Positions 1 through 64,000 of a stretch of 64,000 nt of DNA are shown in pieces. The DNA comes from Owenia fusiformis (taxonomy: Eukaryota > Annelida > Polychaeta > Sabellida > Oweniidae). Both the position numbers and the translations under genes were made by a program. The stretch's first letter is position 1. The number at the start of each line of letters is the position of its first letter. Location of the stretch: assembly GCA_903813345.2 (NCBI GenBank), contig CAIIXF020000007.1, positions 38,982,671 to 39,046,670 of the forward strand, written 5' to 3'. The notes under the pieces are model-generated. The model saw only the letters and a program-made list of their open reading frames with translations. It did no database searches and was not told the DNA's origin.

Positions 1-1022
1 GCTAATTTGTTTAGGAATTCATTTGTTTGTAATCACTTATGAATCTTGAACTTTTTGTTTCAGATAAGAAGACAAGCCATTCATCAAAATGATTGGAGAT
101 TTTTGCGGACAACGGGCAGTTCTATGTTTAGCAAGTATGTAGATTTGGCACTTTAAAGGAGTGTATTTCAGTTCAAACACACACTCTGGACAATATGAAT
201 GTCCATTGCAATTTTGATAATGATTATTCATGAATGAGCCAAATGGCTTCGAAATGTAAATAAAATTTATTTGGAAATTATATATTAGAGAGATTGTGCT
301 CATACGTGAAAGCATAACTTATGTTTATGCGTATAGCTATACGTTATAAGTACAAGTGAATTGAAGTTTGCCGTTTCGCAAAAAAATCAAATGTTCTTTT
401 CACCAAGAATAAATCGTTTTATCCACCAAATTCATTCATTGTTCATCAGGTTAATTAGATAGTAATATGACTTCAAACCAAATATCACTATGATTGATGA
501 TCATCAACTATGTCTAAACAAGATAAGTATTGAACTTATAAACAGCAGTTTGGCGGTTTTGGGGGCTGTCGAGTTGCGTAAATGGGTTTTGTAAAAACGC
601 AGCGTCTTAGACTGACCATCGTAACCCCGGGGATCGCGAAGTTCACACTTTTACCCCTCCCGGCGATGACCATGGCCAGTCTAACAGACAAGCTTCTGCC
701 TTATAACCAACCGCACACGCCTAGTTTTGTTATTTGTTGTGATATTTTATTGGGAGAGGGATCATGGACATTAAACATCGTTTTATAAGTGACGGCTCCG
801 TATAATAAATGTGGAGTTGCGCGACAAGTAATGAAATAATTCACAAACGTTATATACATAAGGGATTTATAAACACGCTATAAGTGTGGTTGCGAAATCT
901 TTCTTTTTTAATGTTAATTTTTCTCATCACTGCACGAAAACTGTCAATATGTCAACAAATACATACTCTTACATCTCACAACGCTATTATACAAATTATT
1001 TTGATATTTTTTTATTTTGCAG
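1..1022. other. Unassigned sequence upstream of gene A; possible promoter or first exon
   Basis: No convincing start exon like those of genes B and C (52 nt, phase 1 end) is seen here. TATAAA-like stretches occur near 538 and 867. An ATG at 911 opens a frame that runs without a stop into the proposed exon at 1023, so translation could begin there with a hydrophobic leader. However, the T-rich tract and AG at 1021-1022 look like a normal splice acceptor. The true first exon may lie here or before the window. Confidence 0.3.
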
Positions 1023-1061
1023 TTATAACCTATCTACATGTATCGAGACCTGTTTCTTCAG
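1023..1061 (+). CDS. Gene A exon: end of leader peptide
   Basis: A 39-nt exon bounded by a T-rich acceptor (ttttgcag) and a GTATGA donor, phase 1 at both ends. It encodes a segment ending VSRPVSS, comparable with QQVSS in the second leader exon of gene B. Short and supported mainly by phase and analogy. Confidence 0.45.
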
Positions 1062-4000
1062 GTATGAATTTATATATAATGTTAAAATCTAGCTTTCATG
1101 TGTAACATAAAGTGTATAATTTGAATATAATGTGTGATAAAGCAAATGATATATTTTCACCGGATAGTATTTATTTATAATACACAACTGTAGCAAATGC
1201 TGTTGTCTGCCGTGATAACTTTCACTTTTATATAGCACCGACTAATCGTTTTTGGACATGATGACCATATTCCATTAAGCCAATGAATATGATGACAAGA
1301 TGCCACAGACATAACCATGTAATTCTACTTTAAAACTTGTTTTTTACTTGAGAAACGACAATTATCTCGTTTTAGAAGCAACAGTGTTGCCCACAGCGAA
1401 CCCTGCACTATGTGATCTAGTGGTCCCGGAGGATCGGGTAGATTGTGGTGCCCCGGGAGTAAAAGAAGAAGCATGTATATCAAGTGGTTGCTGTTATAAT
1501 AGCACTATTGGAGGTGTTAAATGGTGCTTCAACGTAACAGGTACACAAAATATATCACTGTTCACTAATATACTTAAATAAACAGTGACATACTATGTAT
1601 AATATATTCTCATGGAATTTCCAGGAATTGTACTTTTAATATATTTGCCCTCAATTTGGCTAAATGTATGTTTACACTTGGGTGGGGTTTTATTAACATC
1701 ATATAATCTAAGTCAGAAATAAAATCCGGACCTCATAAGATGCTATTAATGTTAAAAAACGCTATGAAAAGATGCTCTCCTAGGTCCTCTTTGGTGGAGT
1801 CTTATTTTCCTCATATTCAAACTTAGTGTAAATGTATATAAAAACATAATTATAGTTCCTGAAAATTCATTTGAATTGACAAGCGAAATGAGAAGCCTTG
1901 TCTCACAACTCTACAACACAAGTCATCGAAGAACTACTCTAACGAAAAAAAAACAATGACACGATTTTATTAGGCATGAAGACCAAACGTTTAAGGGGTG
2001 AACGTGTCAGAATTAGAATCTAATCTTGATTCAAAGGCTCACGAGTTAGACTTGTTCAAGTAACCATTTAACGAAATGTTCCATAGTTTTATAAATCTGT
2101 TTTGTAACAGTTTTTTGTCTTTCTCCGAACAATTTAATTCTGTAATTTACGTCGACCTACAACTAAAACTCAAAGGTGAAATTTAAGTTTCTGCCAAGTT
2201 CTTTTGATGTCAAAGGTCATCCTGTCAGACTTCTTTTTCTTGACGATTTCAAGTTTTATTGGTATATTCAAGCCTTAGGACGAATATTGTCATTCCTTAG
2301 TGTCCCGTATTAATACAGCGTGAGACATTACACTGTTTGTACCAACATAGTAACTTTAATAAAATAATGATTGTTTTCTACTACTGTACTATTTTATATT
2401 TTCATTTTTACCAGAGAGAGCTACAACACTGCAAACTACAGGTAGGTGGCACAAAAACAGTACAGTTTAGTCTTGAATCAAATCCTTGTTCACTTCCACT
2501 TACGACGTCCAATATAGAGGTGAAGGTTCGGGGGAGGGTAGCGAGGAATTGACGCAAGATTTATCCAATTTATATAAACAGGCGTTTTATTTCGAAATGT
2601 TTTGATTGTTTTTGTGATAAGGTTTCAGTATGCTTTTTATCCCAAGGTTATACTGTTTGTTGAGTATTGTAATGTCCACTTTCCCCGTTACACCCATGTC
2701 ATTATGAAATTACTAACCCTGCTTTACTAACAATATATTTCCCTGCAAAATCCATTTGATTACTAAATGTATGTCTACTAAGCAAACGTATATGGAGTAG
2801 GGTTGCACAAGCAGAGTTGAACAAAGCTACGAATACAAAAACATCGAATATCGTAAATTTTGTACTTTGCTATTATAAGTTTTTCCAATGATTAAATAGC
2901 ATGTTCATGAAGTATATGTTGAAATATACAATTATTTTGTTAGTCTTTGGCCCACGCTGCTATAACCCTTAATATGTATATGTGTTACACCAAACAGTCT
3001 TACATCAGGTCTAGAATCTAATTCACCTCCACAGGTGGTAAGGGAGGGCTGTAACGGCTTGAGGTAGGACTGTCATTTATTAAACCTAATGCAACGAATT
3101 ATTGCACTCCACCGAAGTATTGTTTTTATCGTACCTAAAATAAGTTACGATATTGTCGTCAGCTTGACGGGCGGGCGGCGGGCGGGCGGCGTCTCACTTT
3201 CTTGTCATCACGATTCGAGGAAAACCACTGGACGGATTTACTTCGAATTTCCACACATATTACATGCTAAGAAGTTGTAGAGCTGATTAACTTTTCTGCG
3301 GCCATCTTGCATTCTGACAGCCATCTAGGAAGTATTTAGATAAATCTAATCATCTTGATAACACGAAAACCACTCAATGAATTTGTTTAAAATTTTCACA
3401 CATTATTCATGGTAAGAAGTTCTAGAGCTTATTAACTTTTAGCGGCCATCTTGCATTCTGGTGGCCATCTTGGAAATCTTGTCACGATTCTAGGATAACC
3501 AATTGACGGACTTACTTCACATTTTCACACATGTTACATGGTAAGAAGTTTTAGAGCTGATAACCTTTCGGCAGCCATCTTGCATACTTTTAGCCTTTTT
3601 TTAGCGATTCCAGGAAAACCACTTAACGGATTTGCTAATTTTTTACACATGCTACATGGAAAAAAGTTCTAGAAATGATTAACTTTTTGGCGGCCATCTT
3701 GCTTTCCGGGCCATCATGCCCACATTGCTGTGTTTAAGGTACGATATTGTTCACCCCGTGTCTTGTTATGTTATAGTTTAGAATAGTCCTAGTTATTATA
3801 TGTTTATTTATGTTCACCTTTGTGCTTCCTCACAACACCCATAGCTTTACACAGTAGTGTAGATGATCACAGCAATAGTGTAGAGGAACATAACAGTAGT
3901 GTCGTTGCACATAGCAGTAGTACTGGTGATGGTATACACAACCGAGTGAAAAGGTCCATTATAGCCGATGTGACTTTTACAAATCTGTCCATATGTATAT

Positions 4001-7000
4001 TTCCATCATCCATGAGACTCGATTGTGGAAGAAATGGAATCAATGAAACAGAATGTTGGAACTCTTTCTGCTGCTTTGACAACACGGTGCTTGATGTACC
4101 ATGGTGTTTCCATCCAAGCAATGCAACAGGTAACGACATGCGCATGTGTTTCTAGTATCATATACATTAATACACGTGCGCCATACGCATTTCCTGCTTA
4201 GAATGAGAATGACAATTTCATCCATTCATTATGATAATTACATGTTAACAATCGAAATATATAATGAATCAGATATGTGTTAAAATGTTAAAATGATAGA
4301 CATATATCGGGTGGGCATAAAAAATGGGCCGTACTTTGATGCTACGTCGCTCCATTATCCTTTCTTCAAACCCTTTTAAACTTAAGACATTAAAATGGCA
4401 TGATGTTTTCAATACATGTATACTGACAAGGTCATAGGACTCATAGATTGAGTAATCGGTACAAAGGATTAAAATGAAAGCCTAGTCTCAAAAACGAATG
4501 GAGCACACGCTTCTTCCATGTGATACACACTAATCAAGTGTTGTCTGGAAAATTGTCTGCGAAGAAACTCTTCTGCCAGATTGGCATAGGTTTGGCTGAA
4601 TCAATAAGTTTTTCTCTTCGGCAAACAAGGATTGATTGCAACATGTTTCAATGGAAATGGTTGCATATGGAAGAAAATGCCAAAGAATTCCGGGATAAAC
4701 AATGTTATCAGAAAGTTGAAAGGACATGTTCTGTAAAAAGGAATTTGAAACCATGCAGTGTACAAACAAAAACTGTTTGCTCCCAAAGACAGAATAGAAA
4801 AACATGCTTCAGAAATGTTTGTGATAAGTTTATGATGCTGTTTTGATAGAGAATGTGAAGAAAGTTGGCGTCATGGACAAAAAAGACTTTCCATTTGAGC
4901 TTGTGTGCGAACGACAGATGATCGCGTTTATTGCAAACGAAAGCGTGCCATTCTTGTGAAGATTCATCTGCTGGAGAAAACTTACTCCTAAGGAGACTAA
5001 ATCAGTTAAAGACTCAGGCAGTTCATGAATATAACATTTGTGCAACATCTTACGAGAAGATTGAGGACCAATTGACCATATATTTAACACCCCAGTCACA
5101 TTTGTCGCACGGCGGCCGCAAGTCGACCGCAGAACAATTAAATCGGTGAATTTCTGCGGCGAGCGTAGAAAAACTACGCTCGCCTTGCGGCCTCCGTACG
5201 GCGTATGCAGATTTTTACAGGCCGCAGGGAAGGCGTAGAAATTATAACTCGGAGTTATAATATTTGTTCATTTCTGAGGTCCCCGTAGAAATCAACTGGC
5301 TCAACAAGATTGAATCATTATTTGTCAATGTTTCACGATCACTTTTCATTTGATATTACATCCTAGCACTTTGAATAACATTTATAAATTGTCCTGATGT
5401 AAATAAAATGAAAAAAACTATTATTTATCAATATAAATTTAAAATTCACCGTGCGGCTGCCGTGGGAAATGTGCAAAAGTATGAGAGTGCAGAAATTCTG
5501 CAGCGAGCGTAGAAAAGCTACTAGCCGCAAAAATGATAGACCGCAAGGTCGCCGTAGGAAATGTGACTGGGGTGTAAGTGAAACTCGAAAATATGTCATT
5601 TTGAAATTTTCGGAACATGCGTTTTTGACTTTTGATTTTTATCGATTTGGGTCCCATGAACTGTTTGGTCTGCATATTAAGAATATGATGGTGGACAAGT
5701 GGACATGAGAGAGTTCCAAAGTTAGCAGTATACAGACCCATTTTTATGCCCACCCGATAATACTGAGTATTTTCATTATTTCCCTTGTGTTCTAGTATAT
5801 AGTGTAACTCATAAATTATGAAATGACACAACAAATAGATTGATAACATTCAACTAATATTCTTTCACAACTAGAAATGGCTACAGCAGCTTGGCCACCT
5901 ACATCAGAGGAAACAACACTTTCAACTATCTCGTATACAGGTAAAATTGACATTGGACCAATTACAGACTCTAATACAAATATTGATATAAACCAACGTT
6001 TTCTTAAGGACAGCGAAAATGAAGAATATTTTCTTAAACTTGGAAATATGAACAGTACTATATCAAACACAACTGATACAACTGAGTCGCCAGTCAACAT
6101 TTCACTAACGTCGTTATATTTGTCAACGTCTGACAATGCAACATCACCTGATGTCACAACAGAGATTAACAATGGCACAGTGTCACTTGATGTCACTGCA
6201 CCATATAATAATACCACACTGCCACTAAATGTCACAACACTGATTGAGAATGTCACAGTATCATCTGATGTTACAACACCCTTTGACAATACAACGATAC
6301 CACTTAATGTCACGATACCCTTTGACAATGTGACAGTGTCACTTGACGGCACTGCCCTATATGACAATACCACACTGCCACGCAATGTCACTTTACCCCT
6401 TTACAAGGTGACAGTGTCACTTAATGTCACTACAACATATAGCAATACTACTATGCGACCTAATGTCACAATACCCTTTGAAAATACCACTCTGTCACTC
6501 AATGTCACATTACCGTTTGACAATGCGACAGTGTACCTTGATGTCACTACACCATATAGTAATACCACTATGCGACCTAATGTCACAATACCATTTGACA
6601 ATACCACACTGCCACTCAATGTCACATTACCCTTTGACAATGCGACAGCGTCACTTGATGTCATCACTCTGTATGACAATACCACAATGTCACCTAATGT
6701 CACATTACCATTTGACAATGCGACAGTGTCACTTGATGTCACTACAACATATAGCAATACTACTATGCGACCTAATGTCACAATACCCTTTGACAATACC
6801 ACACTGCCACTCAATGTCACATTACCCTTTGACAATGCGACAGTGTCACTTGATATCACTTCAACATATGACAATACCACAAAGCTACTTAATGTCACAA
6901 TACCATTTGACAATACCACACTGCCACTCAATGTCACATTACCCTTTGACAATGCGACAGTGTCACTAGATATCACTACAACATATGGCAATACCACAAA

Positions 7001-10000
7001 GCTACTTAATGTCACAATTCCATTTGATAATGCGACAGTATCACTTGATGTCACTTCAACATATAGCAATACTACTATGCGACCTAATGTCACAATACCC
7101 TTTGACAATACCACACTGCCACTCAATGTCACATTACCCTTTGACAATGCGACAGTATTACTTGATGTCACTGCAACATATGGTAATACCGCATTGCCAC
7201 TTAATGTCACAATACCCTTTAATAATGTAACAGTGTCACTTGATGTCACCACTCCGTATGGCAATACCACAACGCCACAGCTTAATGCCACATTACCGTT
7301 TCACGATGCCTCCATGTCACTTGATGTCACAACTATCATTATGACATCTGTGGAAACAAACGAAACTATAGATATTGAAACCTCAACCACAGCTACAGCT
7401 ACTACAACAATAGATGATCGCACCGAAGCTCCAGGCATATTTACTAACCTATCGATCTGTGTGATTAATGGATCAGATCGAATAAACTGTGCTGGACCAG
7501 GTGGGGATGAATTTGATTGCTGGAACAGATATTGCTGCTTCGATAATACAGTTCCCAATGTACCCTGGTGTTTTCATCCCTCCAATTACACACTGACAAC
7601 TGATTCAGCAACAACAGATCCAGGTACGATCTGCAAACCGCGACTATACACATTCTATACAATTGCATCCACAGACAATGTAATAGATTACCAGTTTACC
7701 GTTTATCATAAAGAAATAATTGAATCAAGTAAACTATATACACCCTATACCTTCCTATTTGAATAACAAAATGGCTAGTTAACCTCTTCTTAGTCTTAGC
7801 GATTTCTACTTGTAATAATGAGTTAAAATTCTTAGATAAATGGCTGTACAAATAGTATATAAATAGACGTACGTTTTGATGAATACTATGATGAATTATA
7901 TTATATAAATATATTGCTTTATATGTACATGTTATGTCATAGTTAGTTGTAGTGCACATCCATACCATTTGTACCATTTTCTCACAATAGTTCATCTTGC
8001 AATTATCATGTCTAACACACTACAGCTTTGCCAACGCACGTTTTAGCTTTCTACGTAATAACATATAATGCTTTAATCTTATAACAAAAGCTATGTCCTT
8101 GACGTCAACGGCTATTCTCTTGTAGAATTTCACTTGAATATCCATACATATATCGAAGAGAATCATCAAAATGTTGAATTTATATTTAAACACTGTCTTG
8201 TATATATATTGCATATGATCATTAATCATTTATAAGTAATTGATAAATGATCATTAATAAGTAACAGTTTCTAATATATTAGGTCTGAAAATAATCAGAT
8301 GTATAAGTTTCCTTTTCTTTTTACATCAACATTTGGCACCTAAATAAATAAAAGATAATATTCGGCACATGTTGTCTTAACTGTAGTTACAACTGACCTG
8401 ACAACTGATCCAACTACTGTGGCACAAACAACTGATCAAAGTACTGTGGCTCAAACAACTGATCCAACTACTGTGGCACAAACAACTGATCCAACTACTG
8501 CGGCACAAACAACTGATCCAACTACTGCGGCACAAACAACTGATCTAACTACTGCAACACAAACAACTGATCCAACTACTGCGGCACAAACAACTGATCT
8601 AACTACTGCAACACAAACAACTGATCCAACTACTGCGACACAAACAACTGATCCAACTACTGTGGCACAAACAACTGATCCAACTACTGCGACACAAACA
8701 ACTGATCCAACTACTGTGGCACAAACAACTGATCAAAGTACTGCGACACAAACAACTGATCCAACTACTGTGGCACAAACAACTGATCAAAGTACTGCGA
8801 AACAAACAACTGATCCAACTACTGTGGCACAAACAACTGATCAAAGTACTGCGAAACAAACAACTGATCCAACTACTGTGGCACAAACAACTGATCAAAG
8901 TACTGTGATACAAACAACTGATCCAACTACTGCGACACAAACAACTGATCCAACTACTGTGGCACAAACAACTGATCAAAGTACTGTGATACAAACAACT
9001 GATCCAACTACTTTGACACAAACAACTGATCCAACTACTTCAGAACAAACAACTGATCTAACTACTGCAACACAAACAACTGATCCAACTACTGCGAAAC
9101 AAACAACTGATCCAACTACTACGTCACAAACAACTCAAACTACTGCCGAATCAGCAACATCCATTACAATTACTACAGACCACTCAGTTCCAGTCACTAC
9201 AAAACAGACTGATGTGCCAACTACCAGCAGAAATTCCATAGACTTTCCTGAAGTAATAGAGCCCGGTGAGTAATATTTTAAAGATTACGATTCCACGCGG
9301 TAAAAATTTCTACTGTTAATTAAAATTTTTGACCTATCAGGTGTTTGAAAATCAAGGATTGTGAGTCTCATACTGCAACGTTTTTCGGTCAAAGTTAATA
9401 CCGCGAGGATTCAGGTTACAAAAAATAAATGGGTTTTCTTTGATTTCATTATATTGCCCAACGTTTTTTAAGCATTTGCATTTTATTTTAGCTGACAAAG
9501 AGCTGAAGATGAATTTCAGTTTAGAATTTAAGTCCAATAGGACTGATGAAACGTTAAAGGAAGAACTAAAAGGAAAGGTAAGACATTTTCCTTTCGAAAT
9601 GAATTCTTCTTTTCTTGCATTCTTTATACAAGCATGCTTAATGTGACATTTCAAAATGGTCCATTGGGCTATTTTTATCCTCTTTTGGATATGTGCTAAC
9701 ATAAATATTTATCGGGCACGTAAAAATGATGAATGAAAAATAAATTATTTATATTTCAGATTGCTCACTGCTTTAATGAAAGTGGCGTTCCAGTAAAAAG
9801 AATTGACATAAAAAGGTATTTTAGAAAAGCCATTTTGATTGAAAACATTCTTTAAAGCACAGCATATGAAAAATGTCTGGAAAAATCTAGAAACAGGATA
9901 TTAGTTGTTAGTCCCGAGGTTAAATGAGAATCAGATTTACGAATAAGCTAGACAAAAATTGTTTCAATTCTGGAATATTTTCATTACATTCCTCGTCAAC

Positions 10001-12747
10001 TATATATTCTAAAAATCCCCAGAGTGCATACTTCATTCAAGGAGGACTTAAGATTTTATATTATTTTTCTATTTCCATGTTTACCATTTTTATTATTTGG
10101 GAGAATTTAGACACTCTTCCATCATTTTTGCACTTTAAATCCTTTCTTACTTAACCAAATTATAACACATCGCGGATCTTTTGGGGATATTATATTATAT
10201 ATTATTGAGATCATAAGGAATAGATTGGTAGATCTAATGTACACGTTGCTTGTAATTTTGTCACCATCTATAGATCTGATTCTAACTTTAAATCCCTTTA
10301 AATAATTACCGACATAATCATGACCAATAAGATGATATCCTGATAGTTTATTATCTTTTAAATGAAGTGTTATATTATGGAATAGTCCCTCATTTTGGTT
10401 CCTGCAAAAAATAACTGCATATCATTATACTTTAGCCTGATGAACTCAACCACCTACCCCGATCAGAAGTTAGACTTTGACGTAGTGTACGACCCCAAGG
10501 ACATAAATAACAATGGGATTGACCTGGAGGAAGCTATTCGTCACAATGTCACTGAATGCTTGAAAAATCTCGATATCAATGGTGTGGATGTAAAGAATGA
10601 AAGTGTTGACTCTATAGGAAATGGGGTTGATAAAAGTATGTATGCTTCGAAGGAAAGATGGGGTCGTAATGCACATTCTAGCACATTAGGAGTATTTTTG
10701 AGCGTGAATTCATATTATCCTATATAATGTCTTATTAGTTTAGACTATACTATAGCTGTTATTTCACATCATAACCGCCGGTTGTTGATTATGAATTTAT
10801 AGACCAAATAGTATACCGAACGAGTACTTATATTTATAGATGACCTATGCGACAACAACCCAACCTATTGTCAAGACGAGCCATTCTATGTTTGTTTCAC
10901 AAACTCAACTAACGTATTGTGCATGTTCAAATGTTCTCCAACATTGGTACCTTGTGATAACACTCATATATGTGACATCAACATCGAGGGTGCTGAACCT
11001 CAAGGGGAATGTGTGTAAGTAATGCAGCACATACTTTACATTTATATGTACACTCCTCTTCCATGTTCAATTTATATACACATTCCCCCTCTATGTTCAA
11101 ATGTTCTCCAACATTGGTACCTTGTGATAACACTCATGTATGTGACACAACGTTGAGGGTTCTGGGCCTTTAAGCGGATGTGTGTAAGCATTTCAGCACA
11201 TACTTTTTTTATATGCACTCCCCTTCATAAGTTTGGATCAAACGTTTTCCTCGTCCAGTATTTAATTTTGTTCCTTATTTATAATAAATCGGTAATTTAT
11301 GCATATGATATTTCTCTTAAATCTTAAAACACACAAAAATCCTTTAATAAGTGATCTTATTGGGAGTTCCGGTGGCCAAAAAACTATATCAAAGGGCCTA
11401 CTCTTCATCCAACTTAGAGAAAAATAGCACATAACATAATATAGGCTAAACTAAATATAATGTCGTTTTTATTGCAGATGTGATGAACCAACTAACATCA
11501 ATCTAGTAATCTTCAATAACTGGTGTGTACACAGGATAACTTTCTTCGCAGTAGTCATCACCATCATTGCTGTCTTTGTGGCCCTCATTGTTGTTCTCTG
11601 CGTCTGCCTCATTTGTAGACGCAGGCGCAAGAAACAGCATGTAGACGAGAGCATCAATACAGAGTAAGTCTAGAAGTCATTTCATACGAGATGGATACGA
11701 TATTTTGACAATGTATAATCACAAGAGGTTTCTACTATTATTTGCTTACAATTTACACATAATAGTTTTGTTTTGCATATATTAGATATAAAATAATGGA
11801 TATTACAAGTGTATTCTCATTTCGTATTTAGTCTCAGAGTATGGCACCTTTTTATTTGACTAAATTGTTTAAACAACACTCACTATTTAAACAATAGAAC
11901 AAAGCACACTACACAACAGGAACTAATCTAATCTGACTTTTTATACTCTCTCGTGTTTATAGTCCTATGTACCCAGTGCAAGTTCAAAATGAGATGTATG
12001 GTCATGGTGATTTCGAACAGAAACGGTCTTCATTGTATCCTCCCGTATACACAGTTGCACCGATAGTTGCCCTCAATACACTGGGATCTCCAGACGATCA
12101 CGTCGACGGGAGAGGTAGATTTGATGGTGGATCAAGCTCTCGTAATGTAAGTAAATAGCTCGCTTTAAAAGATGTCATCACTGCGAGCTATGCTCGCAAT
12201 TTCTAAACCTACAAAATTATACTAAATTTTGCGAAATGTGTTTTACACGATTCATGTATGACAGTACATTTTTCAAGTGTTATTCATCTAACGTATGAGC
12301 ATTTCGATATTTTATAGAGATACTTTCCCGAATCTGAGAGCAGAGGACATCATATAGACAACGGAAGGTTTTCAGAATCTATTAGACAATATAGTCACTA
12401 TGACAACCATGACTTCTCACAAAACGCCGATTATGCAGACACGCTAAAAAATGTAAGACTATAGAAACATATATTGAAACGATAAGTAAATGAAATGGCA
12501 TGTATCATTGATACTTACCACACATGTTTCTAAAAATAATATTGCTAGTTTAGATCATTGAAAACTATATTAACTAATTAACGTTGTTACAAATATATAA
12601 ACCTATAAAATACATTGAAAGAAGAAAGCGTCAAGTGGATCACTGAAATGTGTTTTAAACGTCGTATTCATTTATTTTTAGTTTCACATTGAACGACCCC
12701 ACATCTACAAGAGTACAACATATCCGACTCACGTACTTGAATTATAA
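1023..12747 (+). CDS. Gene A: trefoil-mucin-like single-pass membrane protein (spliced, 5' end uncertain)
   Basis: Proposed coding exons: 1023-1061, 1376-1540, 2415-2441, 3845-4129, 5875-7623, 8387-9265, 9492-9577, 9760-9815, 10436-10635, 10840-11014, 11478-11663, 11963-12146, 12318-12452, 12682-12747. Joined, they keep one open frame of about 1,410 residues ending in TAA. Order along the protein: end of a leader, trefoil 1 (about residues 14-68), a Ser-rich linker with the furin-type site RVKR, trefoil 2 (to about 172), 13-residue N-glycosylation repeats, trefoil 3 (ending near 755), TTDPTT mucin repeats (756-1048), an SEA-like region (1049-1162), a Cys-rich region (1163-1221), a transmembrane helix, and a tail of about 130 residues. 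It is inferred to sit in the plasma membrane with a long glycosylated ectodomain, like epithelial mucins. All joints agree in phase. The first exon with the start codon was not found with confidence. Function is inferred only from architecture. Confidence 0.8.
1376..1540 (+). CDS. Gene A exon: trefoil domain 1
   Basis: A class 1-1 exon encoding a P-type trefoil domain. The six cysteines fall in the family order: LCD, VDC, EAC, the adjacent pair GCC, and KWC. Trefoil domains are compact three-loop modules stabilised by three disulfides, common in mucosal secreted and surface proteins. The acceptor is cgttttag and the donor G|GTACAC. Here the residue before the last WC is Lys instead of the usual Pro. 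Confidence 0.85.
2415..2441 (+). CDS. Gene A exon: short Thr-rich linker
   Basis: A 27-nt class 1-1 exon (acceptor tttttaccag, donor GTAGGT) encoding ERATTLQTT. Genes B and C each have a 27-nt class 1-1 exon after their trefoil exon, so length and position match. It could be skipped without changing the frame. Confidence 0.5.
3160..3740. repeat. Four imperfect direct repeats of about 120-145 bp
   Basis: Lies in the gene A intron. A GC-rich GGGCGGGCGGC stretch (3169-3190) is followed by four divergent copies, each starting like ACGATTC.AGGAAAACCA and ending GCGGCCATCTTGC, at about 3209, 3355, 3480 and 3602. Old tandem duplication; no coding potential seen. Confidence 0.6.
3845..4129 (+). CDS. 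Gene A exon: Ser-rich linker, furin-type site and trefoil domain 2
   Basis: A class 1-1 exon. The first third encodes a Ser/His-rich stretch with imperfect repeats of HSSSV type. It is followed by NRVKRS (codons 3943-3957), a match to the R-x-K-R cleavage consensus of furin-like convertases. Then comes a trefoil domain: SICIF, LDCG, TECW, the pair FCCF and VPWCF supply the six cysteines. The exon ends with a sequon (NAT) before the donor GTAACG. Confidence 0.85.
4307..5757. mobile_element. Non-autonomous DNA element with terminal inverted repeats
   Basis: Sits in the gene A intron. The left end TCGGGTGGGCATAAAAA and the right end TTTTTATGCCCACCCGA are inverted copies flanked by TA, so a Tc1/mariner-like TA target duplication is possible. 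No transposase was recognised. Short ORFs inside (such as 4520-4846, Cys/Lys-rich) resemble nothing known to me. A second foldback lies within it at 5087-5575. Confidence 0.65.
5087..5575. repeat. Nested foldback with GC-rich arms
   Basis: The ends ACACCCCAGTCACATTTG and the inverted AAATGTGACTGGGGTGT enclose GC-rich stretches (GCGGCCGC, CTACGCTCGCC and similar) unlike the surrounding A+T-rich intron. It appears to be an independent palindromic insertion inside the larger element. Confidence 0.55.
5875..7623 (+). CDS. Gene A exon: N-glycosylation-dense 13-residue repeats plus trefoil domain 3
   Basis: A 1,749-nt class 1-1 exon. After about 75 non-repetitive residues come roughly 30 units of 13 residues, for example PNVTIPFDNTTLP and LNVTLPFDNATVS. 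Many are grouped in threes to give a 39-residue (117-bp) higher-order unit. Nearly every unit carries two N-x-T sequons, so the region could be heavily N-glycosylated as well as O-glycosylated on Thr. A Thr-rich spacer then leads into trefoil 3 (SICVI, INCAG, FDCW, YCCF, VPWCF). The donor is CCAG|GTACGA. The 39-bp period keeps other frames and the opposite strand open; those are not genes. Confidence 0.88.
8387..9265 (+). CDS. Gene A exon: TTDPTTVAQ mucin-type tandem repeats
   Basis: A class 1-1 exon (acceptor aactgtag, donor CCCG|GTGAGT). It encodes about 26-28 copies of a 9-residue unit (27 bp), TTDPTTVAQ, with variants TTDQSTVAQ, TTDLTTATQ and TTDPTTAKQ, then a less regular Thr/Ser stretch. 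This is a classic O-glycosylated PTS domain. It lacks the N-x-T sequons that dominate the preceding exon. Copy number is probably polymorphic. Confidence 0.85.
9492..9577 (+). CDS. Gene A exon: start of SEA-like juxtamembrane region
   Basis: Acceptor ttttattttag, donor AAG|GTAAGA, phase 1 in and phase 0 out. Encodes MNFSLEFKSNRTDETLKEEL and flanking residues: a beta-strand-like segment followed by a helix-like segment. Together with the next two exons it forms a region of about 110 residues. Confidence 0.7.
9760..9815 (+). CDS. Gene A exon: middle of SEA-like region
   Basis: A 56-nt exon (acceptor atatttcag, donor AAAAG|GTATTT), phase 0 in and phase 2 out, encoding IAHCFNESGVPVKRIDIK. The phase fits both neighbours exactly. 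One sequon (NES). Confidence 0.65.
10436..10635 (+). CDS. Gene A exon: end of SEA-like region
   Basis: Acceptor atactttag, donor AAAA|GTATGT, phase 2 in and phase 1 out. Encodes a strand (DFDVVYDP), an acidic loop (DINNNG), a helix (EEAIRHNVTECLKNL) and a final strand-like stretch. The alternation and the position between mucin repeats and membrane resemble SEA modules of membrane mucins. The usual GSVVV self-cleavage motif is not seen, so the family assignment is tentative. Confidence 0.68.
10840..11014 (+). CDS. Gene A exon: Cys-rich (possibly EGF-like) juxtamembrane domain
   Basis: Acceptor tatttatag, donor TGTGT|GTAAGT, phase 1 in and phase 2 out. About 58 residues with eight cysteines, including DLCDNN, TYCQD, YVCF, LCMFKC, VPCD, HICD and ECV. 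Spacing is not a clean EGF match, so it is called Cys-rich. Genes B and C lack this exon and the SEA-like exons. Confidence 0.72.
11094..11190 (+). pseudogene. Decayed partial copy of the gene A Cys-rich exon
   Basis: A stretch starting ATGTTCAAATGTTCTCCAAC repeats the 3' half of exon 10840-11014 and its donor (GTGTGTAAGC), about 180 bp downstream. It has substitutions, a small deletion and an in-frame TAA, so it can no longer code in the parent frame. It shows a local duplication of exon end plus splice site, the same kind of event amplified massively in gene B. Confidence 0.65.
11478..11663 (+). CDS. Gene A exon: juxtamembrane motif and transmembrane helix
   Basis: Acceptor attgcag, donor GA|GTAAGT, phase 2 at both ends. 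Encodes VIFNNWCVHRITFFAV, then a hydrophobic helix (VVITIIAVFVALIVVLCVC) and the basic stop-transfer RRRRKK. The IFNNWC.HR.TFFAV motif is shared almost exactly with genes B and C and is the best-conserved part of the family. Cysteines at the inner leaflet (LCVCLIC) are candidate palmitoylation sites. Confidence 0.88.
11963..12146 (+). CDS. Gene A exon: cytoplasmic tail, part 1
   Basis: Acceptor gtttatag, donor AAT|GTAAGT, phase 2 in and phase 0 out. Encodes about 62 tail residues with MYPVQVQNEMYGHGD and SSLYPPVYTVAP. The latter contains PPVY, a match to the PPxY ligand of WW domains. Confidence 0.75.
12318..12452 (+). CDS. Gene A exon: cytoplasmic tail, part 2
   Basis: Acceptor attttatag, donor AAT|GTAAGA, exactly 45 codons in phase 0. 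Rich in Ser, His, Tyr and Asp (SIRQYSHYDNHDF). It sits where genes B and C have their GMYDNDIYDSSP exon, and YDN is found here too. Confidence 0.75.
12682..12747 (+). CDS. Gene A last coding exon: conserved C-terminus
   Basis: Acceptor tatttttag, phase 0, 21 codons then TAA. Encodes FHIERPHIYKSTTYPTHVLEL. The pattern .I.RP.I.K..TYP.HVL recurs in the last exon of gene B, which supports both exon calls. Confidence 0.8.
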   Translation, partial: FHIERPHIYKSTTYPTHVLEL

Positions 12748-14457
12748 TGCCCTTGTATGACTTACTATTAACAAATGTGGACTATAATGTGGGAATAAGA
12801 TTCCAAGGAGAGTGTTCGACGAATTTCCGGCTTGGGCACTTACTGGAACAGAATAATATATGCAAATATACTTGCTCATAACACGGAAGTCCATACTTAT
12901 ACTGTAGTAAAACTGGGCATATGCTTGATTAAGATGTATTATAGTTGCGGATATATTTGAGTATTATCTTGATCATTACCCCCGCACACAGGAGACGAAG
13001 CGTGTTCGAAGTTGCTAGGCTTGATGCCAGACTATGTACAAAGTTGCTACGCTTGATGAAAAACTATGTACGAAGTTGCCATTTTGATATTTTTATTTAT
13101 TTGATGTACAGCAACATATAATTATTTAAAATCGGAGAGGTTTGGTTTTATAAAAACGTATAACTATTTACATTCGATTTTACCTGTTTATCCACTTTGA
13201 TTTGAATTTTTGCAATACGATTTTGGTGACATTAAAAACTGATTGATTACTAATTAGCCGTTTTTCAGCTGCGTTTTTGTTCAACTAATCGTCTTGCACA
13301 TATGATAAATTGATAACGTCAATACTAATATTACAATGTATAATGTATATAATGTATGTATAAACAGATATTATACAGATGATATGTATTTTTTCAAAAA
13401 TTTTATGTTTAATTGTATAACGGGGTTCGGGGTTTATTGTTACACTCCCCTTCATACGTTTGGCAACAGGAAGTTTTAATTGTGAATTGCATGTTAAAGT
13501 GTGTTAATGTTTGAATCTATATTTCGTGCCTATATTGCAAAGAAATTTCAGGTTTAACGATTTGAAATTTCAAAAGGTGATTTCCCGTTGCTAAACTTGT
13601 CAAGGGGTTGCATCTCACTTCAAATTATAACAGCCATTTGATCAAATATATTCATGTATGTGACCTGATATTAATGTAGTTCAGACATAATCATTAAAAT
13701 GATAATGGATATTTGATCACAAATCCTCATGTATGGGGATGTACCAAACTTCAAATGATAATAGCCATTTGATAACATATTCTCATTGATGGGTTGGGGA
13801 TGTACAACACTTCAAATGATAAATGTATCAACAACACATCAAATGGAAGCAGCCATTTTGTCACAAATCCTCATGTATGTGACATTACATAATCATTCAA
13901 ATAATAACAATCATTTGATTACTAATCCTCATGTATGTGACCAGGTAGCTTAAACATAATCATTTAAATGATAATCATTTGATCACAAATCCACATGTAC
14001 GTACGCTGAGTGCAGAGTCTAGTTATAAACTACTGAAGACGAAACTCATCTACCGATACGGAACACCTCTAGAAGTGGAACCATAATGGATTTGTTTCGG
14101 TATCTAATTTGAAGAGTGCAATACTAGTGATGTTGTTTGATGCTAATTCGATATCAATGGAGGGCGTGCAATCTTATGGATATGAGAGTATTTTAACCCA
14201 AGGTTGTATCTACTATATTTAGAAATAATTATAAATCAATTAACCAATAAACAATTATTTTCTGCTGATACGAAGAAATCACCATGATTAAGAGAGGTAT
14301 AATAGATATTATAACCCGAGTCAATATAAACAAACAAATACAAAGTTCTTGGCATTAAGGCAGTTATACACTAACAAAATATGACCCCATACTACAGCGA
14401 TTAGAGCAATAATGCGTTGACTAGTTTTCAGCATTAGGGTATATACACTTTGTGATA
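12748..14457. other. Intergenic DNA after gene A: short direct repeats, no gene
   Basis: Contains three copies of a stretch like GAAGTTGCTA.GCTTGATG (12995-13080). It also holds one end of a Tc1/mariner-like MITE (ACTCCCCTTCATACGTTTGG, about 13444), and about seven imperfect copies of a motif like AAATGATAATAGCCATTTGA with CCTCATGTATGTGAC (13615-14000). The 3' UTR of gene A presumably begins here; no clear AATAAA was found close to the stop. Confidence 0.5.
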
Positions 14458-15240
14458 CATAGAGGATATCCTATGGTTTTTGAGGGATACCATTTTTATC
14501 CATGAGCGGATATCGCTCATCTCCACGAGTGAGCGCAGCGAATGAGTGGAGATCGGCGATATCCCAGAGTGGATAAAAATGATAGCCGAGAAAATTATAG
14601 GATATCATATTTATCCGATGGTCGTTTGTATGGACTTCAAATAATTTGACCTAAAGTTGTTGTTTTCTAATTCTATTCTATTTTTTCATTTTATTTTCTG
14701 TGACCTTATTTTTATAAAATGATTGCCTGAAAAAATGTAACTCATATTTACTGAGCATATAACCTTGGAACTTTTCAAATTTTTCCAAATATTTTTTCAA
14801 TTTTTCCAATTTTTTTTATTCCTTTAATTTTATTTACATTTTTTTTTCAGATTAATTTTCAATTCTTTTTCAAAATTATTTTCCAATTTTTTTCAAGATT
14901 TTTTTTATCAATTTTTTTTCAAAATTTCAAATTTTTCAAATTTGTTTTTTCAAAAAATGTTTTGAAATAGTATCCGTCGGATACGATTGGATATCACGTC
15001 ATCAGGATCGGATACGATTTTAGTGGTGTATACGAAAATTATCTTGTGTTGGTATCCCCATATATATTTAGTATCCATCGGATAAATAGAGGATATCCTA
15101 TGATTTATGAGTGATATGATTTTTATCCACGAATGGATATGATATCTACACGAGTGAGCGTAGCGAAAGAGTGCAGATATCAATATCAATGAGTGGATTA
15201 AAATCATATCACGAGTAAATCATAGGATGTTCTTTTTATT
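14458..15240. mobile_element. Composite palindromic foldback element
   Basis: Two related palindromes begin ATAGAGGATATCCTATG (14456 and 15087) and contain the inner motif CGAGTGAGCG.AGCGAA.GAGTG. They are joined by TTTATCCGATGG (near 14620) and its inverse CCATCGGATAAA (near 15075), so the whole unit folds back on itself. A T/A-rich low-complexity tract (TTTTTCCAA type, 14760-14960) lies between. A third member of the family is near 31435-31535. Confidence 0.6.
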
Positions 15241-15589
15241 CCATAGTTAAAGTCATCATCAGAATTGTCGGAAATTAAGTCATTTAATTCGAATTTTCCA
15301 AACGATCCGGCGATGTTGACACTTAGCCTCGTTTTGAGTCTGAAGTAGCAAAAATCCATTAACCATCGCATACGACGTCGTATGTCATGGCTAAAAAACC
15401 GTATGCTATGGTTAAGTGAAAATTTGTCAAAAATATCATATTTTACCACTGATTACAAAAATACCGTTTTTATTTTCACATGTTATCCAATGAATTATTA
15501 ATATCATGCTAACTATGGAATAAATTGTGATATATAATACTTTGTGTATATACATTGCGAAATTACTTTTTAATCAATAACAGATTTCT

Positions 15590-16010
15590 CAGATTTGAAT
15601 TTCTGAGAACTTGAAGATGATTTTGAAATTTGAAGCAAGTTGAAAAAAGACCATTTTGACCTGATAAGGTGATTGAAGGTGAAATCTTTTTTTTGACTTA
15701 GAGAATCTCTTTGAAAGTTAAATCAATTGGTCAATTTAAAACAAGTTGAAAAAATACCTTTTTGACCTTTTCTGACCTAGTGAAGGTCATTGAAGGTCTT
15801 ATTTCAAATCTAAATTCAGATATAAACTACTGATAACTTTAATTGTAGATGAATATGAAAAAATTGGTCAATTTTAAAATGGTCAATTTAAAAGGTCATT
15901 GAAGGTCAAATCTTAAATATAAAGTCAGATTTGAACTTCTGAAAACTAGTAGATGATTTTGAAAAAAATTGAAGTCAGTCTAAAAAGTATTAGTTTATAT
16001 TTATTAAGTC
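15590..16010. repeat. Diverged direct repeats, shared with 20400-20960
   Basis: Several degenerate copies of CAGATTTGAACTTCTGA, TGATTTTGAA and CATTGAAGGTCAAATC. The same motifs recur at 20400-20960, on the other side of the 17.3 and 19 kb arrays. No coding potential. Confidence 0.5.
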
Positions 16011-16399
16011 ATTGTAAGTTGTAAGTTGTAACAACCAACCGCCAACCACCGTCGAAAAACGAAGACCATAACAATATGTCACAACTTATGGTGGTGACAT
16101 AATAAAAACAAATGAAAACTGAAATTGTGTGTAAGAAATTGGGTATGAAGCTCAAAACCTAGAAAGTTGACACTTTTAAAGGATCATTTGACAATCCAGG
16201 AACACATTATTGAGTTATTAATTCTAAGTATGGTATAGGATAAAGGGAGAGAAAATGAAAATTCTATGTAGGCTATCCAGCTCGATGCCTGTACAAATAG
16301 AAATACAAATATGCGCTTATATTATGTTGTGTAAAAATTCAATTAAACACTTCGGATTCTTGATATTTTAAACATAACATCTCTCTTTAATCAATATAA

Positions 16400-17290
16400 A
16401 GGTGCTTAAAACTCAAAAGTAGATAAGATACCGATTAATTTTGCTATTACAAGTTCAATCTCAGCAAGTGACGTGTAATTTAATGTTCAGGAAGTCAGGG
16501 TGTAGATGTGACGAAAACTCATAATGGATTGAGTAATGTATTCGACATTCATTCCATCAGATTAGTTTAACATATATGAATCGTGTTAAATCCTAGTAAG
16601 TACATCTAATTAAATAATGTAATAAATAAATAGCATCTAGAAGTAAATGTTGTCTGTAAATACAAAATTCATGCAAACCTATGTTACACCATATTAATGG
16701 TATTTTCTCATACATCCATAACTGTATACTTGTGTTTTTCAATAGTTTTGGGTATTTTTGTTCAATTGATATGCATTCGTTATTCAAGGGTTTCATTTTA
16801 AACCATTGTAAAGAATCTACCTGTCTGGGTTGGGAGGTGTCACCATGGGCTTTCAAGAGAGAATTGAGTTGCTATACACTTGATTTCAACAATCCTTTAT
16901 GATGAACTATTGTGGGCATTCGATGGACAAACTTGCCTCTTTGGCAAAGAAAGACGCAAAGTACTTGAGAACCTGAATCTTTGAATGAAATGTTACATCA
17001 ATTGGTTACAAAAACATGTGAATCCAAATTCATGTTTTAACAACACGTCCGTAAAATCGGACAAAACGAGTAGATTGGGGAATAGTACTGTTAGAAAATT
17101 CAAAAATCCGCAAGACTTATTTTTCACCACAATACATCGTTTATTAAAAGACGCAAGGTATGATAACATTGATCTCGTATTTTATGTTTTTAAGTGATAC
17201 TTTTCTAAGGTAAGAGATGAACAGTACTTAAAAAGGCGCAATGTCACAAGCGTGCAAAAAAGTCAGTCTTGATGCTATAGATCAAACAAC
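16400..17290. repeat. Dispersed repeat copy 1 (others near 38.9-39.5 and 44.0 kb)
   Basis: Shares with 38870-39530 a series of diverged segments in the same order, for example CCTGTCTG.GTTGGGAGGT, GTGGGCATTCGATGGA and TTGGCAAAGAAAGACGCAA. Its 3' part (AAAAAGGCGCA...GTGCAAAA.AGTCA) recurs near 44070. In copies 1 and 2 a tandem array follows directly. Probably an old non-coding mobile element. Confidence 0.5.
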
Positions 17291-17890
17291 GGGGATCAAC
17301 ACAATATGTCATACATATTTATAGTCCATAGGCGTTCCAAAGGGACAACACAATATGTCATACATGTTTATAGTCCATAGGCGTTCCAAAGGGTCAACAC
17401 AATATGTCATACATGTTTATAGTCCATAGGCGTTCCAAAGGGTCAACACAGTGTGTCATACATATTTATAGTCCATAGGCGTTCCAAAGGGTCAACACAA
17501 TATGTCATTCAAATTTATAGTCCATAGGCGTTCCAAAGGGTCAACACAATATGTCATACATATTTATAGTCCATAGGCGTTCCAAAGGGACAACACAATA
17601 TGTCATACATATTTATAGTCCATAGGCGTTCCAAAGGGTCAACACAATATGTCATACATATTTATAGTCCATAGGCGTTCCAAAGGGACAACACAATATG
17701 TCATACATATTTATAGTCCATAGGCGTTCCAAAGGGTCAACACAATATGTCATACATATTTATAGTCCATAGGCGTTTCAAAGGGTCAACACAATATGTC
17801 ATACATATTTATAGTCCACATGCGTTCCAAAGGGACAACACAATATGTCATACATATTTATAGTCCATATGCGTTTCAAAGGGTCAACAT
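17291..17890. repeat. Minisatellite, 49-bp unit, about 12 copies
   Basis: Near-identical units containing CAACACAATATGTCATACAT and TATAGTCCATAGGCGTTCCA. The start of successive units steps by 49 bp (for example 17342 to 17391). Intergenic. Confidence 0.9.
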
Positions 17891-19035
17891 CCGTTTAAAA
17901 AGCCGTGGTCATAATCAATAAAAGAAAACAAATCACTATGATCATCAGGAGAAAACTATGACTGGAATTGATCCCTATTTCTCAACCATTAATGCCATAG
18001 CCGAGATCCACCTCAAAGTTAAGACATAGGACATGAAGAATGGTAACAAGAAACAGCTGACGAATGACATGCTTATTTTGTTTCACAATGTGATTTGTGA
18101 GCATATCTGTGTATTTGATAACTTATAAATTATTTTGTTTTTGTCCAAACATCGACCTTATCAATCAATGGTCAACATATCTACAGAGGGAACTAATAAA
18201 CTATTGATTGAAAAATCATTATTCTGAAATATTTTTCATTAAGATTGATATATAGGCGTCAATGAATGCACCAAGGTAATTTCTTTTGAACTTTTCGATT
18301 CTTCAATTGTTGAATTTAAGGTCTGATTCAACAAAAATCTCAATAAGTTATTTTAAAATCTTTATCAATCATTTGGCCATTTAAATGAATCAGTTATTGA
18401 TAAATAAAAAATTGAAATAAAAGTTGCTGCCTTTGAATTGAGAGCATTCAAATAAATTATCATTAACAAGATAATAATGTCAGTTCCTATATTCGCAACG
18501 GCATGATGACCCACTCGGACAAAGTACTTTGAAAGGACTGTTTATAAGTGGGTATTGCCTCTAACATAAGTTTGAAATTTTAACCCAAATGTGGACGAAG
18601 TATTTTTCATAGCACTAATGGAGATTGGGGAGGGGGAGGGGATGAGATGACCCACTGTCGTTTCACGAGTGAAAGAGGTACAGTAAAAACTAAGGTACCA
18701 TATTACTGGTAATTCAAAACTCTCGAGGAAAGTGAATTAAAATATCAAAAAGTAGATCAAATGAGGTAAAAAGTAGGTCAAAGTATCTTAGGGGAGGTGG
18801 AAACGTTTTTTCTGTGTATTTTTGGAAAGATCATTTTTTATTATTTGAATCAAAACGCGAGTCGTAGAGAACTGTGCGGCACAATACGATTATGAAAACA
18901 TTGTATCTCAGTCAATAAAAGACCGATTACCTTGAAATATTGCTTGTTTGAAAATGTATACTTTGCTTTGGTATGTTATGGTAGATGGTCTACATTTAAA
19001 TTAAAACAAATAGAACCAGCAATTTCACAAATGAA
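17891..19035. other. Intergenic DNA, nothing recognised
   Basis: A+T-rich sequence without a convincing ORF, tRNA or element end. A short purine-rich GGGGAGGGGGAGGGG tract lies near 18628. Confidence 0.4.
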
Positions 19036-20395
19036 AATCTAAGTTCCAGGTATATCCAGAATTATGGCAATGTCTATACTTTCTATACATTGTCTATACT
19101 TTCTATACTTTCGATCTCCTTTTTCATACTATCTGCCTTCGACGTTTCTATACTTTCTATACTTTCGAACTGCTTTTTATACCAACTGCCTCTGACAAAT
19201 CAGATGTCTATAGTTTCTATACTTTCGAAATGCCCTTTCATACTAACTGCCTTTGACAAAGCAGATGTCTATAGTTTCTATACTTTCTATACTTTCGATC
19301 TGCTTTTTCCTATAACTGTCTAAGACAAATCAGATGTCTATAGTTTCTATACTTTCTATCTATTATTTCCCAGAACTGTCTTCGACATATAAGATGTCTA
19401 TACGTTCTATACTTTCGATCTGCTTTTTCCCATAACTGTCTTCGACAAATCAGATGTCTACAGTTTCTATACTTTCTATACTTTCTATCTGCTTTTCACA
19501 AAACTGTCTTTGACAAATTAGATGTCTATACTTTCTTTACTTTCTATCTGCTATTTCCCAGAACTGTATTCGACATATCAGATGCACTCGATCTGCTTTT
19601 TTCCCAGAAACGTCTTAGACAAATCAAATGTCTATAGTTTCTATAATTTCTATACTTTCGATCTGCTTTTCCCCATAACTGTCTTCGACAAATCAGATGT
19701 CTATAGTTTCTATACTTTCGATCTGCTTTTCCCCATAACTGTCTTCGACAAATCAAATGTCTATAGTTTCTATACTTTCTATTCTTTCGAACTGCTTTTC
19801 CCCATAACTGTCTTCGACAAATCAGATGTCTATACTTTCTATACTTTCGATCTGCTTTTCCCCATAACTGTCTTCGACAAATCAAATGTCTATCGTTTCT
19901 ATACTTTCTATACTTTCGATCTGCTTTTCCCCATAACTGTCTTCGACAAATCAAATGTCTATAGTTTCTATACTTTCGAACTGCTTTTCCCCATAACTGT
20001 CTTCGACAAATCAGATATCTATAGTTTCTATACTTTCTATCTGCTTTATTGTTTTACAATACATTGAGGCAATTCACCAAAATCGAAAGTGGCCAAGAAA
20101 CTTATGACGTCACATATTGTTTTACAATGTATAGAAAGTATCGAAAGTATAGAAAGTATAGACATAGGGATTTCACCAAAATGTAAGGTATAGAAAGTAT
20201 TGAAAGTATCGAAAGTATAGACATAGGGAATTCACCAAAATCAAAAGTATAGACAGTATAGAAAGTATAGACATGTATAGACTTTAGAGAGTCCAATCGT
20301 CTAAGACTGAAAAAAGTATCATTTAAAAAAAGCAGTTCGAAAGTATAGAAAGTATAGAATATGCCATAATTTTGGATATACATGCTAAGTTCCAA
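19036..20395. repeat. Foldback minisatellite (60-70 bp units plus inverted units)
   Basis: The left part has about 15 units of 60-70 bp containing TTTCTATACTTTCGATCTGC and GTCTTCGACAAATCAGATGT. A 10-bp core TTTCTATACT is repeated a variable number of times. From about 20120 the motif appears inverted (AAGTATAGAAAGTATAGAC). The outer ends match as inverted repeats (TCCAGAATTATGGCA at 19054; GCCATAATTTTGGATA near 20362), so the array sits inside a palindrome. ORFs across it are by-products. Confidence 0.8.
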
Positions 20396-22001
20396 ACATC
20401 CTAAAACTCAGCGACTTTTTTACCTTGAGAAGATCATTGAAGGTCAAATCTATAGTCAGATTTGAACTTCTGAGATCCCGTAGATAGTTTTGAACAACAA
20501 TTTAATCAATCTGAAGCAAGTTGAAGAAAAATACCTTTTTGTGTTTTTTTGCCGTTGAAAATGCATTTAAGTAAAATTAAACAGTATTTGTTAAGTTATT
20601 GGAAGTTGCAAAAGTTGTTACAGACACCATCCCCCAATCACCAAGGTTATTGACCTTGAAATCACCAAGGTTATTGACCTTGGAAAAGTCATTGAATATC
20701 GAATTTTAAATCTTAGTTCAGATTTGAACTTTGAAAACTTGTAGATGATTTTGAAAAAGGTTGAAGTCAGTAAAACAAACAGTATTTGTTATGTTATTGG
20801 AAGTAGTTGCAATGATTTGTTATAGACGCCATCCGCCGATCGCCAAACTTTTTACCTTGAAAAGGAAATTGTCAAATATGAAATCTTAAGTCAGATTTGA
20901 ACTTAAAAATAAAGATGTAGATAATCTTAAAAAGTGAAGTCAGTTTCATAATGAGCGTTCCCCCATCCGCAGTCAATCTTAGATCATGTTGCCCTGATCA
21001 TGATAAAGCTTAATCAATTCTGGACTTTAGTGAATATTAGCATGAATGGTTTTTGAACTAAGTATTGTGGCCACTATCCCTCAAATTCGCGCGATTCTTG
21101 GCTACTAATCAAAATTGATTTGAAGAGAGGAGCAGATCCCTTAATAAATCCACTGTATCATCTTTAGCTCTTTGGGCATTTCCTCGAAATATTTAACTCT
21201 AATGTAATTTTTAATAAAGTTGCAAGGTTTTTTTATTACTTGATTTAAATAAGGTTGGTACGACATGTATTATTGAACACTTTATTCAATTACCTCTTCA
21301 GAGAAGTATTGGTTGTTTAAAAAAGTTAACACACCCAAGTCCACTTTCAAAGATAGCAGGTATCGCGAAAACCCTTTGAAATCAATGGAACGCCTAACTG
21401 AATGATCAACAATTTCCAATTCAACTTGGTTTTGTCTTTGACATTCATATAATAAGATGTACAACGAATACCTATCTGTGATTCAGTAAGATAATGAATG
21501 CTTGAAGAATAGATAAATGCTTGACTTGGTAGTATTCCAACATAAAAAAGTGGGAAAGGGAGAATAAAAAAAATATCTAAAATTTGGATCGGATTATCAT
21601 AGTACTAGTAATTCTGTCGCCACAATTTGCACAAATATTCAGGAACATGCAAAACGATCTCAAAGGTATTCATGAAACACCCTGTATAGAGCGGTTATTA
21701 ATAGAAATTAATAGAAAATAGCATGAATATCATTGGATTATCATTCTGACAAAGCATTATAACGTACGTAAACACTTTTCATTCGACACTTTTAGGGTAA
21801 TATGGTCCGGAATGGCTTATAAACTGGTCATAATTTTGGATTTTTATGTCGACCCGGACATCAAGTCTTGCCATCGGACTTAATCAACTAAGAAATTATG
21901 GTCCATCATACTTATTGTTCTAGGAAACATAGTTCCATATGTTTTCCAAGACTATATTTACGTTGACAAATAATGTACTTATTACAGATTAGTGTAGCAG
22001 A
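20396..22001. other. Intergenic DNA upstream of gene B
   Basis: 20400-20960 repeats the motifs of 15590-16010. The rest is unremarkable A+T-rich DNA that must hold the gene B promoter and upstream 5' UTR exon. TTACAG at 21982-21987, 14 bp before the gene B ATG, is a likely acceptor of a 5' UTR intron. Gene C has TTTCAG at the matching place. Confidence 0.4.
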
Positions 22002-22053
22002 ATGTCAGATCATCGTGTTCTTTGCTGCAGGCCATTGCTGGTAATCATGTCAG
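22002..22053 (+). CDS. Gene B exon 1: start of signal peptide
   Basis: ATG at 22002, 17 codons plus one base, donor TCAG|GTAGAT. Encodes MSDHRVLCCRPLLVIMS. Gene C has an exon of the same length with the same ending (LLLIVS), and both are preceded by GCAGA before ATG, which supports this start. Confidence 0.82.
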
Positions 22054-25000
22054 GTAGATAGATGAATAAGCAGAAAAACTGGAGATACCATTTTAAATAC
22101 GGTTGAATAAGCGAATCGCTATTTCTAAATGACAGAGAATTGACCAATGCACGACGTTATCGAAATTCAAATGGAAAAACGATTTAACACAATACCAGTT
22201 AAATCAAACGATCCCGTAGAACATATAGCTATCGTCATTGTAAGATATAAGTTATGTTGAAAGAACTGTCACCTCACTAACTTTTCTAAACATCTCAAAA
22301 TCAAGGTTTACGAAAAAGGCCAAACGCTGACCACCGATCAGTCACCCTCCACCGTCGGGCAAACGGGGTCGCCGGTTTGCTGTCGGTCTTTTACATAAGA
22401 ATAAATAGAGATTATCCTATATATGAGGTTCAGGATATTGGGATAATCCCAATATCCTGAACCGACTATAGGATAATATGTTTATCCCATACCAATCTCT
22501 GTCATCTGGTTCACACAAGGGCGTTACAATACCCGGGACTTTATCGGTTCGTGCAGTACTTGTTTGTGATAGCGCCCTCTGTAGGTCACTGTGCTTAATA
22601 GCCTACAGTAATTGATCAAATCTTTAAACAAAATCGATAAACACGTTATACACTTCCTATATCCTTAGAAATTAGCATGTATTTATGGATTGTGTTTTCG
22701 AACAAGGCTCGACCCAGACCAATAGGGAAATCCTTATGCTAATTAGTATGACGTCATATTTTCCTGGGGAATCCTAGATTTCAAAGCCTCAGTCTGTTAT
22801 TGTGTCAAATGTAAACGTTCTTTTGCAGACAGAAAATTGACAGATTAGCTTTTAACTTTCAGCTTTTGATGTTTAAATATTCTATATTTCTACCGGACTT
22901 CTTGCTGAATATCATAAAATGTTATAACTTGATTTGGACCTGACCATTGCCTGATTGATCATTCAGAAATGTTGATTGTGATTCATGATTGATTGGCAAG
23001 AAAAATAATTCCTATTGTTTTCCAGCGAAGTCAAAATGTTAGACTACAGCATGAGTTATAATGTCGAGTTTGCATCGTGTTAAATTCTACAACGCCCCCC
23101 CCCTCATGATGCTTACTTTATCCCCGACCTTTACCCCCTTGCTGATTCGTAAGTGAGGTATGCCCGGAGGTATGCTAGGTTAGGGCCCGGGGGTTGGGGG
23201 TTCGTGCCACAGTCATAGACCAGTCTTACTTCAAATGTCTAATCCAATCTTGACCCCCAGAGTTATCGAAGTTCTTCTTAGCCCTCTGGAATTTCCGGTA
23301 ATTGGCTATAGAGACTCGAGTAAGTTGGAAGAAGAATAAAGAATGGACGGGGCCAGGCCGAGGGGATTGGTGCCCTACTAGCCCCACCAATTCACAAGCA
23401 TACACATAAGAGATTGATTAAGTGGATGCTCCTTCCCTTTTTTAAATCATCATACAGATCCCGATTGTCTGTGTTTTCTCCATTGTCGTTTACAGTCATT
23501 ACGCGAACGTTACAAATTATGAACAAAAATGCGAGCGGCGATTATGACGTGGCGGGCAGATGTACTATATCTGCCCGCTCGGAGCGGGACGTAAAGCTAT
23601 ATCTGCCCGCTGATGAAAATATAAGTTTTTACAAACCGGCTTTATGTACCTGTAACACGTCCAAGTATGGGATAAATATAAATAGATACAAAATAAGAAG
23701 AGGAAAATAAAACTCAAAACAAAGCGTACCTTTACAAGGTCGTGATTAATTTGTTAAACCATTTCACATCACAATGAAAAATGCGCATGAAAACAAAACT
23801 TCGTCGTTGTCTGTAATGCCATATTTTTAAGTGATGTCAGAGTTGTTAGAAAATCCATTTCATTCTTTTTCAGTCACTTTGAATCATGGAAAAGGCACGA
23901 AACATTACATTGTGTTCACTATGAAAATAACAAAACTTACATTTCCGGTCTTTAATCACGTTGTCATCTTTTGATCATCAAGATTGTACCAAAATGTTGA
24001 TTTCTCAGTAAAACATTAGGATAAATTCCGGTAGAAACGATAGGTTAAAATGTTTGCTTGTCTTTCGTTGTAATTAATGGTAATATAAATATTGATAAAT
24101 GGGAAAATATTCGTTTGTGCAGCGTTTCTTTTCATTGTACCATTTTTTGTGTTGTAGGTATTGTTGGCATAGCTTTGATTCAACAAGTGTCTAGTCAAAC
24201 TTTCTGCGAACCCGTTAGTAAGTTATTTAAAATTCATTGTTTCAACCGTTCCAACCCGTTTAATCAATACTGAATTTACAAAGTACTTGTGTACTGAACA
24301 TGAAAAATGTCAAATGAAAATTAAATATTACTAAGACAGAAAAACACTTATTTCAGGTCCAATTTTTCGGACATGCACTTTTGATATCAATCATTACAAC
24401 CGAAGTGATTGTGGTGACAAGGGCATAACAAAGGAGATGTGTGAACACCATCAGGAGTGCTGCTGGGATAAGACTGTCCCTAATGTGCCATGGTGTTACT
24501 GCGCTAGGAATATATTAGGTTGTACTACTTGAATAAGTATATAAGACTGTCCCTAATGTGCCATGGTGCTTCTGCGCTAGGAATATAATAGGTTGTACTT
24601 CTTGAATAAGTATATAAGACTGTCCCTAATGTGCCATGGTGCTTCTGCGCTAGGAATATATTAGGTTGTACTTCTTGAATAAGTATATAAGACTGTCCCT
24701 AATGTGCCATGGTGCTTCTGCGCTAGGAATATAATAGGTTGTACTTCTTGAATAAGTATATAAGACTGTCCCTAATGTGCCATGGTGCTTCTGCGCTAGG
24801 AATATATTAGGTTGTACTTCTTGAATAAGTATATAAGACTGTCCCTAATGTGCCATGGTGCTTCTGCGCTAGGAATATAATAGGTTGTACTTCTTGAATA
24901 AGTATATAAGACTGTCCCTAATGTGCCATGGTGCTTCTGCGCTAGGAATATATTAGGTTGCACTTCTTGAATAAGTATATAAGACTGTCCCTTATGTGCC

Positions 25001-28000
25001 ATGGTGCTTCTGCGCTAGGAATATAATAGGTTGTACTTCTTGAATAAGTATATAAGACTGTCCCTAATGTGCCATGGTGCTTCTGCGCTAGGAATATATT
25101 AGGTTGCACTTCTTGAATAAGTATATAAGACTGTCCCTAATGTGCCATGGTGCTTCTGCGCTAGGAATATATTAGGTTGTACTTCTTGAATAAGTATATA
25201 AGACTGTCCCTAATGTGCCATGGTGCTTCTGCGCTATGAATATATTAGGTTGTACTTCTTGAATAAGTATATAAGACTGTCCCTAATGTGCCATGGTGCT
25301 TCTGCGCTAGGAATATATTAGGTTGCACTTCTTGAATAAGTATATAAGACTGTCCCTAATGTGCCATGGTGCTTCTGCGCTATGAATATATTAGGTTGTA
25401 CTTCTTGAATAAGTATATAAGACTGTCCCTAATGTGCCATGGTGCTTCTGCGCTAGGAATATATTAGGTTGTACTTCTTGAATAAGTATATAAGACTGTC
25501 CCTAATGTGCCATGGTGCTTCTGCGCTAGGAATATATTAGGTTGTACTACTTGAATAAGTATATAAGACTGTCCCTAATGTGCCATGGTGCTTCTGCGCT
25601 ATGAATATAATAGGTTGTACTTCTTGAATAAGTATATAAGACTGTCCCTAATGTGCCATGGTGCTTCTGCGCTAGGAATATATTAGGTTGTGCGCCTTGA
25701 ATAAGTATATAAGACTGTCCCTAATGTGCCATGGTGCTTCTGCGCTAGGAATATATTAGGTTGTACTACTTGAATAAGTATATAAGACTGTCCCTAATGT
25801 GCCATGGTGCTTCTGCGCTAGGAATATATTAGGTTGTGCGCCTTGAATAAGTATATAAGACTGTCCCTAATGTGCCATGGTGCTTCTGCGCTAGGAATAT
25901 ATTAGGTTGTACTACTTGAATAAGTATATAAGACTGTCCCTAATGTGCCATGGTGCTTCTGCGCTAGGAATATATTAGGTTGTACTACTTGAATAAGTAT
26001 ATAAGACTGTCCCTAATGTGCCATGGTGCTTCTGCGCTAGGAATATATTAGGTTGTACTACTTGAATAAGTATATAAGACTGTCCCTAATGTGCCATGGT
26101 GCTACTGCGCTAGGAATATATTAGGTTGTACTACTTGAATAAGTATATAAGACTGTTCCTAATGTGCCATGGTGCTACTGCGCTAGGAATATATTAGGTT
26201 GTACTACTTGAATAAGTATATAAGACTGTCCCTAATGTGCCATGGTGCTTCTGCGCTAGGAATATATTAGGTTGTACTACTTGAATAAGTATATAAGACT
26301 GTCCCTAATGTGCCATGGTGCTTCTGCGCTAGGAATATATTAGGTTGTACTACTTGAATAAGTATATAAGACTGTCCCTAATGTGCCATGGTGCTTCTGC
26401 GCTAGGAATATATTAGGTTGTACTACTTGAATAAGTATATAAGACTGTCCCTAATGTGCCATGGTGCTTCTGCGCTAGGAATATATTAGGTTGTACTTCT
26501 TGAATAAGTATATAAGACTGTCCCTAATGTGCCATGGTGCTTCTGCGCTATGAATATATTAGGTTGTACTACTTGAATAAGTATATAAGACTGTCCCTAA
26601 TGTGCCATGGTGCTTCTGCGCTAGGAATATATTAGGTTGTACTACTTGAATAAGTATATAAGACTGTCCCTAATGTGCCATGGTGCTTCTGCGCTAGGAA
26701 TATATTAGGTTGTACTTCTTGAATAAGTATATAAGACTGTCCCTAATGTGCCATGGTGCTTCTGCGCTATGAATATATTAGGTTGTACTTCTTGAATAAG
26801 TATATAAGACTGTCCCTAATGTGCCATGGTGCTTCTGCGCTAGGAATATATTAGGTTGTACTACTTGAATAAGTATATAAGACTGTCCCTAATGTGCCAT
26901 GGTGCTTCTGCGCTAGGAATATATTAGGTTGTGCGCCTTGAATAAGTATATAAGACTGTCCCTAATGTGCCATGGTGCTTCTGCGCTAGGAATATATTAG
27001 GTTGTACTACTTGAATGAGTATATAAGACTGTCCCTAATGTGCCATGGTGCTTCTGCGCTAGGAATATATTAGGTTGTACTACTTGAATAAGTATATAAG
27101 ACTGTCCCTAATGTGCCATGGTGCTTCTGCGCTAGGAATATATTAGGTTGTACTACTTGAATAAGTATATAAGACTGTCCCTAATGTGCCATGGTGCTAC
27201 TGCGCTAGGAATATATTAGGTTGTACTACTTGAATAAGTATATAAGACTGTTCCTAATGTGCCATGGTGCTACTGCGCTAGGAATATATTAGGTTGTACT
27301 ACTTGAATAAGTATATAAGACTGTCCCTAATGTGCCATGGTGCTTCTGCGCTAGGAATATATTAGGTTGTACTACTTGAATAAGTATATAAGACTGTCCC
27401 TAATGTGCCATGGTGCTTCTGCGCTAGGAATATATTAGGTTGTACTACTTGAATAAGTATATAAGACTGTCCCTAATGTGCCATGGTGCTTCTGCGCTAG
27501 GAATATATTAGGTTGTACTACTTGAATAAGTATATAAGACTGTCCCTAATGTGCCATGGTGCTTCTGCGCTAGGAATATATTAGGTTGTACTTCTTGAAT
27601 AAGTATATAAGACTGTCCCTAATGTGCCATGGTGCTTCTGCGCTATGAATATATTAGGTTGTACTACTTGAATAAGTATATAAGACTGTCCCTAATGTGC
27701 CATGGTGCTTCTGCGCTAGGAATATATTAGGTTGTACTACTTGAATAAGTATATAAGACTGTCCCTAATGTGCCATGGTGCTTCTGCGCTAGGAATATAT
27801 TAGGTTGTACTTCTTGAATAAGTATATAAGACTGTCCCTAATGTGCCATGGTGCTTCTGCGCTATGAATATATTAGGTTGTACTTCTTGAATAAGTATAT
27901 AAGACTGTCCCTAATGTGCCATGGTGCTTCTGCGCTAGGAATATATTAGGTTGTACTACTTGAATAAGTATATAAGACTGTCCCTAATGTGCCATGGTGC

Positions 28001-31000
28001 TTCTGCGCTAGGAATATATTAGGTTGTGCGCCTTGAATAAGTATATAAGACTGTCCCTAATGTGCCATGGTGCTTCTGCGCTAGGAATATATTAGGTTGT
28101 ACTACTTGAATAAGTATATAAGACTGTCCCTAATGTGCCATGGTGCTTCTGCGCTAGGAATATATTAGGTTGTACTACTTGAATAAGTATATAAGACTGT
28201 CCCTAATGTGCCATGGTGCTTCTGCGCTAGGAATATATTAGGTTGTACTACTTGAATAAGTATATAAGACTGTCCCTAATGTGCCATGGTGCTACTGCGC
28301 TAGGAATATATTAGGTTGTACTACTTGAATAAGTATATAAGACTGTTCCTAATGTGCCATGGTGCTACTGCGCTAGGAATATATTAGGTTGTACTACTTG
28401 AATAAGTATATAAGACTGTCCCTAATGTGCCATGGTGCTTCTGCGCTAGGAATATATTAGGTTGTACTACTTGAATAAGTATATAAGACTGTCCCTAATG
28501 TGCCATGGTGCTTCTGCGCTAGGAATATATTAGGTTGTACTACTTGAATAAGTATATAAGACTGTCCCTAATGTGCCATGGTGCTTCTGCGCTAGGAATA
28601 TATTAGGTTGTACTACTTGAATAAGTATATAAGACTGTCCCTAATGTGCCATGGTGCTTCTGCGCTAGGAATATATTAGGTTGTACTTCTTGAATAAGTA
28701 TATAAGACTGTCCCTAATGTGCCATGGTGCTTCTGCGCTATGAATATATTAGGTTGTACTTCTTGAATAAGTATATAAGACTGTCCCTAATGTGCCATGG
28801 TGCTTCTGCGCTAGGAATATATTAGGTTGTACTACTTGAATAAGTATATAAGACTGTCCCTAATGTGCCATGGTGCTTCTGCGCTAGGAATATATTAGGT
28901 TGTACTTCTTGAATAAGTATATAAGACTGTCCCTAATGTGCCATGGTGCTTCTGCGCTATGAATATATTAGGTTGTACTTCTTGAATAAGTATATAAGAC
29001 TGTCCCTAATGTGCCATGGTGCTTCTGCGCTAGGAATATATTAGGTTGTACTACTTGAATAAGTATATAAGACTGTCCCTAATGTGCCATGGTGCTACTG
29101 CGCTAGGAATATATTAGGTTGTACTACTTGAATAAGTATATAAGACTGTTCCTAATGTGCCATGGTGCTACTGCGCTAGGAATATATTAGGTTGTACTTC
29201 TTGAATAAGTATATAAGACTGTCCCTAATGTGCCATGGTGCTTCTGCGCTATGAATATATTAGGTTGTACTTCTTGAATAAGTATATAAGACTGTCCCTA
29301 ATGTGCCATGGTGCTTCTGCGCTAGGAATATATTAGGTTGTACTACTTGAATAAGTATATAAGACTGTTCCTAATGTGCCATGGTGCTACTGCGCTAGGA
29401 ATATATTAGGTTGTACTTCTTGAATAAGTATATAAGACTGTCCCTAATGTGCCATGGTGCTTCTGCGCTATGAATATATTAGGTTGTACTTCTTGAATAA
29501 GTATATAAGACTGTCCCTAATGTGCCATGGTGCTTCTGCGCTAGGAATATAATAGGTTGTACTTCTTGAATAAGTAAAGTGACACTTTTAAGTATATGCC
29601 TCTACTGTATAGAAGTAGGAGAATATATTTAAAACATGAATTGAAGTAATGATATATAGATTTTACATTATGAGACAATAAAGGACAAATGAAAATTGTT
29701 TTTATTATTTACAGATATCATAACTCCCGATCCCATGACTGGTATGTATAAAACTTATATTCGTCAAAAATTACTCAACTGAGGTTGTGCATATATGGAG
29801 TACTTTATATTGTTAAAGTTCCAATTAGGGGGTTGCTATTGGCCAAATAGTTATACTGGATTATAACCTGTTGAATCTACATGCATGACCATTCATTATT
29901 ACTGACACTTTTGTGACAGATGAACTAACAACAATAAACACGGCAACTACATCTACAGTTAAAACAACAGCTGAAACAAAAGCTGAAACTATTACATCAA
30001 ACACGGATGCAGCGACAGCTAGAACTTCACATATAAACACAGTAACATCCACAGCTGAAATGTCAACTACAAGTGACACTACAGCTACAAATATAAACAG
30101 AGTTTCCACTGATACAATAACAATGACAGCCATTACGATAGCTGAAGCTTCATCTCCCAAAACTGCAGACACACCAACAGCATCAACACCATTCAATGCT
30201 GTTGCAAGCAGTCCCAGTGCAGTAGGAGGTGTACAGAAGTGTGTTGAGCCAGAGTTTATAGTGATATTTAACAACTGGTGTCCCCATAGGCAGACGTTCT
30301 TTGCTGTTACAGTTGCAATTGTTCTCATCTTGGTCCTCGCAATATTGATGTTGTGTGTATGTTTGGTATGTAGGAGGCGAGACGGTAAAAGTGATGTCCA
30401 CACAAACGGCACGTACGTAACAAGTGTAGCGAAGTTAAGTCCATCTTTTCCAAACCTGAAATTAATGTAGTTTAGTATATTTATTTATAAGAGAAAACAT
30501 TTTTTCCCAAGTTCAATCAATGAGGTTCTGAGGTTTCGATATCGAAATGCCGAAAATCTTAATTTTGAGCTGGGCAGAGTCGAAATCCAATAAAATATTC
30601 AGAAATCTTATTTACTAAAGTTGGACTAAAATACGTGTTCATTTTAATAAGCAAAAGTAAGTAAAAAATAGTCATGATTTTCTGCACACAAAGCTTGAAT
30701 GTTTACCGAAAGTCTGAGAATTTTGAAGATTGAGGTGGGAAAGGAATGTTTAGACAAAACCTCTAAGCCTTGTCTCGTGAGCTCTGGATGTACAATTTAA
30801 TTATCCAATTTAACTCATTACCTAATAAATGTCCAAAACGCAAACCTGGACTATCGAGACAATGAAGTCAATCAAGTAACACAAAAATGTACTGTACCTC
30901 TAATGCGGCTTCTTTATTATGGGCTTTACTATTTTCTGCCTTATTTGGCATTATCTTGCCCTTAATCGGTATGATTAAGACATAATAGTTCACCATGTGA

Positions 31001-33503
31001 TATTTTAGGATGTTGCCTAATTTGGGGTACAACAACGCTTTGTATGGTTATGATAGTAAACCTGAGATATTAGGAAACATTCCAATTCTCCAGACTCCAG
31101 TTGCATCTCATAGAGTGTCAAATATGTCTCTACAGGGACGATATATTGGAGATGAACAGGTGTATGAGTCAGCTGCAACTGTAAAGGTAATAATTGCAAA
31201 ATAATGTTTAAATTAGTAATAATGCAAAGTACAGATATCTATAAGCGTAGGATAGATGTTCATATTTATATCATGGCTGCAAAGATATTTTGAAAGAATC
31301 GAAACCATCGATTACCATTCGACTGTTACAAAAGTCCTATTCAGTGGTTTCGATTTATTTCGATACTGCACAACGATTTTTCAAATATTCATTTTCGGGT
31401 CTCGTTCTTATGGCTCAGAGGTCAAAAGTATCAAATATATCGACTCGTGGATATCAGTATTCTCATTCATTGGCGATCGCTGTGGTCACTCGTGAAGATA
31501 TCAATATCACTCACGTATATAAATCATATTTTTCAAAACCAAAATATATTCCTAAAACATTACATTTCCTTTTATATAGAATATTGTATTATCATTGTAT
31601 TGCATTAACTATTTATCACATATTCAGGATTGGTACTCTGATACCGATAGTCAAAAAGATCTAATGGATCAATATGGATCGCGTCCTCTTGGTTTCCAAG
31701 GTAAAAATCCCCCCTCTCAGTCTTTCTACGGGATGTATGATAATGATATATATGACAGTTCGCCAATGCCTGGACTGAACCAAGAACAGGTAAGTTATGT
31801 GTTGTCGAATAATGCTTGATATAGAACTAAATGTAACTGGATGAGTGTGTAAAAATATTGTACACATTCATTCAGTTACAATTAGTTTAGACATCCGCAA
31901 TATACTAGCAACAAGTGCACTTGAAGAATCCGTATACTTTTCCTTATGATCGAAAAGGAAATGTTAAAGTATGAATATCAAATGCTTGTTATGTATAAGT
32001 AACAAACTTATTAAGTTTCATAAAAAATGATTATACCAATAGTTCAAGCGATTTATTTTTACGATTTTAGTTAAAGATGCATTATACCATAGGTTTCTCG
32101 CCCAAATGATGTTCCTTTGTTATTGCTTATATAATATTTCACATACCATGGATATATCTTGAGAATAACTTATGTGTATATTATTGCCGAAATATCGAAA
32201 TAATCAACAGAACAACCAAGTGTCTTCCCATTTCGCCCCTTCCCACTTTGCCCCTTCCCATTTGGCCCCTCATTTATTCCCATTTGGCCCCTTCCCATTT
32301 CGCCCCTACCCATTTTGCCCCTTCCCATTTTGCCCCTATCCCAAATTGCCCCTTTCCCATTTCGCCCCTCTTCCATTTCGCCACTGTCCCATTATGTCCC
32401 CTTCCCATTTCGCCCCTTCCCATTTCGCCCCTTCCAAAGTGGCCCCTTCCCATTTCGCCCCTCATTTATTCCCATTTCGCCCCTTCGCAATTGGTCCCTT
32501 TCCCATTTCGCCCCTCGTTCATTCCTATTTCGCCCCTTCCTATTTCGCCCCTCATTTATTCCCATTTCGCCCATTCCCATTTTGGCGAAATTGGAAAGGG
32601 GCAAAATGGGACTATGAGGGCCAACAATGGAAGGGGCAAAATTGGAAAGGAGTGAAATGGGAAGGGGCGAAATGGAGAAGGGGCGACGTGGGAAGGGGCG
32701 AAATGGGACGGGGCGATAAGGGAAAGGGGCGATATGGGAAGGGGGCAACACGGGAAAGGGGTGAACTGGCAAAGGGGCAAAATGGGAAAGGGGCGAAATG
32801 GGAAAGGGGCCTATTGGGAAGGGGCGAAATGGGAATAAATGAGGGGCGAAATGGGAAGGGGCGAAACGGGAAGGGGCGAAATGGGAATAAACCGAACAAC
32901 CAACCTCCAGAATTAAACACAATCGATTCCTCGGCTAGCGAGTGGAATCCCTGGTGATTCACAGGAAACGCGCCATGAACCAAGCAGCCAATCAGGTTCA
33001 TGATAAACAGATTCAACGACCAATCAGATAAACGGGCGATTTTCCCGGTATATTTAAACATCAGATAGAATTAATTTCCGTGAAAATAATTAGATCGGTC
33101 AGCACAATCGCAAAATTAACACTGAAAGCGGGGGATTTGAGACTTCTTCTTTGGTAAGTAGATGGTTGAATATGTGGTTAAGCTCAATATGCAAAAAGGT
33201 CCAGAGGGGTCTTGATTGTGCTATTCTATGGTATAGAGCCTCTTTAATCATGCAGTCTCAGATTATGGTCCCGGGGATTCCCCTCTGGGGTGCCCTAATG
33301 TCAAAAGTTTGCCGGCTACACAACAATATATACGCGACCTTCAGATCCATTGGCTGCCATACAAATGCTTTGCTTGGTATGTTATACCAATAAATTTATA
33401 TTTAACATAATTGCAGATATTGATCAGTCGACCAACGATACGGAAAACGCTAACATATCCAAGCCACGTGTTGCAGGGAAATAATAGGTCTAATATACAC
33501 TAG
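22002..33503 (+). CDS. Gene B: trefoil, Thr-rich stalk, single-pass membrane protein (406 residues)
   Basis: Coding exons: 22002-22053, 24158-24217, 24357-24518, 29715-29741, 29920-30412, 31009-31186, 31628-31789, 33417-33503. Joined length is 1,221 nt including the stop, one open frame. Order: signal peptide from two exons (hydrophobic core PLLVIMSGIVGIALI, likely cleavage after QQVSS), one trefoil domain, a nine-residue linker exon, a Thr/Ala-rich stalk of about 110 residues, the juxtamembrane motif IFNNWCPHRQTFFAV, a transmembrane helix, a basic stop (CRRRDGK), and a Tyr-rich tail. It is inferred to be a mucin-like surface protein with signalling capacity. It lacks gene A's extra trefoils, N-glycan repeats, SEA-like and Cys-rich parts. 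The intron after the trefoil exon is filled by a satellite built from that exon's own end. Confidence 0.88.
22054..24157. other. Gene B intron 1, with two small palindromes
   Basis: Contains a compact palindromic element at 22396-22490 (centre GGATATTGGGATAATCCCAA). A GC-rich hairpin lies near 23550-23615 (GCGGGCAGAT...ATCTGCCCGC, third copy nearby), with a poly-C run at about 23092. The open frame at 23414-23710 over the hairpin is not recognised. Confidence 0.5.
24158..24217 (+). CDS. Gene B exon 2: end of signal peptide
   Basis: A 60-nt class 1-1 exon (acceptor gttgtag, donor A|GTAAGT) encoding IVGIALIQQVSSQTFCEPV. The matching gene C exon reads FAGLALIQEVTSEGSTCEPV. CEPV gives an unpaired Cys just before the trefoil in both. 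Confidence 0.85.
24357..24518 (+). CDS. Gene B exon 3: trefoil domain
   Basis: A 162-nt class 1-1 exon (acceptor tttcag, donor TTAG|GTTGTA). The trefoil cysteines are in RTCTF, SDCG, EMCE, the pair ECCW, and VPWCYC (one extra Cys). The donor GTTGTA is weak; the gene C donor (GTTGTG) is equally so. The last 51 bases of this exon plus 22 intron bases are the founder unit of the downstream array. Confidence 0.9.
24541..29576. repeat. Exon-derived intronic satellite, 73-bp unit, 69 copies
   Basis: Starting from the founder (24468-24540), the string ATAAGACTGT recurs at exact 73-bp steps from 24541 to 29505, with no length change seen. Each unit holds the last 51 bases of the trefoil exon, the splice donor and 22 intron bases. 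Because 73 is not divisible by 3 and each unit contains TGA, the array does not code. Most units have TTC where the exon has TAC (PWCYC). Variants (GTGCGCC, GACTGTTCCT, GCTATGAAT) mark a 1,095-bp higher-order repeat. Confidence 0.97.
29715..29741 (+). CDS. Gene B exon 4: short linker
   Basis: A 27-nt class 1-1 exon (acceptor tttacag, donor G|GTATGT) encoding IITPDPMT. Gene C has a 27-nt exon at the same place, EITSAVPTA. Good support by paralogy despite the size. Confidence 0.75.
29920..30412 (+). CDS. Gene B exon 5: Thr-rich stalk, juxtamembrane motif, transmembrane helix
   Basis: Acceptor gtgacag, donor AC|GTACGT, phase 1 in and phase 2 out. A Thr/Ser/Ala-rich stalk with almost no hydrophobic residues is followed by CVEPEFIVIFNNWCPHRQ, the helix TFFAVTVAIVLILVLAILML, CVCLVC and RRR. 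In gene C the block from KCVEPE to TFFAV is identical. Cysteines in CVCLVC are candidate palmitoylation sites. Confidence 0.9.
31009..31186 (+). CDS. Gene B exon 6: cytoplasmic tail with Tyr motifs
   Basis: Acceptor attttag, donor AAG|GTAATA. Encodes LGYNNALYGYD, SLQGRYIGDEQVYES and neighbouring residues. The gene C exon keeps LGYNNALYDY and SLQGRYMGNEQVYGSA. YNN fits the Y-x-N pattern bound by GRB2-type SH2 domains when phosphorylated; that role is inference. Confidence 0.85.
31435..31535. mobile_element. Partial palindromic element of the 14.5 kb family
   Basis: CTCGTGGATATCAGTATTCT and TCACTCGTGAAGATATCAAT resemble the CGAGTGAGCG core and flanking GATATCAATATCA of the 15.1 kb element. Intronic in gene B. 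Confidence 0.4.
31628..31789 (+). CDS. Gene B exon 7: cytoplasmic tail
   Basis: 54 codons, phase 0 both ends (acceptor tattcag, donor CAG|GTAAGT). Encodes DQYGSRPLGFQ and SFYGMYDNDIYDSSPMPGLN. The gene C counterpart keeps YGSRPLGFQ and GMYDNDIYDSSPM exactly. Confidence 0.88.
32226..32891. repeat. Inverted minisatellite of a 15-16 bp unit
   Basis: The left arm (to about 32585) is a run of CCCATTTCGCCCCTT-type units, nearly all pyrimidine on the + strand. The right arm repeats the inverse, GGGGCGAAATGGGAA. Together they form a GC-rich hairpin of over 600 bp within the last intron of gene B. Apparent ORFs on both strands are repeat artefacts. Confidence 0.92.
33417..33503 (+). CDS. Gene B last coding exon
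   Basis: Acceptor aattgcag, phase 0, 28 codons then TAG. Contains RPTIRKTLTYPSHVL, matching the C-terminus of gene A (RPHIYKSTTYPTHVL), which identifies it despite the long intron. Gene B runs eight residues longer (QGNNRSNIH after HVL). Confidence 0.8.
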   Translation: MLISRPTIRKTLTYPSHVLQGNNRSNIH

Positions 33504-34025
33504 GAGGGTCGAAGATGAATTAGCTTCCCAAACAATCACAAGCAAGTAATGCACAAACAAAACTCAACATGAAGTAAATACGAATGTAAACTGATGTACA
33601 AGGCCGGTCTTGGGAAAGGAATGGAACGTTATGCTATGAGTAGCCTAGGAGAATACATAGTATGACACAATTACGATGTAAAATATATACGTTTGAATAT
33701 GTACCCGGTGTATTTGTATAAAACCAGTATATAAAACAAAGCAATATGTTGAATTTCCTCATTGCTCAAAAAACTTTAAATACAACTTTTTCTGAGAATC
33801 AAGAAAAAGCATTAGAAATACAAAGTACCCATGAATGGTTCATAGAGCAGCAAGCTTCAAGATTCACGCTGCAGTTATCTAGAACCGTGGAGCATTAATT
33901 GAGCGCATCATCCATAAATCAGGCATGTCTGTTTATGCCATGTAGCTTATAAAGGATTTAAGGCAGAGTGACCTTTATGATTCTAACAAAAACTTTAGAC
34001 CTTCTTCTAAAACACGTAATAATAT
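33504..34025. other. Gene B 3' flank, nothing recognised
   Basis: Presumed 3' UTR and intergenic DNA. No clear AATAAA signal was seen near the stop. Confidence 0.35.
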
Positions 34026-34240
34026 TACTACCGGTGTAAAAGGGTAGGTGGTCCTATGAAATTATGGTCCTATTTCCATTGATTTATATGGTGACCTAAA
34101 TACTACTCTTTCCCTTATTATCTTATACACAATCAGGGCCAGTAAGGGCCGATTAGAAAGGGGACCATAATCCCCAGGGGACCATAATCCCCAGGGGACC
34201 ATAATCCCCAGGGGACCATAATTTCTTTCACACCGGTAAT
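34026..34240. mobile_element. Short MITE with internal 18-bp tandem repeat
   Basis: The ends TACCGGTGTAAAAG and TTTCACACCGGTAA are inverted, each next to an inverted AAATTATGGTCC / GGACCATAATTT. Between them GGGGACCATAATCCCCA is repeated about four times (34155-34220). Possible gene fragments are absent. Confidence 0.6.
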
Positions 34241-34492
34241 AAGTGAGATAAAGCTGGTTGCAAGGGTTCACATTTCGGACCGACCCGGAGGTCTGCACTT
34301 CCGAATAAAAGCAAAATTATAATTGACTTTACATCATTTGACAACCCGGAAAATGACCTGATATTCTCCAAGTTATCATTCTGTGTTTCATCAAAATCCA
34401 AGACGACCGCTGCAAGCATCTCATACTCTACCACAGCGATAACTGTAGCCGATAGATGTAACTGTATAGGCTTGTATAACCAAGGGTTTCGT

Positions 34493-35334
34493 TAAAGGCC
34501 CCATGTAAAGTTTAAACCACTTTGGCTTATATTGTAGTCTTACCCAATGTTATCAAAGTGTGATATGTGAAATTTTTTTTTTTAATTTCAAAAAGTGGTT
34601 TTTGATAGACTTTTTGTTCCAAAATTTGTGAATTTATTTAAAACCAACTTTTAGAAGTCACTCATATCTTCTAATTAACCACAATTCATACCAATGCATA
34701 GCATTCATCCTCCCATGTTTTTTGCCAAAAAAAATTAAGAAAATCGGTTGATAAACAAGCGAGAAATGAACTTATCAGTGCATGAAAATGGTTCTGAGAA
34801 AAATGCATTTCAAAATTTTAGTTCTCATAGAAACCGATGGTACAATGATATCTAAAACATAGTTTATTCTTCCTTTTAACCTGGTTAGACAATCAACATT
34901 GGTTTTTTATGAAAGTCTCGCATATTAAGAAAAGATTGACATTGAAAAAAAAATTCAATTTTTTCAAAAAGTTTTTGGTTACCTTAGTGACATCACTAAT
35001 GTTTCAAAATATTTTTGATGAGCTAAAACATTGAAGTGGCCCATTAAATATGACATTTTATTATTGAAATAGTGTGTCTTTTGTTCAATCTTTGCATTGG
35101 TGTTAAAAATATAATCTTTTTTGAAATGCATTAAGAAATATTTGATGATTAAGAAATTTTAATTTCTTTTGAAAAATGGCGGGAGATTTAATTATTTGAG
35201 AAATGAACTGCTCACAACTTTTTTTTCAAAATTTATTTTTTTGTTCAAAAATCTCTAAAATCACTTTTTAAGTCCTGACAAATAGTAAATGAATGATAAA
35301 AAAATATTTTCAAACTTTAGACGGGGACTTTAAG
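34493..35334. mobile_element. Foldback element, about 840 bp
   Basis: The left end AAAGGCCCCATGTAAAGTTT is matched inverted by AAACTTTAGACGGGGACTTT at the right end. The interior is A/T-rich with poly-T and poly-A stretches and no ORF. The copy is diverged. Confidence 0.5.
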
Positions 35335-36149
35335 AAACCATCTTACATCTATCAACAGTTTCAAGTACCTGGTCTCCTAACTTAAGCTTAAAGTTACTTC
35401 TATGGATGTATAGTAACCAAGAATAAAAACTATCATGTATCGATTTTTGATGGTACTTATACAATGCCTGGATTGTGATGGCACAATCACGTTGCATCAA
35501 TGGGGATTTATTAAACTAAGATTAATTTGCCTAATGTGTTGGCGTATTTGTGGTGAAAATAAATAAGTTATATCATCAATTGAACGCATCCAACAAATAG
35601 TTGCATTTACAATATTTATGTAAATACACAAAATACCATTTATCAAAATCTATGCTAATGTTCATTAATACGCTGATAAGCATTTACGGCTCATCATTAT
35701 TAACGCATAGCTGATCAGATTACAAGTTGGTCATAGTAATGGTATACTACACAGTCGTAAGAATATGAAGATTTGAAATAGTGTCAGAGACTTGGGGAGA
35801 CTTGTTGAACATTTTTAAATTTCATTTCTGAAAACGGCCACACACCGACTATCAACATGATTCTACGAATTACGATGACAAAAAAGATTTGAGGAATGAT
35901 ATATGCACGGAACTTATCTTTATCAGCTTTATAAAAAGTAAGTAGTTTACCATTTTACTAATCTTCACAATTTAAACTATAAAAAGTCGATTGCAGTTTA
36001 TTATTCTTTTCATGAAACTTGGAATCTGGAGTCTATTGTTTTTGCCTGTTTTCTTCTTCTTCTTCCTCTCGGAAAGATTTCTCGCTAACTAGAAGAGCTT
36101 ACTTTGATCTGCTTACATGTCAAACATAGCTCAATAACCTAGTTTCTAG
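35335..36149. other. Intergenic DNA, nothing recognised
   Basis: A+T-rich DNA without a supported gene or repeat structure. Confidence 0.35.
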
Positions 36150-37250
36150 GAAATTAAGTCAACTTTTTATCTAGGTCAAAGGTCAAGATCTAGGTCAAAT
36201 CTTACATTTTCAACATTTTTCGTTTTATTTTCGTCAATATTCTTCGTACCTCCTTCATCTTTTTTCAGCATGTACCTTAGAAAAAGCGAAATCGAGAATA
36301 TGCCATCAGGTTTTTGATTACTCTTACCGATTTTGAGATATGGCGTCCAGAATGTAGGTCAAAACAACAAGTTCTCCAAATTGAACGTATGAGTTAGGGG
36401 TAACACTTTCTCAGGAATCCGAATCTGCAAATCAAATTTGGATTCATCTTCCGGTTTGGAAGTGATGGCGTTTTGAAGTCTCAAAAATTGCTATTTTGGT
36501 ATTCAATGTTAAGTCAATGAGGCTGGAAAAGTATGCATTTTGAAACATAATGAAAGCCTACGACAAAAGTGGACCTCAACATTTACTTTGTCTCAACATT
36601 TGAACATTAAAAGGCCTAGGTCAAAATATAGGTCAAATTTTAATTTTTTCAGGAATCAGAATCTGCAAACAAAATTTCGATCCGACTTCCGGTTCGGCTT
36701 AAAAATAAAAGGTTCTCCAAATTTAACATGTGGGTTGTGAAATAATGGGAGAATTTTCTCAGAAATCCGAATCTGCAAACTGAATTTCGATCCGACTTCC
36801 GGTTCGGAAGATATGGCATTTCGAAATCTCACTATTTGCTAAATATGGTGCCCAATGTCAATGGGACCAAAGAATTTTTTGAAGTGTAAAAAACGAGTAC
36901 AGCTAAACATAATGAAAGCTTATAAAAGAAGGGGATCTCAAAAGCTACTTTGCTTCAGAACTTGGACACCAATATGCCTAGGTCAAAATCTAGATTAGAA
37001 TTATAGTTTTCTTTATTTTCGCGATTCTGACACTACACATTAATTATATTTTCGACATTTGGTATACAGATAGCAAAGAGTATGCATATAGCGGAAGCTT
37101 TTTGCCGTCAGAAAGTATGTTGACCCATTTTAGAGATACGGTGTAGGTCAAAACAAAGAATTCTCCAAATTTAACGTGTGAGTTATGAAGTAAGCGTAGA
37201 ATTTTATCAGACGTCTGAATCTGAAGTCAGAAATGAGATCTGACTTCCTG
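36150..37250. repeat. Imperfect direct repeats of about 250-300 bp
   Basis: Three to four copies contain TCCGAATCTGCAAA, TTTCGATCCGACTTCCGGTT, AAGTTCTCCAAATT and CCTAGGTCAAAAT in the same order. Diverged and non-coding. Confidence 0.6.
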
Positions 37251-37358
37251 TTAAGATTCGATGACGCCAGCTTAAAAAGTCTGAAATCTGGATTCTTAAA
37301 TTAAACTTGTTCAATTTATATGTCTAGTTTTTCATATATTCGCGTCGTTTATACTAAC

Positions 37359-38813
37359 CGGTGACACAGTACCCAATACTACTCAACATAAATCGTTCCG
37401 GACTTGATTTTCACAACCGTTTGGACTCCGATCTATGGAAAAGTGTAGAGGTAGGTTTGTAAATCTGGTTATAAAATTGCTTTCACTTGACTTTATGTAA
37501 ATATTTGGATTTAAATAACTTACCATATATCCTAACTTCAGGCACCCGCAAATGCATTATTTGTACGAACCGTTTGCTATAGTCTTGTTATTTCGGAAGT
37601 GAACGCTTTTGTCAGTGTTTTCATCTATTTTGCCTGAAAATCACTAGCCTGTCTTGTATTCAATGTATACACCGATTCATATTGAAAGTAGCCATATTGT
37701 GTACGAAAATCACGATTTAAAAAGTTTAAATAAGTAGCAATTGTCGAAAGATTCTGTTTTCGATTTAACCATTTAGACATGACCAAAATATTCCAGTTAA
37801 GATGTTGACTTGTTATTGGAACGATTCTGACTTATGGAGCACATTGAGGTTTAACCATTTGGAGGTGTGGAACAGCTCCATAAAAATGATATATTTCCAA
37901 CAAATCATCACAGTGGATGAGGACAGTGAACGAAGTTGTCTGAGTGATACTATCTAAATGATTACGTATCATTAATTAAACCGGCGACAGTTTTGAAAAT
38001 AATTTTTCGCCTCCTGTGTTATTTCAATGGGAGGGTTCTTTGAAAAACAATTTTGACTTTAAAGCCCTATAACTTTGTTGAACCTGCAGAAACATATCAT
38101 TTTTTGTTAAATAAAGTTAGCAAATTCAATTGCCTGCCTAACTCGTATTTTTTGCAAGGACTCGGATGAATGGATATTCTGTTATATGACTTGCGGCAAA
38201 CCTACCATTTCCCATTGGGTAACATGGGAATGTCGATTTTCAAAAATTCATCAAATTTATCATTAAATTTTGACTTATTGTAATTGAGGAAAAAAATTGA
38301 GAAAATTTTGAGGTATTGGAAATAAAGTCAAATTACGTTTCCATCAAATATTATAAATATTTTCATCGTAGGTTAAGTTTTTTTTTTAATTCAAAGGTAG
38401 AGAGGCTTTAACACGTAGTGCAATGGGTGAGCTAAGGTTGCCAAATATATGGAGGGTAGTGTAAGGTATAAATACCATTACAAGAGAATTCAAAATCGTA
38501 ATTTTCATCATGTCGAAATCGTTAAGTGTACAAGACAAGTCCGTGTCAGAATAATGTCGTTAACTCCACTTTTTACATTTCGGTCATTTATGGCAAGTTG
38601 AAGGTACAGGTACTTAAAATATTATTACGATATTTAATGTAGTGAATACTATTCCACGTTAAAAATGATTTTTTGTAACGATTTTTGAACGTCTTCTTTG
38701 AGCCATTCTGATGAATGTCTCATCTCATTCCCCTACGAAATGAGTCCAAATGGTTATAAAAAACAAGTCCGGAACGATTTACATTGGGTAGTTATGATCA
38801 CCGTGGGTGAGCA
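37359..38813. mobile_element. Foldback element with about 60-bp inverted ends, hosting a second MITE
   Basis: The left end (near 37359-37430) includes AAATCGTTCCGGACTTGATT and GTTTGGACTC. The right end carries the inverse GAGTCCAAATGG and ACAAGTCCGGAACGATTT. Inside, 37983-38455 is a truncated relative of the 56549-57428 element (shared TTTCGCCTCCTGTGTTATTT and GGCTTTAACACGTAGT). Confidence 0.6.
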
Positions 38814-38869
38814 CGTTAAACGCAAGTGTTTAATTTGCTAAATGTTATGTGTTACCCCTTAAATCTATA

Positions 38870-39570
38870 AATTTTTCATGAGTGTTATTTTAAAAGAAGA
38901 TAAGATATCGATAACTTTAATGCAAATTCGATCTAAGCAACTGGCATTACGTTCAATGATCCTGAAGTTTAGGTGAACATATGACGACAATACATGGATT
39001 ACATGATATAACATCAGAAATCAATTCAACCATTTTGTTTATGAATCTTGTTAGATTTTATGTAAGTACATGTTAATTTATAATATCATCATCGAATAAT
39101 ATCCAGAAGTAAATGCCGAATAAGAATTGAAAACATTCTACAAACAAAATGATTAAATCGACAGTATGGATCTGTTTGCTCTATATAATAATATTCTTTA
39201 CAATATTGACGACTTATTTGTTTTATAATAATGAATTTACTGTTATATATACAAATAATAGTCTAACATATCCTTGAACACTATGTTATTGAAATAGCGA
39301 GACATTTGTTTGGCGTATCCATTTTTATAATGGTTACACTATTAAACAGTGTGTAGAGTATACCTGTCTGAATTGGGAGGTTTCAAACATTAACATTTCA
39401 ATGCAACTTTTTTCAAAATACACTCGATCTCAACAATCCCATGACAACTAGTCCCATGACAACTAACATGGGCATTCGGTGGATACACTATTTGGCAAGG
39501 AAAGACGCAATGCACTTTAGAACCCGAATCTTTGTATTGGGTTTCATTTTTTGATCTTATAACATCTGCA
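38870..39570. repeat. Dispersed repeat copy 2
   Basis: Diverged relative of 16400-17000, with the segments in the same order, including TACCTGTCTGAATTGGGAGG and GGCAAGGAAAGACGCAA. As in copy 1, a tandem array begins just downstream. Confidence 0.5.
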
Positions 39571-39639
39571 CGCATTGGCACCTTTGAAAAGCATTATAAG
39601 AAGTACAGGGATTAAAATAAATGTTTCAAGTCAAAACAT

Positions 39640-40610
39640 GTACCCGTTCCACTGGAAAAAAGGGTTACAAGGACTACAAGTATTCAAATTAAGTTTCGAT
39701 AAGACAAAATATATCCGAACTTCAGTGGCAAAAAGGGTTACAAGAACCACAAGTATTCAAATTTAGTTTCGATAAGACAAAATATATCCGAACTTCAGTG
39801 GCAAAAAGGGTTACAAGAACTACAAGCATTCAACTTAAGTTTCGATACGACAAAACATGTCCCCGTTTCACTGGCAAAAAGGGTTACAAGGACTACAAGT
39901 ATTCAAATTAAGTTTCGATAAGACAAAATATATCCGAACTTCAGTGGCAAAAAGGGTTACAAGAACTACAAGCATTCAACTTAAGTTTCGATACGACAAA
40001 ACATGTCCCCGTTTCACTGGCAAAAAGGGTTACAAGAACCACAAGTATTCAAATTAAGTTTCGATAAGACAAAATATATCCGAACTTCAGTGGCAAAAAG
40101 GGTTACAAGGACTACAAGCATCCAACTTAAGTTTCGATACGACAAAACATGTCCCCGTTTTACTGGCAAAAAGGGTTACAAGGACTACAAGTATTCAAAT
40201 TAAGTTTCGATAAGACAAAATATATCCGAACTTCAGTGGCAAAAAGGGTTACAAGAACCACAAGTATTCAAATTTAGTTTCGATAAGACAAAATATATCC
40301 CAACTTCAGTGGCAAAGAGGGTTACAAGAACTACAAGCATTCAAATTAAGTTTCGATACGACAAAACATGTCCCCGTTTCACTGGCAAAAAGGGTTACAA
40401 GAACTACAAGTATTCAAATTAGTTTCGATCAGACAAAATATATCCCAACTTAACTTGATTACTTGTATTTCTTGTAACCCTTTTTGCCAGTGAAGTTGTG
40501 ATATGTTTTGTCTTATCGACTACTTAATTTGAATAATTAGTAGTTATTGTAACCATTTTTGCCAGTGAAGTTGGGATATATTTTGTCTTTTCGAAACTTA
40601 ATAGCATTCA
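39640..40610. repeat. 73-bp minisatellite, 11 direct units then inverted copies
   Basis: AGGGTTACAAG recurs at exact 73-bp steps from 39661 to 40391. Two sub-types alternate (one with ATATATCCGAACTTCAGTGG, one with ACATGTCCCCGTTTCACTGG). From about 40445, two units appear inverted (CTTGTAACCCTTTTTGCCAG), closing a foldback. The unit is unrelated to the gene B 73-bp repeat; the equal length looks like chance. Confidence 0.88.
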
Positions 40611-40950
40611 CTTAGGATATAAACTTGCATTAGCCCAGACACCATTTTCTATGCCCCGGTCTCCTTTATCGGCATGTTTGCATAATCCCTGTCATCAACC
40701 TATTATATAGAGCTCGTCTTATCACAGATATACATGTAGGCTAAGGTTCATTGCAATATTTTATTCGATATCATATTGTCAATGTATTTTAATCTGTGGA
40801 TTTTTAATCTATGATGGCCCAAAAAGGAATGAATCTGAACGCCATAATTCACATAGTTTATCTGTGAGATCACCACTTAAAATAATCAAGAATCATGAAT
40901 TAACTAAGTTAAATATATCATCATCAATTATGACCGTCGAGTCACTCATT

Positions 40951-41716
40951 AGAGAGGTTAAGCTACACGTTCAAATGCACACCCTGAACCTTAACGCGTA
41001 AGTTCACGCTCAAGTACACGTTAAAGGAACTTTTCTGTTAAGCTTCACGTCTGAAACCATGTCAGTGGACGTGGATGTATATTTATGTGGTGACTGTGTC
41101 TAAGGGTCATGGCTTTATGGTGTAATGGTTAGCACTTAGGGCTCGTGTCCGTAAGGCATTTGTTTTAAATCTAGTCGCTTGAATACATTTTTGTTTTTTA
41201 TTTGCGGACGTAATACAAAAATGCCTTGTTCGCAAATCAAATGTAGTGATAAGGCAATAGTATGCCTTATAGTTGTCATTTAATTTCATTTCGTTTAGTA
41301 AACATACTATACTAAGCCCCAGATATTAAACTGTCCCTGTCTATGTATATTATACGAAATGAAACATAACTATAACATTTGAAGTTGTCATTTATCCATT
41401 AAAATGTATTCTTATTTCATATTAAGGATTGGGGTTTACCAATATAACAAGCAAGATTATCTGTATCGTGTAATCGCTCACTAACATGCAAAAACCTGTA
41501 ACTTCCACGTTTACCTGTAGAAAGTAGACTAATCTGACGTCATTTTCCTGAGCGCGCATAGAAATTCATGCTTTGTTGAATACGCGTCTGTTAATTGCAC
41601 CTATCTGTAAACTTCACGCGGGCCCACAGAAAATAAACAAATCTAACGTCATCTATCCGCGCGTGCATTGAAGTTCACGTTCACGTTTTGTTAAATACGT
41701 GTAGCTTAACCTCCCT
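40951..41716. mobile_element. Foldback element with AGGTTAAGCTACACG ends
   Basis: The left end AGAGAGGTTAAGCTACACGT and the right end ACGTGTAGCTTAACCTCCCT are inverted. The inner flanks also resemble each other (TTCACGCTCAAG, GAAGTTCACGTTCACG). A tRNA-like segment lies inside. Confidence 0.65.
41110..41185 (+). other. Degenerate tRNA-like sequence (SINE head or tRNA relic)
   Basis: TATGGTGTAATGGTTAGCAC matches the D-arm/box A of many tRNAs. About 40 bp on, GTTTTAAATCTAGTC is a poor box B. No clean cloverleaf, so not called a functional tRNA. Confidence 0.3.
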
Positions 41717-41959
41717 ATTCATCCACATGAGTTACTTGAACCTGTCTCCTCATAAATATGTAATCTAAACGTTGCACGATTCAAGTAAGCTTCCTGCAAG
41801 TACATATAAGTGCGTTTGGTACGTGAGACACAATAAGGCATTAGATGATAACTAGGAAAGCTAGAGAGCATCAACGCCAAGACGTAGCAAATCACATCGA
41901 ATCACATTAAAAGCAATTTATAAATCAAAAGGTCACTAGGCGATACTAATTTAGAACCT

Positions 41960-43130
41960 TCAATAGGGACAAAGATTTTTGAACAATTGGTAGTTCCAAT
42001 AATCTTATATGGATCCGAAATATGGGGCATGTCGAGTTACTTTTCTAAAAAAGATTTAAATGAATGGTTTACAAATGGCAGACGATTTTCATCTGAGAAA
42101 CTTCTGTTATCTTTTTGTAAATATATTCTTAGAGTATATAAAAATCAACAAATTTAGCAATTTATGGAGAGCTTGGGAAATACCCACTATACATAAATAT
42201 GAACAAGTTACTAATTTCTATAATCACATGTTAATACGTCATACATCTTATTATCAGAAAGACTTACTACATCTAATGACCTATCAAAGAACAACAAGTC
42301 ATCGTGGATGCTGAATTTTAAAAGTGTAATAGATAAATTAGAGGTAGTATCGTTTTTAGGAGACATCAACATCAATAATACTTTAGATGTTAAACAATAT
42401 ACTATTGACGCATCCGAAGTTGTTTGTAAATCAAAAATTAGTTTTGAAGATTATTGGCGAAATCAATTGAATTCCGACCAATGTCGCAAACTGAATGCGT
42501 ACAAAATATTTAAAGCAATTTCAGGTTCGAACCTTATTTAGATTCAATTTCAAATGGGCATTTACGACGAAGTCTAGCAAAGTTTCGTATCAGTAACCAC
42601 AAATTAAAAATAGAAACGGGTAGATACGAACGCCCAAAATTAAAGATCGATGAAAGAATTTGCGAGGTTTGCAATTTAATAGAAAACGAAAAAATATAAT
42701 GCTTTCATGTAAAAAATACAGTGTATATAGAAAATGCTCGATAAACGTGAATCACACGACAATCCAATTAAACACATTTTCAACATGGAGGACGATTCCC
42801 TTTTCTTCCTATATTGTATGTCTTGTGAAAATAAAGAAATTGAAATTGTAGCATAATTTATTCATAAATGTAATATAACATAGAAGGGTGTGATATATGA
42901 CATAAACAATGGACGCGTATGACAATCACCATTCATGTGCTCATCCATGATACATATTTATTTGTTCATTTATTTACTTATTCATTCATTATGAAGTATT
43001 AATTGTGTGTGTTGTTATTGTACTGTTTTCTGTTGTATTGATATATTGTAAACTTAGTGTTTACTTTGTGTACACTTAACCCTTTATGGGTATGCATGTG
43101 TAATAAAGTTCATAAATCTAAATCTAAAAT
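41960..43130 (+). pseudogene. 3' remnant of a non-LTR retrotransposon
   Basis: Translated in pieces across frames, it contains LIYGSEIWGM, LSFCKYILRV, IETGRYERPKLKIDERICEV and FMLSCKKY. These have the order and look of the region after the reverse transcriptase in many invertebrate non-LTR elements, including a C-terminal Cys-rich motif. Frameshifts and stops make it dead. The tail ends AATAAAGTTCATAAATCTAA followed by a short repeat, typical of such a 3' end. Confidence 0.72.
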
Positions 43131-43969
43131 CATCGATCATGTATCTCATGAGTGTCAGATAACACTGCTAGAGAAATCATGTTTTGGCCATATCACAATT
43201 TTCTCAAATAGCCTCCTTTGTGTCAAGAGAAAATTAAAGGTGTCGTGTTGAATAATCAACAAAAAAGTAGCATTACTAATAGTAGAGCTTGCGCCGGACA
43301 TTTGTGACATACGTCATCAAGTGTCGTTTTGAAAATTGTCTGGCTTAATAGACAAATACGCGATAGACGAAAACATGGTCATTAACATTAAATATCTCCC
43401 GCAATGCATCGCTTCAAATGGGACAAATATTCATTGGTCCGTTGATTAAACCAAATTCTCCCAACCTTAAAACCATGTTTTTGCGTATTGTCGGGACGAT
43501 AAAGGTCACATTAATATCAAGTTACAAACCTCGCAATTGATATAAACATGAATGCAAGTCCATGTTGTATAGACGAAATTTTGCTTCTTGTTTCATATCG
43601 AGTAACGGGTCTCAGCTTCCGGAAACTAAGTCAGTGACGTCACGGTAGAACATTTCATGATTATCGTCAGTTTCGAAAAATATTCATGAAAACTCTTCGC
43701 AGATTGTCATAAGGACCTACATTTTATCGATTGTGCAAATTTACGTGAAGAAGAATGTCAAATAGAGCTGAAATGATGTGTTCAAAATCGGACCCTGTAT
43801 ATTTCAATGGGGAAAAAACCAGGATGTAAAATTTTTTTTCCCAGAATTTGAGCTCTTCAACACCACGCCCGGTGATCGTACAAAAATGATGGAGGGGGAT
43901 TAGGCGATTTCTGAAAGAAAACTCAACAAATTTGGATGATTTATTTTTTCAAGAGAAAATTTACAACTG

Positions 43970-44130
43970 AATTGCCAAATAAATAGGCGCAGTGCATGGC
44001 AAAATATGTTAGGTCATCTAGTATTTTTTTTAAACTGATACCCTTCTAAGATATGAGATCTATTAAAAAAGGCGCATCATCACCAACGTGCAAAAGTCAA
44101 TGTTTTTGCTATAAATCGGACAAAAATGGT
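43970..44130. repeat. Dispersed repeat copy 3 (partial)
   Basis: ACTGATACCCTTCTAAGATA, AAAAAAGGCGCATCATCACC and GTGCAAAAGTCAATG match, with changes, 17195-17270 in copy 1. Confidence 0.5.
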
Positions 44131-44946
44131 CTACACGACCTGTAATAAATAGGTATAAGGGACGTTATTATCATAATACTAATGACATTGCTCATTTTTT
44201 AAAGTTAGTTGATGTATAAAGCTTGACAGATCAAAATGTTGTTTTTTCTTATCAATTATTGTAAGCTTTGATGTGGTCCGTTTGAGATGTTGTTGGTGTC
44301 AATGAAAAAAAGGTTCAATACATTGGACATTCTATAACATTCAAATAAAAGTCTTTATTTTGCCCCAAAAATATTGAAAATACGCAAAGCTGGCCTTTAA
44401 TCAAAAATTGAAAGATTATCTTTCCAAAGAGCATTCGATTAAATTAAAAAATTAACACAATGTTAATCACAACAAGAGGGACATTAAGCAATCAAAATAT
44501 ATGTAAATACTTAATTTGTAAATTATTTTTGTGGAAATAAGAACCACGTCCAGCTGTTGAAATTAATCCACTAACCCTTACAAATGGATTAATAATTATA
44601 AAAAAATTAACATGTACAATAGGGTTTTGATTGCAAATGCCAATGAATCATTTGCTCTTGACTAGAATATTATTGTATATAATATGCATTATTTGTTGTT
44701 CCCTTTCAATAATACAAGAATAATATTATTAAATCAAAAATTATTTTTAAAGATACTTATTTCTTATTCTACTATACGATTCCCTCTTAAAGTAACTTAG
44801 CTAGCAGTATATCAAACCTTTTAATCTATATTATTTTCACCTTTTCACCAAGTGACATTGGGAATACTATCAACAATAATTTAGCTGTGGTAGCAACATG
44901 TTTTTCTGTAGTTGTTCGGCCTTTAATATGTGGAACTGCATTTTAG

Positions 44947-45840
44947 GAAGTCTGAACTTCAATTAATGACGCAAACGTATTCTTTGACATGAGAGTACCT
45001 TAGGACCATAGGAAAAATATATCTAAAGACACAAGCCAGATGGCGCTATTGGAAATATACGCATTTTCAAAATGGCCGCCAAAAATACAACGGAGACAAT
45101 ATCTTTGCTTCTATGAATGCTATAATGATAATATTGGTGCCTGAATCTACATTTTTTGTGGGTGTAGAACTAGGGTTTGAGTCTTGAAAATTAAGAACTT
45201 CTATTTTATATTTAAAAATATGCATTTTTTCAAAATGGTTGCCAGAGACGTAACTAACTTTTATTTAATAAACATTTTCACTTTTTATGTTTACTTCTTA
45301 TTTTTTATTCTTTTAATTTATTTTTAATGCATGAAAAGGATTATTCAACATGAGGTCTAAAACTTGTTCAAAAGTAGAATGGTTTGAAAGTCTTGTTTTG
45401 AATTTTCGATGACCAATGAGTTTTCCCATCGGAAAATAACATGGGAGATGTTGTTTTTATTTCATACGCCATCCTATTTTAAGGAATTGTTAATATATTG
45501 TAATAAAGTTCTGAAAAAGGTAGGGCCATAGTCAATAATTTTCGAGGGAGTTGGTTTGATATTTTAGTATCACTATTTTTCTGAAAAATGCGTATATTTT
45601 AAAGTGGAAGTTCTTAATTTTCAGGTCTCGAAACCTCATTAAATGGATTCTACAAGCCCATCAATGTATTTTTGACACCAGTCTAATAATTGTAGCATGC
45701 ACAGAAGCAAAGATATTGTCTTTGATGTATTTATGGCGGCTATTTTGAAAATTGTGTTTGGATAAAATTGTTTATATTGCCCTAAGATACATCCATGCCA
45801 AAGGGGACATTTGGATCATTAAATGAAGTTCAGATGTAAT
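44947..45840. mobile_element. Foldback element, about 900 bp
   Basis: GAAGTCTGAACTTCAATTAA is answered by TTAAATGAAGTTCAGATGTA at the right end. The arms share inverted segments such as AGACAATATCTTTGCTTCTA / AGAAGCAAAGATATTGTCTT and AAAATGGCCGCCA / TGGCGGCTATTTT. No ORF. Confidence 0.65.
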
Positions 45841-46025
45841 TAACCCACCTACTACTTCTCTAAAATGATGAAAATGTGTTTTTTCAAACTCTACACATAC
45901 CTTTTTAAGGAACCTTTAAATATATTACTTCCTTTCACAATATTCATATATATCCATGATTGAGCAGCGTCTAGTCTAAACTGATATGCAGTATTTGTAT
46001 TTGAATTTCAGATACATATTGCAGA

Positions 46026-46077
46026 ATGCCAGTTCTTCATGTCCCATGCTACAGGTCATTGCTGCTAATTGTGTCAG
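46026..46077 (+). CDS. Gene C exon 1: start of signal peptide
   Basis: ATG at 46026, 52 nt, donor TCAG|GTAAAT. Encodes MPVLHVPCYRSLLLIVS. Same length, phase and context as gene B exon 1. An upstream TTTCAG suggests a spliced 5' UTR. Confidence 0.82.
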
Positions 46078-49000
46078 GTAAATAAACACTCTGAATAACT
46101 TAATATGTCATGCACATGAGGAAAAAAAACACAAAATACAGAACAAGCTAAAATCATATCAACCGAAAAAACGATCGCCATCCTTAGAATAGTATAATTA
46201 GATTTGAAAGAAATATTGTGAGCCGCGTTTTCATTTTTCTATCACACTACCGGTAATGATGGCACTATACGGTCAAGACAAGTAACTTAGTCAACATTCG
46301 ATATTCGTATGTTCATCAATATTTACTAAGAATGGTGCCACGATTGAAGTAAACCTCTGGTTAATTATTTTCAATAAACCTATCAGCAAACGTGTAAATG
46401 ATAATTTTGATGTTCTGTTACATATTGGTGAAGCAATCTTTGGGATATGACCTAAATTTCTGATTTTCCACTGTGTCCCTGTATACCCCTACTTCAAAAG
46501 ATATATGTTATTCGTCATTTTTCATTATGAACCAACCATAAATGTATTTTTTCTTGTTTACATACAGAATGAACTTTTGGTTTTCAAATATTGCAAGACG
46601 GTACTGCATTTATTTGTTCAGGATATCGGGCAAACAAATGCGTGTCAATTTACACTGTAATATCCTACATACTTATATTTCAAGGGTAGTTTTGAAGAAT
46701 AATCAAGAAAATCCATGTTTTCAAATGGATTCATCCTTGTCAAAGAACGTGAATGAGGATATGCCGTTTGAAAAACTTACAACATGTTTCAAGTTCTTAC
46801 AATTCTTGGTTAAAAAAAATAATTTGAAAGTTGTGATTTCGAATGTAATATCCTACTCAATGAAATTTGTTGAGATTTGTGAATATTTTCTTTCGAAATG
46901 CACATTGCTGGAGAACAGAACCTTGCCATGTTCGAGATGCACGGAAAATGTTTTGTTAATACTTGACGTCGTACGGATATTTGGATGTGATTGACGTTTT
47001 CGTTAATCTCCTACCACTGTAATTTCCAACTTAATTTTTGGAAGCCAAATGTGATAGTCACGAATTGATATTTAAGTCACACGTTGATGCATACATCATG
47101 TGTGTACATTAACTGTGGAATACATGCCAACTTACATTTATATAAATATCCACAATTAACTCAAATCATCAATTCTCGAAACGGTTTATTATTTAACCTG
47201 GTGAATTGAATGTTTCATTTTGATTCATAATTATGGTATCGGATTTGAATATAATATAAGTCGAGGCTTAAACAAAGCAATAAGATTACGTGAAACCTTT
47301 TGTGAAAATTCAAACGATTTTTCAAGAATCCTCCTTCAAAGTGATACCAAAGTGCTCCCCGGGAGTGGAAATTTCGTCTTGTGTAATCAAAATAATAGAG
47401 CGGGTGGTTTGAATTTTTGTTTGAGTTTATAGTTTACATCTATAAATTGAAAAACATATCGCCTAATTGAAAGGTACATGCATATTTTGGCGATCTATCA
47501 TTATAAAGGGCTAAATATTGTGCAAAAACAGGAGTTGACACGCTTACATTTGAAAATGAAATTTCCTACATAATTGTCGACTCATGTTTAAAAGTCATGA
47601 AAACAAGGTTGAACACAAAACATTGACCCAGTTACTGTCTATTCAGCATGGGTTCACCAAGGGAAATATTATTAATGACTTAAATCGTTTACAGTTAAGT
47701 TGTATTCCAAGAAACTTATCAATTTAGAAATGCAAATTGTTCAATTTTGTTTTTCAATTATAAAAAATGGCAACTGTAGAGAACAACGTTTTCAAAGTTT
47801 TTTAAAACGGAGATATTTACTTATGCAACATGCATTGGCATGTGTCAGGGAATAAATAGGAAGAATATGCATTTGATTCTATATCTTGTTCCTGAAGGAG
47901 TTTGTTAAGGAGCGGTATATCTTAACGTACTTTTATCATCCCGAACTCAAACATTTCGAATACTTATTTCGAGAACGCTTTGTTGAGAATGGATTCAAGA
48001 TGTACTCAAAATTAGTGCGTTAAAATGTGTATTATCATCTAAATGACCACCTCACAAATTATTTTGGAAATCAAAGATGTACGATTTTTGAGATTTTTAT
48101 TTTCGAATGTTGACTTACTTACTTGGCTTGACTGTATAGTGTGTGCCAAATTGCTTTCTAAGTGGCTTAGTTAGGCTAAACCTATGTTGTGGTAGCTTAC
48201 TATGAATTGACCCATAGTAATTTTAGATTGATCTATTATCTATTCATTTTTTCTTGTCTGCAGTCAAAATAGTGACACGAAAGGGCTAAACGGCTTGCAC
48301 CAAGGTGCGACCGTCAAAAAGATGAGTTTGAAAAACATACATTTTTTTAAAATAATACTTGTAAGTATACAAAATAAGATGCAAATTTGATATTGATGTG
48401 TAATGATAGTCCATTCGGGTGTGGTAATTTTATGAAAAACAATTATGGTAAAAATTGGATATTTATGACCTTAAAATGCGATTTCAATTAAAAAGTTACT
48501 GTTGTCAAGGATAGTATTCCTATTTTATATAGTCAGTGTTTTTTAAATATACCAAGAACCATTTCATTAGTTTTTGACAAAGTAAATAATTATAGGGCTC
48601 ACACAAGGATCAACTTTGTTCATAGCATTTTCATATTAAGTGATGTTTTGAAAAAATACGAAGGTAAACTGAATTTTATTTTATATTTGTTGAAGAAAAA
48701 ACAATTATATGTTTGTTTTCTTGTTTCGACTGAAAAATCTCAATTCATCGCCCTTGCTTCGCAAGCAGGAGAGTCTACACCACCAGTACGAAAAAGTCTT
48801 CAAAAAGTTGATCCTTGTGTGAGCCCTACAATTATTTACTTTGTCAAAAACGTATATAATGGTTATTCGGATATATAAAAATCATTTAATAGGTAAAATA
48901 GGAAAAGTATCATTGACTTTTGATTTTGAATAAAAAAGTATTACGAGCATATAGTGCATCACTTAGTTTATAGCTTGCAGACAGTGATCTAAGAGGCATC

Positions 49001-52000
49001 ATCTTGTAGTAATGGGTGTGACAGTGATGAGACGGGAATTGATTTTATTAATGCAAGTTTTGACAATCCTAGTATTGATGGTTTATCTTACGGACGTCAT
49101 ATTAAAAGATACCAATTTGCATTACATCAACATCAAAGAAGTTTGATTTGTTCACAGATACGTGTCAGAGTGATACCTGTAGCAGTTGCACTAGATTGAT
49201 ATACAACAAGATATGTGTGAGCATTCATTGCAACATTTACTTAAGAGTTATAATTTTACTAAATCTGATGGAAGATTAGATAATCTATCTCTTTTGGTTT
49301 ATTCAATTTGAATAGTACTTTTGCAATAAAGATACCTTAGTTTTGAAACATTAGCAGCAATTTCATTTCAAAAAGATCAATTTTCAACTTCGTACTATGT
49401 TTTGTTCATAAGATGTGTATTCAACATAGGTCAAAAGTCAGGGTAATTTCAAGTTTTAAAATATCAATATCTAGGAGAGTTGGCATTTTAAGACATTTTG
49501 CCGATGGTGTGACCCTTCATAACCGATGATTATGTGACCTGAGGTAAAGATCAACTGAATGGGTGTAGGTAATTTCAAGGTCAATATCTAGCAATTTGGT
49601 GTTTTAAGGCAATAAAGAACAATTCTGACCCTTGACAACCGATTATTAGGTGATCTGTTGTCAGGGTCAAGGTCTATAGGTCAAGATCATTTCAAGGTCA
49701 TCAATATCTAAATATTTGGCGTTTTTGGGCTGAGGTTACCCTTTGTGAATCATGAATGTGTGACCTGAGGTCAAGGTTATTTCAAGGTCAAATATCAGTA
49801 TCTAAGTATTTGGTGTATTAAGGCCCTTGTATCTGCTGTGGCCCTTAGCGACTCATGATAGGGTGACTTCCAAGGTCAATATCTCGCAATTTGGAGTTTA
49901 AAGGCAATTGAGAACAATTGTGACCTTTGGCGACCAATGATTAGGTGACCTGGTGTCAAGGTCATTTCAAGTTCAATATCTAAGTAGTTGGCAAATGTGG
50001 GGCTACAGTCCTATTTAATGACCAATGATAAAATGACCAGAGATCTATAAGTCAATGTTTATGGATCAAGATCATTTCAAGGTGATATCCCAATATCTAA
50101 TTAGTATTTGGCGTTTTGGGCTGAACGTGTTTTTGTGAAAACAATATGATTTTTCTTATGTAAAGTCCCTGTGTGATAAAAATGATATCATCCAACTTCT
50201 TCACTTGAAAAGAAAAAACATCATGAATCTCCCTCAACCTTTATTTTTCAACTTATTTTTTATGATTTCATTCTGGTTTGATTCCTTGACAACTTAATGA
50301 TACACTACATGATTTTACTACTATATGTACGGGTATAAGCATCAAATGTGGTGCCACCTGTTATTAATAACATTCGTAAACATAATGCTTGAATGTATCA
50401 ATAAATTGAAATTGAAAATATAAATATTTGAAAATATATCTGAAATATTATTGATAAGATCCCCACCTTGTCACTTTTTGAAAAATATTAGGCTTATTTT
50501 CTAAAGTATTTTTCCTTAATTCGAATATATCAAAAGTTCTTCTACGCTAATGAATTAACAAATTCTGAAAAGGGGACGGGTATTGAAATGCGATAAAGTT
50601 AAAAACCACAAGTTCCTTGTTATTTTCCATTGGAAAAACTCAAACTATCCATTGTTTTTAACATAATTGTGGTCATTGAAAATTGATATCTCCAAAACTA
50701 GACTTTCATTACAATTCTACTAATGAAAAAGTTTTAGACCACTTGTTGAATAATATTTTCATGCAATTCAAATAAAAAAGAAGAACCTCTGCTGAGTAAA
50801 TAATTTCAAAAAAATGTTGAGATGGGTTCCCCATTCATAGTTTTTTAGATTGTTTGAATGATATTTTTATAATCATTGAGAATTGAATTTTCTTGAAAGA
50901 TAACATATTGTGTTTAAATGTCATATTTATATTGAGAAAGTAGTCATGGTAAAATATATGACGATCAGATATCACTTGCCATACTATACCTGGTCCTTTG
51001 CCAATTTGAAGTGAATTGTAAAATCATATCAGGAGAGAGGACATCCAAATATGAGGTCATTAATTTAATGACTGCAATCAGTAATCAACAGCCACGAGAG
51101 TTACTTTCTCTAGTAATTCTGAATTGGATCAGTATTGTATTGTATTGTATTGTATTGTATTGTATAATATGACCATTTAATTCTAGTTTCTTCATATGCC
51201 TGGACTAAAAAATCCCGAATCTGTTTGGGTGAAATAACCAAATGTGACCAATAATATGAGTATATTTGAGTATTGTCTCTTCACTTTCCAGTCAAAAATG
51301 TAAGATTTAAAAATATTTTTACAAATAATTGCAGTAAAACATGCAAAATATAATGCACATTTGTTATTGAAATGTAAAGATAGTCCATGAGGGTATGGTT
51401 ATATTATTAGAAACAATTATGGTAAAAATTGGGTATTTCTAACCATATAATGCTTTTTATTCCAAGTTCAAAGACATTCTTCCTATTTTACCTCTGAAAT
51501 GATTTTCATACCACCGAATAACCATTGTATCAGTTTCTGGCAAAGTAAATAAGTGTAGGGCTTACACAAGGATCAACGTTTTTTAAGACTGTTTATGTAC
51601 TTGTATATCCCCTGCCGTTCTAAGAGGAAGAGCAATGAATTGCGATTTTTCAGTTAAAACAATGAAATAAACACACTCTGTTTATTTTGTTAAACATTTA
51701 ACAAATAAAATTGTGTTTAACCTTATATTTTTTCAAAACATCACTAAATATGAAAATATTGCAAATAAAGTTGATCCTTGTGTGAGCCCTATATTTATTT
51801 ACTTTGCCAAAAATGAATATAATGGTAATTAAAATATTTTGAAAACATTGAATAGGTGATATAGGAATATTATCATTAACAACCATGACTTTTGAATAAA
51901 TATGGTATTTTCAGGTCAGAAATATATAATTCTTCACAATTATTGTTTTTTATAAAAATGGCCACACGCAAATGGAATATCATACTTATCAATACCAAAT

Positions 52001-55000
52001 TTGCCTCCTATATTGTATACCCATTGCTATTATTTGAAAAAAATAATTTTTCATCAAACTCATCTTTTTGATGGTTGCACCTTGGTGGAAGCCGTTTAGC
52101 CCTTTTGTGTCACCTTTTTGAGTGCAGACAAGTAAAAATGAATAGTTGATGGACCAATCTATAATGATAATGGGTCACTTCATAGTAAGCTACCACAACA
52201 TAGGTTTTTGTGATTTTCTGGGGTTTTGGCACACACTACTACGTTCCTCAGCTGCTTATCTTCTGGACTACCGTCTTATTCTCATGGAGCTATTTGAAAA
52301 ACTCTTCAATCAATTTTGTTTCCTCGATTACTTGATCTATCTTTCTCATAGGACAACCCACGATACTGCCCTCTTTACCCAATGCAAGATGCAATGTCGT
52401 CCATTCCTGATGAGCTTTGATAATTTTTCTTTATCGAGTCGAAATTTAGTGGTTATCATCTTGTTTTCAATTAATTATATGAAAGCCATTCTAAAATAAA
52501 TTCGAATATTCTGGATCAATGTCATTCCTTTTCATGTCTTTTTCTAAAAATACTCCAACTATATACTTTTAATTGTTTGAGGAAAACTACAAATTTTTAA
52601 AATGATGCACCCATTTGTCTATAAAATGTTTACCTTTCCTATTATGGGAGAATTTAAATATTTCCTCCCGTTTTCGCACATTGAATCTGAAATAACTTCA
52701 CCAATTGATAACATATCACGGATTTTTTTGGGAGATATTATATTTGAGCTTGTAAGGAACATATTGTTAGATCATTAGTACATATTGCTTGCACTTTTGA
52801 AACTCTCTATAGATCTTATTTTGCCTTTAATAATGAGCGTAATTTTCCTTACAGGTTTTGCTGGCCTTGCCTTGATCCAAGAAGTTACAAGTGAGGGGTC
52901 GACCTGCGAACCCGTTTGTAAGATATAAAAATCCTAAAAGTACAATATATAATGAATCCATTGAAGTAAAAAAGATTCCCTCGATCAAGATTTTCGGTCA
53001 CATTTGTCCCAAAATTCTGATTACTTCATACCATAGTGGGTAAAACTAGAAAATGATCAGAAGATAGCACCAACGGGTGTGATAAATATATTTTGAAATA
53101 AATAATAGGTAGTAATCATGAGCATTTATTTTAGGAATATATTGTTTATGTGACCCTAAAACTTTTTCCCAATTTTTTTTCTTCAAAAATCTCTGAAATA
53201 ACTTTTAAACAGTATAGATATTATATGACATGCGCAAAGCTCTATTTAGATTCCATCGACCCCCCTCGATTTCCTCTATCAAGTTTTTCGGTCACATTTG
53301 TCCCAAAATTCTGATTACTTCATACCATAGTGGGTTAAACTAAAGAATGATCCGAAGATAGCACCAACGGGTGTGATAAATATATTTTGAAGTTAAAAAT
53401 AGGTCGTCACCATGAGCTTTTACTTTTTTTTAAATCTCTGAAATAACTTTTAAACAGTAGATATTATATGACATGCGCAAAGCTCTATTTAGTGATATTT
53501 TTATTTCAAATATGGCGGCCAATCGATGTCTGATAACCCTTACAAATATCTAGGCAGTGTGCATTTTTACCTTCTGAGAAATAACAATTGGAATTAAGTA
53601 GTCGTTTTGTTTTTTATTATCGTAATTCTATGTGCTGTGGTATTAACACGTCAGCAGAAGTACATATCCATACAATAATCGAGTGAATGACCGATTTTTC
53701 GAAAACCTGTCTCCTACTATGGATATAAAAACTTGTATTACAATGTTCAAACGTGCGACTGTGCAGCTCAATGTCAAGCTAAATTAATGTTGTGTCTGAA
53801 ACACATACCTGGTCTACTCACAGCAGCTTGTTATTCACGTATACACGCATAGCCAACATAGTAAAATGATCTGAATTTCGGAATTTCGTTTAGAGCTAGT
53901 AATGCTCGCTACATGTCTTCACCATAAGTGTTCATCAGACTTTGCGCATGCTCAGGAGAAAATCATCAACCAATCACATTTATAAATTAATTTTGCGCAT
54001 GCGTCTTACAAGGGTGCAGAAATTTGTACGTAAAAATGAACCAATTTGAGATAACCCGATACCAGTCGGAGAAATCTGACGATCTACAGAAACTCACTTC
54101 AAGAAATCAAAAGCGGACTGACGGCTTATTCTACTATGCTGGGATAAAGTCTAGATAAATTCTTTTGGGATATTTCAAATGAACAAGTCTCTAGTTCGAA
54201 AGACAATCGTATCAACTTGAAAAAAGTTCAGTTTTGAAGAACAATCTTAACATGCGCAGTAGTCCCATCTTCGTAGTACCATATTGACTGTAAAGTCATG
54301 AAGAATAGTAAATGAATGATAAAACATATTTTCAAACGTAACATGGGGCAATACACCTTAATGTCTGAAATATTTTATACCCAAAGTAAGAGATCGGCAA
54401 AGGACACAAGGGGTGTTTTGATATTTTGTGATAAATTTTTGTTCCTTCTAAAAGGTCTTTTTGACGCAATACTATATTTCCTAAAAAATTTAAATTCAAA
54501 CAAAAATCAATAATCACGGTCCACATCCCACTCCGTATGTTATGGTCCGTTCGCGTGCACACGATTCGACCATACCGCCTCTATAGGGAGGAAATTCGGA
54601 GGTGAGTTGCATTATTAGAGTATTCTTTGATTTTACATTTATACTGCGCGATTCAAATTGATAAATATATGTATATTAAACTGAAAAACTGAAAAAGTTG
54701 TCTAAGTTTTTGAATGCTCAAAAACATTCGATCTGTTTGTGGTGACGACATATATGCTGAGAGAGTGAGTTTCTGCTTCCTTATCGTCATTTACGTGTCA
54801 AATGTACCATATTGTGGTAGATTATGTAAATCAAATGAAGCCTTTGTATACATTGATAGATACAATCACGCCAATTGAATGTTCCTTGGTATATACTGAT
54901 TTTAAAATGGTCAAAAGCAAATAAGAAGAGGATCCGACTCTGTTGGTTAATTTTTTAGAATGGATCCGACCCACGCGCGTTTCTCTTCCGATCCTACCGT

Positions 55001-58000
55001 GTTTCATTTCCGACCCTACCGTGTTTTGAGCTCCATAGTGTCGTGAACGAATAAATAACATGAAGATATTTTAAAGTTACCATACTAAATCCATGGGGCT
55101 AGAAATATCGAATTAAATGATTATATTACACTAGAGTCAATGTATTAAATGTCAATAAATGTATGTGTTATTAATATATTATGGTTGTTTATCTAAATGT
55201 CGTTGATAGTGCCTATACAGAATGAAACGGATGAGCTGGTACCAGATTCAAGCTCTCTAGAAGTCACATTTAGACGAAAATAAAAATGAGTTATAACCAT
55301 CGACATCCACACCCCAAAGTCCACTTATTCTCATGAATAGACTATATGCGAGTAGAAAGAATCTTGATATACGTCATTAAAAATTAAAATTCAGTCAAAC
55401 TGATGTCATATTTAGAGTCTACAAGTAAAATTACATTAAGAAAAGGGAGTTTATCAACCTTAAAGTTAATTTTCTTTGAAAATTTGACTTCTAGGTCGGG
55501 GGGATTCACGATAGACCCCATGTGGTAAAATCACAAAAAGTGAAATATATTTTCTTGTGTTGGGCAGATAATATTTTAACTTTTGCTGAACATATTTTTA
55601 TTTATATAACTATCAGATACATAACGATGATTTGAAAAGAGAACCACTGGTGATGAATATTCAAGTTTAAGGAACTTTGTAATGTTATTTCCCCCGAACT
55701 GGCCACCTTGTGGCGAAACTGGTATACATGTACTATCTACATCTGAGTAATTATCCAGTTGCCCAAACAGAGCAGTTCATGTCGAAACGGATCGCATATG
55801 CAAGTGTAGCTTGTGCGAGTCTTTTGAAACAAAGTATAAGAGGAGCTTAAGAGACATCTTGCAGGGCATACGAGAGATGATGATTTTCAATGTAGTGAAG
55901 CTGGTTGTGTTATCGAGTATTCTTACTCGAGTCTCTAGCTTACAGCTAGATGTAACTTCATTGATTTCGTATGTACTCGTATTTCGTATGTAAAAATTGC
56001 TTCACGCACCTAGAAATCATTTTTGATAAATTTTATAAATATTTTTAAGAATATTAATTATATTTAGGATGAAGCGTTGCTTGTCTGGACTTAGATATTT
56101 CAAAATTTCTTTCCGAGTTTGACACATGGTGAAATTTTCTCGCTGTAGCTATTTCCGGACGTGAATAAATGGAGGAAGCTTTGAAATTATTCTCGCTTAA
56201 AGAAATCAAATGTAACAATAGATTCAGACGGAGATGTGTGGTGATGTTTCTCAAATCTTTACATAGAGGTATATTTCATGTTATTATGCCGTATTTACTG
56301 TGCGTGTGACACAATGATTTACAATATTTACAATACCAAGGCAGCTCAATCTTTCTACTCAAAGCCGGAATATAGAGAAGGCTTTGGACCGAAGTAATAG
56401 TATTCCACTCTTGTTCTACTAAGAGAACACATACGAAAAGCGCACGAAAAACGGTCGTCCATCTTGGAGCTCTTAAAGTCACAATTGTGACATTTATTTC
56501 GAGGCACTGAAATAGAGAATAAGTTATATGATACACTGATCGTATATACACTCCCCTCCATAAGTTTGGCAACCTTTTTTCTCCATTGAACTACGTGTTA
56601 AAGCCTCTTTACGTTTGAATTTTTATTTACTTAACCGGCGATGAAGTTACTTATGATTTTGATGGAAACGTAACATGACTTTATTTCCAATACCTCCAAA
56701 TTTTCTCAATTTTTTTCTTCAATTACAATAGGTCGAAAATTGATGATAAATTTGATAAATTTTTGAAAATCGTTATTCCAATGTAATCCAATGGGAAATG
56801 GAGGGTTCGGGGCAAATCAGAAATCAGGATATCTTTTCAGTAAAAGATTCAGCAAAAAATATTTTTATATAGAAAATTGAATTGTCTAACTTTTTTGAAC
56901 ACTTAGTGTTTAGTTTATTTGATGAATATTAAAGTTACAGCGCTTCAAAGTCATTTTTGAAAATAACTTTTCGCCTCCTGTGTTATTTCAATGGGAGAGG
57001 TTTTTTGAAAAACAATTTTGACTTTAAAGCCCTAGAACTTTGTTGAACCTGAAGAAACATATCAATTTTTGTTAAATAAAGTTAGCAAATTCAATTACCT
57101 GCCTAACTCGTATTTTTTGCAAGGATTCGGATGGATGGATATTCTGTCATATGACTTGCGGCAAACCTACCATTTCCCATTGGTTAACATGGGAATGTCG
57201 ATTTTCAAAAATTCATCAAATTCATCATCAATTTTCGACCTACTGTAACTGTAATTGAGGAAAAAATTGAGAAAATTTGGAGGTATTGGAATTAAAGTCA
57301 AATTACGTTTCCATCAATAGTATATTGTATTTTCATCACAGGTTAAGTATATAAAAATTCAAAGGTAAAGAGGCTTTAACACGTAGTTCAATGGGGGAAA
57401 AAAGGTTGCCAAACTTATGGAGGGGAGTGTATGCATGTCATTTCGAATATGTTTTTTTTGTAAAACACGAATTGGTCGAATTTTTTCACACGAAAAGATG
57501 GAACTATTAACAGTACATGGTCGGAGTCCCCGAATTTTCCTCACGCGACTTGGTCGTATCCTAGCTGTGGTAGGGTCGGATCCTTCTATTCGAGTTTTAA
57601 ACCACATTTTCATGTACTTTTGTGATGTATCACGTTATATTTATTTATCAGTCGCACGCATTAATGCTTGTACTTTATAAATTGCACGAACGGAAACATG
57701 TATACGGTAATATAAAATAAGTATTGCAATTGAAGTGTACTCTGTAGTGAAAAGTCTATGTTCGACCTATTTTAACCAATTAAGCCTTGTTATTTTTTTC
57801 TTGCTTTCTTGATGAATTGATAGGTAATTATATTGTCTAGGTAACCATTTACAAAACATAAAATTTTTCTGTTTCCTTCCTTTTTTCTGACATTTTGTCA
57901 ATTTTGGCCTCTTTGCCTCACGAAGGGATCGTATTCTAGCACACGAACGGACCATATCATACGGAACGGGTTGTGGACCGTGAATAATGAAGCTTTTCTA

Positions 58001-61000
58001 TAACCTATCTGATGCACTTTCAAGAGAACATGTATTACAAAAACTCACTGAAATAAAAAACGCTCAATTAAATAATCAACAATTCCCAATAGGTGTATAT
58101 TGTTCATGTGACCTAATGAACTTAACAACCTAAATGTTGCAGACATTAGTAAGTAAGTTAGTTAATAAACAGTGAAAGTAAAGGCTTTGGGTTGGTATCG
58201 ATATGCTGAGCTGAATCCAACATGGATTTTCTCTTTAAATCTAGTATTGAAAAGAATCTGTAAAGACACGATCCTTTATGTTAATTTCAACCACACTTGG
58301 GTAGCAACACAATAGAATGAACTGTTTTATTTTAAAAAATATCCAGTGTTTTTTCCAATATTTTTCTGTTGGTTTTAAAGAATGAACACTTTGCATTAGC
58401 TTGCCAAAACCGATGTAGCACAAACGACGATTGACTGTCACATGCATTGCACTTAAGCTGAACTAATTATACCATATTCACTCTTTCAATAGTTGAATAG
58501 TAAACACAAAGGAAATCAAACTTTAAACTGTACATGCCACGTAAAATGCAATGCACTTAAGCTGACTTAATTACACCCACTCACTTCTCAATGAGCTTAC
58601 CTCAGTCAATACAAAAGAAATGGAGTTTTCCTAAAATTGGACCATTGGGCATTTAAAGTAACACACCAACGATGTATCTAAAATCTAAAAGCTCAAAAAG
58701 TATTAGATGACTATATGTTGTCTAAAAAGAGAATTAAAAAAATTGTGGCCGAGAGTCAAATAAAAAAGAAAAGAAACATTAGACCCGACCGGAGATCGAA
58801 CCACCGACGTGCTGGATTCGGACTATCAAAATCTGACGTCATAGTCCAGCGCCTATATCCATTCGGCAAACAGCGAGCTCTTGGATCCCAATAAAATATT
58901 TAGCTACATAATTAAATTAAGAAAACAGTCGAATCACTGCATAAGATTTATAAAAAAATAGTCAAAAATCATTTTAATAATATTTAAATATACATTTAGC
59001 CAAATAAAAGCTAAAATCAGAATTAATGATGTTAATCCAGTTTTCATTTAGATAATCTATTTCCTGTTATGACTCGTAAAAAAACATGGCTCCCAAAGAA
59101 TATTTCTTGCATCCAATTTTCAAAATGATATATATCCATGGATCAGTTATTTTTGGCACCTGAACCCATCCTAATTAAAAGGTAAGACTATTTTCTTGAA
59201 TTCGCCTATTCATTCAGCGATTTAATCGTAAACTTTTTCTTGAAAAAAATTCCAGATATGTTATTTTTTTAGCAGAAATTGCCTGCTTCCCCCTCCATCC
59301 CCAATATCTGATTGCCGGGCGTGATACAGAAACATATGTGTTATCGAGTAATTCTTCATGTGAGCTTCAAGAAAGCATGGACTTTTTTCAATGCCCATTT
59401 TTCGTACACAATATGTTCAGATTCAGTAAAGAATATTCACAGAATATGAACAGAGGCAATAAGGAAAGTACAGATCCTCCAAAAGTATGTACAGAGACAA
59501 TACAGAAAGTCTATTTTGTACAGAATAAATGCAGAGATCAATGGGTACGGATTCCTCACAGTTTTCTCCATAAAAATCTATAATGATTCGTTGAAGAAAA
59601 TATATACAGGTAGTTTAGGAATAAACGTTTCGGGAGGAATAAACTGTTTATTATTGAATATTGAATAGCTTAATACCCAGGTAAAACATAATGATGAATA
59701 TTAGACATACAATACCTACAGAGTCTTCAGCAAGTTTATGGAAAATCATAGGGTCATTTTTACGACATAACCTTTCTTACTAATGCTCAATATGATCCAC
59801 CTACCAAGTAATAAGACTCAGACATATTAGAATCAATGCAGAATACGGTATCTTTCAAAAAATTGTGTCTAGCGTAAAGGCATCTGGCTTCTTGAAACCC
59901 CTGCTAGAGACTCACCTTTTTCGTTTCAGATGATTTCTTAAAGACCTGTATCTTTGACACCAACCATTACACCAGAGACAATTGCGGTCATTCATCAGAA
60001 ACGAGCTGTATACAAGCAAAGTGTTGTTGGGATAACACTGTTCATGAAGTACCATGGTGTTACTGCCACAAGAACATATTAGGTTGTGCATCTTTAAGTA
60101 GTTATATGACATTGTGTGTGATATGACAAGTTAACTTAATGAAGTAGTTTAAGATTTATTTATATTTTTATCACATGTATTTTTCCTATTACAGAGATCA
60201 CATCTGCTGTCCCTACGGCTGGTACGTATAAAATCAACACTCATACTTTATGGTACTGCAGAACTGCAGCTATGTATTGTTTAAGTATTTTCTATTATTC
60301 ACTTCAGTTTCAATTAAAGAGCTGAGATTAATTAACCAGTTGTTTTTGCCAAAAAATATTTTTATTATATTTAGTTAACTCTGCATGCCTTGTTATCTAA
60401 CAGCACCAACTACCACCGCAACAACGGATTGGACCACAGCAGAGAGTACAACTGCAACCACAGCTGAAAGTACAGTTGCAACCACAGCTGAAAGTACAGT
60501 TGCAACCACAGGTGAAACTAAAGCTGGAAGTACGATTGCAATCACAGCTGCAACTGAAGCTGAAAGTACAGTTGCAACCACAGCTGAAACTAAAGCTGGT
60601 AGTACGATTGCAACCATAGCTACAACTGAAGCTAACACTGAAACAGTTTCAAACACAGCTGAGATCCCATCTGTCAGTACAAATAATACCGCAGCAACCA
60701 TTAAACCCCCAGTTTCCACTGATATGATCACACTTACAGTTGTAGAAATAACTGATGCCACAACTACATCTCAAACGACAACTACAATTATAGCATCAAC
60801 ACCACGTACTGTTGCTATAAGCACTTCAAGTGGAGCAGGGGGAGAACAGAAATGCGTTGAGCCAGAATTTATAGTGATCTTTAACAACTGGTGTCCCCAT
60901 AGGCAGACGTTCTTTGCTGTCACAACTGCCATTGTTTTTATCTTGGTCCTCGCAATGGTGATGGTGTGTGCATGCTTGGTATGTCGTGGAAAAAATAATA

Positions 61001-63739
61001 GAACGGGTGATATCCACATCCACAACACTGGAACGTAAGTGAAAACATGGAAATATAGTTGTCTAAACACACACACTCGGTGAACGGTTTAAGCACATTT
61101 CCAGTTAAAAGATTACTACATTATTATATTGCATGAGGTCGAGATTTTAGTTGCAATTAAATGAATATTCTGCTAAGAGTCTTCTTACGCAAGACAAAAC
61201 ATTTCCACACAGAAGAAATGTATATCAACCAATCTTAATTTCCACTGACAAGAAGCACAAATGTTTTGTCACATGTAATGCAAATTGATTTACTCGTAAA
61301 TCGTATTGATGCAATACTTGAAAATAATGATAATACATAATGATGTAAAACCCAGCAAAATAATATAATATTCACATATGAGCATTTCAACATGTCGTTC
61401 AAGTTTTCAAATTCAAATAATTTCACCTCATGCAGGCACATCGCCTAAAATTTCATTCGTGTGATGAACGACTCGACATTCAACAGGAATCTGGATACGA
61501 TTTGTCACCAATGTGGCAAATTATTTTATACTGCTTAATAGGGGAGCGTCAAACTCGCTGACTCCGACACCTGACACTCGATACAGACAAAAACTACCGT
61601 AAAGCATCATAGCATTTATATATTCAATATTTATATTCAAATAATTTGAGTGTTATAAGTTATGATAAAAATGGCATCGTTCGTATGTCCAAGAAACGAG
61701 TCGGGGCAATCTGCGTGAGGTTCGGTTTTTACTTCATTCCCACGATTCAAATTACTTTTCTGAGATCAGTTCGGTTTTAGTTTGTACAACAAATGTCCAC
61801 AAATACTAGTTTACAGGGTGTCCAATAAATAAGGTGAAAGATATTGTAACTTTCTTAATATTGCACCGATCTTGATGAAACTCTCAGAGTTTGTAGCCCA
61901 AACCTTTTTACCTTTTATTCTGTGAATTTAAAGCGTCTTCTATGTGATTGGTCAGAGTTGTGGTTGCTATAGCAACCGAAACAACAAAAGGGCGGGGCAA
62001 GTTTGTTTACGTCACAACTTTCCAAAACATATTTATTCTTTCTTATAGCTTTATTCATACTCCCAGGTCTATTCCTACCACAAATACAATATAAAAACAG
62101 TCCTAAAGTCCCATTATTATGAAAATAAGCTATTAAACATAATGTCCATCTCTAACTATACACTTCTTATGCCTATTCAACCAATCTCTAAACACACTTT
62201 CAAACCCATTCTTGCCCATTTCCTGAAGTCTTGCTAAGACATGTGATCTGAGTTCATCATTCCTTCCAAATCTATTTTCTCTCAAGTCACACTTGAGTTC
62301 TGCATATAAATAAAAGTCATGTGGTGCAAGGTCTGGGGAATATGGAGGGTGTGCACGTAGGGGTAGCCCCAGTGCCCTAATAGCTTCACTAGTGAGCATA
62401 GCTGTGTGTGAACTCAGATCACATGTCTTAGCAAGACTTCAGGAAATGCGCAAGAATGGGTTTGAAAGTGTGTTTAGAGAGTGGACGAATAGGCATAAGA
62501 AGTATATAGCTAGAGATGGACATTATGTTGAATAGCTTATTTTCATAACAATGGGACTTTAGGACTTTTTTATGTTGTATTTGTGGTAGGAATACACCTG
62601 GGAGTATGAATAAAGCTATAAGAAAGAATAAATATATTTTGGAAAGTTGTGACGTAACCAAACTTGCCCCGCCTTTTTGTTGTTTCAGTTACTATAGCAA
62701 CCACAACTCTGGCCAATCAAATAGAAGACGCTTTAAATTCACAGAATAAAGGTGAAAAGGTTTGGGCTACAAACTCTGAAAATTTCATCAAGATTGGTGC
62801 AATATAAAGAAAGTTACAATATCTTTCACCTTATTTATTGGACACCCTGTATATGCTGTCATTACACTTCTGTCGGATGTATAGTTTTTATTTTAACAGT
62901 AAACACATTTTCCGGCAATATAAGGCGCATTACGGATAGGAATGCTGTGGAATAACGATTTCTAAATGACACTCGCATGTTGATCTATCAAGACATTTTT
63001 GGCAATTATGATTCTTTTTATTTAAAAAATGCATTTTCATTAAACCCATGTGAGAATATTTTTCTCGAAATAACAAAGACGGTCAATCTTTTTAATTTTC
63101 ACACATTTTGCTAGTAAATATATTTTGATATTATATATGTTTAACCAAGATTTTTTCAAGAAAATCTGAAAAAACTCGATCGACAGTTGAAGTTTTACCT
63201 TTTATAGTTAATAGTTCTTCTGTGGCGATTTTTAGGATGCTGCCTCATTTGGGGTATAACAATGCCTTATATGACTATAATAATGAACCGGAGAAATCAA
63301 AAAACATTCGTCAGACTCCCATAGTTCCTCCAAGAATACCAGCAAAGTCTTTACAGGGAAGATATATGGGAAATGAACAAGTTTATGGTTCAGCTTCCAA
63401 TGGGAAGGTACTTATAGCAAAATCATTTACAGTATCGTTCATATGAAAGAACGGGAAACACTATTATATATTAATTAATATTATATTAATTGGCATTATT
63501 TTATATGCAGAACTATTGTATAACATTGTGTGGTATTGAATTTAATATCACATTTATAACCTTGCTAGGATTGGTTGTCAGGTTCTGATAATCGAAAAGA
63601 TCTCTTGTTGTATGGATCACGTCCCCTTGGTTTCCAAGAAAACAAGCAATCATTCCAGTCTCTCTATGGGATGTACGATAATGATATATATGACAGCTCG
63701 CCAATGGCTGAACTGAACAATGTTACAAGTAACCAACAC
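46026..63739 (+). CDS. Gene C: paralog of gene B; last exon beyond the window
   Basis: Coding exons in the window: 46026-46077, 52855-52917, 59930-60082, 60195-60221, 60404-61034, 63236-63407, 63569-63739. These give 423 codons, open throughout and ending in phase 0, with a GTGAGT donor leading out of the window. Order matches gene B exon for exon: signal peptide (two exons), one trefoil, nine-residue linker, a longer Thr/Ala stalk, juxtamembrane motif and helix, then two Tyr-rich tail exons. Introns are far longer than in B and hold several foldback elements. It is inferred to be a membrane glycoprotein of the same kind. Similarity to B is highest in the membrane-proximal block and tail and lowest in the stalk. 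Confidence 0.88.
46078..48137. other. Gene C intron 1, 5' part
   Basis: No mobile element recognised. It holds an open frame of 150 codons (46542-46994), long for such A+T-rich DNA, discussed among the findings. Confidence 0.35.
49430..50130. repeat. Imperfect repeats of about 110 bp with AAGGTCA motifs
   Basis: Six to seven degenerate units contain TTTCAAGGTCAATATCTA, TTTGGCGTTTT and TGACCTGAGGTCAAGGT. They lie in the middle of the 4.1-kb foldback. Confidence 0.6.
51131..51165. repeat. TGTAT microsatellite
   Basis: About six perfect copies of a 5-bp unit (TGTAT). Confidence 0.9.
52855..52917 (+). CDS. Gene C exon 2: end of signal peptide
   Basis: A 63-nt class 1-1 exon (acceptor ccttacag, donor T|GTAAGA), encoding FAGLALIQEVTSEGSTCEPV. 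Clear match to gene B exon 2, with one more codon. Confidence 0.85.
52979..53570. repeat. Tandem duplication of about 295 bp
   Basis: CGGTCACATTTGTCCCAAAA and AGATAGCACCAACGGGTGTG occur in both copies about 295 bp apart, with few differences. The end of the second copy repeats TTATATGACATGCGCAAAGC. Confidence 0.8.
54509..57989. mobile_element. 3.5-kb DNA element with terminal inverted repeats, invaded by a Tc1/mariner-like MITE
   Basis: The left end ATCACGGTCCACATCCCACT with ATGGTCCGTTCGCGTGC, and the right end GCACACGAACGGACCAT with GTGGACCGTGAATAAT, are inverted. Subterminal segments (GGATCCGAC, ACCCTACCGTG) also recur inverted. No transposase seen. It lies in gene C intron 2. Confidence 0.65.
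56549..57428. mobile_element. Tc1/mariner-like MITE, 880 bp, nested
   Basis: The ends CACTCCCCTCCATAAGTTTG and its exact inverse are flanked by TA on both sides, as expected of Tc1/mariner insertions. The arms match for well over 150 bp. The interior lacks a transposase. Relatives are near 13444 (one end) and 37983-38455 (truncated). Confidence 0.85.
57990..59929. other. Gene C intron 2, 3' part
   Basis: Holds a small tandem duplication (TGCA.TGCACTTAAGCTGA at about 58446 and 58550) and a tRNA-like segment (described separately). No further gene seen. Confidence 0.4.
58785..58880 (-). mobile_element. tRNA-derived SINE head or tRNA pseudogene
   Basis: On the minus strand, GCCGAATGGATATAGGCGCT matches a D-arm/box A, GACTAT...ATAGTC can pair as an anticodon-like stem, and GTGGTTCGATCTCC is a good box B/T-arm. 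The spacing is longer than in a normal tRNA and no acceptor stem is clear. Confidence 0.5.
59930..60082 (+). CDS. Gene C exon 3: trefoil domain
   Basis: A 153-nt class 1-1 exon (acceptor cgtttcag, donor TTAG|GTTGTG). The cysteines are in KTCIF, DNCG, TSCI, the pair KCCW, and VPWCYC, as in gene B. It ends KNILG like gene B (RNILG). No amplification of its 3' end is seen here. Confidence 0.9.
60195..60221 (+). CDS. Gene C exon 4: short linker
   Basis: A 27-nt class 1-1 exon (acceptor attacag, donor G|GTACGT) encoding EITSAVPTA. Same length and phase as gene B exon 4. Confidence 0.75.
60404..61034 (+). CDS. Gene C exon 5: Thr-rich stalk, juxtamembrane motif, transmembrane helix
   Basis: Acceptor taacag, donor AC|GTAAGT, phase 1 in and phase 2 out. 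The stalk has imperfect repeats such as TTAESTVATTAESTVA and ETKAGSTIA. It ends with KCVEPEFIVIFNNWCPHRQ, the helix TFFAVTTAIVFILVLAMVMV and CACLVC. The membrane-proximal block is identical to gene B over about 25 residues, while the stalk differs. Confidence 0.9.
61814..62849. mobile_element. Mariner-derived hairpin: inverted duplicate of a transposon 3' end
   Basis: A 1,036-bp element flanked by TA, with arms 61814-62255 and 62410-62849 that are inverted copies over their whole length, around a single-copy loop of about 154 bp. The outer ends read CAGGGTGTCCAATAAATAAG and its inverse. Both arms carry the end of a mariner-type transposase gene. The element sits in gene C between the transmembrane exon and the first tail exon. 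Confidence 0.92.
62133..62399 (-). pseudogene. Mariner transposase C-terminal fragment
   Basis: The minus strand encodes AHPPYSPDLAPHDFYLY, the block that carries the third catalytic Asp of mariner (DD34D-type) transposases (the D of HDF). It is followed by a helical stretch ending KCIVRDGHYV, as in family C-termini. The N-terminal DNA-binding part and first two Asp are missing. The right arm (62413-62535, + strand) repeats ELRSHVLARLQEM to DGHYVE before a stop. Not functional. Confidence 0.88.
63236..63407 (+). CDS. Gene C exon 6: cytoplasmic tail with Tyr motifs
   Basis: Acceptor gatttttag, donor AAG|GTACTT. Encodes LGYNNALYDYNNEPEK and SLQGRYMGNEQVYGSA. Aligns with gene B exon 6 along its full length. 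Confidence 0.85.
63569..63739 (+). CDS. Gene C exon 7: cytoplasmic tail
   Basis: 57 codons in phase 0 (acceptor cttgctag, donor CAC|GTGAGT). Encodes YGSRPLGFQ and SLYGMYDNDIYDSSPM. The expected last exon (TYP.HVL type) should lie beyond the window. Confidence 0.88.
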
Positions 63740-63789
63740 GTGAGTTATTAGATGTTATAGTAAGTCGATTTGTATTTTCGAATTATTAG

Positions 63790-64000
63790 TTTAGTTTAGT
63801 TTATTTATTTATTTTAAGTGGTCAGTCTTACAATTCAATAATAAAATATAAAAAATAAATTACAATTTTTCCCAGCAAACCTCGGGCTTATAAACCACTG
63901 TTAACAATAGGAAACACAAAATAATACACGAAAATCAATATTACTTGTTGTAAATGAATTGCCTTCTCCGCACAAAACCAATCTTAACTCATTCAATACT
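63790..64000 (-). mobile_element. Probable 3' tail of a retroelement (partial)
   Basis: On the minus strand, an A/T-rich 3' UTR-like sequence ends in AAATAAATAAACTAAACTAA, a simple-repeat tail like those of non-LTR elements. The body, if present, lies outside the window. In gene C intron 7. Confidence 0.4.

Follow-up and report, generated by a model that had tools for sequence, protein, structure and literature searches.

A tandem array of a trefoil exon end and its splice donor in an intron of Owenia fusiformis, probably a young and tolerated minisatellite

An intron that opens with 69 further copies of its own splice donor raises the question of how such an array arose and whether it matters to the gene that carries it. 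The array lies in gene B, a mucin-like animal gene with a trefoil exon, within a window of 64,000 nucleotides of Owenia fusiformis DNA (the whole stretch analysed). The reading favoured here, with a probability of about 0.75, is a young, probably tolerated intronic minisatellite. It would have started with a duplication across the exon–intron border and grown by blocks, with the founder donor still mainly used and the copies spliced out.

The model of gene B starts at the exon in which a signal-peptide-like segment ends, the first coding exon lying outside it. Joining the four exons listed in Table 1 gives a single open frame, which runs through a Thr-rich stretch and then a hydrophobic membrane-like segment to a stop codon. 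The spliced product contains a trefoil (P-type) domain (PF00088, E=2.3e-10, 40.6 bits against a cutoff of 21). Together with the corresponding exon of a paralogue, gene C, this match bears out the exon at 24357-24518 that an earlier note on this DNA had proposed. According to the frame check, omission of the trefoil exon leaves gene B in frame. No tRNA genes were detected in the window (0), and the region 24000-31000 gave no Rfam match up to E=1. Further upstream, three trefoil-like stretches (1432-1530, 4015-4122 and 7464-7586) and a related membrane-like segment (11476-11643) were labelled candidate gene A; two of the three stretches were scanned against Pfam, and trefoil was confirmed in both.

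Gene C, about 35 kb away and free of the array, offers a built-in control. Its exons follow the order seen in gene B: 52855-52917, the trefoil exon, a short one, and finally an exon that encodes the same membrane-like segment. The last exon of gene B shares 84% DNA identity with gene C over a 196-column stretch. The trefoil exon ends in CATATTAG/GTTGTG in gene C and in ATATATTAG/GTTGTA in gene B; 40 of the 51 exon tail bases are common to both, and the donor occupies the same position. The exon border and donor are thus old and shared, since the paralogue has both, which also supports an intronic location of the array. The intron itself measures 112 bp in gene C against 5196 bp in gene B, or 159 bp once the 69 copies are subtracted. 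As judged from these two sequences, the array was most likely gained in gene B, whose intron would have grown through it from about 0.16 to 5.2 kb; a loss without trace in gene C is the less likely alternative.

Table 1. Positions of the array, its blocks and the exons and introns of genes B and C in the window.
Feature	Start	End	Strand	Basis
Gene B exon with end of signal-peptide-like segment, donor GTAAGT, phase 1	24158	24217	+	Frame and borders from reading the sequence, frame check; gene C counterpart 52855-52917
Gene B trefoil exon, 162 nt, phase 1-1	24357	24518	+	PF00088 match of the spliced product, paralogous gene C exon, frame check
Gene B intron, 5196 bp (159 bp without the 69 copies)	24519	29714	+	Comparison with gene C
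Founder unit (51 exon and 22 intron bases including the donor; base 73 probably a junction base)	24468	24540	+	
In-frame TGA stop before the first copy, reached if the founder donor is unused	24530	24532	+	Frame check
The 69 copies of the 73-bp unit in tandem, each with a decoy donor	24541	29576	+	
15-unit block, copy 1 (units 17-31)	25709	26803	+	Lag-15 analysis
15-unit block, copy 2 (units 32-46)	26804	27898	+	Lag-15 analysis
15-unit block, copy 3 (units 47-61)	27899	28993	+	Lag-15 analysis
Gene B 27-nt exon after the array	29715	29741	+	Frame check; counterpart read in gene C
Gene B last exon: Thr-rich stretch, membrane-like segment, stop	29920	30470	+	Frame check; similarity to gene C
Gene C trefoil exon, 153 nt, borders read by eye	59930	60082	+	Comparison
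Gene C intron, 112 bp, donor GTTGTG, no array	60083	60194	+	Comparison; no TRF row there

The repeat unit had been described as the last 51 bases of the trefoil exon, its donor and 22 intron bases, in a founder and 69 copies at exact 73-bp steps. Its derivation from the exon end and donor holds, as the founder spans the border at 24518/24519, and so does the spacing: TRF reports the array at 24468-29576 with a period of 73, 70.0 copies, 97% matches and 0% indels, and all 70 units keep their register when the array is cut at 73-bp steps. The intron part needs a small correction. Beyond the intron part of the last unit (29505-29576), whose base 73 is already flank, the sequence aligns with the intron of gene C. 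Judged from this right flank, the unit holds 21 intron nucleotides and one base that is probably a junction base. A blastn search with 22001-24567 across the 64 kb found the unit only in the gene B array, apart from an 81% match in the gene C exon. An exact 30-base pattern had 0 matches in bacterial/archaeal and viral contig collections, which says little since these hold no animal sequences. Coding through the array was considered and rejected: stops occur in all six frames, and the longest open stretch is 35 codons on the plus strand and 72 on the minus strand.

Minisatellites are head-to-tail arrays of units of about 10-100 bp on a kilobase scale, and the term satellite DNA denotes long arrays at many sites or on a megabase scale. 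The array was previously called a satellite. It is indeed a tandem array, but with head-to-tail units of 73 bp, 70.0 copies and 5.1 kb at one place in the window it has the form of a minisatellite, and for a local 5-kb array minisatellite is the better name. A VNTR would also vary in copy number between individuals; in the one sequence analysed, the duplicated blocks hint at instability.

The internal variation of the array points to its mode of growth. The 69 copies have a mean pairwise identity of 97.6%. Among founder and copies, 12 of the 73 positions vary and 15 unit types occur, namely the founder's own and 14 among the copies. In their order, dimer patterns are visible on the left and trimer patterns on the right, and a 15-unit block of 1095 bp is present three times. 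At a lag of 15 units, 30 of 54 pairs match in type, a value that 0 of 2000 shuffles reached at any lag from 1 to 35. Units 17-47 and 32-62 are identical in 28 of 31 pairs, with one difference in each of the other three, and the longest exact repeat in the array is 1094 bp. Apart from the boundary base, only two substitutions are confined to a single copy (in units 7 and 34), which, with the tripled block, supports the recent expansion suggested earlier. The array probably began with a tandem duplication across the exon–intron border that took in one junction base, and then grew by duplication of blocks of 2, 3 and 15 units, probably by unequal exchange or replication errors.

Comparison with gene C gives a direction to some of these changes. 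At site 29 all 69 copies carry C and at site 31 60 of them carry T; the founder exon looks ancestral at both sites, because gene C shares its 29T and 31A. The founder need not be ancestral everywhere, since at intron site 60 it has A, like 36 copies, and gene C has T, like 29 copies; an exchange in the founder's intron part at this site is possible. The copies thus appear, from the 29C common to all of them, to descend from one derived unit. None of the 69 matches the founder over the 51 exon-side bases (1-4 differences each), and the units nearest to it, 22, 37, 52 and 63, each one base off, lie in the middle and right of the array and not beside it.

The founder exon shows no sign of conversion by the copies, having kept 29T where they have 29C, and the variation is arranged in blocks. 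These observations do not support ongoing homogenisation, understood as uniform gene conversion, which had been offered as an alternative to recent expansion to explain the perfect spacing. Recency and block duplication account for the spacing, and the absence of indels needs no special cause. Substitutions are usually in excess over indels, and with roughly ten substitution events visible about one indel would be expected. Two forms of slippage were also considered as the origin of the unit. Hairpin-driven slippage was rejected, as DNA folding was not clearly better than shuffles in four folded stretches (z of 0.02 for the founder, -1.26 for one copy, -0.13 for its other strand and -0.33 for gene C). 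Slippage between the short direct repeats ATAAG at 24468 and 24533 would give a unit of 65 bp, not 73.

Whether the array affects splicing depends first on the donors it offers. A GT stands at the donor position in all 69 copies; 62 carry the founder's donor 11-mer, four have GTTGTG and three GTTGCA. Donors were scored by pairing with the U1 5' end. The founder donor reaches -5.4 kcal/mol against -14.0 for the consensus, so the description of the true donor as weak is right in absolute terms. It is, however, ordinary for these genes: the five other donors of B and C range from -4.3 to -7.2 kcal/mol (the homologous donor of C -5.1), and the founder ranks fourth of the six and within the best 8.3% of 3590 GT sites in the window. 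The decoys score as the founder in 62 cases, -5.1 in four and -4.0 in three. Each of the 70 units also holds a second GT, at position 70 of the unit, whose pairing energy of -5.0 kcal/mol comes close to the -5.4 of the founder donor, so the candidate decoys number more than 69. All decoys carry exon-side sequence, since 51 of the 73 bases of each unit are exon; the context said to be the same as the founder's is near-identical, with no exact match.

The choice among these donors has a simple coding consequence. The in-frame TGA precedes the first copy, so all 69 decoys lead to one identical truncated protein ending ...CYCARNILGCTT, and the second GT gives the same product in all 70 places. Extended transcripts, suggested earlier alongside circular ones, would all encode this protein if they were made. 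For mRNA decay, the distance between a stop and the downstream junction matters. With decoy 1 this distance is 59 nt, and with the other decoys it is longer, so decay is possible.

In the favoured reading of a young, tolerated minisatellite, the founder donor would still be the main one, as it yields a normal-sized exon of 162 nt and is transcribed first. The copies would leave with the intron, and the nearest ones might act at a low level as decoys, adding multiples of 73 nt. Their use would result in a truncated, membrane-less trefoil product or in decayed mRNA; low use of such decoys has a precedent in human ABCA7. The decay, the near-neutrality, the choice of donor and the gain in gene B are inferred. 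Against a preference for the founder stands its lack of any lead in predicted U1 pairing, equal to that of 62 of the 69 decoys, or in predicted accessibility (0.08 against a decoy mean of 0.12), so that the preference would have to come from exon length and order alone. Strong use of decoy donors is possible.

An alternative is that the array is a regulatory device, in which decoys or masking hairpins set the ratio of membrane to truncated product, or the skipping of the trefoil exon, by repeat number. The outcomes would be switch-like, with the membrane form from the founder and the same truncated form from any decoy; a transcript that skips the 162-nt exon remains in frame, and the copies hold 51 exon bases. 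In addition, a hairpin is predicted in the unit RNA, with CCUAAU pairing with AUUAGG at the donor. Its folding z is -2.5, -1.4 and -3.9 in three single copies and -3.5 and -2.7 in two unit pairs, but only -1.7 in the founder, and the hairpin is absent in gene C (0.19). The predicted unpaired probability of the donor is 0.08 in the founder and 0.12 on average in the 69 decoys (range 0.07-0.47), against 0.37 (sd 0.18) at 200 random GT sites, 8.5% of which fall below the decoy mean. The array is not alone in this, because the remaining five donors of B and C also lie below the random mean, at 0.20-0.31 (0.29 for the homologous donor of C). Selection for tighter, donor-masking hairpins is likewise unconvincing: 24 of 129 single changes in the hairpin core are predicted to stabilise it, and the six observed variants comprise two among the strongest stabilisers, one neutral and three that weaken it. 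Added to this is the lack of an Rfam match. The predicted hairpin, which would apply to founder and decoys alike, is thus a lead rather than evidence of function. In human ABCA7, skipping of exon 19 rose with the length of an intronic VNTR, which favours control by repeat number. Retention of one unit, however, was unchanged with VNTR size, at 2 +/- 1% on one reading of the paper's "respectively" (PMC5954066), so decoy use need not follow length. A regulatory role is, on balance, unlikely. Its more specific form, a length-tunable switch in which the number of exon-like, hairpin-masked decoys would decide between a membrane mucin and a secreted trefoil-only form, must be considered quite improbable.

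It is also very unlikely that assembly errors account for the copy number, in part or in full. Near-identical blocks of 1095 bp are hard to assemble, and the count of 15-unit blocks could be in error. The 14 unit types among the copies nevertheless follow an ordered pattern, the block copies differ by substitutions (units 34 and 58), and the ends of the array carry unlike dimer and trimer patterns. Faulty assembly could hardly have created the array itself; its precise length is less secure.

Recursive or nested splicing through the AG/GT of each unit, or a new intron by the established AGGT duplication model (PMC4974935), can be given hardly any weight: the exon part of the units does end in AG/GT, 58 of the 69 copies, those with 40G, contain another AG 11 nt upstream of it, and the pyrimidine counts are acceptor-like (8/17 at the border AG, equal to the gene B trefoil acceptor, and 11/17 at the AG at unit position 39, inside the range of 8-12 of six B/C acceptors), but this count is crude, covering pyrimidines only, and no new intron is needed, as gene C holds the same intron position without an array.

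The array provides a natural experiment on donor choice, in which 70 near-identical donors compete in one pre-mRNA and differ mainly in their distance from the upstream acceptor, with gene C as the array-free reference. The locus thus bears on whether donor choice follows a first-transcribed, an exon-length or an intron-proximal rule.

Tandem repeats at exon borders and in introns have been described in several systems. In human genes within segmental duplications, internal tandem repeats have on average 30-bp units repeated four times, and minisatellite expansion alters the structure of recently duplicated genes and at exon–intron boundaries may cause novel introns (PMC2812944); here, in contrast, 69 copies extended an intron that was already present. 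Intron gain by AGGT tandem duplication is represented by the Rogers model, ATP2A1 and 24-bp repeats in fission yeast (PMC4974935). As in these cases, which include multi-copy arrays with an intron across several copies, a piece with AG/GT is duplicated in tandem, but the intron here is pre-existing, common to paralogue C, and holds the duplicates inside it. The gigantic introns of Drosophila kl-3 and kl-5 contain megabases of simple satellite (PMC6508621) and are likewise lengthened by tandem repeats, here amounting to 5 kb of an exon-derived unit. The closest parallel is the VNTR in intron 18 of ABCA7, the first two bases of which are the exon 18 donor and whose alleles comprise about 12 to 427 units of 25 bp; low-level use of the next unit's donor leads to a frameshift and stop (PMC5954066). 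A second donor-bearing array besides ABCA7 was not found among the matches listed in the open-access literature, which is not proof of absence. Both loci have a tandem array at an exon border that contains the true donor and repeats it in its units. The ABCA7 unit, however, runs from the GT onwards, whereas 51 of the 73 bases here are exon, and polymorphism and splicing were measured there, while the analysis here covers one DNA sequence; no kinship between the two sequences is claimed. The gene B array is thus of a kind already seen in ABCA7; what sets it apart is a unit made up mostly of exon and its organisation in 15-unit blocks.

At the junctions between units of the intronic minisatellite in gene B, a TATA-box-like word, TATATAAG, arises at the first junction and then at every later one. 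On the forward strand it occurs 69 times in this array and 0 times elsewhere in the whole window.

Gene B and gene C are paralogues, to both of which a trefoil, a Thr-rich stretch and a membrane-like segment are common. Related trefoil stretches and a similar membrane-like segment lie upstream of both genes, and two groups of tandem repeats, found inside long open frames, are mucin-like in composition.

Positions of features in the window
Position	Feature	Period (bp)	Copies	Matches
1432-11643	Upstream trefoil stretches and membrane-like segment
6151-7346	Mucin-like repeats	78/117/195/312
8401-9135	Mucin-like repeats	27
17296-17889	Array	49	12.1	95%
24158-30470	Gene B
24538-24545	First TATATAAG
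32220-32892	Big inverted structure
39653-40607	Further array, with the inverted stretches after it	73	11	86%
40441-40607	Inverted-orientation stretches
52855-61037	Gene C
62133-62438 (-)	Transposase-like fragment

The further array shares its period with that of the gene B intron, but no relation between the two is evident; inverted-orientation stretches follow it. The big inverted structure carries TTCCCATTTCGCCCC-like repeats on one strand and then on the other. The transposase-like fragment, which matches Pfam DDE_3 below the cutoff only (E=0.0089), resembles the mariner type.
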